A DNA stretch of 41,869 bases. Source: a virus. The DNA lies in IMG/VR virus record IMGVR_UViG_3300029813_000324, positions 1 through 41,869 of that record; one strand, written 5' to 3'. A program made the position numbers and the translations under genes. The notes beneath the pieces were generated by a model. That model ran no database searches. It was not told the origin of the DNA and saw only the letters and a program-made list of their open reading frames with translations. Shown piece by piece: positions 1 through 41,869 of the stretch. Numbering within the stretch: the stretch's first letter is position 1; each line of letters begins with the position of its first letter.

Positions 1-456
1 ACCAGAAATATCGGGAGGATTTTTTCCAGTTGGGACTAACCATTTATCTAGATCTAAACTGCTTCCAAGAAAATGATCAAAAAGTAGAAACGTATTATCA
101 CCATTGCTACCAGAACTCGCAAAGGGATTATCGTATATTAACCAAATTGTTTTATCAGTTGAAGCAGAAATTTCTGGGAGTTTAGTCCATAATGTTGCAG
201 TTTTACTTGATTTAGACCAAGATTCCAACCAATAATCGAGAGGTTGACCGTCTGCATCAATAAATCGCACATCGTATCCATCTGCTCTACATTTTTCGAA
301 TGGAAAATTAGTTGAATTCAAATCAATTTTGACTTGATAATCAGTTAGTTTTGTATTTGCACCTATAATTCTGATTGGCTTGATGTGATTAAATCCTCTA
401 TAATGAGCGAACGGAATTCGTAAAGGAATACTTGTAGGATTATATATGATAGCCAT
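1..456 (-). CDS. DUF2341-domain virion protein, N-terminal part (runs off left edge)
   Basis: An open frame starts at the ATG at 456 and runs off the left edge, giving 152 residues. The order of motifs matches DUF2341: a DYQVKIDL strand, then DGYDVRFIDADGQ, LDYWLESW, a TIWLIYDNP strand and an FDHF segment. In known proteins DUF2341 is a beta-sandwich module of archaeal and bacterial surface proteins, often next to a LamG-type lectin domain, and it also occurs in archaeal virus structural proteins. The start lies 2 bases after the stop of the preceding nuclease gene, so it belongs to the same transcript as the capsid genes. I infer a tail-fibre or receptor-binding role. The C-terminal half is outside the window. 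Confidence 0.75.
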   Translation of the reverse strand, partial: MAIIYNPTSIPLRIPFAHYRGFNHIKPIRIIGANTKLTDYQVKIDLNSTNFPFEKCRADGYDVRFIDADGQPLDYWLESWSKSSKTATLWTKLPEISASTDKTIWLIYDNPFASSGSNGDNTFLLFDHFLGSSLDLDKWLVPTGKNPPDISG

Positions 457-458
457 GT

Positions 459-1184
459 TTATAGAAAACTATAAGCAATCGAATTTATTATCTTCATATT
501 TTTATTAGTTTTTACGTTGTGATATATTTTTTGGTAAATGTTTTTGGGAATATAAAATATATAATTATTATTGATGTGATGCGCATCGCATTCGATTCCT
601 TCGATTGGTTCATTTAATGGAATAAAACTCAAATTTTTTCTGTTTGCATAGCGATTTCTATCGTTCTTCCGCCTAGTTTCTGTTCTATTGTGTTCTCTCT
701 GATAACATTTTATTCTCTCTTTGTTTTGCTGATAGTATTCTTTTTTCTTAATTAATATTTCTTGAGTATGTAATTGATAATATTTCTTTTCTCTTTTTTT
801 AATTTCTTTTATATGAATTAATCTGTATTCTTTAGAATTTTTAATTCTTTCTTCTTTATGCTCTGAATAATAGTTTCTATCATATTCGAGCTTCTCTTCT
901 TTATGCACTTCATTGTATTTCTTTTGTCGCTTACTGATTTTCTCCCCATGGAGATAATTATATTCTTTAACATAACTGAGAATATTTTTTTGATGTTTTA
1001 TATAATGTTCTTGTTGATATTTTTTAATTTTTTCTTTTTTTAATTGACTATATTCATTATCATACTTCAGAATATCCAATCTGTGGTATTGATAATATAT
1101 TTTCATTTCGTTTAGTAAATGTTCTTTGTGTTCTAAATAATATTTATGTTGATATTTTTTTCGTTTTTTGGGAACTTTAATCAT
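459..1184 (-). CDS. Repeat-type HNH/His-Me-finger-like nuclease, copy 1
   Basis: The protein has 241 residues. After a short basic N-terminus come about ten regular 15-residue units of the form Y-x3-H-K-E-x2-I-x5-K, then a basic linker and a C-terminal core with FIPLNEPIEG, DAHHINN, an IPKN strand, a later H and YHN. No cysteine pairs are present, so it is not the zinc HNH type. The HH...P...H...HN pattern suggests a His-Me-finger nuclease; that is inference from pattern. An upstream start at 1208 is possible, but the ATG at 1184 has AAGGA placed correctly in front and follows directly on the stop of the preceding gene. It sits between virion genes, as homing nucleases do. Four relatives occur in this window. 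Confidence 0.7.
   Translation of the reverse strand: MIKVPKKRKKYQHKYYLEHKEHLLNEMKIYYQYHRLDILKYDNEYSQLKKEKIKKYQQEHYIKHQKNILSYVKEYNYLHGEKISKRQKKYNEVHKEEKLEYDRNYYSEHKEERIKNSKEYRLIHIKEIKKREKKYYQLHTQEILIKKKEYYQQNKERIKCYQREHNRTETRRKNDRNRYANRKNLSFIPLNEPIEGIECDAHHINNNYIFYIPKNIYQKIYHNVKTNKNMKIINSIAYSFL
567..635. repeat. Direct repeat copy A, nuclease core (pairs with 4075-4143)
   Basis: These 69 bases match 4075-4143 at 68 of 69 positions; the only difference is T at 629 against C at 4137. They encode the PLNEPIEGIECDAHHIN part of two nuclease paralogues whose flanking sequence is clearly diverged. Confidence 0.9.
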
Positions 1185-1185
1185 T

Positions 1186-1557
1186 CTATAAAATTCCTTG
1201 CAGAGCATACACTTCTACAGTAGATATATTTTTGCTGTCACGATTCTCAATCGTTGCTCTTATATATTTTGCATCAGGACACACAGGAACTGTTATCTTT
1301 TTAGAAGTATTAATTGCTATTTCATTATCAAAATAAGCATACGGATTGGTATCTATACTACTCCAATTATAATTTGCAGCATATAATCTCAATCGTGCAG
1401 GTTGGGATGCATTTGTTGAATAATTACATCTAATTGATGTAGCAAATTGAACAGTCGTAGTTAAATCTACAACCAAACTCGAAGTAAGTGCAGATTCTGT
1501 ACTTGCATTTATCGATGCTAAATCTACTATTTTCCATGCCGATTTATTCAATGCCAT
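1186..1557 (-). CDS. Probable virion surface protein, beta-rich, unknown family
   Basis: The protein has 123 residues and is rich in Thr, Ser, Asn and alternating hydrophobics with almost no helix-like stretches. It looks like a single beta-sandwich with the pattern of a discoidin-like or carbohydrate-binding fold (SAWKIVDL near the start, RLRLYAAN in the middle, KYIRATIEN and VEVYALQG at the end). That fold guess is weak. The ATG at 1557 is preferred over the TTG at 1563 because AAGG lies 7 bases before it. It overlaps the end of the preceding gene by 14 bases, showing translational coupling within the virion-protein operon. Confidence 0.65.
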   Translation of the reverse strand: MALNKSAWKIVDLASINASTESALTSSLVVDLTTTVQFATSIRCNYSTNASQPARLRLYAANYNWSSIDTNPYAYFDNEIAINTSKKITVPVCPDAKYIRATIENRDSKNISTVEVYALQGIL

Positions 1558-2020
1558 ATTCAAACCTTAAACTTGATATGTTATTTATAATTAATTCCTT
1601 TTCTATTTGTAGATTTTCTAATTCAATTTGTATATTCGAAACATTTATATTTTCTAATGATTGATAATCACTAAAAATTAAAGAAGATATATTTTCACCA
1701 TCCCTTCTAATTTGATAACGTGCAAACGAATATATCTTTCCTGTTTCATCTTTTATATCTTTCCATGTATCAATAAATTGATTTAATTGGAATTGATTAG
1801 TTGATATATTTAATTCTAAACTTACAATTCTATTCTGAGCAGATACTATTGCATTCGATTTGTTCTTTATTTCTATTACCTTATTCGGTAAATTCGAATA
1901 TTCCCAATATGCAAGTTTGTGAATTTCTGGATATAATCCTTTTAGAATCCAATATTCCTCGTTTTCAAATGTTATTTTGTTACTTAATCCGTAATGCAAA
2001 AACCACTTATCTGCTATCAT
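1544..2020 (-). CDS. Unknown virion-operon protein, 158 aa
   Basis: I do not recognise the family. The N-terminal third is aromatic and mixed (KWFLHYGLSNKI, EEYWILKGLYPEIHKLAYWEY). The middle and end are likely helical and contain SAQNRIVSLELNIS and a C-terminal leucine/isoleucine-rich stretch that could form a coiled coil. There is no signal peptide or membrane segment. The ATG follows one base after the stop of a decayed HNH gene, and the 3' end overlaps the next gene. A tail or baseplate role is a guess from position only. Confidence 0.6.
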   Translation of the reverse strand: MIADKWFLHYGLSNKITFENEEYWILKGLYPEIHKLAYWEYSNLPNKVIEIKNKSNAIVSAQNRIVSLELNISTNQFQLNQFIDTWKDIKDETGKIYSFARYQIRRDGENISSLIFSDYQSLENINVSNIQIELENLQIEKELIINNISSLRFEYGIE

Positions 2021-2021
2021 G

Positions 2022-2232
2022 TTATTTATTATTGAATTCTATTAATTTAGATTGTAGATGTTCTTCCCAATATTGTTTATTTGAATTTGTCTTAGTGTGA
2101 CAAGATTTACATAATGGGATGAATTTACATTCACTTTCATCACACTTAACTATGTTTTTTTTTATGCGATTTTGGATTCATTTTATTTGGATAATATCCA
2201 AATATTTCGAATATATCTTTTTCGAGAATCAT
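2022..2232 (-). pseudogene. Decayed HNH homing endonuclease relic
   Basis: From the ATG at 2232 the frame gives FEIFGYYPNKMNPKSHK and then hits a stop just after a run of nine A residues (2155-2163). Reading the run as eight A restores an open frame to a stop at 2022: NIVKCDESECKFIPLCKSCH followed by TKTNSNKQYWEEHL. The N-terminal part aligns with the start of the intact HNH gene at 7815-8423 (MIIEQ..YRWFGYYPKDLKP). The C-terminal part matches the LC-x2-CH end of the HNH domain. The middle of the protein, with the NUMOD3 and most of the HNH, is missing. It is therefore an internally deleted, frameshifted copy. Confidence 0.7.
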
Positions 2233-2240
2233 CGAATTAA

Positions 2241-2639
2241 TTAGGCCCCTTCATCAACCGAAATCTGCGCAGTGATGGCCAAACTGTCTCCCGAGCCCAA
2301 CGTGACGGTATCGTACGTAGCTCTTAGAAGCAATGTATTATTTCCTGTAGTACCATTTGTAGTCACAACGATTTCGTCATATTTATCAGTTGCCAAATCA
2401 TTGTAAACCCATGAAGAATTCCATTGAGCGATCCAGCTACTGTTTGCATTTGTAAAGTATGAATTATTACCTGATTTGAACTTTGTTTCGCTACCGCATA
2501 AACCAGTATCATTTTCACTTGAAGCTGTGGATTGATTGCCTACACCGATACCCATAAATCCTACAGTTTGAGAACCGACTAGTAATTGAGTTGTGAGTTT
2601 TTTTCCGATGTTCGTAATTTTACTATCTATAATTGCCAT
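2241..2639 (-). CDS. Probable tail/virion structural protein
   Basis: The protein has 132 residues. It begins MAIIDSKITNIGKKLTTQLL, a type of N-terminus seen in small phage baseplate or fibre-associated proteins. It continues as a Gly/Ser/Thr/Asn-rich beta sequence with GIGVGNQSTASSENDTGL and ends in an acidic tail (AQISVDEGA). There is no membrane segment. The gene is followed within 10 bases by the HNH relic and lies between the connector region and the DUF2341 protein. Base composition here is visibly less A+T rich than in the neighbouring nuclease genes, as expected for a conserved structural gene. The precise role is unknown. Confidence 0.65.
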   Translation of the reverse strand: MAIIDSKITNIGKKLTTQLLVGSQTVGFMGIGVGNQSTASSENDTGLCGSETKFKSGNNSYFTNANSSWIAQWNSSWVYNDLATDKYDEIVVTTNGTTGNNTLLLRATYDTVTLGSGDSLAITAQISVDEGA

Positions 2640-2664
2640 TTTATTTTTTCTTTTATTTTTCTCC

Positions 2665-2853
2665 TTATTTAATAATATTATATATTTGCTTTTTTCTTTG
2701 TAAATCCAAATTCATTAATTCGAGAAGTAATAAAATTTTATCTTTATCATATTCGGATTTGAATCCGCTGTCGCCGATTAATTCATGAGTCCCATCGGCG
2801 TGGATTTTTTCAATGAAAATTCTGTGGCGTAGTGGAGATATCTGTCTAATCAT
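2665..2853 (-). CDS. Small protein, 62 aa, possible tail-connector gene
   Basis: The start ATG overlaps the stop of the preceding nuclease gene (ATGA), which supports real translation. The first half resembles a short beta hairpin (RHRIFIEKIHADGTHELIGDSGF). The second half is a helix ending LQRKKQIYNIIK. I do not recognise the family. Position after the gp10-like gene suggests a tail-completion or tail-associated role, but nothing in the sequence proves it. Confidence 0.55.
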   Translation of the reverse strand: MIRQISPLRHRIFIEKIHADGTHELIGDSGFKSEYDKDKILLLLELMNLDLQRKKQIYNIIK

Positions 2854-3455
2854 ATTTTCGATATTTCTTCAGGATGTTTAGATATCCATATAAGCCACTT
2901 GCCATTTATGTCGGAATAGTGTTCTATATGATTTAGATTTGAACGATGAATTTCTTTTGGAACCACGATCACAAAAGGTAAATCCTTAGCAACATGATGC
3001 CATTCAAACTCTTCGGAGATATCCTTTGTGATAGGAATAAATCCTTTTTCTCTTCGTTTTGCAGTTTTTTTAGCATCATATTTTTTGATTAAATCTGGAT
3101 GTTGTTTTCTCCAGATTTGAACTTGTTTTATATTGTATCCCTTATGTTCTTGATACCATTTTTTATTATATTCCCTTCGTTCCTTTCGATGATTCTGATA
3201 ATATTTTTTACAATATTCTTTACATTTTTCTGGATGTTTAATATTGAATCTTCTTTTATTCTCTTTTATCTTTTCTGCGTGATTTTTTAGATAAAGAGAA
3301 ATCTGTTCCCTATGAGTTTCATTATAGTTTTTTGCATAACTTTTACACTTTTCTTGATGTTCTTTGTAATACTCTTTCGTATATTTCCTGCCTAACTTTA
3401 ATTTTCTCTTGTATGCCTCTTTGCCATATCGTTTAATAAACTCTTCTTTCTTCAT
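2850..3455 (-). CDS. Repeat-type HNH/His-Me-finger-like nuclease, copy 2
   Basis: The protein has 201 residues. Six to seven basic 15-residue units begin near residue 27 (YYKEHQEKCKSYAKN, YNETHREQISLYLKN and so on), one of them shortened to about 11 residues. The C-terminal core has GFIPITKDI, FEWHHVAKDLPFVIVVPKEIH and a later NLNH. The His pair is intact. The DLPFVI segment is shared with copy 5 (30705-31685), so these two form a subgroup. The gene is inserted between the gp10-like gene and a small tail-region gene, with a 4-base ATGA overlap downstream. The homing or mobile role is inferred from copy number and position. Confidence 0.7.
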   Translation of the reverse strand: MKKEEFIKRYGKEAYKRKLKLGRKYTKEYYKEHQEKCKSYAKNYNETHREQISLYLKNHAEKIKENKRRFNIKHPEKCKEYCKKYYQNHRKERREYNKKWYQEHKGYNIKQVQIWRKQHPDLIKKYDAKKTAKRREKGFIPITKDISEEFEWHHVAKDLPFVIVVPKEIHRSNLNHIEHYSDINGKWLIWISKHPEEISKI

Positions 3456-3457
3456 TT

Positions 3458-3970
3458 TTATTTTTTATATAACGCCTTTTGAATATGTTTCTTAGTTTTA
3501 TAGTGTATTGGTTTTGCACTTCTGATATAAGCCCTTTCAATAAACGTATTTGCTTTATGATATTTAACTCGCCCAACGAGAAACCCGCATTTTATACCTT
3601 TTGGTTGTTTTGGATAGCAAATCTTTAGTGCTTTATGCCCCTTTTCGAAATCGGGATATATCCAGTTTCCTGATTTAGGACATCGATGTACAACATATTT
3701 TAGATGAGGTAATCTGCGTGAATCTAAAATGACATAACCATCATATCTCCCCCTTCTTCTTATACAATTAGTTGATTTTGAGAGATAGTTGTATATCTTA
3801 TTTTCCGACCAACGATTTCCTTTGGACTTACGAGGACTTTCATGCATTAACTGTCTCCTTATTGTTTCTAATGCATCGTTTCGATTTTTTTTCATTTCAA
3901 TTTTTATATCATGAGACAATTTTGAAAGAGTTTTCCCTTGTTTTTTTATACATATACCGAATTTAATCAT
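3458..3970 (-). CDS. HK97 gp10-like tail-completion protein candidate
   Basis: The protein has 170 residues and is very basic. The N-terminal helix (LSHDIKIEMKKNRNDALETI) is followed by a segment with ESPRKSKGNRW, resembling the helix-then-TGxLR arrangement of HK97 gp10 neck proteins. The end TFIERAYIRSAKP matches the usual closing F-x2-A pattern before a final helix. The length fits the family. It lies downstream of the capsid and connector genes, where gp10-type proteins are expected to join head and tail. The start overlaps the stop of the preceding nuclease (ATGA). The assignment rests on pattern and position, so it is moderate. Confidence 0.5.
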   Translation of the reverse strand: MIKFGICIKKQGKTLSKLSHDIKIEMKKNRNDALETIRRQLMHESPRKSKGNRWSENKIYNYLSKSTNCIRRRGRYDGYVILDSRRLPHLKYVVHRCPKSGNWIYPDFEKGHKALKICYPKQPKGIKCGFLVGRVKYHKANTFIERAYIRSAKPIHYKTKKHIQKALYKK

Positions 3971-4644
3971 AAGAAACTATATGCTATTGAATTTATAAGT
4001 TTTATGTTTTTATCTGTTTTAAGATTGTGTGGAACATTCTTATGAATTATACGTGGGGTATAAATCACATCATCATTATTGATGTGATGCGCATCGCATT
4101 CGATTCCTTCGATTGGTTCATTTAATGGAATAAAACCCAAATTGCGTTTTCGTCGATTATAAGTTCGTTTTCTTACTACTTTTCCTTTTTCAGATTGTTG
4201 ATACGATTTTTTGTATTCTAGTAATTCTATTTTATGCACAATATAATATTTTTTCTGAATTTCTTTCAAATGAAAATTGTTTTTTTCTGCATATTCTTTC
4301 TTTTTTACTGCTTGTTCTTTTTTATGAATTCTGTTATAATTTCGACTTTTTTCAATTAATTCGTCACGATGATCAGTTCTATATGTTTTTCCCTTTAAAC
4401 TAATGTTTTCTTTATGATGGAAGTTATATTTTTTGCTGTTTCTAACAAACATATCTCGATTTTGTCTATAATATTCTTTATGCCATTCTCTTCTATCTTC
4501 TATATGCTCATTATAATTTTTATTATGAAGGATTTTTCTCTCTTCTGCAACTTCAATTCTAATATGTCCATTATATTTTATATTCCCACTCCTATCTATG
4601 ATGAGGCGAATATTCCAATAATCTTTTTCTTCGTTTCCGCTCAA
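3967..4644 (-). CDS. Repeat-type HNH/His-Me-finger-like nuclease, copy 3
   Basis: The protein has about 225 residues. An N-terminal segment (DYWNIRLIIDRSGNIKYNGH) precedes roughly eight basic 15-residue repeats and a C-terminal core (GFIPLNEPIEG, DAHHINNDD, TPRIIHKN, VPHN, INSIAYSFL) almost identical to copy 1. The only start in frame is a TTG at 4644 with no clear ribosome site. An ATG about 25 bases upstream, followed by eight A residues, would be in frame if the run had seven. The true N-terminus may therefore be hidden by a homopolymer error or slippage. Its stop overlaps the ATG of the gp10-like gene. Confidence 0.68.
   Translation of the reverse strand: MSGNEEKDYWNIRLIIDRSGNIKYNGHIRIEVAEERKILHNKNYNEHIEDRREWHKEYYRQNRDMFVRNSKKYNFHHKENISLKGKTYRTDHRDELIEKSRNYNRIHKKEQAVKKKEYAEKNNFHLKEIQKKYYIVHKIELLEYKKSYQQSEKGKVVRKRTYNRRKRNLGFIPLNEPIEGIECDAHHINNDDVIYTPRIIHKNVPHNLKTDKNIKLINSIAYSFL
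4075..4143. repeat. Direct repeat copy B, nuclease core (pairs with 567-635)
   Basis: This is the second copy of the 69-base repeat in the same coding position of a paralogous nuclease gene, matching at 68 of 69 bases. Confidence 0.9.
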
Positions 4645-4676
4645 TAAAGAAATACATTTAGTTTTTTTTCATTCGA

Positions 4677-4898
4677 TTAGTCATTTTTGAAATAATTATG
4701 AATATCAAGTCGTTTACCCAATCGCGAAATTGGTTTTAAATCATTTTCATCGTTCGCAAGGCCATCAGGCCATTCTAACCCAACGCTGCTATAATTATAA
4801 GCAGATATATCAGATTTATTTTCTAGTCCTTTGTTTCGTATTTTAGCAAATTGTAATGTAAGTTCTGAATAAGTCGGATTGATTACTATGTCTGTCAT
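4677..4898 (-). CDS. Small head-tail region protein, 73 aa
   Basis: This is the first gene after the major capsid protein. The sequence is mixed (MTDIVINPTYSELTLQFAKI, then EWPDGLANDENDLKPISRL and HNYFKND at the end) with no membrane segment. Phage genes in this position often encode head-tail adaptors, but this one is shorter than the usual adaptor (about 100 residues or more), and I do not recognise it. Confidence 0.5.
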   Translation of the reverse strand: MTDIVINPTYSELTLQFAKIRNKGLENKSDISAYNYSSVGLEWPDGLANDENDLKPISRLGKRLDIHNYFKND

Positions 4899-4914
4899 AA
4901 CAAAAAGAAATGCA

Positions 4915-4963
4915 CTCGATTCTGATTCATATTAAAATATTAAAAAAATGAAAAAGAATCGAG
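4915..4963 (-). terminator. Inverted repeat just downstream of the major capsid gene
   Basis: Perfect 9-base arms CTCGATTCT (4915-4923) and AGAATCGAG (4955-4963) begin 14 bases after the capsid stop codon. The loop of about 31 bases is A+T rich. On the minus strand the stem is followed by a T-rich stretch. It could be a terminator, or a 3' stem that protects abundant capsid mRNA. The loop is long for a classical terminator. Confidence 0.5.
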
Positions 4964-4976
4964 GAAAGTGTTTTAT

Positions 4977-5927
4977 CTAAGCTATATAGCGGAGATTGCA
5001 TATTGCATCTTTGAAGAAATGTTTCGCTGACAATCTCATCGAAACCTTAAGGTTCAATAAATCGTTTTTCGGATCGCTGAATTTTTCGAGAGCAACATCC
5101 TGCCTAATCCCCAAACCTCCAGCTTTTTCAGAATCTATAACAATAGCGGTAATATGTCGAGTTGCACCGCCGAATGTCGCATTTTGCGAAGGTTGTGTTA
5201 ATAGATATGGTTTGAGTCCTAGTAGCTTTTTACCTACATCCGCATTTCTAAAATTACCTGTTTCTCCACTATAATCAAATCTAAAATGGGGATCTGCGTA
5301 TAAATCCGATTCCGTACTTGCATCCATTATTAGAATATCTGGTGAAAACCCATCTTTCTTGATTTCAAGAATTGCATCTTTTATACATTTAATAGGCTCA
5401 CTCGAATTATATCTTACATCTGCTCCTGCGTTTTCTACTATTTCATCAATACATAACTGATTGAGCGTGTTCTCTGCTTTCTTACCTACATCTCTTAATC
5501 GCATTTCAACGATATCGAACATAGCATCCGAAATGAGTTCCTCTTCAATAACTGGCAGTTCGCCGTATTTCTTAGCTATAAATGTTACCGCTCTGTAACT
5601 TTCGTTTGCAGCAACTGGATATTCAGCTGTAGGCGCTACTTCAGGTAAAGTACCATTTACATTTTCATGAAGAATTAATCTATAACTTGGTGTTGGCATT
5701 GTGAAGGTTGTACCTTTCAGCACATCTCTCATACATCGTACCTTCTCAGCTCCTTCCATTATCTTTGAGTATACTTCTTCTTTTACCAAAGTGGAAGCAT
5801 TTACAGCAGAAGTTTCAATCAATTCACGCTGTTTCTTTGTCAAATCTAATGTATCGAGTACTGTAGCTTTTACATCTTCAGGTTCACTATCCATTATTTC
5901 AAATAATTTTCCAATATTTCCTGACAT
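4977..5927 (-). CDS. Major capsid protein, HK97 fold
   Basis: The protein has 316 residues, normal for HK97-type capsid proteins without a fused delta domain. The order fits the fold: a helical N-terminal arm (residues 1-60), an E-loop and spine-helix region (RAVTFIAKKYGELPVIEEEL, then LRDVGKKAENTLNQLCID), a mid-region with SPDILIMDASTESDLYADPHF, and a C-terminal P/A-domain strand set (TAIVIDSEKAGGLGIRQDV, SMRLSAKHFFKDAICNL). The start is strongly supported by AAGGAGGAAT upstream. Neighbours are the cement protein and the scaffold-like gene upstream, exactly as in tailed viruses. An inverted repeat follows the stop. Confidence 0.88.
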   Translation of the reverse strand: MSGNIGKLFEIMDSEPEDVKATVLDTLDLTKKQRELIETSAVNASTLVKEEVYSKIMEGAEKVRCMRDVLKGTTFTMPTPSYRLILHENVNGTLPEVAPTAEYPVAANESYRAVTFIAKKYGELPVIEEELISDAMFDIVEMRLRDVGKKAENTLNQLCIDEIVENAGADVRYNSSEPIKCIKDAILEIKKDGFSPDILIMDASTESDLYADPHFRFDYSGETGNFRNADVGKKLLGLKPYLLTQPSQNATFGGATRHITAIVIDSEKAGGLGIRQDVALEKFSDPKNDLLNLKVSMRLSAKHFFKDAICNLRYIA

Positions 5928-5957
5928 TTTATTCCTCCTTTTTTATTTTAAATATAA

Positions 5958-6371
5958 CTAAGGTATTGCATGTGATTCGTTAGGAACATTCATTAATCTT
6001 ATCAATGGAGCAGTAGTCGTTGAACCAGCAGTTAAAGCTCTGCCTATAATTATGAAAGGTGCATTGGATGTCAAAGTTGTATCACGATTTTGAACCTTTG
6101 CTCCGTCGGGAACTACATAGCCTCCTGCAGTAATATTATGAGTTGCATTTACGTATACTTCACTCGGTTCTACTGCTATAGACAAATATGCATCCGCAGC
6201 AACACTATCCATTGCAACTCCTTCAAATGCTAATCCACTACAACTTGCATTTGCTGTTTTGGTTACTGTTTCATCAGCACTCAAATAGACTAAATCCCCT
6301 GCAGTGATCGCCGCTCCAGCTTTTCGTGAAGTCGACATATAATTTCTTTTTACAATATCTGTTAATACCAT
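5958..6371 (-). CDS. Capsid cement/decoration protein, DUF2190-like
   Basis: The protein has 137 residues. It shows the DUF2190 pattern of small head-decoration proteins: AGAAITAGDLVYLSADETVT near the start, then GLAFEGVAMDSVAADAYLSI, a GGYVVPDGAKV turn and a closing FIIIGRALTAGSTT segment. Such proteins bind the outside of HK97 capsids and stabilise them. The ATG at 6371 has AAGGAG at a good distance. The gene lies directly upstream of the capsid gene and downstream of the scaffold, matching the usual order. Confidence 0.75.
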   Translation of the reverse strand: MVLTDIVKRNYMSTSRKAGAAITAGDLVYLSADETVTKTANASCSGLAFEGVAMDSVAADAYLSIAVEPSEVYVNATHNITAGGYVVPDGAKVQNRDTTLTSNAPFIIIGRALTAGSTTTAPLIRLMNVPNESHAIP

Positions 6372-6399
6372 TATTTATTCTCCTTGCTTTTATATATTC

Positions 6400-7062
6400 T
6401 TATTTCTTTTGAGTGATTGTACCATCCTTCATAAGTGTATAAGGCGATACATACTCTTTATTTTTATCTCCATCAATTGATTTTTCTATCAAATCAACTG
6501 GAGTATCTTTAATTATCTGAATTTCCTTTCCAAGTTCTTCAAATGTTTTAGAAATATCATCAAATTTCTGTGCATATGAATCGAGAATTGCTTTTGATTT
6601 TTCGAATTCCTCATTCAATCCTTTGATTTGTGACTTTTCAGGATATGGTTCTTGACTAGGAGCCAATTCCTTCGGCAGTGGATATTTACCCTCAGATACG
6701 CCCTTCAGCCATAATTTGAGTTGTTCTCTAACAATACGAATCACACCTGCTTCGTTTAATCCTTCAGCTTTTTCAGTTGCCTCTTCTTCTTTTTCTTTCT
6801 CAAACAATTCTGGGAAAGTTTCTTTCCATGATTCTTCACTCCAAGGATCATTTTCTAATTCGATTTTTTTTGTAACTTCCTCTTTCTCATCAGTTGTTAC
6901 GAGATCTGATTTCGAATCGATTATTGGTTCTATTTTTGTTTCTGTTTCTGCTTCTTTCTTAATTTCTTTATCTCCTTCTTCAGTTGTATCTTCTTTTACT
7001 GCTTCAATTTTTTCTTTTTCTTTAATGCCATCTTCTGTTTCGATTTTCTCTTTTTCTACCAT
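6400..7062 (-). CDS. Acidic scaffold-like protein
   Basis: The protein has 220 residues and is extremely rich in Glu and Lys with no cysteine; long charged stretches are predicted coiled coil or disordered. This composition and its place immediately upstream of the cement and capsid genes are typical of prohead scaffold proteins, which fill the prohead and are degraded by the viral protease. An in-frame ATG at 7083 exists, but the start at 7062 is chosen because AAAGGAG lies 8 bases before it. There is no catalytic motif. Confidence 0.65.
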   Translation of the reverse strand: MVEKEKIETEDGIKEKEKIEAVKEDTTEEGDKEIKKEAETETKIEPIIDSKSDLVTTDEKEEVTKKIELENDPWSEESWKETFPELFEKEKEEEATEKAEGLNEAGVIRIVREQLKLWLKGVSEGKYPLPKELAPSQEPYPEKSQIKGLNEEFEKSKAILDSYAQKFDDISKTFEELGKEIQIIKDTPVDLIEKSIDGDKNKEYVSPYTLMKDGTITQKK

Positions 7063-7120
7063 ACTACTTACTCCTTTTTTCATATTAGTATTCTTAAAAA
7101 TATCATTAAAATAATCATTT

Positions 7121-7375
7121 TTATTTTGAAAGTGAAATTTCTACGTTGCTTACATGGCGTTCTTTTTTATTTTCGTCTACATAACTTGAATCGTAGATTG
7201 ATACTGCTTTAACATTGTAGCCATAATCTCTTTGTACGATTAAACCGATATCGACTGCTTTTTTGAGATTAGAACCTCTAGCTAATAGAACCACATCTGA
7301 ATTACGTAGAACTGCATATACATAACTACTGATATCTTTTTGTCCGATTTTTACTTCATTCACTTCATCTGTCAT
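7121..7375 (-). CDS. Alba-family DNA/RNA-binding protein
   Basis: The protein has 84 residues covering a whole Alba domain. It shows VKIGQKDISSYVYAVLR (usual form IGxKPxxxYVxAV), VVLLARGSNLKKAVDI (the basic loop and helix; ARGxxIxxAVD in cellular Alba), then NVKAVSIYDSSYVDE and a closing strand VSNVEISLSK. Alba is a dimeric archaeal chromatin or RNA-binding protein also found in some archaeal viruses and essentially absent from bacterial phages, so this gene is the best host marker in the window. It sits between the scaffold and a coiled-coil gene inside the head operon. It may condense or protect viral DNA, or act on host chromatin. Confidence 0.85.
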   Translation of the reverse strand: MTDEVNEVKIGQKDISSYVYAVLRNSDVVLLARGSNLKKAVDIGLIVQRDYGYNVKAVSIYDSSYVDENKKERHVSNVEISLSK

Positions 7376-7411
7376 TTTGTGATTTCCATTTTGTTTAATT
7401 GATTATTATAT

Positions 7412-7684
7412 TTATATTTCAGGTTTTTCTATTTCTTTAGCATCCTCTGTTATTTCATTCTTTAATGTATCTGCTTTAGTCTGAAGTCTTGCAATATTTT
7501 GATTAATAAGTACAATTGTTAGATTTTTATCAGCAACGATGTTTTTTAGCATATTTATTTTTTTTGAAGTCGTTTCGATTTCTTCGAGTTTTTTAGTGAT
7601 TTCACGTTTAACTTCGCTACTTTTTATATCGAGTACTTCGTTTAAGAAATCTTTCGTCTCCATTTCTTCGATGTTTTTTTCCAT
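7412..7684 (-). CDS. Small coiled-coil protein, 90 aa
   Basis: The start at 7684 has GGAGGA 8 to 9 bases upstream, a strong ribosome site. The whole sequence is heptad-like helix (FLNEVLDIKSSEVKREI, KLEEIETTSKKINMLKNIV, ARLQTKADTLKNEI) with an acidic end. There is no known motif. It could be a second scaffold-associated or tail-assembly factor. It is first in the Alba-scaffold-cement-capsid series after a likely promoter. Confidence 0.55.
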   Translation of the reverse strand: MEKNIEEMETKDFLNEVLDIKSSEVKREITKKLEEIETTSKKINMLKNIVADKNLTIVLINQNIARLQTKADTLKNEITEDAKEIEKPEI

Positions 7685-7699
7685 TATGTGATTCCTCCA

Positions 7700-7760
7700 T
7701 TTATATATAGTATTAGATTGAAAATCATTTTATTATATTTAGGTATGTTTATTTATAATT
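7700..7760 (-). promoter_or_regulatory. Candidate archaeal promoter ahead of the capsid operon
   Basis: The 130-base gap 7685-7814 holds no gene. On the minus strand it contains TTATAAATAAA (7748-7758), a good archaeal TATA match. A transcription start near 7730 would give a leader of about 45 bases with the GGAGGA site. A second TATATATAA lies closer to the gene. The assignment is by pattern only. Confidence 0.35.
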
Positions 7761-7814
7761 GCTTTATTTTGATTGTAATTGCTTGTAGTTGTATAAAATT
7801 TCAATATAGAGAAT

Positions 7815-8423
7815 TTATTGCTTTGACCATTTTTCATAGAAGATTTCAATTGGATTACGATTTTGGTCTATGAATTTTGATGTTAGATGTTCAACTTTAA
7901 TATGACAAGATTTGCATAAGGTAATTAGATTATCAGGATGGTTATCTATTTTGATATGTCTTGGCATTATATGATGAACTTCAATCGAACGTTTCTTTCC
8001 ACAATATTGACAGATATATTTATCGCGTTTGCGAATCTTTATAGCATATTCTTTCCACTCTATCATCGTCATATTAAAACATTCTTCATATGATTTCCCA
8101 GAAATTCCACCTTTCCAATTCGGATGTAGTTCTCCTTTATGCATTTTACTCATCTTTTCTTTTGTATATTTGGTATGATGCTTCCCAGCCATTGGCTGGA
8201 TTTTTCGCAATTTTCTACTTTTACTCATTCGTAAACGAGTTTTCTTTGATGGGTATTTTTCTTTCTTTACGCACGAAGAACACAAATCATGATAACCATG
8301 TTTCGAGATTATTCTAATATTTCCACATTCGTTACAAAATACTAATATTTTCTTTTCAGAGCATGGTTTTAAATCCTTCGGATAGTATCCAAACCATCTA
8401 TATGTTCCTTGCTCTATAATCAT
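7815..8423 (-). CDS. HNH homing endonuclease with NUMOD3 motif
   Basis: The protein has 202 residues. The N-terminal segment (residues 8-51) has WFGYYPKDLKP and two cysteine pairs, C30-x2-C33 and C48-x2-C51, likely a small zinc finger. A NUMOD3-type DNA-binding motif follows (MSKMHKGELHPNWKGG, residues 91-106). The HNH domain has C138-x2-C141, HHI at 150-152, N165 and LCKSCH ending at residue 174, so catalytic and zinc residues are complete. Free-standing HNH genes of this type are mobile and target phage genes. It overlaps the start of the upstream protease fusion gene by 4 bases and is the intact relative of the relic at 2022-2232. Confidence 0.88.
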   Translation of the reverse strand: MIIEQGTYRWFGYYPKDLKPCSEKKILVFCNECGNIRIISKHGYHDLCSSCVKKEKYPSKKTRLRMSKSRKLRKIQPMAGKHHTKYTKEKMSKMHKGELHPNWKGGISGKSYEECFNMTMIEWKEYAIKIRKRDKYICQYCGKKRSIEVHHIMPRHIKIDNHPDNLITLCKSCHIKVEHLTSKFIDQNRNPIEIFYEKWSKQ

Positions 8424-9394
8424 TTCTTCTCCTTTGATAAGATTTCTAATGTTGTATTTTTATTAGCAGGGTTTGGTGTGAGACTTGTTTCGAGATAATA
8501 AGTACCACCCAATATTTCAGTTACACATTGATTTTCTTCATCACAAATTGTTTTAATATTCTTTTTTGGATCTTTTATTCCAAACTTTATGGAGAAGCTT
8601 TTCAGTTCACCAGATACAATTGTTTTAATTATCTTTTGTGCTATTGGCATATCATTTCTCAACTTAAATATTAAATATAATTTTGAGTTATCTATTAATG
8701 CACACCGATATTTTTTATAATCCATAATCAGAGAACCTATACAAGTTGAATTGTGACTATCAAACAATCCACGGAATTCTTGGGGGGTTTTCTTTATACT
8801 CTCCCATATCTGTTTCAAGGCTTTCGGTGTTATACGTTCTTGTTCCAAATCTTCGGATGTATCACTTACGATTCCTCCAATAATAAAATCTTTGCTTTTA
8901 CTCAACACTTCGAATTTCTCATCATCATTTTCTTCATCCAAACTCATCTTACGAATCGCTCTTTCATCATCTTTAGTCGGAACAATCGAAAAATTATACA
9001 TACTTACAAAATCAGTAAACGAACCACCTGCTCCACTATATGATATATGTAAATATTCTGAAACCAAATCATATTCTATATTAAAGTAATCAGCAAATGC
9101 ACGATATAATCTAAAATTCAAACTTTCTTTTATCTCCTCACTAAAATCATCACCACGAATTACAATATCAACATCATTGCCTTTTCCTCTGATAACTGTT
9201 CCACCAACCAAAAATACCATATCTCTGAGATGTGCAGGTTTATTAAAACATTCCAGAACATCTTCTAATCTAAATTCCATACCAGTTTTATGATTAGCAG
9301 ATGGAACAGAAAGTAAATCTTCATCTGAATTTAAATCGTATTCGTTTTCACCTTTTTCCGAAAGTTCTTTGATTTTATCTATTTGCATATTCAT
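8420..9394 (-). CDS. Nucleotidyltransferase domain fused to XkdF-like prohead protease
   Basis: The protein has 324 residues. Residues about 55-135 form a polymerase-beta-type nucleotidyltransferase: FLVGGTVIRGKGNDVDIVI gives the GG...RG...DxD signature (D74, D76), and a third acidic strand EYDLV (D109) fits the catalytic triad. Residues about 168-320 resemble XkdF/U35 prohead proteases: an IIGGIVSDTSEDLEQERIT strand set, His214 in DSHNS, Ser268 in LKSFSIKFG, and the closing ETSLTPNPANKNTTLEI that matches the family's E-x-S-L-x3-PAN end. The H-to-S spacing is 54 residues. Upstream of Alba and scaffold, it is well placed to process the prohead. A second protease candidate lies at 30259-30705. 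Confidence 0.7.
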   Translation of the reverse strand: MNMQIDKIKELSEKGENEYDLNSDEDLLSVPSANHKTGMEFRLEDVLECFNKPAHLRDMVFLVGGTVIRGKGNDVDIVIRGDDFSEEIKESLNFRLYRAFADYFNIEYDLVSEYLHISYSGAGGSFTDFVSMYNFSIVPTKDDERAIRKMSLDEENDDEKFEVLSKSKDFIIGGIVSDTSEDLEQERITPKALKQIWESIKKTPQEFRGLFDSHNSTCIGSLIMDYKKYRCALIDNSKLYLIFKLRNDMPIAQKIIKTIVSGELKSFSIKFGIKDPKKNIKTICDEENQCVTEILGGTYYLETSLTPNPANKNTTLEILSKEKK

Positions 9395-10121
9395 TAAAAA
9401 TCTTAGAATCTATAATATTATAATATTCCAAATTTAAAAAATCCCGCATTGCTAATCTGATATTTTCTCGATGAGTATTAGCTTTACTATTATTATATTT
9501 TCTATGTAACCATCTTGGAATTTCTATTACATTTTCATTATCGATGTGATGAAAATCAATAGAAGATAATATTTTATAATCTCTAAACGTTCCAATTAAA
9601 TGAAAGCCAAAATTTCGTCTCCTTCTTGCTTCAACTTTTGATTTAATCCCTTTTCCGCGTTTGATTTTTGAATATATCTTTTGTTTTACGCTGATAGTTT
9701 CTTTATTTGCTTTGTAATATTTCTTTTTTTCTTCTGATATTTGTTTAAAATTTGCCTTTCGATACACTTTTCTTTGTTTTGCGATTGTTTCTTTGTTTTT
9801 TAAATAATATTCTTTATCCGTTTCTTTCTTTCTTTCCGAATTGACTCTCGTCCATTTTCGTGTTTTCTCTCGATATTCATCTGCATGTTGTACATGATAA
9901 TTTTTATCATATATTCTTTTTTCTTCTTTATGTCCAATTCGATATTGTTCTTTTTGTTTTTCAGAATTTTTATAATATATACTTGAAGCAGATTTCAATC
10001 TCCATTGTTGTACCCCGTTTTTAGCGAAACCATTCTTAGCATAATCATGATTCGATAAATCTATATTCGTAGTAATATGAATTTGAGATTTTTTAATTGA
10101 TTCAAAAATCTTTTCTTTCAT
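9375..10121 (-). CDS. Repeat-type HNH/His-Me-finger-like nuclease, copy 4
   Basis: The protein has 248 residues. An N-terminal segment (NHDYAKNGFAKNGVQQWRLK) resembles NYDYARCGTSSEGTIRWILK in copy 5 and is probably a shared DNA-binding module. About seven basic 15-residue repeats follow (YRIGHKEEKRIYDKN and so on). The C-terminal core is FGFHLIG, IDFHHIDNENVIEIPRWLH and KYNNS, with the His pair intact. The start overlaps the stop of the upstream gene (TAATG) and the end overlaps the protease fusion gene. It is the most diverged member of the set at the core. Confidence 0.68.
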   Translation of the reverse strand: MKEKIFESIKKSQIHITTNIDLSNHDYAKNGFAKNGVQQWRLKSASSIYYKNSEKQKEQYRIGHKEEKRIYDKNYHVQHADEYREKTRKWTRVNSERKKETDKEYYLKNKETIAKQRKVYRKANFKQISEEKKKYYKANKETISVKQKIYSKIKRGKGIKSKVEARRRRNFGFHLIGTFRDYKILSSIDFHHIDNENVIEIPRWLHRKYNNSKANTHRENIRLAMRDFLNLEYYNIIDSKIFNEYANR

Positions 10122-10726
10122 TAGTTATGGTAGTGGAACCTAAAACCAACATCACACGATTTACTCGCATTTTCGCACCCTAGTCTATAATAAATAGTAG
10201 TATTAGCATTAATACCCAAACTTCGAGTTCTTATTTGTTGACAACTAACTGCTTTCCCAGCAGAAGGATTAATGAATCTGTGTTTAGCGATGCTAGTTTT
10301 ATTTGTTCCATATCCAATTTCTAATGAATATATTGCATCCGAACTATCTACATCCTCTATCAAAACACTCGTCATATGACACGTTCCATTTCCGACATCA
10401 GTTCGTGTTATCCAAGATAAAGATGACCAATTTATACCCGTTGAATTTATTTGAGTCCAATTCCCAAAATCTGTTATAGTAGCAGTTGAATATAACCGAC
10501 AACGATAACCTAATGGTGGCCATATATAACTTTCATGTGCTGCTTCTTCCATAAGATATACCGTATCATCGTATATTCCACTCGTATTGACTAATATAGA
10601 ATCTACAGTAGAATCAAGAATAGCAACATCATCTAAAATAGTAGATTGATTTGCAGAACTAGATATACCTGATGTGTTATCCCGAATTCCAGTTAATCTA
10701 TTAATTACCTGATTATAAAAAGTCAT
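10121..10726 (-). CDS. Virion surface/fibre-like protein, 201 aa
   Basis: The start ATG at 10726 is chosen because GGGAG precedes it and because the resulting N-terminus, MTFYNQVINRLT, matches the N-terminal peptides of the two upstream genes; a TTG at 10792 would add 22 unrelated residues. A helical or linker region with repeated NTSGI and ILDDVAILD segments is followed by a beta-rich C-terminal domain (IYSLEIGYGTNKTS, NTTIYYRLGCENASKSCDVGFRF) typical of trimeric phage fibre or head-decoration domains. The exact family is not recognised. Confidence 0.6.
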   Translation of the reverse strand: MTFYNQVINRLTGIRDNTSGISSSANQSTILDDVAILDSTVDSILVNTSGIYDDTVYLMEEAAHESYIWPPLGYRCRLYSTATITDFGNWTQINSTGINWSSLSWITRTDVGNGTCHMTSVLIEDVDSSDAIYSLEIGYGTNKTSIAKHRFINPSAGKAVSCQQIRTRSLGINANTTIYYRLGCENASKSCDVGFRFHYHN

Positions 10727-10737
10727 TTTTCTCCCAT

Positions 10738-10797
10738 TTAAGTAAAATTGTCTTCGATTTGTTTTAAGATTTCTAATATCTCTGAATACCAAGTCAT
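10738..10797 (-). CDS. Tiny 19-residue ORF with the MSWYS-type N-terminal peptide
   Basis: The ATG follows immediately after the stop of the upstream gene (TAAATG) and the frame encodes MTWYSEILEILKQIEDNFT. It is strikingly like the N-terminus of the upstream protein (MSWYSDLLERVK) and of the downstream one (MTFYNQVINRLT). It may be a stand-alone peptide, or the stump of a deleted virion protein that kept its N-terminal tag. Confidence 0.4.
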   Translation of the reverse strand: MTWYSEILEILKQIEDNFT

Positions 10798-11328
10798 TTA
10801 TACAATCTCACAATCCATCCAAACTATTCTTATCGACATATCTTTCGTTGCACCCCCCTTATTTGTCAACTGCACTAACACATTATGTCCGGGATCCCCG
10901 ATAGCCACTTCGGTATCCGCTGTTCCTCCACCAATGGAGTGAGGCCCCACTCCCCCCGGAATAAGAGTTTCATGCATTAAATTAGCGGAAGTAAAAATAT
11001 ATGAACCGTTATATTCTGTTCTAGCTACCGATGTTGTAGCTGAACCTGCATGCTTATTGATTTGAAATAAAGCCGTTCCTGTCGTATTAGTTACTACATC
11101 ACCGTAAAAATCGAGATACGCTTTACCCTCCGAAGCAGCTTCTAAGACAACCCAACACAGAGACTTTCCGCTATCGCCAGGATTAAATAATAGCATATTT
11201 AATGTACCATTATCAGCAACATCTTCTTGTCGAACAGAAGTACCAAATGTAATACCTTCTTGCTCCTCCCAATAAACATGGGATTTAGAATATTTTACTC
11301 TTTCTAATAAATCCGAGTACCAACTCAT
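10798..11328 (-). CDS. Virion surface protein, beta-rich, 176 aa
   Basis: The start has AAAAGGAAG upstream. After the amphipathic peptide MSWYSDLLERVKYSK comes one compact beta domain: VYWEEQEGITFGT, an SGKSLCWVVLEAASEGKAYL strand pair, TGTALFQINKHAGS, a glycine-rich loop HETLIPGGVGPHSIGGG, and a closing LVQLTNKGGATKDMSIRIVW. The pattern suggests a jelly-roll or lectin-like decoration or receptor-binding protein; this is inference. Base composition is richer in G+C than neighbouring genes. It is the first gene after the glycan island, behind its own likely promoter. Confidence 0.6.
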   Translation of the reverse strand: MSWYSDLLERVKYSKSHVYWEEQEGITFGTSVRQEDVADNGTLNMLLFNPGDSGKSLCWVVLEAASEGKAYLDFYGDVVTNTTGTALFQINKHAGSATTSVARTEYNGSYIFTSANLMHETLIPGGVGPHSIGGGTADTEVAIGDPGHNVLVQLTNKGGATKDMSIRIVWMDCEIV

Positions 11329-11524
11329 TTTATTTACTTCCTTTTGCCATTAAAGTCAAATGCATGTAATACCACCCTAACGAAATATATCTTATAAAAT
11401 CTTATTAATATTCCTTATATTTTGTTTGTGGTTATTGGAGATTGCTAAATCTTATGTGTAAAATTACCTTCCACAAAGTCGCACATTAATTCAAAAATTA
11501 AGTTCACAAGAAATTGAAATGCAA
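11329..11524 (-). promoter_or_regulatory. Gap with candidate promoter for the virion genes
   Basis: This 196-base gap between the glycan island and the virion block has no convincing gene. On the minus strand TTTTATAAG (11391-11399) is a TATA-like element about 65 bases before the next gene, and an 11-codon ORF (MHLTLMAKGSK) precedes the ribosome site. The evidence is weak. Confidence 0.3.
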
Positions 11525-11818
11525 TTAAAGATTCAAATCAGTAACGTTGATAGATTTATCGTCTATCCAAACATCATAAAATAATTTACCAATTTTTAAT
11601 TCGTGATATAAAACTTTCCATTCTGCCAATTGCTTTTCTGTTACTCTTCTCCAATTTATTCCACTTGTAGTTCCACGTGCAGTGTATATTATGATTGTAT
11701 GATTAGCTAAATACAAATCATTAACATAGCCTATAACATCCCAGTTTGGTTTAGCATCTTCGTAATTAGCATTATCTGTAAATGTGATTGTGTTATCTAA
11801 ATCAATAACATATATCAT
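11525..11818 (-). CDS. Small HAD-superfamily phosphatase
   Basis: The protein has 97 residues. Motif I is VIDLDNTI with nucleophile D6 and acid D8. Motif II is IIIYTARG. The acidic motif IV is DVWIDDKSI near the end. No cap domain is present, so it is a minimal HAD enzyme of the kind found in polysaccharide clusters, where such phosphatases remove phosphate from sugar phosphates. It is the last gene of the glycan island, starting 2 bases after the stop of the SDR gene. A plausible substrate is a heptose phosphate or nonulosonate phosphate made by the neighbouring enzymes; that is inference. Confidence 0.7.
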   Translation of the reverse strand: MIYVIDLDNTITFTDNANYEDAKPNWDVIGYVNDLYLANHTIIIYTARGTTSGINWRRVTEKQLAEWKVLYHELKIGKLFYDVWIDDKSINVTDLNL

Positions 11819-11820
11819 GA

Positions 11821-12654
11821 TTACCAGCTAGTCTTTCCACCATCTATAATTAAATTTGCACCTGTCATATACGAAGAAGCATCTGAACAAAGAAATACGA
11901 TAGCACCTTTGTATTCATCTACTATAGCCATTCGATTCATCGGAATCAAATTACTTAATTTCTTAACAAATTCTTCTGGTTGATTAGTATAAATTCCCGC
12001 AGGTGATAACGAATTAACGCGAATCCCTTTATCAGCCCAATAAACCGCAAGATATTTTGTCAATCCAATTAAACCGAATTTGGAAACAGAATAAGTAACT
12101 GGTTTAACTTGTTGTTTTTCTTCAGGGATATTTTCTTTTCTATAAACCCGTTGATCTGGTGCGATAACACCCAAATCAGATGCAATGTTCAATATAACAC
12201 CGTTCTTTCTTTTTGTCATTTCCGTTCCTATGATTTGACTACATAAGAATGCACCTGTCAAATTAACGGACAAATCATTATCCCAAGTTTCAAGTGAAAG
12301 TTCTTCAAATCTATCCCAAGTTCCTTCGTTTTCATTTTTCTCTATTTTGGGATTATGCGCTGCATTATTAATTAAAATATCAACTGTGCCATATGTGTCA
12401 ACTACTATTTCTAATAATTTCTTGATATCCGATATTTTAGTCACATCCGTTTCAATTCCAATCGAATCTATATCATAATCTTCACTAATCGATTGAGCTG
12501 CTTTTTCAGCTTTTTCCCCATGGATATCCGCTAATATAGGAATGGATCCTGCTTCTGCAAGAGCTCTTGCGTGTTGTATGCCTAACAATCCTGCACCACC
12601 TGTAATCAAACTAGTTCTTCCAGTCATATCAAATAAATCTTTTATATTGTTCAT
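11821..12654 (-). CDS. Short-chain dehydrogenase/reductase of glycan cluster (PtmA-like)
   Basis: The protein has 277 residues, a full-length classical SDR. The NAD(P)-binding TGGAGLLG is at residues 18-25, NNAA at 96-99, catalytic S159, and YSVSK gives Y188 and K192. The C-terminus closes with SYMTGANLIIDGGKTSW. This subgroup is common in flagellin and surface-sugar clusters next to NeuA- and NeuB-type genes (PtmA in Campylobacter), where its exact step is still poorly defined. The start overlaps the stop of the oxidoreductase gene (ATGA), so expression is coupled. Confidence 0.8.
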   Translation of the reverse strand: MNNIKDLFDMTGRTSLITGGAGLLGIQHARALAEAGSIPILADIHGEKAEKAAQSISEDYDIDSIGIETDVTKISDIKKLLEIVVDTYGTVDILINNAAHNPKIEKNENEGTWDRFEELSLETWDNDLSVNLTGAFLCSQIIGTEMTKRKNGVILNIASDLGVIAPDQRVYRKENIPEEKQQVKPVTYSVSKFGLIGLTKYLAVYWADKGIRVNSLSPAGIYTNQPEEFVKKLSNLIPMNRMAIVDEYKGAIVFLCSDASSYMTGANLIIDGGKTSW

Positions 12655-13691
12655 AATGTTACAAGTTCTTCCTTTTCTAATGATTCTTTTATAGCTAAAG
12701 CAATTTTTAGACTTTTAATTCCTTCTTCGATTGATACCATAGGTTTCATACGATTTGTGACACAATCGAAAAAATGGTCAATTTCATCTAGAAATATAGA
12801 ATTACGTTTAAGATAACCGAAATCGTATGTAAAACGATTAGCATCAACTTTTTCTACGATTACTTTCGAATTTACCAAGTCCATAGTTATTTTTCCCTTC
12901 TCTCCTATAACTTTACAATGTCGAGAAGAAGGATTTTGAATATAATCCATGTGTAATTGAATAGGTATCTTCGTTCCTTTGTATTTCACATCCATTAAAA
13001 CATCCGCTATATCTTCGACATCAATATCCAAATTACTCAAATGACCACCAAATGCCATTAACTTGTGTGGCATACCAAAAAGACTATAGAGATAATCAAT
13101 CTCATGAATTTGAGCTAAAACTACTCCACCACCAAGTTTTTCTTTAGATGCATATAAATGACGATAATCCTCATATTTATGAAATCCGGGTAAATAATCC
13201 CCTACTTCCGAATAAACTGAAAGAATGTTCCCGATACTTTCTGCTTCAATTAATTTTTGAAGCATTCGATAGCAAAGATGAAATCGCAATTGAAATCCAA
13301 CCATTCCTATTGTCTTATTTCTTTTGCATGTCGAAATCAATTCTTTTGCTCCTTTCATAGTATTAGAAAGAGGTTTTTCAATAAATAAATCACATCCTTT
13401 TTCTGCTATTCTTTGTGATACAGGAATATGTAAACTAGTTGGATTGCATACGAAAGCAACATCAGGAGATTCGGATAAAGCTTTATCTAAATTTCTATAT
13501 ACTTTAATAGAATAATCTTTAAGAAAATTAGTAGTTTTATCAATTGTTAAGTCAGTAGTAATCGTATCTTTTGAATTTCTTACTCGATACGCAATTACAT
13601 CTACTTCTTTACCAAACTTCTTATGAATGTTTCTAAGATGTCGTTGACCTATGCCACCTAATCCGATTATTAAGATTTTTAGTTTCTTCAT
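12651..13691 (-). CDS. Gfo/Idh/MocA-family sugar oxidoreductase
   Basis: The protein has 346 residues, the normal family length. The N-terminal Rossmann fold carries GLGGIGQRH (residues 10-18). The family signature FIEKPLS places the conserved EKP. The C-terminal domain includes GGGVVLAQIHEIDYLYSLFG with a likely active-site His. These enzymes oxidise or reduce sugar or nucleotide-sugar hydroxyls with NAD(P). Relatives occur in nonulosonic-acid and flagellar-glycan islands. Translation is coupled to both neighbours by 4-base overlaps. Confidence 0.82.
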   Translation of the reverse strand: MKKLKILIIGLGGIGQRHLRNIHKKFGKEVDVIAYRVRNSKDTITTDLTIDKTTNFLKDYSIKVYRNLDKALSESPDVAFVCNPTSLHIPVSQRIAEKGCDLFIEKPLSNTMKGAKELISTCKRNKTIGMVGFQLRFHLCYRMLQKLIEAESIGNILSVYSEVGDYLPGFHKYEDYRHLYASKEKLGGGVVLAQIHEIDYLYSLFGMPHKLMAFGGHLSNLDIDVEDIADVLMDVKYKGTKIPIQLHMDYIQNPSSRHCKVIGEKGKITMDLVNSKVIVEKVDANRFTYDFGYLKRNSIFLDEIDHFFDCVTNRMKPMVSIEEGIKSLKIALAIKESLEKEELVTL

Positions 13692-14506
13692 TTCAAATAG
13701 TTCTTTACGAATTTTAGATTCTTTTTAGCTAATTCCACTTCATTCCCTTTTCGTGCTGTTTGTAAAACAAATGGGCCTTTATAATTCACATTTTGTAATC
13801 CACGAAAACATTTAATAAAATCCGTATCACCTTCTCCCAATGGAACTGTTCCATCATTCAATAATCTGTCTTTGATATGAACAGTTGCTATTTTATTTCC
13901 ATAGATTTCCAATTCTTCCGAAGGACGAAAACCTCGTGAAGCACTATTGCCCATATCATAATTGATTTTTGCATTTTTGTGATGTGTTTGCATGAGGAAA
14001 TTATTGACTGAATATGGTGATAAGGATGTTTCGAAAGACAACGTTATATTTTCTTGATGAACATATCCCATTATAGGTCGAAATATTTCTATTATTTCAT
14101 CGAATTCTTTTTCATTTAGAATGGCAGAGTTGTCTTCCAAAGGAATTTCTAAATATTTAATACCTAAAATCGATAAATGATGAATTAATTCTTCGAGTAC
14201 ATCTAATCGAGTATCTAGTTCTTCACGAGAACATCGAACGAAAGGTTTTTCCATAAAGCAATCTGCACATACAATTTCAACACCAATGCCTGTTTTTTTA
14301 ATTATATCCTTTATTCGTGTGTATCCCTTTGATGTTATTAACGGATTATTATAAAAATTATCCGATTTGATTATCCAATCAATAAAGTCTAAACCCACTT
14401 CCTTTGCTTTATAGAATTCTTCCTCCCATGTACTCCAAGGGAATTTTTGAATTTCGTTATCGATTGGAAGAGATAATCTACCTTGCATAATTCCTATTTT
14501 GTTCAT
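13688..14506 (-). CDS. Sugar-phosphate isomerase/epimerase-like TIM barrel, copy 1
   Basis: The protein has 272 residues with the xylose-isomerase-like TIM-barrel pattern: MNKIGIMQGRLS start, LEIPLEDNSAI, SFETSLSP (E159), YDMGNSA (D184), ATVHIKDR (H210) and GEGDTDF. The fourth metal position, residue 249, is Gln (FVLQTAR), whereas its tandem paralogue has Glu there. Such enzymes epimerise or isomerise sugars using a divalent metal. It overlaps the oxidoreductase gene, and the pair with 14509-15333 arose by tandem duplication. The substrate is unknown. Confidence 0.75.
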   Translation of the reverse strand: MNKIGIMQGRLSLPIDNEIQKFPWSTWEEEFYKAKEVGLDFIDWIIKSDNFYNNPLITSKGYTRIKDIIKKTGIGVEIVCADCFMEKPFVRCSREELDTRLDVLEELIHHLSILGIKYLEIPLEDNSAILNEKEFDEIIEIFRPIMGYVHQENITLSFETSLSPYSVNNFLMQTHHKNAKINYDMGNSASRGFRPSEELEIYGNKIATVHIKDRLLNDGTVPLGEGDTDFIKCFRGLQNVNYKGPFVLQTARKGNEVELAKKNLKFVKNYLK

Positions 14507-14508
14507 GT

Positions 14509-15333
14509 TTATTGCATCCTTAAAAAATGTCTTATTAATGCTATATCATTTTTTATTGTTTTTTTGTTATAACGATTTTGTTTGCTTTCGATAATATATG
14601 AACCGCTATATCCTATTTCTTTAAATAACTTAAAACATAAAGAAAAATCTGTATCACCTTGACCTAAGAAGATAGATTGGCCATTTAAAACTCTATCTTT
14701 TATATGTATCATTATTATATCTTTTCCATACGAATCTAATTCGTCTATTGGATTGTATCCAATAGCAGCACTATTTCCAGTATCATAAACGATTTTAGCT
14801 GCAGGATGATTTAGCTTCGATAGAAAGAGATTAGTTTCAATTGGTGATAAGGAAGTTTCAAAAGCAAAACTAATTTTATATTGATAAGCATAATCTAATT
14901 TTGATTTAAAAATATTTATTATCTTTTCTAATTCTTTCTTATTTCTAATAGCAGAATTATCTAAAAACGGTATCTCTAAACATCGAATATTCAAATCATA
15001 TGCATTTTCAATTAGCATATCTAAGATATACAAACGCTCTTTTAATTCGCTACTAGAACATCTTAAAAATGGATGATTAATGAAATACTGAGCACAAAGA
15101 CTATCAATTTGAATTTTAGTTTCGGATACTATATTCTGTATTTCTTTTATGCCTTCTTTGCTAAGTATAGGATTTTGATATATACTATCTTCCATCATTA
15201 CCCAATCAATCGAATCTAATTCTAATTCTTTTGCTCTGAAAAATTCTTCTTTCCACGTAGATGATGGAAAAATTGGAGATTCGACATCGAAATGAGGTGA
15301 TAATCTACCTAGCATTATACCTATTTTATTCAT
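14509..15333 (-). CDS. Sugar-phosphate isomerase/epimerase-like TIM barrel, copy 2
   Basis: The protein has 274 residues and aligns with the downstream copy almost without gaps (MNKIGIMLGRLS, LEIPFLDNSAI, FETSLSP, YDTGNSA, IHIKDR, GQGDTDF). Metal-ligand candidates are E159, D184, H210 and E249, so the full set is present, unlike copy 1, which has Gln at 249. It starts within the last bases of the aminotransferase gene. Two diverged copies side by side suggest successive epimerisation steps or different substrates. Confidence 0.75.
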   Translation of the reverse strand: MNKIGIMLGRLSPHFDVESPIFPSSTWKEEFFRAKELELDSIDWVMMEDSIYQNPILSKEGIKEIQNIVSETKIQIDSLCAQYFINHPFLRCSSSELKERLYILDMLIENAYDLNIRCLEIPFLDNSAIRNKKELEKIINIFKSKLDYAYQYKISFAFETSLSPIETNLFLSKLNHPAAKIVYDTGNSAAIGYNPIDELDSYGKDIIMIHIKDRVLNGQSIFLGQGDTDFSLCFKLFKEIGYSGSYIIESKQNRYNKKTIKNDIALIRHFLRMQ

Positions 15334-16483
15334 CTTGTATGGTTTCTTTTAGAATAGCAATATATTTTCTTGCTTCTTTTAAGTTCCGATAATTTGTTTT
15401 GAATTTCATTAGTTTTGGTTGTAATTCCTCTGCAATAGGACAGCTTCCTTCATACTTTTTATAGTAACCAAGACTATTCATAATTGGTTCTCTATAAATC
15501 AGATTAATGCCTGCGTAAAAATCATCGCCATTCTTCTTTAAATGATTATCATAGAATTTTTCCCATTCTTTTATTTCAAATGGAGATTTCACCGCATACG
15601 TATAGTAAGAAGAAACATAATGTGAAGGAACTTTTTGGGGAATGAAATTGCTATCATCGAATATTTCATCATACAATTTAGCTATTGCCTTTCGTTTTTC
15701 GACTAATGAATCTACCCTTTCGAATTGAGCTAATGCAACGGCAGAACAAAATTCGGGAAGTCTATAATTTAATCCTAAAGCATCATATCGTTTATACATC
15801 GGATGTTGAAATAGAGTTGGTGTAGTAGTAGACATATCATTTCCATTACTTTTTAGTTTTCTATATCCCAACCCAGCAAATTTTCTAGCCTTGATTGCTA
15901 ACTTTTTATCATCTGTGATTATCATTCCACCTTCACCTGATGATATGTGTTTAGTTCTTTCAAATGAAAATATGGTTATATCTGCATCCTTTCCAACTTG
16001 GCGATTTTTATACATAGCCCCCATTGCTTGAGCATCATCTTCGATAACCATCAAATTATTATCTTCTGCTATTTCCTTGATAGATTCTATGTCATAGGGT
16101 AAGCCATGAAGAGATATAGGAATAATGGCTTTTGTTTTCTTTGTTATTCTTTCTTTAACGCTTTCGGGGTTTATGTTATGGGTATCATAAGAAATATCTG
16201 CAAATACTACTTTCGCATTAACCATAATCGGCATTGAAGCATCAACTATCACAGTAAGTGGAGAAGTAATTACTTCATCCCCATTCTTAATATCAGCTGC
16301 TATCAAAGCAGTATGTAAACCAGAAGTTCCAGAATTTACAGCTATCGCATATCCGATACCATAAAACTTTTGAAATGCTTTTTCTAATCTAAGAGTAAAG
16401 GGATTTGATTTAGTACTAGGTTCATTTCTTAGAACTTCTTCAAGATATCTTAATTCGTTTCCAGAAGCCCATTTTGTATCCAT
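15326..16483 (-). CDS. DegT/DnrJ/EryC1-family PLP sugar aminotransferase
   Basis: The protein has 385 residues, normal length. It shows the N-terminal NSGTSGLHTAL phosphate-binding region, TSPLTVIVDA, the EDDAQAMGA cofactor-contact motif and the Schiff-base lysine in FERTKHISSGEGG (Lys178). The C-terminal half has ALGLNYRLPEFCSAVALAQ, also typical. It transfers an amino group to a keto sugar, usually a nucleotide-linked one. The start at 16483 is chosen over a TTG two codons earlier because GGAG is then 9 bases away. With NeuB and NeuA just upstream it fits an amino-nonulosonate pathway. Confidence 0.85.
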   Translation of the reverse strand: MDTKWASGNELRYLEEVLRNEPSTKSNPFTLRLEKAFQKFYGIGYAIAVNSGTSGLHTALIAADIKNGDEVITSPLTVIVDASMPIMVNAKVVFADISYDTHNINPESVKERITKKTKAIIPISLHGLPYDIESIKEIAEDNNLMVIEDDAQAMGAMYKNRQVGKDADITIFSFERTKHISSGEGGMIITDDKKLAIKARKFAGLGYRKLKSNGNDMSTTTPTLFQHPMYKRYDALGLNYRLPEFCSAVALAQFERVDSLVEKRKAIAKLYDEIFDDSNFIPQKVPSHYVSSYYTYAVKSPFEIKEWEKFYDNHLKKNGDDFYAGINLIYREPIMNSLGYYKKYEGSCPIAEELQPKLMKFKTNYRNLKEARKYIAILKETIQDE

Positions 16484-16511
16484 TAGCAATTTCTCCTTTT
16501 TTGAATGGTAT

Positions 16512-17159
16512 CTAATCTGTTAATGCTTCTAATGTTTTAAAATCCCTTTCATCGTCTATATCAATACAAGGATGGGGAATGATATAATAACCAATTTTGT
16601 CGGATATTCTACATTTTGACTTCTGAAATGCAGTACGAGTTGTTATCCACATTCCACTTTCGATATAGATTCCTTCAAAATCCTGTGATCGGATTCTTGA
16701 AAGAGGATTGTAATTCAATGGTTTAGCATATCTCTGATTTATGTTCCATAGAAAATCTTTTCGGATTTCTAATCCTACATAACTATCACAATCAGAATTT
16801 AAAAAACTATCAATCATATTGTTTATATCATTCGTTGATATTTGAGGACGAGTGGCTTCGAGAATCATCAATATATCACAATCTACATTGTTTAAAAAAT
16901 GTTCGATTGCTTCTTCTGTAGCTGAATAATCAGTTGCTAATTCGGAGGGTCTATCTAAAACGTTAGCACCATATTTTTGAGATATGTTCTTGATTTCCTT
17001 ACTATCAGTACTCACCCAAACTTCATCGACTTTTGATTTTAAAGATGATTCGATAGGATGAGCAATAAGTGGTTTCCCCTTTAGTAATTTTATATTCTTT
17101 TTTGGAATCCGCTTACTTCCTCCTCGAGCTGGAATTAAGAGCGTGATTTTTGGTTGCAT
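16512..17159 (-). CDS. neuA: CMP-sialic/nonulosonic acid synthetase-like cytidylyltransferase
   Basis: The protein has 215 residues, typical of NeuA-type enzymes without extra domains. The nucleotide-binding signature is LLIPARGGSKRIPKKN at the N-terminus, followed by KPLIAHPI, VWVSTDSKEI and ILEATRPQ. The end carries HPCIDIDDERDF, the conserved metal-site aspartates. The enzyme activates a nonulosonic acid with CTP for transfer. The start overlaps the NeuB stop (TAATG), so the synthase and activation steps are made together. A homologue acting on another ulosonic acid cannot be excluded. Confidence 0.85.
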   Translation of the reverse strand: MQPKITLLIPARGGSKRIPKKNIKLLKGKPLIAHPIESSLKSKVDEVWVSTDSKEIKNISQKYGANVLDRPSELATDYSATEEAIEHFLNNVDCDILMILEATRPQISTNDINNMIDSFLNSDCDSYVGLEIRKDFLWNINQRYAKPLNYNPLSRIRSQDFEGIYIESGMWITTRTAFQKSKCRISDKIGYYIIPHPCIDIDDERDFKTLEALTD

Positions 17160-17995
17160 TACAATGTTTCAACTTTTCGAAGTTTCTTTTTCATTTCAAT
17201 TTCTTTCGAATATATTTTTTTAATGCCATCACCCATTGCAACTTCTACTCCTCTAATATATTTAACAAGGCGATGCATACCATCGAGTTCAACTGATGCA
17301 GCTTGATCAGGGCCATATCCTGCTCTATCTAATGTGATATGTCTTTCTACTGATGTCGCACCTAATGCTACTGCAGCAACACTAACTATCAATCCTACTT
17401 CATGACCACTATATCCAACATCGCATTTAAATTTTTCACGCAATACAGAAATCATTTTTAGATTTGCATCTTTGACATTCATTGGATACGATGAATTGCA
17501 ATGCATGAGTTCAAAAGGACAATTTGCATCTTTAAATATTTGAACTGCCTTTTCTATTTCATCCATTGTACTCATACCTGTTGAAATGAATGTATATCTC
17601 CCTTCTCTTGCTACCATTTCCAAGAATTCTCGATGTGTTAGCATTGCAGAAGCAATTTTATTATAAACTAAATCATAATTTTGTAGGAATTTCTGACTTT
17701 TCAAATCCCATGCAGATGCGAACCAAAAAATTTTCTTTTCTTGGCAATATCTATCTATTTCATCGTAATCTTCCTTATCGAATTCTAATCCGTACTTCTG
17801 ATCTCGATAGGTTTTTCCCCACGGACTATCACGTAGATTAGCTAATTCCTCTTGTGAATAAACTAATTCGATAGAACGTTTCTGAAATTTTACTGCATCG
17901 CATCCAGCAACAACAGCTCCATCGATTAGTTTCTTAGCAATATCTAATGAACCATTTGCATTAATTCCGATTTCAGCAATTATAAAACATGACAT
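17159..17995 (-). CDS. neuB: NeuB-type N-acetylneuraminate/nonulosonate synthase lacking the SAF domain
   Basis: The protein has 278 residues. The TIM-barrel synthase domain is complete: IAEIGINANGSLDIAKKLI, DAVKFQKR, YNKIASAMLTHREFLE, FISTGMSTMDEI, ELMHCNSSYPM, VGYSGHEVG and VERHITLDR. It condenses a hexosamine-type sugar with phosphoenolpyruvate. The antifreeze-like SAF domain of about 60 residues found in classic NeuB is absent; the protein ends MKKKLRKVETL. The end is clean, and shorter SAF-less relatives are known, so this is probably a subfamily trait rather than truncation. The start has AAGGAG at 9 bases. Confidence 0.85.
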   Translation of the reverse strand: MSCFIIAEIGINANGSLDIAKKLIDGAVVAGCDAVKFQKRSIELVYSQEELANLRDSPWGKTYRDQKYGLEFDKEDYDEIDRYCQEKKIFWFASAWDLKSQKFLQNYDLVYNKIASAMLTHREFLEMVAREGRYTFISTGMSTMDEIEKAVQIFKDANCPFELMHCNSSYPMNVKDANLKMISVLREKFKCDVGYSGHEVGLIVSVAAVALGATSVERHITLDRAGYGPDQAASVELDGMHRLVKYIRGVEVAMGDGIKKIYSKEIEMKKKLRKVETL

Positions 17996-18017
17996 GATAT
18001 CATTCTCCTTTTTGCAT

Positions 18018-18614
18018 TTATATGTATGAAGCCATTCTTAATTCGACAAGATAACATATTATATGTCCTATCATAATATGAGCTTCCTGTATATGAGGTG
18101 TTTCTTCGGATGGAACAATTAATAAAAAATCGACATTTCCATCCGATTTGACTTTTCCACCCGATTTACCAGCAAGAGCAATAGTAATTGCTCCTAAATC
18201 TCTACTTTTTCTAAAACCTCTAACTACATTTGATGAATTTCCACCTGTTGTAATTCCTATGACTACATCTCCTTCTTTGATTAATGCTTCCATTTGTCTT
18301 TCAAAAACAAATTCGAAGCCATAATCATTCGAAATCGCAGTTAATTCAGAAGTATTTGTTGTTAATGCAATTGATGCATATGCTTTTCGTTCTTGATAGA
18401 ATTTTCCAACCATTTCACAAGCAAGATGCTGGGCATCAGCGGCACTCCCACCATTGCCAAACCATATCACTTTATTTCCTTTCTTCAACGCTTCAGTAAT
18501 TGCATGTACTATTGAATAAATAAGCTCTATTTCAGTTTCAAGAATTTTTTCTTTCACCGCTATAGATTTTTTAATGTATTGTGAAATAAGAATATCATTA
18601 GTGGACTCTTTCAT
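18018..18614 (-). CDS. SIS-domain sugar isomerase, GmhA-like
   Basis: The protein has 198 residues, the usual GmhA length. The SIS domain has VIWFGNGGSAADAQHLACE, TTNTSELTAISND, VVIGITTGGNSSNVVRGF and the closing HIQEAHIMIGHIICYLVE helix. GmhA converts sedoheptulose 7-phosphate to heptose 7-phosphate. Here it lies directly after a transaldolase-like gene, which could supply a ketose phosphate, and before NeuB. The start overlaps the transaldolase stop (TAATG) with AAGGAG in front. Another keto-aldo isomerisation is possible. Confidence 0.8.
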   Translation of the reverse strand: MKESTNDILISQYIKKSIAVKEKILETEIELIYSIVHAITEALKKGNKVIWFGNGGSAADAQHLACEMVGKFYQERKAYASIALTTNTSELTAISNDYGFEFVFERQMEALIKEGDVVIGITTGGNSSNVVRGFRKSRDLGAITIALAGKSGGKVKSDGNVDFLLIVPSEETPHIQEAHIMIGHIICYLVELRMASYI

Positions 18615-19345
18615 TATTTAATCTCCTTTTCTTCTTTTTCGAATGTCTTCTGATAATCTCTTCGCATAGCAGATAATCTTTCTGCGTCTGTAATAAACTG
18701 ATTAACTGTTAAACTACTATATGGATGTTTTATCATCCCGCTAAGTAAATCAGGCGAAACTGTTACAATATCAGCTCCTGCTTCGAGCCACTCAACAATA
18801 TTTAATACTTCTCTGCAAGAACCAACTATGATTTTAGATTTGAATCCTTTTTTATCTATAATTGTTCGTGCTTTTTTAATCTCTTCGCAACAGTTATAAC
18901 CCATGTTATTAATTCGACCACCAAAAATAGAAACATAACTTGCCCCTGCAAGTGCAGCTAAAATACACTGTTGCGCGTTCATCATAGCAGTTACATTTAT
19001 TTTTATATTATGTTCACATTCCAGTTCATGAATTACTTCGAGATTTAATGTTTCGCCATTTGGCCCATGTATAGGTATCTTAACATTAATATTACTACTC
19101 CACCCACCAAACATTATAGCTTGAGAAATCATTTCATCTTTTTTATTACTCGTTACTTCGACAGAGAGCGGATATGGTGATATCAAATCTGCAATTTCAA
19201 CAATTTCTATTTTAAGAGAAGTATGCTTTATCGAAGAAGCATCTTTCAGTAAAATAGAAGGATTCGTAGTTACTCCACGAATTATTCCCATTCTATGATA
19301 TTTTTCAATTTCTTCGGATTTACTTGAATCTAAAAAGATTGCCAT
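18614..19345 (-). CDS. Transaldolase / fructose-6-phosphate aldolase-like protein
   Basis: The protein has 243 residues. It matches the small transaldolase family: MAIFLDSS start, IIRGVTTNPSILLK, LSVEVTSN, NVKIPIHGPNGE (with the likely Schiff-base Lys), INVTAMMNAQQCILAALAGA and YVSIFGGRINNMGYN. It moves or cleaves three-carbon ketol units. AAAGGAGG lies 16 bases before the ATG, unusually far. Pairing with a GmhA-like isomerase suggests production of a seven-carbon or other non-standard sugar phosphate as precursor; that is inference from context. Confidence 0.78.
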   Translation of the reverse strand: MAIFLDSSKSEEIEKYHRMGIIRGVTTNPSILLKDASSIKHTSLKIEIVEIADLISPYPLSVEVTSNKKDEMISQAIMFGGWSSNINVKIPIHGPNGETLNLEVIHELECEHNIKINVTAMMNAQQCILAALAGASYVSIFGGRINNMGYNCCEEIKKARTIIDKKGFKSKIIVGSCREVLNIVEWLEAGADIVTVSPDLLSGMIKHPYSSLTVNQFITDAERLSAMRRDYQKTFEKEEKEIK

Positions 19346-19407
19346 ATTAGTTTTTTAGAAACCTCCTTTGATTTGTTAGAATTAGATTCGAATTATAAAA
19401 TTAATGT

Positions 19408-20784
19408 TTATATGGGATGACATACGAATAACCAACGATCAATCATTTCTTTTTCTGTAGTAAATCCCGCTTTTTCCAATTCAGTTATCCACTCATCTCT
19501 TGTAATAAGCCATTCCCATTGGCCTTCCTCTCGTTTTTTAGCCCAACCAAGATGAATAAAATGTGCAGGTATAGTGCACAAAAACAATCCATCATTTTTT
19601 ATGATTCTACGAGATTCTGAAAAATCTATTTTTCTATGATGTTCGTTACTACCGCAAGACAAAACAATATCAAATGATTGATTTTTGAAAGAAGTCTTTC
19701 TCATATCTTGATTTAAAAATTCAATATTAGGATTTTTTTGTTTCGCTATTTTTAAAGCTTCTTTTGAAAAATCAACACCCTTCATTTTTAATCCCAAATC
19801 CTTTAGAATGCTTAAAGTTCTACCTCCGCCACAACCCAAATCTACAAGATTTAAAGTATTATACTCGGAGTATCGATTTTTGATTATTTTTTTAATATGA
19901 GCATCCAATTCCTGTTCTTCCTCCCAACCATCAGTTTCTATGAATAATTTATCGTACCATTCTGGTGAGCATTCCCCTTCTAAAGGAGCTACGGTGACTT
20001 CGAATTTATAAGTATCACGATAAAAAGAATGCGTTGTTTCCAAATTGATAGGATTGAATGCTCGAATTTTTCCAGATTCTATTTCTGGTCTTTCAAATTC
20101 ATACATCATTCTAGTAATCGGTATCGAAGCTTCTTTTGGTTTATGCGGAAGAGAATATGCCATCATATGTCTATCAAAAAAGACAGGATATCCCGCTCTT
20201 AACACCCGATGTAAAAAATTAATATCATCGAATCCCCATCCAATATCATATCTTTCATCGTAACCATTCAGATTATGTGCTAAGCTAATAGGGTAAATTC
20301 CAAATGAAAATGTGAATTGAAGATGATCAACTTTGATATATCTAGATGGCTCTTGAGGATTATAATAATCATTCCATTTTTGATGATTTAATTCTCCCCA
20401 CAATTTTTGTCCTATGACAGCAAAATTTTCATTTCCTACTGCATCAGTAAACGATTCGATATCATTTCGTATCACATCGAAAAAATCAGGTTTGAATTCT
20501 AATTTATCATCTGCTCTTACTATCCATTTATTTTCTGATAGAAGTAATGCAGTATTCAGTCCTTGGGAGAAATCTCGATAATATTTATGTGGTAATGGTT
20601 TTACAGGAGAATAAACTATTTTTTCAAATCCCGATTGTTCATTTAACCACGCTCTTGTTTCTTCGTTATACCCGCTATCGACAATTATTAATTCAGTATT
20701 TTTATCAGTAACTTTAAAAAGTGGCTTTAACGAATTTATATTTCTTTTAGTAGTTAAAATTAAAGAAAGTTTTGTTTTAGTCAT
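19408..20784 (-). CDS. Family-2-like glycosyltransferase fused to SAM methyltransferase
   Basis: The protein has 458 residues. The N-terminal half (to about residue 260) is a GT-A fold glycosyltransferase: LSLILTTKRN, ELIIVDSG, the metal-binding RADDKLEF and a later GWGFDDINFLHRVLRAGY acceptor motif. The C-terminal half (about 300-455) is a class I methyltransferase with NLVDLGCGGGRTLSIL, MKGVDFSKEAL and FDIVLSCGS. The fusion would add and methylate a sugar. The ATG at 20784 follows one base after the upstream stop and is chosen over a TTG at 20811. A poorly spaced gap of 62 bases separates it from the next gene. Confidence 0.8.
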   Translation of the reverse strand: MTKTKLSLILTTKRNINSLKPLFKVTDKNTELIIVDSGYNEETRAWLNEQSGFEKIVYSPVKPLPHKYYRDFSQGLNTALLLSENKWIVRADDKLEFKPDFFDVIRNDIESFTDAVGNENFAVIGQKLWGELNHQKWNDYYNPQEPSRYIKVDHLQFTFSFGIYPISLAHNLNGYDERYDIGWGFDDINFLHRVLRAGYPVFFDRHMMAYSLPHKPKEASIPITRMMYEFERPEIESGKIRAFNPINLETTHSFYRDTYKFEVTVAPLEGECSPEWYDKLFIETDGWEEEQELDAHIKKIIKNRYSEYNTLNLVDLGCGGGRTLSILKDLGLKMKGVDFSKEALKIAKQKNPNIEFLNQDMRKTSFKNQSFDIVLSCGSNEHHRKIDFSESRRIIKNDGLFLCTIPAHFIHLGWAKKREEGQWEWLITRDEWITELEKAGFTTEKEMIDRWLFVCHPI

Positions 20785-20785
20785 T

Positions 20786-21511
20786 TTATTTGAATAACGA
20801 ATCGAAGTCAACTCGTTTAAATACTTCTAATTTACCTCCAGTTGTTGCATTATATATTTTTTTATTATTTTTCTCAAAATACGATTTGAATTTAGAATAT
20901 ATCTCATGTATAGTATTTCCTTGAAACCCTTCCGAGAAATTATAAATATGTTGTTTCACTTCGAGAGGCATCAAATCCATATCATAAAAATGAGAATTTT
21001 TCCATCCAGGATAATTCTGTTGATTTAAATCGGTATCACATCCGAGAAGATATATATCTTTAAATCCCATATAGAAAGATAAAGGTAACATAATATCTTG
21101 AACTACGGTAGCTGCGTATGGAATGGGTTTTAAAATATCAGTTTCAATTTCTAATCCATCTCTTTTTCCATCTAAATAAGATATGTAATGTATTCGCTCT
21201 TCATCAAAATAGTGATTAATAGCATTAACATATTGAAAAGATTTTTCAGGGAATAAAAATATATTCTTGTTTCTTTTAATTGAATGAAGAAATAGGGGGG
21301 GAAGTTTATTTTGACTCCAAATCTGTGGTGATGCCAGACAAAAGAAAATATTCTTTAATTTTTCAAAATCTTTATGCAATACAAACCAGCTTGCTGCAAA
21401 AACATATTCATTTGCTAATTTTGAAATATCATTAAATCGAATAGAAGGCCCCGCACCTACTATAAAACAACGTTTAGTTTTGAATTTGTTTTTGAATGTT
21501 TTTTTTTTCAT
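20786..21511 (-). CDS. DUF115/GT42-like Rossmann glycosyltransferase candidate, copy 1
   Basis: The protein has 241 residues. The N-terminal CFIVGAGPSIRF loop is a Rossmann nucleotide-binding motif like that of the DUF115 family and of GT42 sialyltransferases. The middle carries AATVVQDIMLPLSFYMGFKD, IYLLGCDTD and a HFYDMD segment. The same order (loop, VVQD helix, GCD) occurs in the neighbouring copy. Given NeuA and NeuB in the same operon, use of a CMP-nonulosonate donor is attractive but unproven. Confidence 0.55.
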   Translation of the reverse strand: MKKKTFKNKFKTKRCFIVGAGPSIRFNDISKLANEYVFAASWFVLHKDFEKLKNIFFCLASPQIWSQNKLPPLFLHSIKRNKNIFLFPEKSFQYVNAINHYFDEERIHYISYLDGKRDGLEIETDILKPIPYAATVVQDIMLPLSFYMGFKDIYLLGCDTDLNQQNYPGWKNSHFYDMDLMPLEVKQHIYNFSEGFQGNTIHEIYSKFKSYFEKNNKKIYNATTGGKLEVFKRVDFDSLFK

Positions 21512-22182
21512 TTTTCTTTTAGTATTGTTTCTAATTTTTGATTCTTTAAACCAATAATTTTAGATGGACTTAAATTTATTAAAATTGTATTATCCAATTC
21601 AAGTTTTTCTTTATATATTTTATAGTATCCAAAAATTTCTTTCCTAAAACTACTTTTTGTTTCAATATCATAAAAATGCCCTTTCGTATCACAATCGCAA
21701 CCTAGCAAATAAATTTTATTACAACCTAACCAATATGCAAAAGGTAGAGCTAAATCCTGAACTACTGTACCCGTTACTATAGTTCCTTCTTTCAAATCAA
21801 ATGAAATATCGTCTATAGATTTTATATCGAAAGGAGCAATTTGAGGATTTTTCCATTTTATATAATAGGATTGCTTGAGTAATTCGGAAATTCTAGAATC
21901 TATTTTTCTTATTCTATAAACATTTGCAGCTTGCCATATCACAAAATCAGTTGAAATTAATGCCGATGAAACCGATTTGAGTGCAAGATAATCGTCAAAG
22001 AAGTTTAAAAAATCCGATATAAGAACAAAATTTGGTTCGAATCCATACAATTCTTTAGCGTATCCTATTCCGCCCACACCAATAGTTATTTCGTTTTTAA
22101 TGCTATCGAGAATTTCCTTGGTGATTGTTCTACCAGTCCCAACTATAAAACAACGTTTATCTTTATACATATTCTGATGCAT
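21508..22182 (-). CDS. DUF115/GT42-like Rossmann glycosyltransferase candidate, copy 2
   Basis: The protein has 224 residues and is paralogous to the downstream gene: CFIVGTGRTI loop, TVVQDLALPFAYWLGCN, IYLLGCDCD and GHFYDI. The sequence between these motifs is strongly diverged, so the duplication is old or the two came separately. The start has AGGAGG close upstream, inside the end of the radical SAM gene. The 4-base overlap with the next gene shows coupling. The role is as for copy 1. Confidence 0.55.
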   Translation of the reverse strand: MHQNMYKDKRCFIVGTGRTITKEILDSIKNEITIGVGGIGYAKELYGFEPNFVLISDFLNFFDDYLALKSVSSALISTDFVIWQAANVYRIRKIDSRISELLKQSYYIKWKNPQIAPFDIKSIDDISFDLKEGTIVTGTVVQDLALPFAYWLGCNKIYLLGCDCDTKGHFYDIETKSSFRKEIFGYYKIYKEKLELDNTILINLSPSKIIGLKNQKLETILKEK

Positions 22183-22183
22183 C

Positions 22184-23107
22184 CTATCCTCCTGGCGAAA
22201 AACAACGTCTACAAATGAAGTTATTTTTTGACTTTTTTAATCCTATTGCTTTATCAATGAAATTCTGACGTTTTTTCCCTTTCCATATTTGTTTTAATGA
22301 TTGAGTTTTAAGATTTCCCCATACATTTTTATGAAAGTAATCCATGCAGCAACACACAACATCCGAATTATATAAGATATGCAATCCGTTTATATATCGA
22401 TTGCAAGTAAACGGATGATACATGTCGATAGTTCTTTCGAATTCATTACCATCCCATTTCCCAAAATGAACATTTCCAGCACGATTATGAAATGGAAAAT
22501 ATTCGATAGCTGTATTTAAACCTTTAATCCGATTTTCTGTTATAATTTGTGTCCAAAAGTCGTTATAATCCTGCTGTGAGAAGGCAAACATTGTGTTATC
22601 AATAGACTGACCTGCACCGCGAATTCGTGTTTGCAATCTTCCCTCGTTAACCATCAAGTATTCTAAAATGTTATTCAATGTTTTATTGTAATTGTTTCTA
22701 CGCATCATAGCTTCGTAAGTTTTTTTATTGATTGCATGATGTGAAATCCATATTTGCGAACGATGGGTTTTATCGTATTTTGTAATTGTTTCCACTATCT
22801 GTTCACTCAATTTCGGAGTCAAGAGCATTGCATTTGTTGATAGTTCGATATAGCATTTAGGAAAAACCTGAAAAATTTTTTCAATTCGTTCTATTATTTT
22901 CGAATCCGAAAGCGGATCTTGCATTAGATATGGCGAAAAATGTTCATTGAAATTAGGATCAAATTTCTGAATTTCCAAAAGTACATGTTCGAAATCTTCA
23001 TCTGACATATATCCCGAATTATTTTTATGCCACGAATTCGAATAAGGACAAATCAGACAATTTCCAGAACACTTCGAAGTCGTCTGAATCTGAATTATTT
23101 GAAACAT
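22184..23107 (-). CDS. Radical SAM/SPASM-like protein
   Basis: The protein has 307 residues. The iron-sulfur motif C13-x3-C17-x2-C20 (KCSGNCLICPY) is near the start, followed by IELSTNAMLL typical of the radical SAM barrel. The C-terminal region has further cysteines (CNRYINGLHIL, VVCCCMDYF, FICRRCF) that fit a SPASM or twitch domain binding more clusters. The WGNLKTQSLKQIWKG segment is characteristic of SPASM proteins. In glycan clusters such enzymes modify sugars or peptides by radical chemistry; the substrate here is unknown. The start overlaps the stop of the previous gene (TAATG). Confidence 0.8.
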   Translation of the reverse strand: MFQIIQIQTTSKCSGNCLICPYSNSWHKNNSGYMSDEDFEHVLLEIQKFDPNFNEHFSPYLMQDPLSDSKIIERIEKIFQVFPKCYIELSTNAMLLTPKLSEQIVETITKYDKTHRSQIWISHHAINKKTYEAMMRRNNYNKTLNNILEYLMVNEGRLQTRIRGAGQSIDNTMFAFSQQDYNDFWTQIITENRIKGLNTAIEYFPFHNRAGNVHFGKWDGNEFERTIDMYHPFTCNRYINGLHILYNSDVVCCCMDYFHKNVWGNLKTQSLKQIWKGKKRQNFIDKAIGLKKSKNNFICRRCFSPGG

Positions 23108-23868
23108 TATTTTTGTTTTTGGTATGTTTTTAATCCTACTTCACGAGTTATATGAGTATTAAAAATACTATTTATTCTTTCTGAATTAAATTCTATCGAT
23201 GTAGCAGCAATTGGATTATCACGCGGATATTTCATTCCACCTTTATTTGTTTCATTATATCGTCTCGCAAACCAACTATGAATTAAAAATGCCTCATTCT
23301 TATGATTTAAAAGATAGGTTGAAATGTTATCATCTTTTGAAGTTTCGCCATCTAACCATAGAAATTTACAATCATTTCGAAGCAGCTTAAAATATAAAGA
23401 ATAGTAACTTTCACTTGTCTTGTTAGAATCATAACCTATATCTTTTTTGAATAAATGTGAAGGTAAGTATTTCATCAAGTCATCGCATTTCAAATCAAAA
23501 TTTGGATTATCTGTTATTATCTTTCTAATTTTTTTATAATTGTAAATAGAAAAGAAAGGATTAATTGAAAGTGGATTCCCATCTCGTATTTTAATAACAC
23601 CGCCATCCGGTATACCCGCTACATCATAACCGTTTTTTTCCATATGTTTTATTAATTCATATACCTTTTTTAAATCATATATGAATACATCTTCATCTAT
23701 ATGAATCAACCATTTTATATTTCCCCAATCAAAATTCAATACAGTGAAAAAATATTGTAATGCTGGAGAAGTATCAACAGGTATTACGTTTCTATCGATA
23801 AAACTTGACATCATTTGATATAATCTATCACTCGAATGCCAAGTTGTAAATAAAATATCTTTTCTCAT
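23107..23868 (-). CDS. Glycosyltransferase-like protein with DED motif
   Basis: The protein has 253 residues. A short GT-A-type core has ILFTTWHSSDRL at the N-terminus, LIHIDEDVFIYD with the metal-binding D-x-D, and GYDVAGIPDGG. Later EAFLIHSWFARRYN gives a conserved His-Trp after the catalytic region. There is no signal peptide or membrane helix. It probably transfers a sugar in the same surface-glycan pathway. It overlaps the RmlB-like gene by 4 bases (ATGA). Confidence 0.65.
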   Translation of the reverse strand: MRKDILFTTWHSSDRLYQMMSSFIDRNVIPVDTSPALQYFFTVLNFDWGNIKWLIHIDEDVFIYDLKKVYELIKHMEKNGYDVAGIPDGGVIKIRDGNPLSINPFFSIYNYKKIRKIITDNPNFDLKCDDLMKYLPSHLFKKDIGYDSNKTSESYYSLYFKLLRNDCKFLWLDGETSKDDNISTYLLNHKNEAFLIHSWFARRYNETNKGGMKYPRDNPIAATSIEFNSERINSIFNTHITREVGLKTYQKQK

Positions 23869-24830
23869 TTTGTATCGTTTTTAAAAATTTGTTTAGAATT
23901 TAACCATGCAACCATCTTTAATATACCTTCCTCAAAGGATACTTCTGGTTTCCATCCCAAATTCGTAATCAATTTTGCTGTTTGCCAATCAAGAGCATAA
24001 CGTTCATCATCTTTTAATCTATGACCTTTATACCCTTTAAAAAGATGTTCTTTTTTCAATAATTTTATTATTTTATCATTTAATTCTTCAACACTAAGAT
24101 ACGTTTTTGCAGGGATATGATATATTTCACCAGTTTTACCTTCAAGCATAATTCTAAATAATGCAGAAGCGGTATCTTTCACATATATCCAACCTCTTAC
24201 CGAATTAGTAGAACCTTTATATAGTTTATATTCATTATCATTTAAACAATTCAATACTATTTTACCTACAATTTTTTCTAAATTTTGTCGTTCACCAAAA
24301 TTATTCATTGAACGCGCAATCAGAGTATTTAAACCAAAGGATTGATAGTATGTTGCTATATAATGTTCTGCTCCGGCTTTCGAAGCCGAATAGGGATTAC
24401 GCGGTGCTAACACATCATTTTCTTTTGCAAATCCTTCTTTGATTTCACCAAAAACTTCATCAGTCGATAAATATAACAATCTAATATTTTGACTAGTAGT
24501 ATTCTTTATATATCTCAATGCTTCTAATATACTTACTGTACCAAATAAGTTTGTACGCAAGAATGAAGTGGGATACTGAAAACTTTTATCGACATGAGTG
24601 CTAGCAGCTAAATGAAAAATGTAATCGACATTATTATCAATTAATGTTTCAACAAATCGTATAGTATCTAAGATGTCCCCTTCGATATTAATTAAATCTG
24701 GGTTATTTTCATTACTTGCGTAACTATGTTTTGAAAAATTGATTACTCGATAATCCTTTTCTAATAGATACTCGCAGAGATGAGAACCGATGAAGCCATT
24801 TCCACCGGTTACAAGAGCATTTTTAGTCAT
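23865..24830 (-). CDS. NAD-dependent nucleotide-sugar 4,6-dehydratase (RmlB-like)
   Basis: The protein has 321 residues. The Rossmann motif TGGNGFIG is at residues 8-15. The dehydratase triad STDE (T123, D124, E125) and the YSASK motif (Y147, K151) are present, and HLAASTHVDKS is typical of dTDP-glucose 4,6-dehydratases. SVRGWIYVKD and LGWKPEVSFEEGI close the family pattern. It makes a 4-keto-6-deoxy nucleotide sugar, the usual substrate of DegT aminotransferases such as the one in this operon. The nucleotide (dTDP, UDP, GDP or CDP) cannot be told. Confidence 0.85.
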   Translation of the reverse strand: MTKNALVTGGNGFIGSHLCEYLLEKDYRVINFSKHSYASNENNPDLINIEGDILDTIRFVETLIDNNVDYIFHLAASTHVDKSFQYPTSFLRTNLFGTVSILEALRYIKNTTSQNIRLLYLSTDEVFGEIKEGFAKENDVLAPRNPYSASKAGAEHYIATYYQSFGLNTLIARSMNNFGERQNLEKIVGKIVLNCLNDNEYKLYKGSTNSVRGWIYVKDTASALFRIMLEGKTGEIYHIPAKTYLSVEELNDKIIKLLKKEHLFKGYKGHRLKDDERYALDWQTAKLITNLGWKPEVSFEEGILKMVAWLNSKQIFKNDTK

Positions 24831-25165
24831 TCTTCAACGATTGCCCTATAGACTTTATCGTATTGTTTTTCGAAATTCCCTTCCAACCATTCGAGTACTA
24901 AAGAATCTGTTATAGATTCTAAATAATGAGGAACATTTTCTGGAAACGATATACTATCTCCTTCTTGCATTTTGACTTTTTTCTCTTCATTATCTATTCG
25001 ATAATAAAAGATAATTTCGCCTTTTAGAACTACATCATGTTGGATAGATTGATGGTAATCACCACCACGCTTAAATCCTTTATTTGTTTCAAGAAGAAGA
25101 TATTCTTTTTTATTAATATTTAATGTAAACAATTTTCCACGTGAATCTTCAAAAAATGGTTTCAT
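24827..25165 (-). CDS. Cupin-fold sugar-modifying protein
   Basis: The protein has 112 residues, a single small cupin. Motif 1 is GGDYHQSIQHDVVLKGEI, motif 2 is EGDSISFPENVPHYLES. Small cupins in sugar operons often isomerise 4-keto-6-deoxy nucleotide sugars (FdtA type) or act as epimerases. Adjacency to the RmlB-like dehydratase supports such a role. It overlaps the dehydratase start by 4 bases and is the first enzyme gene of the island. Confidence 0.65.
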   Translation of the reverse strand: MKPFFEDSRGKLFTLNINKKEYLLLETNKGFKRGGDYHQSIQHDVVLKGEIIFYYRIDNEEKKVKMQEGDSISFPENVPHYLESITDSLVLEWLEGNFEKQYDKVYRAIVEE

Positions 25166-25176
25166 AATTTCTTTAT

Positions 25177-25353
25177 TTATTTTTTCAGCTCTTTAATATT
25201 TTTAATTAATAATCCTAATATCAAAACACTAATAATTGGTATCACTACATACAACGAAGTAATAGTTATATGAATTGAAGATACTAAGGCTATTATTACT
25301 AATCCTATTATGCTTAAATCTTCAGTTGAAAATTCAAATGTTTTATCTGCCAT
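25177..25353 (-). CDS. Small membrane protein, 58 aa
   Basis: An ATG at 25353 opens a 58-residue frame ending 11 bases before the cupin start. The N-terminus is acidic (MADKTFEFSTEDL). Two hydrophobic segments follow (about residues 14-25 and 30-50) and a basic tail ends KNIKELKK. This is the first gene after the terminator-like hairpin, so it may head the glycan transcript. It could be a holin-like or membrane-anchoring peptide; no family is recognised. Confidence 0.55.
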   Translation of the reverse strand: MADKTFEFSTEDLSIIGLVIIALVSSIHITITSLYVVIPIISVLILGLLIKNIKELKK

Positions 25354-25379
25354 TTTTCTTTTTTAAAAATAAAATAATC

Positions 25380-25427
25380 AAAATAAAATAAAAATAAATA
25401 TAAAGGTGGCATTTAAAACCACCCCTT
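25380..25427 (-). terminator. Intrinsic terminator-like hairpin between head block and glycan island
   Basis: On the minus strand the arms GGTGG and CCACC enclose a 9-base loop (25406-25424) and are followed by a long T-rich tract (TTTATATTTATTTTTATTTT). It lies 25 bases after the stop of the 122-residue gene. Euryarchaeal and viral terminators often rest on such T tracts. Confidence 0.55.
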
Positions 25428-25451
25428 CATATTAAATATTTTTATTCAAAA

Positions 25452-25820
25452 TTATTTCTCAGGATGATTTTCTTCCTCCGAAATAAAATCATACATTACT
25501 TTCAGAAGTCCCGCTAAACCACTCGCTTCTTCTGGATAAACGCTATTCAGTCTATCAAGGGTATATCTAATATTTTCAAGCGTATGTGCATCTCGATCTG
25601 CAGAATGTTTTATATATTCATCACGCATTTGCTTTGTTGCAATTAAATAATCGTCATTTGCTTTTTGTTGAAAATCTATTGCTTGCTTCATATGAAGTTC
25701 CGAAAAGCCTGTCATTACTTTTTCGTGAGTCATCACATTATCGAATTGTACTTTATCATTTGATGCAAATGCTCTATCTAAATGCTCCCTCTCTTCTCTT
25801 TCTTTTATTTCATCACTCAT
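25452..25820 (-). CDS. Unknown helical protein, 122 aa
   Basis: The protein is highly charged and helical throughout (EIKEREEREHLDRAF at the start; MRDEYIKHSADRDAHTLENI and LAGLLKVMYDFISEEE at the end), with no membrane segment or cysteine. It is the last gene before the terminator-like hairpin and follows a small membrane protein. Lysis or virion-internal roles are possible; nothing specific is visible. Confidence 0.5.
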   Translation of the reverse strand: MSDEIKEREEREHLDRAFASNDKVQFDNVMTHEKVMTGFSELHMKQAIDFQQKANDDYLIATKQMRDEYIKHSADRDAHTLENIRYTLDRLNSVYPEEASGLAGLLKVMYDFISEEENHPEK

Positions 25821-25850
25821 TTTTAAATTCTCCTTTTACTTTTTCTATTA

Positions 25851-26084
25851 TTATATTATTTTAATTCCGTATTGTATTAAAAATAAAATCATAACCCATC
25901 GCAAAATAGTTCCTACAACATATCCTAGTTTTGCGTAATGCGGTTCAGCAACTACATCGGGATTTTTTAAAGTTCCTGCATCGATACCTTTCCATTCAGT
26001 GAATCCACAATATAATCCAAGAATAACCGCATGAACTTCTTGATATGTACTTAGAAATTCATTTAACATATCTATTTTTTTCAT
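25851..26084 (-). CDS. Small membrane protein, 77 aa (holin-like candidate)
   Basis: A moderately hydrophobic segment (VHAVILGLYCGF, residues 17-28) and a strong C-terminal transmembrane segment (about residues 54-77, YVVGTILRWVMILFLIQYG) flank a polar loop. Two short membrane passes in under 80 residues is holin-like, and the gene sits in the late region. Archaeal virus holins are poorly known, so the role is only suggested. It overlaps the upstream gene by 4 bases. Confidence 0.5.
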   Translation of the reverse strand: MKKIDMLNEFLSTYQEVHAVILGLYCGFTEWKGIDAGTLKNPDVVAEPHYAKLGYVVGTILRWVMILFLIQYGIKII

Positions 26085-26458
26085 TTCGTTTTAAAATTTA
26101 AATGCCAAGTTGGAGGTGAAACAGTAGTGGTATCATCATAATAATCTAGATTTGGATTCCAAGTCCATTCTTGTGATTTTTTCTTTAATAGCAAGGAACT
26201 TGGAAATTTCATCTTTTTGATATTTTTAAAAGGTATTATTGTAGTTTCATTTTCATATTCTATGTTTATTCTTCTATCATCAAATGTTATAAAATCCGCT
26301 TTTTCAAAACTCGTTTTTTCGTCTTTCCAAGTGATTTCAATTCCCTTTGATGATGCCTCTTTTTCTTTCTTTAATTTTTCGATTGTTTTTTTACTTCTTT
26401 TAATTTCGTTATCTTTATCCGCTTGGTTTGTAATTTTTATCCAATATTTTTCACTCAT
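26081..26458 (-). CDS. Unknown protein, about 125 aa
   Basis: The N-terminal third is a charged helix (NEIKRSKKTIEKLKKEKEAS). The rest looks like a small beta domain (GIEITWKDEKTSFEKADFIT, RRINIEYENETTIIPF, KKMKFPSSLLLKKKS) ending PTWHLNFKTK. The ATG at 26458, 8 bases after GGTGG, is preferred to the ATG at 26473, which has no ribosome site and lies inside a motif shared with 32830-32843. The family is not recognised. Confidence 0.5.
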   Translation of the reverse strand: MSEKYWIKITNQADKDNEIKRSKKTIEKLKKEKEASSKGIEITWKDEKTSFEKADFITFDDRRINIEYENETTIIPFKNIKKMKFPSSLLLKKKSQEWTWNPNLDYYDDTTTVSPPTWHLNFKTK

Positions 26459-26469
26459 TTTATTATCCA

Positions 26470-26483
26470 CCATACTTTACTAT
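26470..26483 (-). promoter_or_regulatory. Shared motif ATAGTAAAGTATGG, copy 1
   Basis: The same 14 bases recur at 32830-32843, in both cases at the head of a minus-strand gene block. A shorter form (ATAGTAAAGTAT) occurs again at about 41140-41151 in the A+T-rich region. A TTATAAATAAA element lies about 65 bases upstream of this copy. It may be a viral regulatory site. Confidence 0.35.
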
Positions 26484-26566
26484 TGATTTGAATTTTAGTT
26501 TCTTTTATTTTGTTTTATTTCTATTTATTTTGTATCTATCTATGTTTTATTTATAAGAGAATTGTT

Positions 26567-26698
26567 TCATTTCTTGTATATCAACGACTTAACTTCGTCA
26601 TGTCTTGTTATATCACAAATCTCTTTAGTTATGTTTCTAATATCTTTTTCATCACCCTGCATTATAATCTGAATGTTGATTAGTTTTTTAACATTCAT
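26567..26698 (-). CDS. Small protein, 43 aa
   Basis: An ATG two bases after the stop of the zinc-ribbon gene opens a frame encoding MNVKKLINIQIIMQGDEKDI and a helical end HDEVKSLIYKK. Tight spacing within the series supports translation. No family is recognised. The 93 bases after it hold no gene, only the possible TATA element and motif upstream of the 26081 gene. Confidence 0.4.
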   Translation of the reverse strand: MNVKKLINIQIIMQGDEKDIRNITKEICDITRHDEVKSLIYKK

Positions 26699-26700
26699 TT

Positions 26701-26823
26701 CTACCATTCATCTTTATCAAGTTTGATAGTTGTAGTATAATAATAAGGTGACCATCCGCAATTACTACACGAACCATCAGTTAGCAAATCTCTACTTCCA
26801 CACTTAGGACACATATCTATCAT
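26701..26823 (-). CDS. Tiny zinc-ribbon protein, 40 aa
   Basis: The ATG overlaps the stop of the intein gene by one base and has GGAGG 7 bases upstream, a strong site. The sequence has C5-x2-C8 (MCPKCGS) and C19-x2-C22 (CSNCGW), a complete rubredoxin-like zinc ribbon, then a short strand YYYTTTIKL. Such mini-ribbons are common in archaeal viruses and may bind nucleic acid or partner proteins. Confidence 0.6.
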   Translation of the reverse strand: MIDMCPKCGSRDLLTDGSCSNCGWSPYYYTTTIKLDKDEW

Positions 26824-29006
26824 CAACACTCCTCCTTTCGAGCTTGCCATTGTTTATAATCTTCTTTTTTAAAGTGTTTCAGTCTTTCAGCAGGTAATAA
26901 AGTAAAATTACCTGAATCAATTTCACAATTTCCAGTCCATGATACTTTACCAAATCTTCTTATCAAAATAGTATGATTTTTGTGTAAATCGACGCTCCAC
27001 ACATCTCCATTATATTCAATTTTTTCAATGCTAAGATTACAAAGTTCTGAACGAATATGCTTATTCCATCGAATATGAATTATATCATGATTGATAATAT
27101 ATCGACCATTCGAAAATTGCACAAGTTTACCTTTTGTCTTATTTGTATAATATGAAGGAACTCCACCTGCTTTAAGTATCAATTCACCTAAATCGTCTGC
27201 CATTCTCTTAGAAGAAGTATAGAAAATGCGTTCATGTGAATTAGTAAATGTTATATCTAAATTTTTAGAATATGTATCTCCTCTCCTTTCGGTTCCATCG
27301 CCTAATAGATAAGCATTCAGAAAAAGAGATATGCCTTCTTTCGAAGCATTTTTGATTTCTTCGGGAACATACTTTTCATAAGACTTACCAAATTGTAATA
27401 GCCATTCCGCAAAATCCAATTCATAATCCATTGCAAACGAAATTCTTCCCTCATTAAATCGAAAATTTAATTTTTTAAGTAATTCTCTTATAATATTTCT
27501 ATTTTTTTCATTTTGTTGGGCAATAGAAATAACATAACCCTTATAATTCACATGTTTGCTTACTGACCCCTCAGAAAGATACCACCCCATGAATTCACAA
27601 AAAAGATTTTCATCAAAACTTTTATTTGCTATTTTAATAGTTTTCGAAGGAATATCCCAATCCATTCCTTTAAATATATAATTGTTATATTCGGATTTTA
27701 TATCACTCGCTTTGATGAATTTTAATTTTTTATTTAATTTACCATACTCGATCAACATCTTATGTTCTGGAATCACCATTATATTAGTTTGTCGATTATG
27801 AAACCACATCATTTCTCCGTTATACGGATAATGGATTAAATGTTTCTTTTCTATCCATTCCAAATTTTTAGTTTCAATATTAAGACTTGCAAATAAATCT
27901 TGATTTTCGATAGCATCATAATATTTCCACCCATGATTAGTCAATATTTCTGTTTCCATATCCATACAATATGGATTACAAGGTGTAGGTGTTTTTATAG
28001 CTTCGAAGACCCACCATAATGGACGAGGTTTATGAAATGCTTTAAATATGAATCTTCCATTCCATAATTCTGTATTTTCCCCTTCAGAATGCAAAAACAA
28101 CTCTTTAAAATCTTCTCTCATTGTTCCACTTTCAACTTTTCCAAGACAAATTGCACCCATATATGCCCATTTATCTTTTGTAGCTCCTACTTGACCGGGA
28201 GCGATCCAGTATGATTTAGATTCTATTATCAAATTTGCTACGGTTTTAGCTCCAGATTCATCAAGCAGCATTTCTTTTTTCTCTTCTTCTTTCAATCGTT
28301 CGCTTGGTTCCATTGCACCCGGCTTAATGACTATCAAACCCTTACTAACTTGCTTTGTATTAGAATCGACTGAACCTTTCATAACTTTTAAGTATGATTC
28401 TATATTATTTTCTACCAATACAAATTGCAATAATCTTTTTACTCCTGTAAATGAACATCTCAAATCCACATGCATTGAATGTTTTTGGATTGCTTTCCAC
28501 AATGGAATCTTTTTTGATTGATAATCTTCATATTCTTCTGAAGTCACGCCACGAATATGCATCTGTGCCCAAAAATCTCCTTTCTTTGGAAATTTATAAT
28601 ACTTGTTATCTAATGGACGATTTGAATAATCTTTTGTCTTCAATAATTCCTTATATTCATCCTTACCCAATTTTGTAGATTTTTCTATTTCATCTAGTTC
28701 GATTTCAGAACTACCTTCTTTAATCAATTTCATAAGAAGACGAAATTTAGGAAGTTTTTCATTATCAGATTTTTTATCCATTACCCCTTCACTAAACAGA
28801 ATTCGTTCAATTTTATGTTTCCAATAATCTTCATTAAATCCTTTGAATTCTGTTATCATTCTTCGAATAATTTCATCGTAACTCAAATTTTGATTTTCAA
28901 ATTTATGATAGAGATTTAAAATGATATTTCTATCGGTTTCTTTACTTATCAAATATCGAGCTTTCAATTCGTAATCAACTATTTTCAATAATCCTTTTTT
29001 ATTCAT
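26823..29006 (-). CDS. LigD phosphoesterase-like phage protein interrupted by an intein
   Basis: The precursor has 727 residues. The N-terminal 120 residues are helical. Residues about 140-346 resemble the 3'-phosphoesterase (PE) domain of LigD as found in phage proteins: FWAQMHIRG, then KHSMHVDLRCSF with the H-x-D-x-R motif, SYWIAPGQVGATKDKWAYMG, and FIFKAFHKP with WWVFEAIKTP. No ligase KxDG motif is present. An intein interrupts the domain at residue 347; splicing would leave a 380-residue protein. In related phages this module is linked to XkdF-type proteases; here the XkdF-like domain is in a separate gene (8420-9394). The start overlaps the preceding gene by 8 bases. Confidence 0.65.
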   Translation of the reverse strand: MNKKGLLKIVDYELKARYLISKETDRNIILNLYHKFENQNLSYDEIIRRMITEFKGFNEDYWKHKIERILFSEGVMDKKSDNEKLPKFRLLMKLIKEGSSEIELDEIEKSTKLGKDEYKELLKTKDYSNRPLDNKYYKFPKKGDFWAQMHIRGVTSEEYEDYQSKKIPLWKAIQKHSMHVDLRCSFTGVKRLLQFVLVENNIESYLKVMKGSVDSNTKQVSKGLIVIKPGAMEPSERLKEEEKKEMLLDESGAKTVANLIIESKSYWIAPGQVGATKDKWAYMGAICLGKVESGTMREDFKELFLHSEGENTELWNGRFIFKAFHKPRPLWWVFEAIKTPTPCNPYCMDMETEILTNHGWKYYDAIENQDLFASLNIETKNLEWIEKKHLIHYPYNGEMMWFHNRQTNIMVIPEHKMLIEYGKLNKKLKFIKASDIKSEYNNYIFKGMDWDIPSKTIKIANKSFDENLFCEFMGWYLSEGSVSKHVNYKGYVISIAQQNEKNRNIIRELLKKLNFRFNEGRISFAMDYELDFAEWLLQFGKSYEKYVPEEIKNASKEGISLFLNAYLLGDGTERRGDTYSKNLDITFTNSHERIFYTSSKRMADDLGELILKAGGVPSYYTNKTKGKLVQFSNGRYIINHDIIHIRWNKHIRSELCNLSIEKIEYNGDVWSVDLHKNHTILIRRFGKVSWTGNCEIDSGNFTLLPAERLKHFKKEDYKQWQARKEEC
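26928..27968 (-). mobile_element. Intein with LAGLIDADG homing endonuclease domain
   Basis: The intein spans residues 347-693 of the host protein (347 residues). It starts with Cys (CMDMETEILTNHGW), has the block-B-like IPEHKMLI with its His, two LAGLIDADG-type motifs (FCEFMGWYLSEGS and LFLNAYLLGDGTE), and ends VDLHKNHTILI then VSWTGN followed by Cys of the C-extein. The penultimate residue is Gly rather than the usual His, a known variant. Both endonuclease motifs keep an acidic residue (E and D), so it may still be mobile. Confidence 0.88.
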
Positions 29007-29541
29007 CTAATTGTTTTTTCAATTCCAACAATTTATCATCTGACATATTATGTATTTTTAAGATAATACTTTTCAACTTTTCAGGTAACTCTTTAATTTT
29101 ATAATTAAATGTTAAATGTTCTTTTAATCTTTCATAATCTGTTGGTTTCAATACAATTAATGCGACTTCTCGATTACCCAATTTTACTCTAATTCGTTTC
29201 CATACATTGTAAACAATTTCGGGTAACTTTTTAGTTTTTAAATACCAATTCAATTTTTCATTTTGTTTCCGAGCTGCTATTTCTTTGAAACATTTAATGA
29301 TTATATCTTCAGATTCATATAACATAGCGAATCTTGTATATTCTAATAAATCCATATCATCCAAATCTTTATATTTAGACCACATTATAGCACGATGCAT
29401 TCTTTTCGCTTTAGCTTCCGCATCCTTACCAGTGTAGCATTTAATATTTTTTCCTGCTTTTGGACTATCTCTACCATGAAGAACACACCATTTTCTTCCC
29501 CGTTTTACAACACGCTTTTCGATTATATCATTACTTTTCAT
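28999..29541 (-). CDS. Unknown late protein with KWCVLHG motif, 180 aa
   Basis: Near the start, VVKRGRKWCVLHGRDSPKAG and KNIKCYTGKDAEAKAKRMH form a small motif (W-C-V-x-H-G ... C-x5-A-x-A-x2-M-H-R-A) that I associate with the ends of phage protease and portal-related proteins, here encoded at an N-terminus. The remainder is helical and basic. The start overlaps the stop of the upstream gene (TAATG). The function is unknown, but the position next to protease and PE-like genes hints at a role in head assembly or maturation. Confidence 0.5.
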   Translation of the reverse strand: MKSNDIIEKRVVKRGRKWCVLHGRDSPKAGKNIKCYTGKDAEAKAKRMHRAIMWSKYKDLDDMDLLEYTRFAMLYESEDIIIKCFKEIAARKQNEKLNWYLKTKKLPEIVYNVWKRIRVKLGNREVALIVLKPTDYERLKEHLTFNYKIKELPEKLKSIILKIHNMSDDKLLELKKQLDE

Positions 29542-29951
29542 TATTCTTTTCTATGCACTTTGTTATACAGATATATTCCAGAAGCTAACAAAAAATCATT
29601 ATGTGGAATATCTAATCGTTCAGCTTGGTGTTTTAATCTTATATGACCATGCTTTTTAGATAAAGCAACGACACAATCGATAGGACTCTTACATCTTTCG
29701 ATATTAACATCTATGATATTCAAAGTGTCTTTCCATGACATAGGAATAGCTTTTTCTAAATCTTCATTAACTTGAATCGCACTTTCTTGTTTAAAGTGTG
29801 TTGAATCTGTGCATTTTGTTAAAAGGAAATCTCTAATCCATTCAACATTTCTCTCGCAATTCTGCATTTTTGCGGAAAGTCTCCCTAAGACATATATATA
29901 ATGTCCTATAAATGCAATTATACTTCCTGCTACTAATACATATTCAATCAA
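29541..29951 (-). CDS. Membrane-anchored protein, 136 aa
   Basis: A transmembrane segment lies at residues about 4-22 (YVLVAGSIIAFIGHYIYVL). The rest is soluble, with three to four cysteines (NCERNVEW, LTKCTDS, ERCKSPIDC) and an ending DFLLASGIYLYNKVH. Initiation appears to be at TTG 29951, overlapping the stop of the preceding small gene. Spanin, holin partner or envelope interaction are all possible; no family is recognised. Confidence 0.5.
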   Translation of the reverse strand: MIEYVLVAGSIIAFIGHYIYVLGRLSAKMQNCERNVEWIRDFLLTKCTDSTHFKQESAIQVNEDLEKAIPMSWKDTLNIIDVNIERCKSPIDCVVALSKKHGHIRLKHQAERLDIPHNDFLLASGIYLYNKVHRKE

Positions 29952-30162
29952 TTTTTTCTAATTTTATATTTCCTTTTTTATAAAATAGTTTAGGATTCAC
30001 GTTATCTTTATCCATTATAAAGTGACCCTCTTCTTCATCTCTTTGATATTCTTCTCATTCGCCTTTTTCATCATCTGCGTACAATGCATATTTAATTACT
30101 TCGTTAGTATCTAAATTTATTAAACGATAATTCCGTCCTACTTCATCAGCATAAACTTTCAT
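29944..30162 (-). CDS. Small phage protein interrupted by an in-frame TGA
   Basis: From the ATG at 30162 the frame encodes KVYADEVGRNYRLINLDTN and YALYADDEKGE, then a TGA at 30055-30057, then continues open with EEYQRDEEEGHFIMDK and ends FYKKGNIKLEKID at a second TGA (29944). Both halves together look like one small phage protein of about 70 residues (ADE..RYYRLID.DTGEV ... GNIKI). TGA clearly works as stop elsewhere here, so this is a nonsense mutation (Trp TGG to TGA fits), readthrough, or an error. Confidence 0.5.
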
Positions 30163-30259
30163 TTCCTTTTTTAACTCCTGATTGGTTATATCCGAATTTA
30201 CTCATTTGATATGCCCATGAATTTTGATAAACATCGTCATAACAATATGTATCATCCAT
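30146..30259 (-). CDS. Small protein, 37 aa
   Basis: The ATG overlaps the stop of the protease gene (TAATG), a coupling used throughout this genome. It encodes MDDTYCYDDVYQNSWAYQMS and ends GNESLC, overlapping the next small gene by 17 bases in another frame. The sequence is aromatic-rich and not recognised. The evidence is the start context only. Confidence 0.35.
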   Translation of the reverse strand: MDDTYCYDDVYQNSWAYQMSKFGYNQSGVKKGNESLC

Positions 30260-30705
30260 TAATATGTACGAGCAATTCTACTCGCAGGTTTGTCAACAAT
30301 CGCCACAGCGTTAAGGGTTAAGTCCATAACTTTGTTAAAATATCTTTCATTTTTCTCAAACGATTTGAACTCTGTACTCAATCCATTTATGCCCTCTGCA
30401 AATTTCCTCAAAACAAATTCATTCCATCGTTCGAATACATTGATGTCGCCAAGTAAAATCTTATTTCTACTATCGAATTTAATGTTATCTACATATCCCA
30501 ATTTTAAACTTTTATTCTTATGCCCATACAATAAAGGTATTTCGTTTTCAAGTTTGAATTTTCTTAATACATCTGACGATATATATATTTTATCCCCACC
30601 CGTGTAAATTAAATCATTTGCCCCTAACAGAGGTCGTTTGGTATACAAATCTTTGGATTTGATATCTAAATATAGAATCTGAACAACTGAACGTTTCTTA
30701 AACAT
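30259..30705 (-). CDS. Prohead protease, U35/HK97 gp4-like
   Basis: The protein has 148 residues. After a strand set comes His62 in LLYGHKNKSLKLGYVDNI and Ser110 in INGLSTEFKSF, 48 residues apart, the spacing typical of HK97-type proteases (H65 and S114 in HK97). The end DLTLNAVAIVDKPASRIA is the family's third-motif strand. It is shorter than usual (about 180-220 residues) but contains the whole catalytic core. It follows the portal gene, separated only by an inserted nuclease. The enzyme would cleave scaffold and capsid delta segments during maturation. Confidence 0.75.
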   Translation of the reverse strand: MFKKRSVVQILYLDIKSKDLYTKRPLLGANDLIYTGGDKIYISSDVLRKFKLENEIPLLYGHKNKSLKLGYVDNIKFDSRNKILLGDINVFERWNEFVLRKFAEGINGLSTEFKSFEKNERYFNKVMDLTLNAVAIVDKPASRIARTY

Positions 30706-31685
30706 TAATATTCACCAAACCAATATGCTTTGAATTGTTCAGGATAGTGAATTTCTACTTTAGCTTCAATGAATTCCTTAGAACTAATTGCAGATTTATC
30801 ATCTTTAAGAATTTCTAAATTAACATCAGCATTTACTAAATCGCAATGATTTTTATAATCATTATATTTTTGATGGGTACCCCGATTGACTGCTATTACA
30901 AATGGTAAATCCCTATGGATGCGATACCAATCAAAATCAATATTTAGAGGAGCATTCAGAGGGATGAACCCCTTCTCTCTTCGTTTGTGGTTATTACGTG
31001 AATGGTATAATCTCCCTTCGGGAGTGGCCAGCCATTTCTTTCTATATTCTTGAAAATGTTTTTTATTTGATTTGTGATATAGACATCTTTTGCTATTCAT
31101 TTCTATTCTATGTTCTGACCACCATCTTTTCTGATAATAATCATATTCTTTTTTATGGTTTTTTCTGAATTTGTAAATATTTTCTTTTTGATAGCTTTTT
31201 AAAATCCATCTTATAGTTCCTTCTGACGATGTTCCACATCTGGCGTAATCATAATTTTCGAGATTATCATTGCTTGAAATATATTTTTGTTTCATTGAAA
31301 TCTTTTCAGATATTCTTTCCATTGATTTTTTAATCCTAATGTCGTTTCCTTCTTTTTGAGAACGTATAGGAATATTATACAAATGCATATATTTCCGAAG
31401 TGTCGATGGGCTTACATTTAAATCTGAAGATGTTTCGGAAAGCGACAATTCTTGAAAAACATATCTTTCAATTATATCATCACACGTCAAATGTTTTCGC
31501 CAATGCTCTTTCTTTTCTATATCCCCTTCACTTTGTGTTCTTATTCTTATATCATAATATTTCATATTCGATTTTACACAGGAAACACTTGCGTTCAATT
31601 CCCTACCTGTAACCCGTAAGGAGAGTTTTTGTTGATTATATAATTCGTCTAATTTTTCTTCTTTCAATATCTTTCTAGGAATCAT
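30705..31685 (-). CDS. HTH plus repeat-type nuclease-like protein, copy 5 (core His pair lost)
   Basis: The protein has 326 residues. Two helix-turn-helix-like repeats occupy the first 115 residues (LSLRVTGRELNASVSCVKSN and LSLSETSSDLNVSPSTLRKY, each followed by YxIxIRxQxEG). A DYARCGTSSEGTIRW module and about four basic repeats follow. The core reads GFIPLNAP, FDWYRIHRDLPFVIAV and a later THQKYND. The His-His pair of the other copies is replaced by Tyr-Arg, so nuclease activity may be lost. It is inserted between portal and protease. Confidence 0.65.
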   Translation of the reverse strand: MIPRKILKEEKLDELYNQQKLSLRVTGRELNASVSCVKSNMKYYDIRIRTQSEGDIEKKEHWRKHLTCDDIIERYVFQELSLSETSSDLNVSPSTLRKYMHLYNIPIRSQKEGNDIRIKKSMERISEKISMKQKYISSNDNLENYDYARCGTSSEGTIRWILKSYQKENIYKFRKNHKKEYDYYQKRWWSEHRIEMNSKRCLYHKSNKKHFQEYRKKWLATPEGRLYHSRNNHKRREKGFIPLNAPLNIDFDWYRIHRDLPFVIAVNRGTHQKYNDYKNHCDLVNADVNLEILKDDKSAISSKEFIEAKVEIHYPEQFKAYWFGEY

Positions 31686-31688
31686 TTT

Positions 31689-32720
31689 CTATTTTGAATA
31701 TGGAATGGCAAGTTCGCTCGGAGGAACTATGCTTATTTTTGCTTCAGAATCTTTAAGTATCTGATTATTGATAGCATTTTGTAAAGTTTTCTGATAATAT
31801 TTAATAGTAAAAGTTAGCCATACGTTGCTACGAGCTTTGCTCGTTGCAAATGAACCCGATTTTGTGATTGCACCGATTATTTCTGCTGGTGTTCCAGCAC
31901 CTATTAAAATCGAATTCAATGACCAAGTCATATAATTTTCTAATTCGGGAATTGTACTTTTTGTATCTAGAACATTAATGTCTACCAAATCAGTTGAAAC
32001 GAATTCATTTTCAGAAACTAATGTTTTAAACTCTTTACCAATATTCTTACGTTCGTTTTCCGTAGGATATCTTCCCATCGAATCAGGTTTTACGACTATA
32101 TGAAATCTCGGCATATGACGAGAAATCGTTGTAGCTATATTTGATTCGATAATTCGTTTTCTATCGATAGCATTTTTACTCGCACCCAACAAGGGAAATC
32201 CGTATATTGAATCGGGTCTATTAAAGAATTGATTTTCAAATATATCATCATCGGAATATACTTTTTTCTGATATTCGTATGTAAAAGTTCCATCGCTTTT
32301 CTCTTCCTTTGTAACATCCAGTGGATATAATGGAGTTAGATTATGAAATTCCCCTATACGATTTTTAATGATTTTTGAAAATGAATTGCCAAATATTAAA
32401 GTATCTCTAACAATATCATACATTGAAGTCCAAGTTCTATCGAATGCACGTGTTAAACTTTTATATTCTATCGAATCCTCTGGTATTCCTTCAATTCTAA
32501 ATTCTTCTCCGAGAGAGAATGTTGATATTGCTTGAACAACTGCCCAAGTAGTTTCATCAACTTGATACAAATTCCATAATGCTTTTAATAAATTATCATC
32601 TCTATCTTTTTTGGATTCTTCGAATCCCTTTACTGCCCAATTCAATTTCTCGGAATTAACTCTATAATCAGAACTAATAGTTTCTTCTTCATCCGAAAAT
32701 CCTTTTAATGTAATCTTCAT
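31689..32720 (-). CDS. Portal protein
   Basis: The protein has 343 residues and the SPP1/HK97-type portal pattern: an N-terminal helical region, VDETTWAVVQAISTFSLGEE, then TWTSMYDIVRDTLIFGNSFSKII, LTPLYPLDVT and the family strand FFNRPDSIYGFPLLGASKN, followed by SILIGAGTPAEIIGA and a long stem helix. It forms the 12-subunit DNA channel at one capsid vertex. It is somewhat short, ending PSELAIPYSK soon after the stem; the missing part would be the crown. Position between terminase and protease is classical. Confidence 0.8.
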   Translation of the reverse strand: MKITLKGFSDEEETISSDYRVNSEKLNWAVKGFEESKKDRDDNLLKALWNLYQVDETTWAVVQAISTFSLGEEFRIEGIPEDSIEYKSLTRAFDRTWTSMYDIVRDTLIFGNSFSKIIKNRIGEFHNLTPLYPLDVTKEEKSDGTFTYEYQKKVYSDDDIFENQFFNRPDSIYGFPLLGASKNAIDRKRIIESNIATTISRHMPRFHIVVKPDSMGRYPTENERKNIGKEFKTLVSENEFVSTDLVDINVLDTKSTIPELENYMTWSLNSILIGAGTPAEIIGAITKSGSFATSKARSNVWLTFTIKYYQKTLQNAINNQILKDSEAKISIVPPSELAIPYSK

Positions 32721-32794
32721 TTAATTTCTTCTTTCAATTTAAGAATATTTGACAACCCAGCTAATCGTAATTTAATAATATCTATCCAAGACAT
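32717..32794 (-). CDS. Tiny ORF coupled to the portal gene
   Basis: An ATG at 32794 (or GTG at 32815) opens a frame MSWIDIIKLRLAGLSNILKL whose stop overlaps the portal ATG (ATGA). The MSW-x-x-I-I start echoes the MSWYSDLL peptides of the virion genes. A BRE/TATA-like element centred about 28 bases upstream would make the mRNA leaderless at this ATG. It may be a small protein or a translational lead for the portal. Confidence 0.4.
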   Translation of the reverse strand: MSWIDIIKLRLAGLSNILKLKEEIK

Positions 32795-32814
32795 ATCAAT
32801 TTTAACTTTAATCA

Positions 32815-32831
32815 CAATATATATACTTTCC
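32815..32831 (-). promoter_or_regulatory. Candidate BRE/TATA promoter of the portal operon
   Basis: On the minus strand this reads GGAAAGTATATATATTG: a purine-rich BRE-like part followed by TATATATA, the arrangement of archaeal promoters. A start 25 to 28 bases downstream falls at the ATG of the small coupled ORF. Confidence 0.5.
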
Positions 32832-32843
32832 ATACTTTACTAT
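32830..32843 (-). promoter_or_regulatory. Shared motif ATAGTAAAGTATGG, copy 2
   Basis: It is identical over 14 bases to 26470-26483 and lies directly upstream of the portal BRE/TATA element. The adjoining gap 32844-33021 holds no convincing gene, only A+T-rich DNA with another TATA-like ATATAAATA. Confidence 0.4.
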
Positions 32844-33021
32844 CATTTACAAATTTACTTTACTTTATTTTATTTCTACTTCTTTTATTTCATTTCTGGT
32901 TAATTCTATTTATATCAGATTACAAGGGATTAAAAATAAGAGAACCATTAAAAATAATAATTCCGTATTGCAATAAATGATTCTTATTATCGAATGAATT
33001 ATTTGGAACATAGATAAGAGT

Positions 33022-33219
33022 TTATTTCCAAGGCAAATCAATTTCTATTTTATGTTCAAACATATTACCTCTATTTGATATAATTATTTTACCACGAATA
33101 TTCCGAGCTTCTTCTACAGCGGTAAGCAATGTGATTGCATTTCTAATTACTTCTGATTGCGATGAAGCATTCATCTTATCTTTCAGAGTTTTGATTTTTT
33201 TAAGTACTTCCTTCGACAT
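33022..33219 (-). CDS. Ribbon-helix-helix DNA-binding protein
   Basis: The annotated frame from ATG 33219 gives 65 residues: SKEVLKKIKTLKDKM helix, SSQSEVIRNAITLL helix (the RHH signature S-x-S-E-V-I-R-x-A), then a C-terminal strand pair (KIIISNRG, EHKIEIDLPW). The DNA-contacting N-terminal strand of RHH proteins (NVHVKIQ) is encoded just upstream in the same frame, but no ATG, GTG or TTG precedes it before a stop, so initiation is at a non-standard codon (ATA is in frame) or the strand is lost. It is probably an autoregulator of the terminase/portal block. Confidence 0.65.
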   Translation of the reverse strand: MSKEVLKKIKTLKDKMNASSQSEVIRNAITLLTAVEEARNIRGKIIISNRGNMFEHKIEIDLPWK

Positions 33220-33254
33220 CTGTATTTTAACATGGACATTTTCTTCTTTATTTT

Positions 33255-34748
33255 TTATACGTTACTTATTCTCCACGCATCACCTGATGTTCTTTCACCT
33301 ACTCTTGTAAATGACCATAAGTTATCTGGTAATGGGTTACCACTTATCGAAGTCACATCTAATCCTCTTAGAGCCAAACTCAACGCCACTACTGTATCAT
33401 CATGTCCTCGTCCAGATGGCCCCATTTGTTTATGTTCACTATCATAATAAACATAACTACTTATTTCATTTATTAATTTAGGAAATTCATCGTTCACTAT
33501 ATTAAGTTTATTATTAAAAAATGCTAATATTAATCTATCGATTACAGATTTTTTTAGAATATCGTTATGCATTGATATACCTTCAATATTCAAATCTCGT
33601 AAATCTGAAAGAATCACATCACCAATATGCGAAGAATCAGCAATTATTTTGATTGGATTCCATTCTTTAACATATTTTCGTATCTTTGCAAATTGTATCG
33701 GCCAATCATCTTGAAATGTATCTACAAATTTAATATCACCTGTTTCAATATCTACAATCACAACTGCAGTGAAATCCATACTTCTACCAAAATCGATTCC
33801 CATAACCATATTCTTACTACTTTGATAATGTTCGCCTTTTGCTATCGATTGTAATAACAACTCATCGGGAATCACACGATTTGTTAAACTTCTGAATTCT
33901 GCACCATACAACTGTTCATACAATGCTGAATATCCACCTACTCTATACTCCTCTTCCTTATCTCTAAACACTTTCTTTGGGATCCAAAAACATTCCTCTG
34001 GTTCGAGTGGAACTTTAATAATATCTTCAGAAGCCCAAATATTTTGCATTACAATCGAATCAAGATATGGAGTTGAGGCCAAAATCTCAGTGCCACCTTG
34101 TGCAGCCATTTGTGAAAAGCTAGCATAGTAGGATTGTGCTTCCATGCGACCTATCTCATCCACGAGCAATAACGATGCATGCCAACCTGTTCTAGATTTT
34201 GGACTCTGAGGCATTGCTATAACTTTAGAATTTAATTTAGCTAATTTGATTTCGGTTTTTGATGCAGTTGCTTCTTGAGTTCCAACCATATATCTATTGA
34301 ATACTGAATCACCAATCCATTCTCTTAATCTTTCGATATGCATTTTTGATACTGCTTCTGATATTGAACCTATAACTGTTAAGCTATTTGGAAAATGCGT
34401 CATTTCAATAAAAGCCAACATATCCAGCATCACTGACTTTCCTGCGCCTGTACAACTTTTCATTATAATTCGTTTGTTATCACTTAATCCTAATCGAGCA
34501 GCTAAATAATGTTTAATGATTTGATATAACTTTTCACCACGAGGTCTAATCCATTTACCATCTTTATTTTTTGGAAATTGAGAATAGATTTCATAAATTT
34601 GTTTATTTATTGGAATATCACAAGCATCACAAAAAATTCTACCAAATTTGATTTCCTTTCCACAGCAGCAACATCTATATATTCGTGACTCCGTTTCTGT
34701 TTTTACTTCTCTATTATATTCCTGTGCTTTTGTAACTTCTTCTTTCAT
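33255..34748 (-). CDS. terL: Terminase large subunit
   Basis: The protein has 497 residues. The N-terminal CxxC pairs (C26-C29, C40-C43) suggest a zinc ribbon. The ATPase has Walker A SCTGAGKS (98-105) and Walker B LLLVDE (catalytic E198). The RNase H-like nuclease has GIDFGRSMDF (D319), IIADSS (D371) and GRGHDDTVVALSLA (D450/D451), so both engines are complete. It pumps DNA into the prohead through the portal and cuts it. The extra zinc ribbon at the N-terminus is unusual. It overlaps the upstream zinc-ribbon gene by 4 bases. Confidence 0.92.
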   Translation of the reverse strand: MKEEVTKAQEYNREVKTETESRIYRCCCCGKEIKFGRIFCDACDIPINKQIYEIYSQFPKNKDGKWIRPRGEKLYQIIKHYLAARLGLSDNKRIIMKSCTGAGKSVMLDMLAFIEMTHFPNSLTVIGSISEAVSKMHIERLREWIGDSVFNRYMVGTQEATASKTEIKLAKLNSKVIAMPQSPKSRTGWHASLLLVDEIGRMEAQSYYASFSQMAAQGGTEILASTPYLDSIVMQNIWASEDIIKVPLEPEECFWIPKKVFRDKEEEYRVGGYSALYEQLYGAEFRSLTNRVIPDELLLQSIAKGEHYQSSKNMVMGIDFGRSMDFTAVVIVDIETGDIKFVDTFQDDWPIQFAKIRKYVKEWNPIKIIADSSHIGDVILSDLRDLNIEGISMHNDILKKSVIDRLILAFFNNKLNIVNDEFPKLINEISSYVYYDSEHKQMGPSGRGHDDTVVALSLALRGLDVTSISGNPLPDNLWSFTRVGERTSGDAWRISNV

Positions 34749-35242
34749 TCTTTAATTAAAGAATCTATACTTTCAAATTCTATCTGGCAACAATCAAAAT
34801 TTCCACATTTCGGACAAACTTTATCAGAATATGCATCCCAACCGAATTCACCCGATTCCAATTCTGTGTGATAAAATTTGTTACCACAATCAAAACATTG
34901 CACTTTTGTAGGTGTATAATCAAATAAATATTTAGGTTCCGAAAACATGCTATAAATTGGTTGAATATCTCGTGTTATACGTTTTTCTGTAATAATCGGA
35001 TAATCAAAATTACTCCAACCTTTTAATAATTCCATTGCTTCTCTTTCTGAAATAGTATGTTTTTCATATTCGAATCTTTCACCGAGTCGTGTGATTAACC
35101 AATATTTATTGTTTTGAAAATTAATAATTTTTTCTTCTATTTCAACATTACCTTCGATATAACAACATGGTTCTCTTGGACTTCTTGGCCATTTTGGATT
35201 TTTACGAATTGAATCCCTATTAATTCTAATGAAATATTTCAT
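34745..35242 (-). CDS. Zinc-ribbon protein of unknown function, 165 aa
   Basis: The C-terminal third carries C-x2-C (QCFDCGNKF) and C-x2-C (VCPKCGNFDCC), a treble-clef or ribbon zinc site. The N-terminal part is a mixed domain with REPCCYIEGNVEIEEKIINF and KYWLITRLGERFEYEKH. It sits between putative small terminase and large terminase genes and is translationally coupled to the latter. A terminase accessory role is inferred from position. Confidence 0.6.
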   Translation of the reverse strand: MKYFIRINRDSIRKNPKWPRSPREPCCYIEGNVEIEEKIINFQNNKYWLITRLGERFEYEKHTISEREAMELLKGWSNFDYPIITEKRITRDIQPIYSMFSEPKYLFDYTPTKVQCFDCGNKFYHTELESGEFGWDAYSDKVCPKCGNFDCCQIEFESIDSLIKE

Positions 35243-35466
35243 TTCTTGAAATAAACTTCGAAAGGATTTATTCGTTTATCTCGTTCTTTTTCATCACTGT
35301 TAAGTAGATATATCAAACTCAATGTAAGAAACATTACTCCATATGAAAGTATGAATACTAATAAAAAATCATGAAATGTTACACCTATAAAAAGATGAAT
35401 TAAAGATTCTACAAATATCACAAATATAGCAAGAAACAAAGAACAAATCAAAAATTCTCTTTTCAT
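35239..35466 (-). CDS. Two-pass membrane protein, 75 aa
   Basis: The start ATG at 35466 overlaps the upstream stop (ATGA); a TTG six codons earlier is less likely. Two transmembrane segments (about residues 5-28 and 34-56: FLICSLFLAIFVIFVESLIH and LLVFILSYGVMFLTLSLIYL) are followed by a charged tail EKERDKRINPFEVYFKK. It is unknown why a membrane protein sits between terminase genes; a holin-like or superinfection role is possible. Confidence 0.55.
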   Translation of the reverse strand: MKREFLICSLFLAIFVIFVESLIHLFIGVTFHDFLLVFILSYGVMFLTLSLIYLLNSDEKERDKRINPFEVYFKK

Positions 35467-36119
35467 TTTTTCTTTACACTCCAAGGCATAGTGGAATCTT
35501 CAAAAATATAATTTTTGCATATCGCTTTTCTTTTTTCAACCATCTCATTAATCTTCTTATCGATATCGGACGCATATGACTTATCCAATTGCGGTAACGC
35601 TAAATTGATTTTCGTGATCTTATCGGCTATCGAAGCTAATTTCATAGCATCTTGTTCTTGTTTAGCTTTTTCTTCTAATATTTTTAATATTCTTTGGAGT
35701 TCATCGCGATGAAATGCAGTAAAATTTTCAGGTAAATCTTCAGTAATCTTTTTTATATCGTCTGCTTCTTTTTCTTTCGCTTTCATTTTTTCAAGTTCAA
35801 TATCATGATCAATTAAAGTATTCAAAGCCTGAATTATTGTCCATCCCCTTTCTTCTCGATGTTGTCGGAATCGTTCATTAGTAGGTACATTTGAAGGAAT
35901 ACCCCCAGTTTTACCATCCTCGTATAAGGGAATCGAAGCAAATTTTGGTTTATCCTTTTTGAATCGTGATTTAGTTACTTTTATGGGTTTTCTTTCACCT
36001 GATCTTATGGGAGCATCAGGAAATCTTTCACGATATTCTTTAAGCGTAATACCATGTTTTCCTAAATGTGTTGCTGTGATGAAATGAAACTGTTCATGAC
36101 AAATCTCGCACTCAATCAT
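35463..36119 (-). CDS. Putative terminase small subunit with N-terminal zinc finger
   Basis: The protein has 218 residues. The first 40 residues form a C2H2-like finger (CEICHEQFHFITATHLGKHG) followed by TLKEYRERFPDAP, a pattern seen in phage DNA-binding proteins. The rest is helical and charged with a coiled-coil stretch (LQRILKILEEKAKQEQDAMKL). Location two genes upstream of the large subunit and DNA-binding plus oligomerising architecture suggest the packaging-site recognition subunit. No direct family signature confirms it. Confidence 0.55.
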   Translation of the reverse strand: MIECEICHEQFHFITATHLGKHGITLKEYRERFPDAPIRSGERKPIKVTKSRFKKDKPKFASIPLYEDGKTGGIPSNVPTNERFRQHREERGWTIIQALNTLIDHDIELEKMKAKEKEADDIKKITEDLPENFTAFHRDELQRILKILEEKAKQEQDAMKLASIADKITKINLALPQLDKSYASDIDKKINEMVEKRKAICKNYIFEDSTMPWSVKKK

Positions 36120-36173
36120 TTAACTCTCATTTTAATTATTCTTCTATGTTATATCTATCCTCATCTCGTATTT

Positions 36174-37292
36174 TCACTTTGAATCACCAAATAATACATT
36201 CTGATAAACAGGAAAACTTTTTTTCTCGAAATCGAATTCAGAAACAATTCTATCTTTACAAATTTGTGGATTAATATTCATAGTTTTTAATTTTTTAAAT
36301 CCTCGTTTATATGCTTCGATATTGTTCGGTTCTGAATTTGAAAATGGAACTATTAATCCTTCTGTTCCATCTCTATAAATTTCACGAGTTGCCCCTCTAT
36401 CAAAACATAATGCTTTTGCACCAAAATATAACCCCTCTAAAATATCCCACTCGAGCGGGCCATCCCAAATTCCCGGATGTAATATTCCAGTAGCTCTTTT
36501 CAAATAATCTATCTTTTCGTCATAACTAGCATTAAAAATTATTTTTACATTATCTAACGAATCAGCAAGTTGTTTTAATGTACGAGCATAATGAGGCTCA
36601 TTACTAAATAAGGAATCACCAAGTAGAATGAAATTATCATTTGGATTTTCACGAGCAGTTTCAATACAAATGTGTGGAGCTTTAACTGTTGAAAAACGTG
36701 CTAAGAATAAATACAAATTTTCTTCTTTATCTTTTAAATCATAATCAGGATAATTTTCAAGAATCAGTCCTGAATATGCTTGATAGAAATTATGTCCAAG
36801 ATTTTTAAATTTCTCGCGCAATACCGACATTTGCCATTTTGAAATGCATATGATATTCTGTGGATAATTGGGTAAAGAAGTCAACTGGTCAGGATGATGA
36901 TCAAACGAATATGCAACTTTTGAAAAATCATCAGGTGTAACAGATTGTAAATATTTTAAATAACCAAAATGCGAATCCTCTAATACAGCATTGGACTTTT
37001 TAAGAATATCAAGATTTGTTATAACTTGATTTTTCTCACCTTCATATGGATGAAAACTATGTCCATCCCAACCTCGAAAATCGCCACTTAAAACGGTGAT
37101 GTTCTCATGGGATACGTGAGAACCACGTGGCGCAATAACATTTATCTTTACTCCCAAATCTGCAAATAGTTTTGCAATGGCAAAAGTTCGCGATTCTAAT
37201 GCATTATAAGATTTATATATATCATCATTGATTTCAAAAAAAGTCGGAAATATAATACTTAAAGTTAATTTTTCCCAGTTAATTTTTTTCAT
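36174..37292 (-). CDS. GT4-like glycosyltransferase (GT-B fold)
   Basis: The protein has 372 residues. The N-terminal domain has TFAIAKLFADLGVKINVIAP. The C-terminal nucleotide-sugar domain has LYLFLARFSTVKAPHICIET, the typical hinge-strand start of GT4 enzymes, KIIFNASYDEKIDYLKRATG, and WDGPLEWDILEGLYFGAKAL with the conserved E-x7-E-like region. It is a retaining sugar transferase, cytosolic. It lies upstream of the terminase genes and apart from the main glycan island, with another transferase as upstream neighbour. Confidence 0.75.
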   Translation of the reverse strand: MKKINWEKLTLSIIFPTFFEINDDIYKSYNALESRTFAIAKLFADLGVKINVIAPRGSHVSHENITVLSGDFRGWDGHSFHPYEGEKNQVITNLDILKKSNAVLEDSHFGYLKYLQSVTPDDFSKVAYSFDHHPDQLTSLPNYPQNIICISKWQMSVLREKFKNLGHNFYQAYSGLILENYPDYDLKDKEENLYLFLARFSTVKAPHICIETARENPNDNFILLGDSLFSNEPHYARTLKQLADSLDNVKIIFNASYDEKIDYLKRATGILHPGIWDGPLEWDILEGLYFGAKALCFDRGATREIYRDGTEGLIVPFSNSEPNNIEAYKRGFKKLKTMNINPQICKDRIVSEFDFEKKSFPVYQNVLFGDSK

Positions 37293-37308
37293 TCGGTTTT
37301 TTGGTATC

Positions 37309-37995
37309 CTAAATAAAATCTATGGTTTGTTGATTCCATACAATACATTCTCCAATATGACCAGAATCGATTGAAGGAGCATAAGTGACTTCAACCTTAG
37401 CTTCACATTGAAGTTTTAATAAGAAATAGAAATCCTCACTAACTTTCCAATAGTCCGATAATTCTTGATATTCCGAACTAAACAAATAAAAAGGTTTCTT
37501 TAATTTATCATATATCTCTCTTCGTACGAGAACTAAACCAAGTCCACTTAAAATCACACTACCATCTTTTTTAGGGAATTTTAAAATCTCATTTTGTTTA
37601 AAATCTATAGGAGCATCTCTTCTAAATGGAACTCTACTATGTTTAAATGCTTCGGGAAGACGCTGATTAGATGTCTCGTGATATCTAGCAACTACAACAT
37701 CTTTATCCAATTCTAACATTCTCTGAATCGTATTTGGTCGTAATACTATATCGGAATCGAGATGTAACAAATGAGTATAATCCGTATCTAAAAAATCATC
37801 AGCTAATTTTTCTCTCGCACTCGCTACTCCATGTGCATATTCTCTTTTCCAAATAGTATTTGGCGGTTGCCAAGTAGTTTCCCACGTCTGTTTCGCAATA
37901 TCATTAAGATATTTAAATGATGGAGTCCGAGGAATTGCTACAAACAATTTGACTCCCATTTGTGGCTCAATTTGCCATGCCATCGATGGAGGCAT
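37309..37995 (-). CDS. GT-A-fold glycosyltransferase
   Basis: The protein has 228 residues. The core shows KLFVAIPRTPSFKYLNDI, AHGVASAREKLADDFL, the metal-binding HLDSDIVLRPNTI and DVVVARYHE. After an acceptor loop, SGLGLVLVRREIYDKL and WKVSEDFYFLLKL follow the order of family-2-like transferases. The start overlaps the previous stop (TAATG). It likely works with the neighbouring GT4-like enzyme on a virion or host glycan, or on modified viral DNA bases; the target cannot be seen. Confidence 0.7.
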   Translation of the reverse strand: MPPSMAWQIEPQMGVKLFVAIPRTPSFKYLNDIAKQTWETTWQPPNTIWKREYAHGVASAREKLADDFLDTDYTHLLHLDSDIVLRPNTIQRMLELDKDVVVARYHETSNQRLPEAFKHSRVPFRRDAPIDFKQNEILKFPKKDGSVILSGLGLVLVRREIYDKLKKPFYLFSSEYQELSDYWKVSEDFYFLLKLQCEAKVEVTYAPSIDSGHIGECIVWNQQTIDFI

Positions 37996-38321
37996 TATTT
38001 TATCACCTTAAAATCTTTATCTTTAATTATTTTAATTAAAGTGTATTTAAAATCATTATCAAAACAATCAATTTCTGCACCAAGTGCGATTTCAGGGAAT
38101 TCTTCACTACCAATTAAAAATGCCCATGCATCACGTCTGATGTCATATTCAATATTAATAATATGATAATGGGCTGGCAATATAATTCGTTTGATTTCAT
38201 TTAATTTTGAATCGTTAGGTATAACGCAATTTAATATTTCTTCTTTAGAAATCCACAAAATTTTAAATCTTCGTTCCTTTCGAATTTTTTCATAATCACT
38301 TTGTTTCATTATATTATCCAT
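37995..38321 (-). CDS. Unknown protein, 108 aa
   Basis: A basic N-terminus (YEKIRKERRFKILWISKEEI) is followed by a compact mixed alpha/beta sequence (IKRIILPAHYHIINIEYDIR, AWAFLIGSEEFPEIALGAEI). The ATG at 38321 is preferred to a TTG one codon earlier. No family is recognised. It is coupled to the downstream transferase. Confidence 0.5.
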   Translation of the reverse strand: MDNIMKQSDYEKIRKERRFKILWISKEEILNCVIPNDSKLNEIKRIILPAHYHIINIEYDIRRDAWAFLIGSEEFPEIALGAEIDCFDNDFKYTLIKIIKDKDFKVIK

Positions 38322-38333
38322 CAATCCAATTGC

Positions 38334-38573
38334 TTAATATTCCAATTTAATTTTAAATATCTTATGTTTATCATCATCAGGTAAATTTTTATAATAATTT
38401 TGAAATATTTGTTTATCCAATTCATCTAATTCAAATAATAATCGATTGGAATCGATTTCTTTTAATTCCGCACCGAATTGAACTATCGAATCTTCTTTCT
38501 TGGTAAACGCATCAAAAAATAAAGCACTTATGTTTTTATATTTTCCATCATTCATATCTTGTTCTTCTTTCAT
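38334..38573 (-). CDS. Unknown small acidic protein, 79 aa
   Basis: The ATG at 38573 follows GGAAGGTGG; a GTG further upstream would add 13 residues. The protein is helical and acidic (MNDGKYKNISALFFDAF, RLLFELDELDKQIFQNYYKN) with no motif. It lies just downstream of the hairpin at 38629-38679, which may control this operon. Confidence 0.45.
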   Translation of the reverse strand: MKEEQDMNDGKYKNISALFFDAFTKKEDSIVQFGAELKEIDSNRLLFELDELDKQIFQNYYKNLPDDDKHKIFKIKLEY

Positions 38574-38628
38574 TTTAAAATGCCCACCTTCCACCCGCGT
38601 TTTGCATCGCACTACCTTTTTTTAAATG

Positions 38629-38679
38629 AGGAGATTAATTTCGCATCCCATGAAAAGCGATAAGCGAAACATTTCTCCT
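38629..38679 (-). promoter_or_regulatory. RNA hairpin that buries a ribosome site
   Basis: On the minus strand AGGAGA (38674-38679) and TTTCGC (38664-38669) pair with GCGAAA (38639-38644) and TCTCCT (38629-38634), giving 12 base pairs with a 4x4 internal loop and a 19-base apical loop. The first arm contains the GGAG of a short ORF beginning ATGTTTCGC. Another overlapping short ORF (38612-38683, MKEKCFAYRFSWDAK start) runs through it. A TATA-like ATAATATATATG lies just upstream. It may be a translational switch or operator. Confidence 0.45.
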
Positions 38680-38703
38680 TCATATATATTATCTCGCATT
38701 CCC

Positions 38704-39060
38704 TTAAATTTCAATCGAATAACCAATATTTTCATCAGAATGTATTACAATTCGGATGCGCCATTGTTTTCCTTCTTCATATCCATTTATTAAATCAAAT
38801 TTCTTATATTTCTTTTTTTCTTTTTTTGGTTCAATCCAATTCAATTCCCCCTTATGCTTTCTTAATATACTTTCGATGTTTCTGTTATTACTTCCTAATC
38901 CCAAAGAATTTATCTTTTCAATTCGTTTTAAATTATTTCTTTTTTCTTTAGTATCGTATATTTCATAATCTCCAAACCAAAATTCGATTTCATCTTCTTC
39001 CCATTCTAATGGAATAATTTCATTCTCTTTATAATCTAACGCATTAATCTTCTTCATCAT
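38704..39060 (-). CDS. Unknown protein with LRKHKGELNW motif, about 118 aa
   Basis: The N-terminal part is acidic (NEIIPLEWEEDEIEFWFGDY). The middle holds NRNIESILRKHKGELNWIE, which closely matches SEIERQLRKHKEELNWTE in the divergent plus-strand gene at 39423. The rest is basic and ends in a strand (QWRIRIVIHSDENIGYSIEI). The double ATG at 39060/39057 is the likely start; a TTG at 39090 is possible. Function is unknown; the shared motif hints at a common DNA or protein target. Confidence 0.5.
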   Translation of the reverse strand: MMKKINALDYKENEIIPLEWEEDEIEFWFGDYEIYDTKEKRNNLKRIEKINSLGLGSNNRNIESILRKHKGELNWIEPKKEKKKYKKFDLINGYEEGKQWRIRIVIHSDENIGYSIEI

Positions 39061-39124
39061 TGTAACATTCTTCACATTCCCAATATTCAAATTCTTTATA
39101 TTGTTTTAAAACTAATCGTTTCAA
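39044..39124 (-). CDS. Tiny CxxC peptide ORF, 26 aa
   Basis: A TTG overlapping the upstream stop opens KRLVLKQYKEFEYWECEECY and an acidic end, finishing just inside the next gene. The C-x2-C pair and tight spacing make it a possible real peptide, but evidence is thin. Confidence 0.25.
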   Translation of the reverse strand: MKRLVLKQYKEFEYWECEECYNDEED

Positions 39125-39327
39125 ATCTCGTATTTTGATTCAAAAACATATTCTCTATGTAATGCATACCAATTTCCATTCATTGATTTTAAATCTTCAA
39201 CTACTTTTTCTATTCCAATTTCCATCATATCACAAATAGAAAATAAAATCCTTGCATTATCATAAGATACTGGTGCACGAGATGCTACATATCCCGCAAA
39301 ACATTTAATTTGATTTTCGATATCCAT
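39121..39327 (-). CDS. Unknown small protein, 68 aa
   Basis: The frame extends upstream to 39453, but that part overlaps the divergent plus-strand gene and codes for an unlikely hydrophobic leader, so the ATG at 39327 (MDIENQIKCFAGYVASRAPV) is preferred. The sequence continues YDNARILFSICDMMEIGIEK and NGNWYALHREYVFE. It looks like a compact helical protein. It is the first gene of the leftward block. Confidence 0.5.
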   Translation of the reverse strand: MDIENQIKCFAGYVASRAPVSYDNARILFSICDMMEIGIEKVVEDLKSMNGNWYALHREYVFESKYEI

Positions 39328-39422
39328 TTTTTTAAAATCCAGTTTTTTATTATCTATTAATATTTCTTTCTCAATGATATGTTGAGTGAGTATAACAATA
39401 AAATTAAAATTAGGAAAATAGT
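39328..39422. promoter_or_regulatory. Divergent promoter region
   Basis: This 95-base A+T-rich gap separates leftward and rightward genes. It contains the inverted repeat CTCAA-7-TTGAG (39370-39386), a possible operator, and TATA-like stretches on both strands. The ribosome site AGGA precedes the plus-strand gene. Confidence 0.45.
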
Positions 39423-39635
39423 ATGAGTGAATATACATTAGGAACAGATACATCTGAAATTGAAAGACAGCTTAGAAAACACAAGGAAGAATTGAATTGG
39501 ACTGAAGATACCAAACCACATAGATGGAATTCTAATGAAGCTAAAAAAGCAAATAAAAAATGTCACCATTGGGATTCGTATGAAGCAAAATTGGCTGTTA
39601 AGAAAAGATGGAATGACACAAAAAGAGAAAGTTAA
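39423..39635 (+). CDS. Small basic protein with LRKHKEELNW motif, 70 aa
   Basis: AGGA lies 7 bases before the ATG. The motif TSEIERQLRKHKEELNWTED is shared with the leftward gene at 38704. The second half is an internal duplication: HRWNSNEAKKANKKC followed by HHWDSYEAKLAVKKRW. Basic helical repeats with conserved Trp suggest nucleic-acid binding. Function is unknown. It heads the rightward operon. Confidence 0.55.
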   Translation: MSEYTLGTDTSEIERQLRKHKEELNWTEDTKPHRWNSNEAKKANKKCHHWDSYEAKLAVKKRWNDTKRES

Positions 39636-39747
39636 TTGGATAACTCGTGAATTTTCACCAATGTTTGATTTAGTTGATACAATGGAATATTTAAAAAATA
39701 TTAATAAATTAAAAATAAGGAGAATTTTAAAATGCCGTTTGATTTAA
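39613..39747 (+). CDS. Small ORF, 44 aa
   Basis: An ATG inside the end of the previous gene opens MTQKEKVNWITREFSPMFDL and runs to a helical basic end overlapping the next start. Overlaps of this kind are common in this genome, but there is no strong ribosome site. Confidence 0.3.
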   Translation: MTQKEKVNWITREFSPMFDLVDTMEYLKNINKLKIRRILKCRLI

Positions 39748-39863
39748 ATACTTATGAAAATCATCTAGATGCACAATTAGGAGATTGGGCATTTATTATA
39801 GAACTCGGAGTTTTTATATTTTGTTTTGTGATATTGCCTCTTATGGCTTTAGGTATATATTGA
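39732..39863 (+). CDS. Single-pass membrane peptide, 43 aa
   Basis: AAGGAG lies 9 bases before the ATG. The sequence MPFDLNTYENHLDAQLGDWA is followed by one transmembrane segment of about 20 residues (FIIELGVFIFCFVILPLMAL) and ends GIY. It is probably a small viral membrane protein. Strong start context gives fair support. Confidence 0.55.
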   Translation: MPFDLNTYENHLDAQLGDWAFIIELGVFIFCFVILPLMALGIY

Positions 39864-39885
39864 TATTTTATATAGGAAAATTACC

Positions 39886-40386
39886 ATGACTAAATTTGAA
39901 GAATGTAAATCCGAATGGTTGAAATATGCACAAGAAGAAAAAATATTAATAGTTAAAGTCAAAAAGAAAATAGAAATAGTTATAAATCAACAAAATGAAA
40001 TGGGTGATTATTTTTCATTTCCTCGTTATGAAACTATTAATAACGTAAAAAAATACCATTACTTTTTTCGTAGAATCGAAACAGAAGAAATACTTAAATG
40101 TCCATGTTGTGAGTCCATCTATATCTCACAATCAAAAATTCATTTTCCCATTAACGAATTCTACATAATATCTGAATGTTCATCTTGTGGATATTTTGGT
40201 ATTGAATTTAAAATCCCTTCTCGTAGTTATTACTTATATGAATTTAATTACCATTCATTAAAACATCTCAATTCGCAATTAGATAGATATCTTAAAAATA
40301 ATGAATCAAATAAACAAAATAAAACTAAAAAGTTAGAAGAAATGGAAAAACAAGATGATGAATATTTCCAAAGAACCCATCGTTAA
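39886..40386 (+). CDS. Zinc-ribbon protein, 166 aa
   Basis: AGGA precedes the ATG. The middle holds C-x2-C (LKCPCCESIYISQ) and C-x2-C (SECSSCGYFGIEF) about 28 residues apart, a zinc ribbon. The N-terminus is helical and basic (YAQEEKILIVKVKKKIEIV); the end is a charged helix (KTKKLEEMEKQDDEY). It is possibly a nucleic-acid-binding or transcription-related protein of the early rightward operon. No family is recognised. Confidence 0.55.
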   Translation: MTKFEECKSEWLKYAQEEKILIVKVKKKIEIVINQQNEMGDYFSFPRYETINNVKKYHYFFRRIETEEILKCPCCESIYISQSKIHFPINEFYIISECSSCGYFGIEFKIPSRSYYLYEFNYHSLKHLNSQLDRYLKNNESNKQNKTKKLEEMEKQDDEYFQRTHR

Positions 40387-40395
40387 AAATATAAA

Positions 40396-40832
40396 ATGAA
40401 TACTAAAAAACTCCGTGAGTTAGCTGAAGAATCTGAATATGTTGAAATTCTAGATAGTGATAATAGAAAAAATATAAAGCCCTTATTCGAGAATTTAAAG
40501 AATTATTACTTACAAACAAAAACGCGCTTGTTGATTTAAAATCTATACTCGATTATCAAACATATTTTCAGATTAATCCTTCTTCTTTAAATATACTAAT
40601 TAAAAATACTTCTTCGAGCGGAGGCTACCCGGGATTAATCGCTACTACCAATCTCAAATCGAAAAGCTTTTCCATCATCCTCGAATCCTACATATCAATT
40701 CCTCAAATTAAAAAATGGGCTACTCAATACCAATTCACCATCTTCCGTGATTGTGTCTACGACCTCCATACAAAAATTAAATCTATCAATTTTGTAGATG
40801 TATGTATATATGATTTTAATGTATCTACTTAA
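40396..40832 (+). CDS. Frameshifted gene, about 145 aa, with slippery heptamer
   Basis: The ATG frame (MNTKKLRELAEESEYVEILD, ending TRLLI) stops at 40539 after 47 codons. At 40467-40473 the sequence is A AAA AAT in the correct phase for a canonical -1 slip. The -1 frame is open from there to the TAA at 40830 (KYKALIREFKELLLTNKNAL ... TTNLKSKSFSIILESYI ... FTIFRDCVYDLHTKIKSI). That frame has a stop just upstream and no ATG, GTG or TTG of its own in the first 60 codons, so it needs the shift. Codon use in the second half is richer in C-ending codons than neighbours. The family is unknown. Confidence 0.6.
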
Positions 40833-40857
40833 TTTAGTTATTATGTTATTATTATTT

Positions 40858-40890
40858 CCATTCCCCTACCCTATATCCTACCCACCTACC
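40858..40890 (-). repeat. G-rich tract with quadruplex potential
   Basis: The minus strand carries GGTAGGTGGGTAGG then ATATA then GGGTAGGGG, with at least five runs of two or more G in 33 bases, in otherwise very A+T-rich DNA. It starts 26 bases after the frameshifted gene. Confidence 0.4.
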
Positions 40891-41001
40891 TAAATTCAGA
40901 TAAGCTATGGTAACATCGCCTATTTAAGTTTTTCCTATACATTCAATACCTTTAATAACTTCAATATTCAATGCTACTTCAATAGCTTTAATTATATATG
41001 A

Positions 41002-41091
41002 GATATTAGATATTTAGATATTAGTATATATATATGATATTAAAGATATTAATATATCAAGAGATATTAAAATATTGAATATTAAGATATT
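41002..41091 (+). repeat. Cluster of GATATT repeats (iteron-like)
   Basis: Seven copies of GATATT start at 41002, 41009, 41017, 41036, 41045, 41063 and 41086, most followed by A. More scattered copies occur at 41157, 41299 and 41831. Spacing is irregular, so low complexity is an alternative to true iterons. Confidence 0.4.
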
Positions 41092-41711
41092 GCATATAAC
41101 GTATTAAATAAGTGATTTAAGAAAATTAATTTGATAGTTATACTTTACTATTAAGTGATATTAATATTAGGTTATATAAGAAGTTTAAGAAGTAAGTTTT
41201 CATATATATGGTTTAAGCTAATCAAATTTATTTGATAGGATAGTATTGTCGGATTAGAAATGTTTGATTATACGATATATTTAATAGGTTTTAGATAAGA
41301 TATTTGATGAATATCAGATGATTAAAATAATTAAGAAATAAGCTATTAGAGAAGGTTATACACGTTTTTAAGATTATAGGATAGTTGATTTTAATATCAA
41401 AGCGTTATGAGTCATTTTAAGTGCAAAAATATGCAAAGTAATAGCAATGTATGCAAAAATACCTTTTGAAAATTAAGTTTGTTTCTGAGTTGTTTATTTA
41501 CGTTTTAAGGGTGTTTATTTTATACCTGTTTGTTTGTAGTTGTAGCAATTTCTAACTAAGGGATTCAAATTTTCATCAAAAACATATCATCCGAAACAAG
41601 AAAAAAATAAACCACAGAGTTTAAAACGAAAATCACAAAAATATCTTCAATCATTAAATTCTTTTTACGGATGGCGTTAAATATTTTAAGCTTTTAAAAT
41701 TATCATATCAA

Positions 41712-41759
41712 ACAATCGTTTAATTGCATGTCTATACAATCGTATAGTTGCATGAGTAT
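41712..41759 (+). repeat. 24-base tandem repeat, two copies
   Basis: Units 41712-41735 and 41736-41759 match at 20 of 24 bases (ACAATCGT-x-TA-x-TTGCATG-x2-TAT). This looks more specific than the surrounding A+T-rich sequence and could be a protein-binding site at an origin. Confidence 0.55.
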
Positions 41760-41869
41760 ATGATTATTCAATTAATCTTAATATTCTAAACGTTTATTCA
41801 ATACTACTAAAAATTTATATTGATTATTAAGATATTAAGGTTGCTCTTATGCTTCCTTCCTTATTTAAA

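Follow-up and report, generated by a model that had tools for sequence, protein, structure and literature searches.

In polyvalent proteins, assemblin-like peptidases are always C-terminal, with a probable role in virion assembly, and Pol-beta nucleotidyltransferase (NTase) domains were found in the same survey only in polyvalent proteins of conjugative elements (Iyer et al. 2017, PMC5512222). PHROG families pair the XkdF protease with a DNA methyltransferase or an RNA ligase. In ANMV-1, the protein annotated as 'ATP-dependent DNA ligase' (AJP62006, from KP703175) joins NTase, ligase and phosphoesterase-like regions without a protease; its gene adjoins the portal gene, and the prohead protease annotated in that record is a separate protein. 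Our literature searches found no paper on an NTase-protease fusion like the one analyzed here, and none describing a virus with a pair of prohead proteases.

An NTase joined to an S78-type prohead protease

We analyzed a 41,869-nt stretch of viral DNA (IMG/VR record IMGVR_UViG_3300029813_000324; hereafter the window). Its minus strand contains an uninterrupted 324-aa ORF, P0004 (8423–9394), in which an N-terminal NTase is followed by a C-terminal prohead protease. The same NTase-S78 fusion was found in 18 other viral contigs, 15 of them at approximately 40% identity overall and 3 closer, so that chance is excluded. The presence of both domains in one polypeptide, claimed in an earlier note on this DNA, is therefore borne out by the single ORF and by its conservation across the lineage. 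An enzyme of DNA or nucleotide chemistry is thus seen placed on a head-maturation protease, in a conserved form, over many viral contigs.

The protease domain covers residues 150–324 (8423–8947, minus strand), with H214, S268 and the C-terminal sequence ETSLTPNPAN. The whole fusion protein matched Peptidase_S78 (PF04586) at 27.0 bits (E = 5.7e-6), above the curated cut-off of 21 bits, and the protease half alone at 29.3 bits (E = 1.1e-6); the relatives L030, L028 and L071 likewise exceeded this cut-off. The NCBIfam model of the HK97 proheadase (TIGR01543) matched the protease half at 2.5e-4, which is under its equivalog cut-off. H214 and S268, the two residues singled out previously, both lie in conserved motifs that align across the relatives, and the C-terminal PAN motif is common to them. 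Based on profile and motifs, the domain is assigned by its sequence to S78. The earlier note had called it XkdF-like, but PF14550 (XkdF) did not match the window protein at E-values up to 1 or the protease half at E-values up to 10, and hhalign gave only a distant resemblance between XkdF and the window S78 (E = 3e-4, probability 41). Neither the NTase half nor the protease half found a relevant chain in profile searches of the PDB, and the AlphaFold model had a pLDDT below 50 over most of residues 150–324. The protein resembles S78/HK97 prohead proteases also in its position in the head module, ahead of a scaffold-like protein and the major capsid protein (MCP), and differs from them in its N-terminal NTase and in the second protease of the same virus.

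The relatives were recovered in two ways. A DNA pattern derived from the shared VGG...G...D[IV]D motif, searched in viral contigs, gave two groups: 12 contigs whose translated ORFs were mostly large, and 15 contigs with a window-type ORF of 302–321 aa. The 3 closer relatives came from a scan of viral contigs with the protease half, and every one of the 18 contigs recovered with this bait also encodes the NTase half. Single-protein scans of viral contigs with the fusion or the terminase as query, and a scan with a two-sequence NTase alignment, recovered no relatives. In genome contigs, the same NTase pattern gave 13 stretches, of which only 3 resemble this NTase family (2 on a Myxococcales MAG contig and 1 on an Aenigmatarchaeota MAG contig); the translations of the others were unlike it.

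The long ORFs of the first group combine the NTase with varying sets of DNA ligase, a LigD-phosphoesterase-like region and D12 methylase. In 5 distinct proteins, a related NTase is joined to a true XkdF protease at the C-terminal end, and the stretch between them usually contains DNA ligase, Dam methylase and LigD-phosphoesterase-like domains; the shortest of them, L007, has XkdF without ligase. XkdF polyproteins such as L009 and L014 thus share with the window protein a homologous NTase upstream of a C-terminal prohead protease. They differ in that the protease is XkdF (PF14550) and not S78, in being far longer, in carrying ligase and other domains, and in mostly keeping the third NTase carboxylate. 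Polyvalent proteins (PMC5512222) are likewise viral proteins of several domains, predicted to be packaged, in which an assemblin-like peptidase forms the C terminus; the window architecture has two domains. Given the NTase-XkdF polyproteins, the PHROG XkdF fusions and the polyvalent proteins, the earlier note's statement that linking nucleotide transfer to head maturation has no obvious precedent is not supported. The fusion is not unique; it represents, in conserved and compact form, a broader and so far scarcely described arrangement that couples viral DNA enzymes to the protease of head maturation. The window protein is best explained as a compact, partly split form of a viral module consisting of NTase, ATP-DNA ligase, LigD-phosphoesterase-like domain and protease. 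Membership of this wider module suggests that the NTase works in the chemistry of DNA ends or of nucleotides.

The two halves of the window protein show different affinities. Identity to L030 is 57% in the NTase and 31% in the protease, and identity to L071 is 42% and 63%, respectively. L071 is the closer relative for Alba, cement, MCP and the protease half, and L030 for the NTase half. For a domain swap, tree support was 88/98 and the AU test gave p = 0.18 (not significant), so that a swap between NTase and protease is suggestive only.

The second prohead protease and the head module

The window encodes a second prohead protease, P0005 (148 aa; 30259–30705, minus strand), with H62 and S110. 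Its AlphaFold model (pTM 0.70) had as top PDB match the T4 capsid assembly protease gp21 (5JBL; probability 1.00, E = 5.6e-4), and its fold matches in BFVD were mostly prohead proteases; P0005 is thus predicted to have an assemblin-like fold. Sequence identity with gp21, which has no NTase, is only about 10%. P0005 matched no Pfam, PHROG or NCBIfam profile, a profile search of the PDB gave unrelated chains only, and hhalign of the S78 family against the P0005 family gave nothing, although the fold search had matched prohead proteases. The separate H62/S110 protease of the earlier note is thereby supported by predicted fold. Its placement after the portal is also correct, except that in the window a 326-aa HNH-like ORF (30705–31685) separates the two genes. 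Six other NTase-S78 contigs extend as far as the portal, and in all of them the second protease follows it directly, as it does in each of the 13 contigs found by a P0005 family search. The earlier note considered two proteases in one virus unusual, and our literature search found no description of such a pair; the pair is conserved across the lineage.

In a sister clade, a second HK97-fold MCP-like protein of about 280–294 aa is encoded directly after the second protease (L054:1153-2034, L056:5282-6121, L080:2128-3009 and L081:2714-3586; loci L084–L094). Sister-clade contigs reaching this region therefore have two protease/MCP pairs per virus. The second MCP is absent from the window clade, in which an unrelated gene follows the second protease and the sole recognized MCP lies in the NTase-S78/Alba/scaffold module. 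With two prohead proteases per virus, and in the sister clade also two HK97 capsid proteins, these viruses depart from the usual picture of one protease and one capsid protein.

The remaining head genes of the window are also on the minus strand. They encode an Alba-family protein (7121–7375; PF01918, 3.7e-6; NCBIfam AlbA, 2.1e-11, below cut-off), an acidic scaffold-like protein (6400–7083), a cement/decoration protein (5958–6371; PF09956, 5e-6) and an HK97-fold MCP (4977–5927; PF05065, 1.1e-5; phrog_1650, 1.5e-9). The scaffold-like assignment is suggested by position and composition; homologues occupy the same place in the relatives, and the protein had no Pfam or confident PHROG match. The Alba-family gene is built into the head module, directly after the NTase-S78 gene in the relatives. 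Further along the same strand are the portal (31689–32720; PF04860, 4.4e-13) and the large terminase (33255–34748; phrog_2, 1.1e-20).

A gene at 26823–29006 (minus strand) encodes an intein-containing LigD-phosphoesterase-like protein with H150 and H179-x-D-x-R. Its extein is related to the C-terminal part, the phosphoesterase-like region, of the ANMV-1 NTase-ligase protein (BLASTP, E = 9e-5), and its homologues in the relatives lie between the second protease and the NTase-S78 gene. Where covered, the gene order in the relatives is TerS, TerL, portal, second protease, ligase (shown in G003 and G017), phosphoesterase-like gene, variable island, NTase-S78, Alba, scaffold-like, cement and MCP. 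The window has no recognized ligase. Alba in the window, together with ERCC4 and Rad51-like genes in G003, suggests an archaeal host, and these viruses are probably archaeal tailed viruses.

The NTase half and possible roles of the fusion protein

The NTase domain covers residues 36–143 (8966–9289, minus strand). In BLASTP, residues 24–137 matched the homologous N-terminal NTase of the ANMV-1 protein (E = 6e-9), and the match to PF01909 was sub-threshold (12.2 bits against 21). The AlphaFold model of the fusion is of low confidence (overall pLDDT 43; about 67–83 over residues 61–120), and its best Foldseek match was the MNT antitoxin 8xeh_E (probability 0.98, marginal E = 0.019). The VG and DxD motifs are invariant in the family, the window having G64 G65 and D74-x-D76; residues invariant in the aligned family are V63, G64, G70, D74, D76, R80, R95 and R98. 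The earlier note had regarded all three carboxylates (D74, D76 and D109) as intact. This stands for D74 and D76. D109, conserved throughout the short clade, lies in an insert confined to that clade, and the homologous column holds N134, so that, by homology, the catalytic triad is incomplete. In this third-carboxylate column, 9 of 10 long polyprotein relatives have Asp, the window protein has Asn, the 15 short forms have His and the 3 closer relatives have Arg; Asp is thus absent from all 19 short-form proteins, which makes NTase catalysis doubtful. By alignment, the window protein lacks the third carboxylate that marks an active NTase family, and the N-terminal domain, probably a minimal Pol-beta/MNT-type NTase, may have lost or rebuilt its third metal ligand. 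Among pairs with computable dS, dN/dS was 0.012–0.071 for the NTase half and 0.010–0.043 for the protease half. These values reflect strong purifying selection on both halves, so that the NTase half is functional in some sense.

We consider that the fusion protein is an S78/HK97-type prohead maturation protease acting inside the head and tethering a polyvalent-type minimal NTase as cargo, with a probability of roughly 0.55. As the window protein fits the polyvalent pattern, its protease would be active inside the procapsid and bring the NTase along. The fusion protein would join the procapsid core together with the scaffold, and the S78 domain would process the scaffold and/or the capsid protein as well as the fusion protein itself. 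The NTase, brought into the head as a passenger, might then stay with the packaged DNA or enter the next cell. Encapsidation, autoprocessing and any NTase catalysis are steps that we infer. The ligase and phosphoesterase-like genes near the fusion in G003 and G017 favor this reading; against it, P0005 may be the real maturation enzyme. The DxD motif, Ser268 and Ser110 provide defined constructs for asking whether viruses load enzymes into heads in this way.

The strongest alternative, though a clearly less probable one, is that the NTase is a pseudo-enzyme that transfers nothing and serves as a structural or nucleic-acid-binding adaptor, positioning the protease in the core by contacts with, for example, scaffold, Alba-coated DNA or nucleotides. 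The N, H or R of the 19 short forms, against Asp in 9 of the 10 long ones, favors this alternative, as does the replacement of G65 by Ser in L071 and L072. Yet the eight invariant residues, including both Asp of the DxD motif, have been kept, the NTase half is under strong purifying selection, and D109 could substitute as a ligand.

It is somewhat less probable that P0005 is the capsid maturation enzyme and NTase-S78 a separate effector whose protease processes only itself. P0005 occupies the usual place after the portal, and the sister-clade contigs reaching the region have their second HK97 MCP directly behind it. In the window clade, however, the only recognized MCP belongs to the NTase-S78 module, and what follows the second protease is unrelated. 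A broader idea, as tentative as the last, is that the NTase and the neighboring ligase and phosphoesterase-like genes constitute a LigD-like DNA-end repair kit, loaded into the head through the protease tether and released later, and that the sister-clade head consists of two paralogous protease/capsid-protein modules.

An active MNT-type AMPylator or NMP-transferase, modifying a viral or host protein and merely freed by the protease, appears improbable. The best Foldseek matches were MNT NTases, including AMPylating HEPN-MNT complexes, and the DxD motif is intact; but the E-values of these matches, 0.019 and above, are marginal, the window domain lacks the third carboxylate, and the genes beside the fusion included no identified HEPN partner. 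An assembly or frame artefact, for which we found no supporting point, is refuted by the same single ORF in 18 other contigs.

Several other features of the locus were noted. The run of head genes is broken by free-standing HNH or HNH-like ORFs on both sides of the fusion gene (7815–8423 and 9375–10121), as it is between portal and second protease, and others occur at 459–1208, 2850–3455 and 3967–4644; for the 248-aa ORF flanking the fusion, an HNH origin could not be shown. Inteins or Hint domains are found in the phosphoesterase-like region of the window gene, of L037:10386-13472 and of L008:1800-6923, and their splice points appear to differ. Between the two groups of head genes, the window carries a sugar-modification island (11525–25165) with glycosyltransferases, epimerases, NeuA/NeuB-like and radical SAM genes, and glycosyltransferase and radical SAM genes are present at the corresponding island of a relative (L031:7239-11598).
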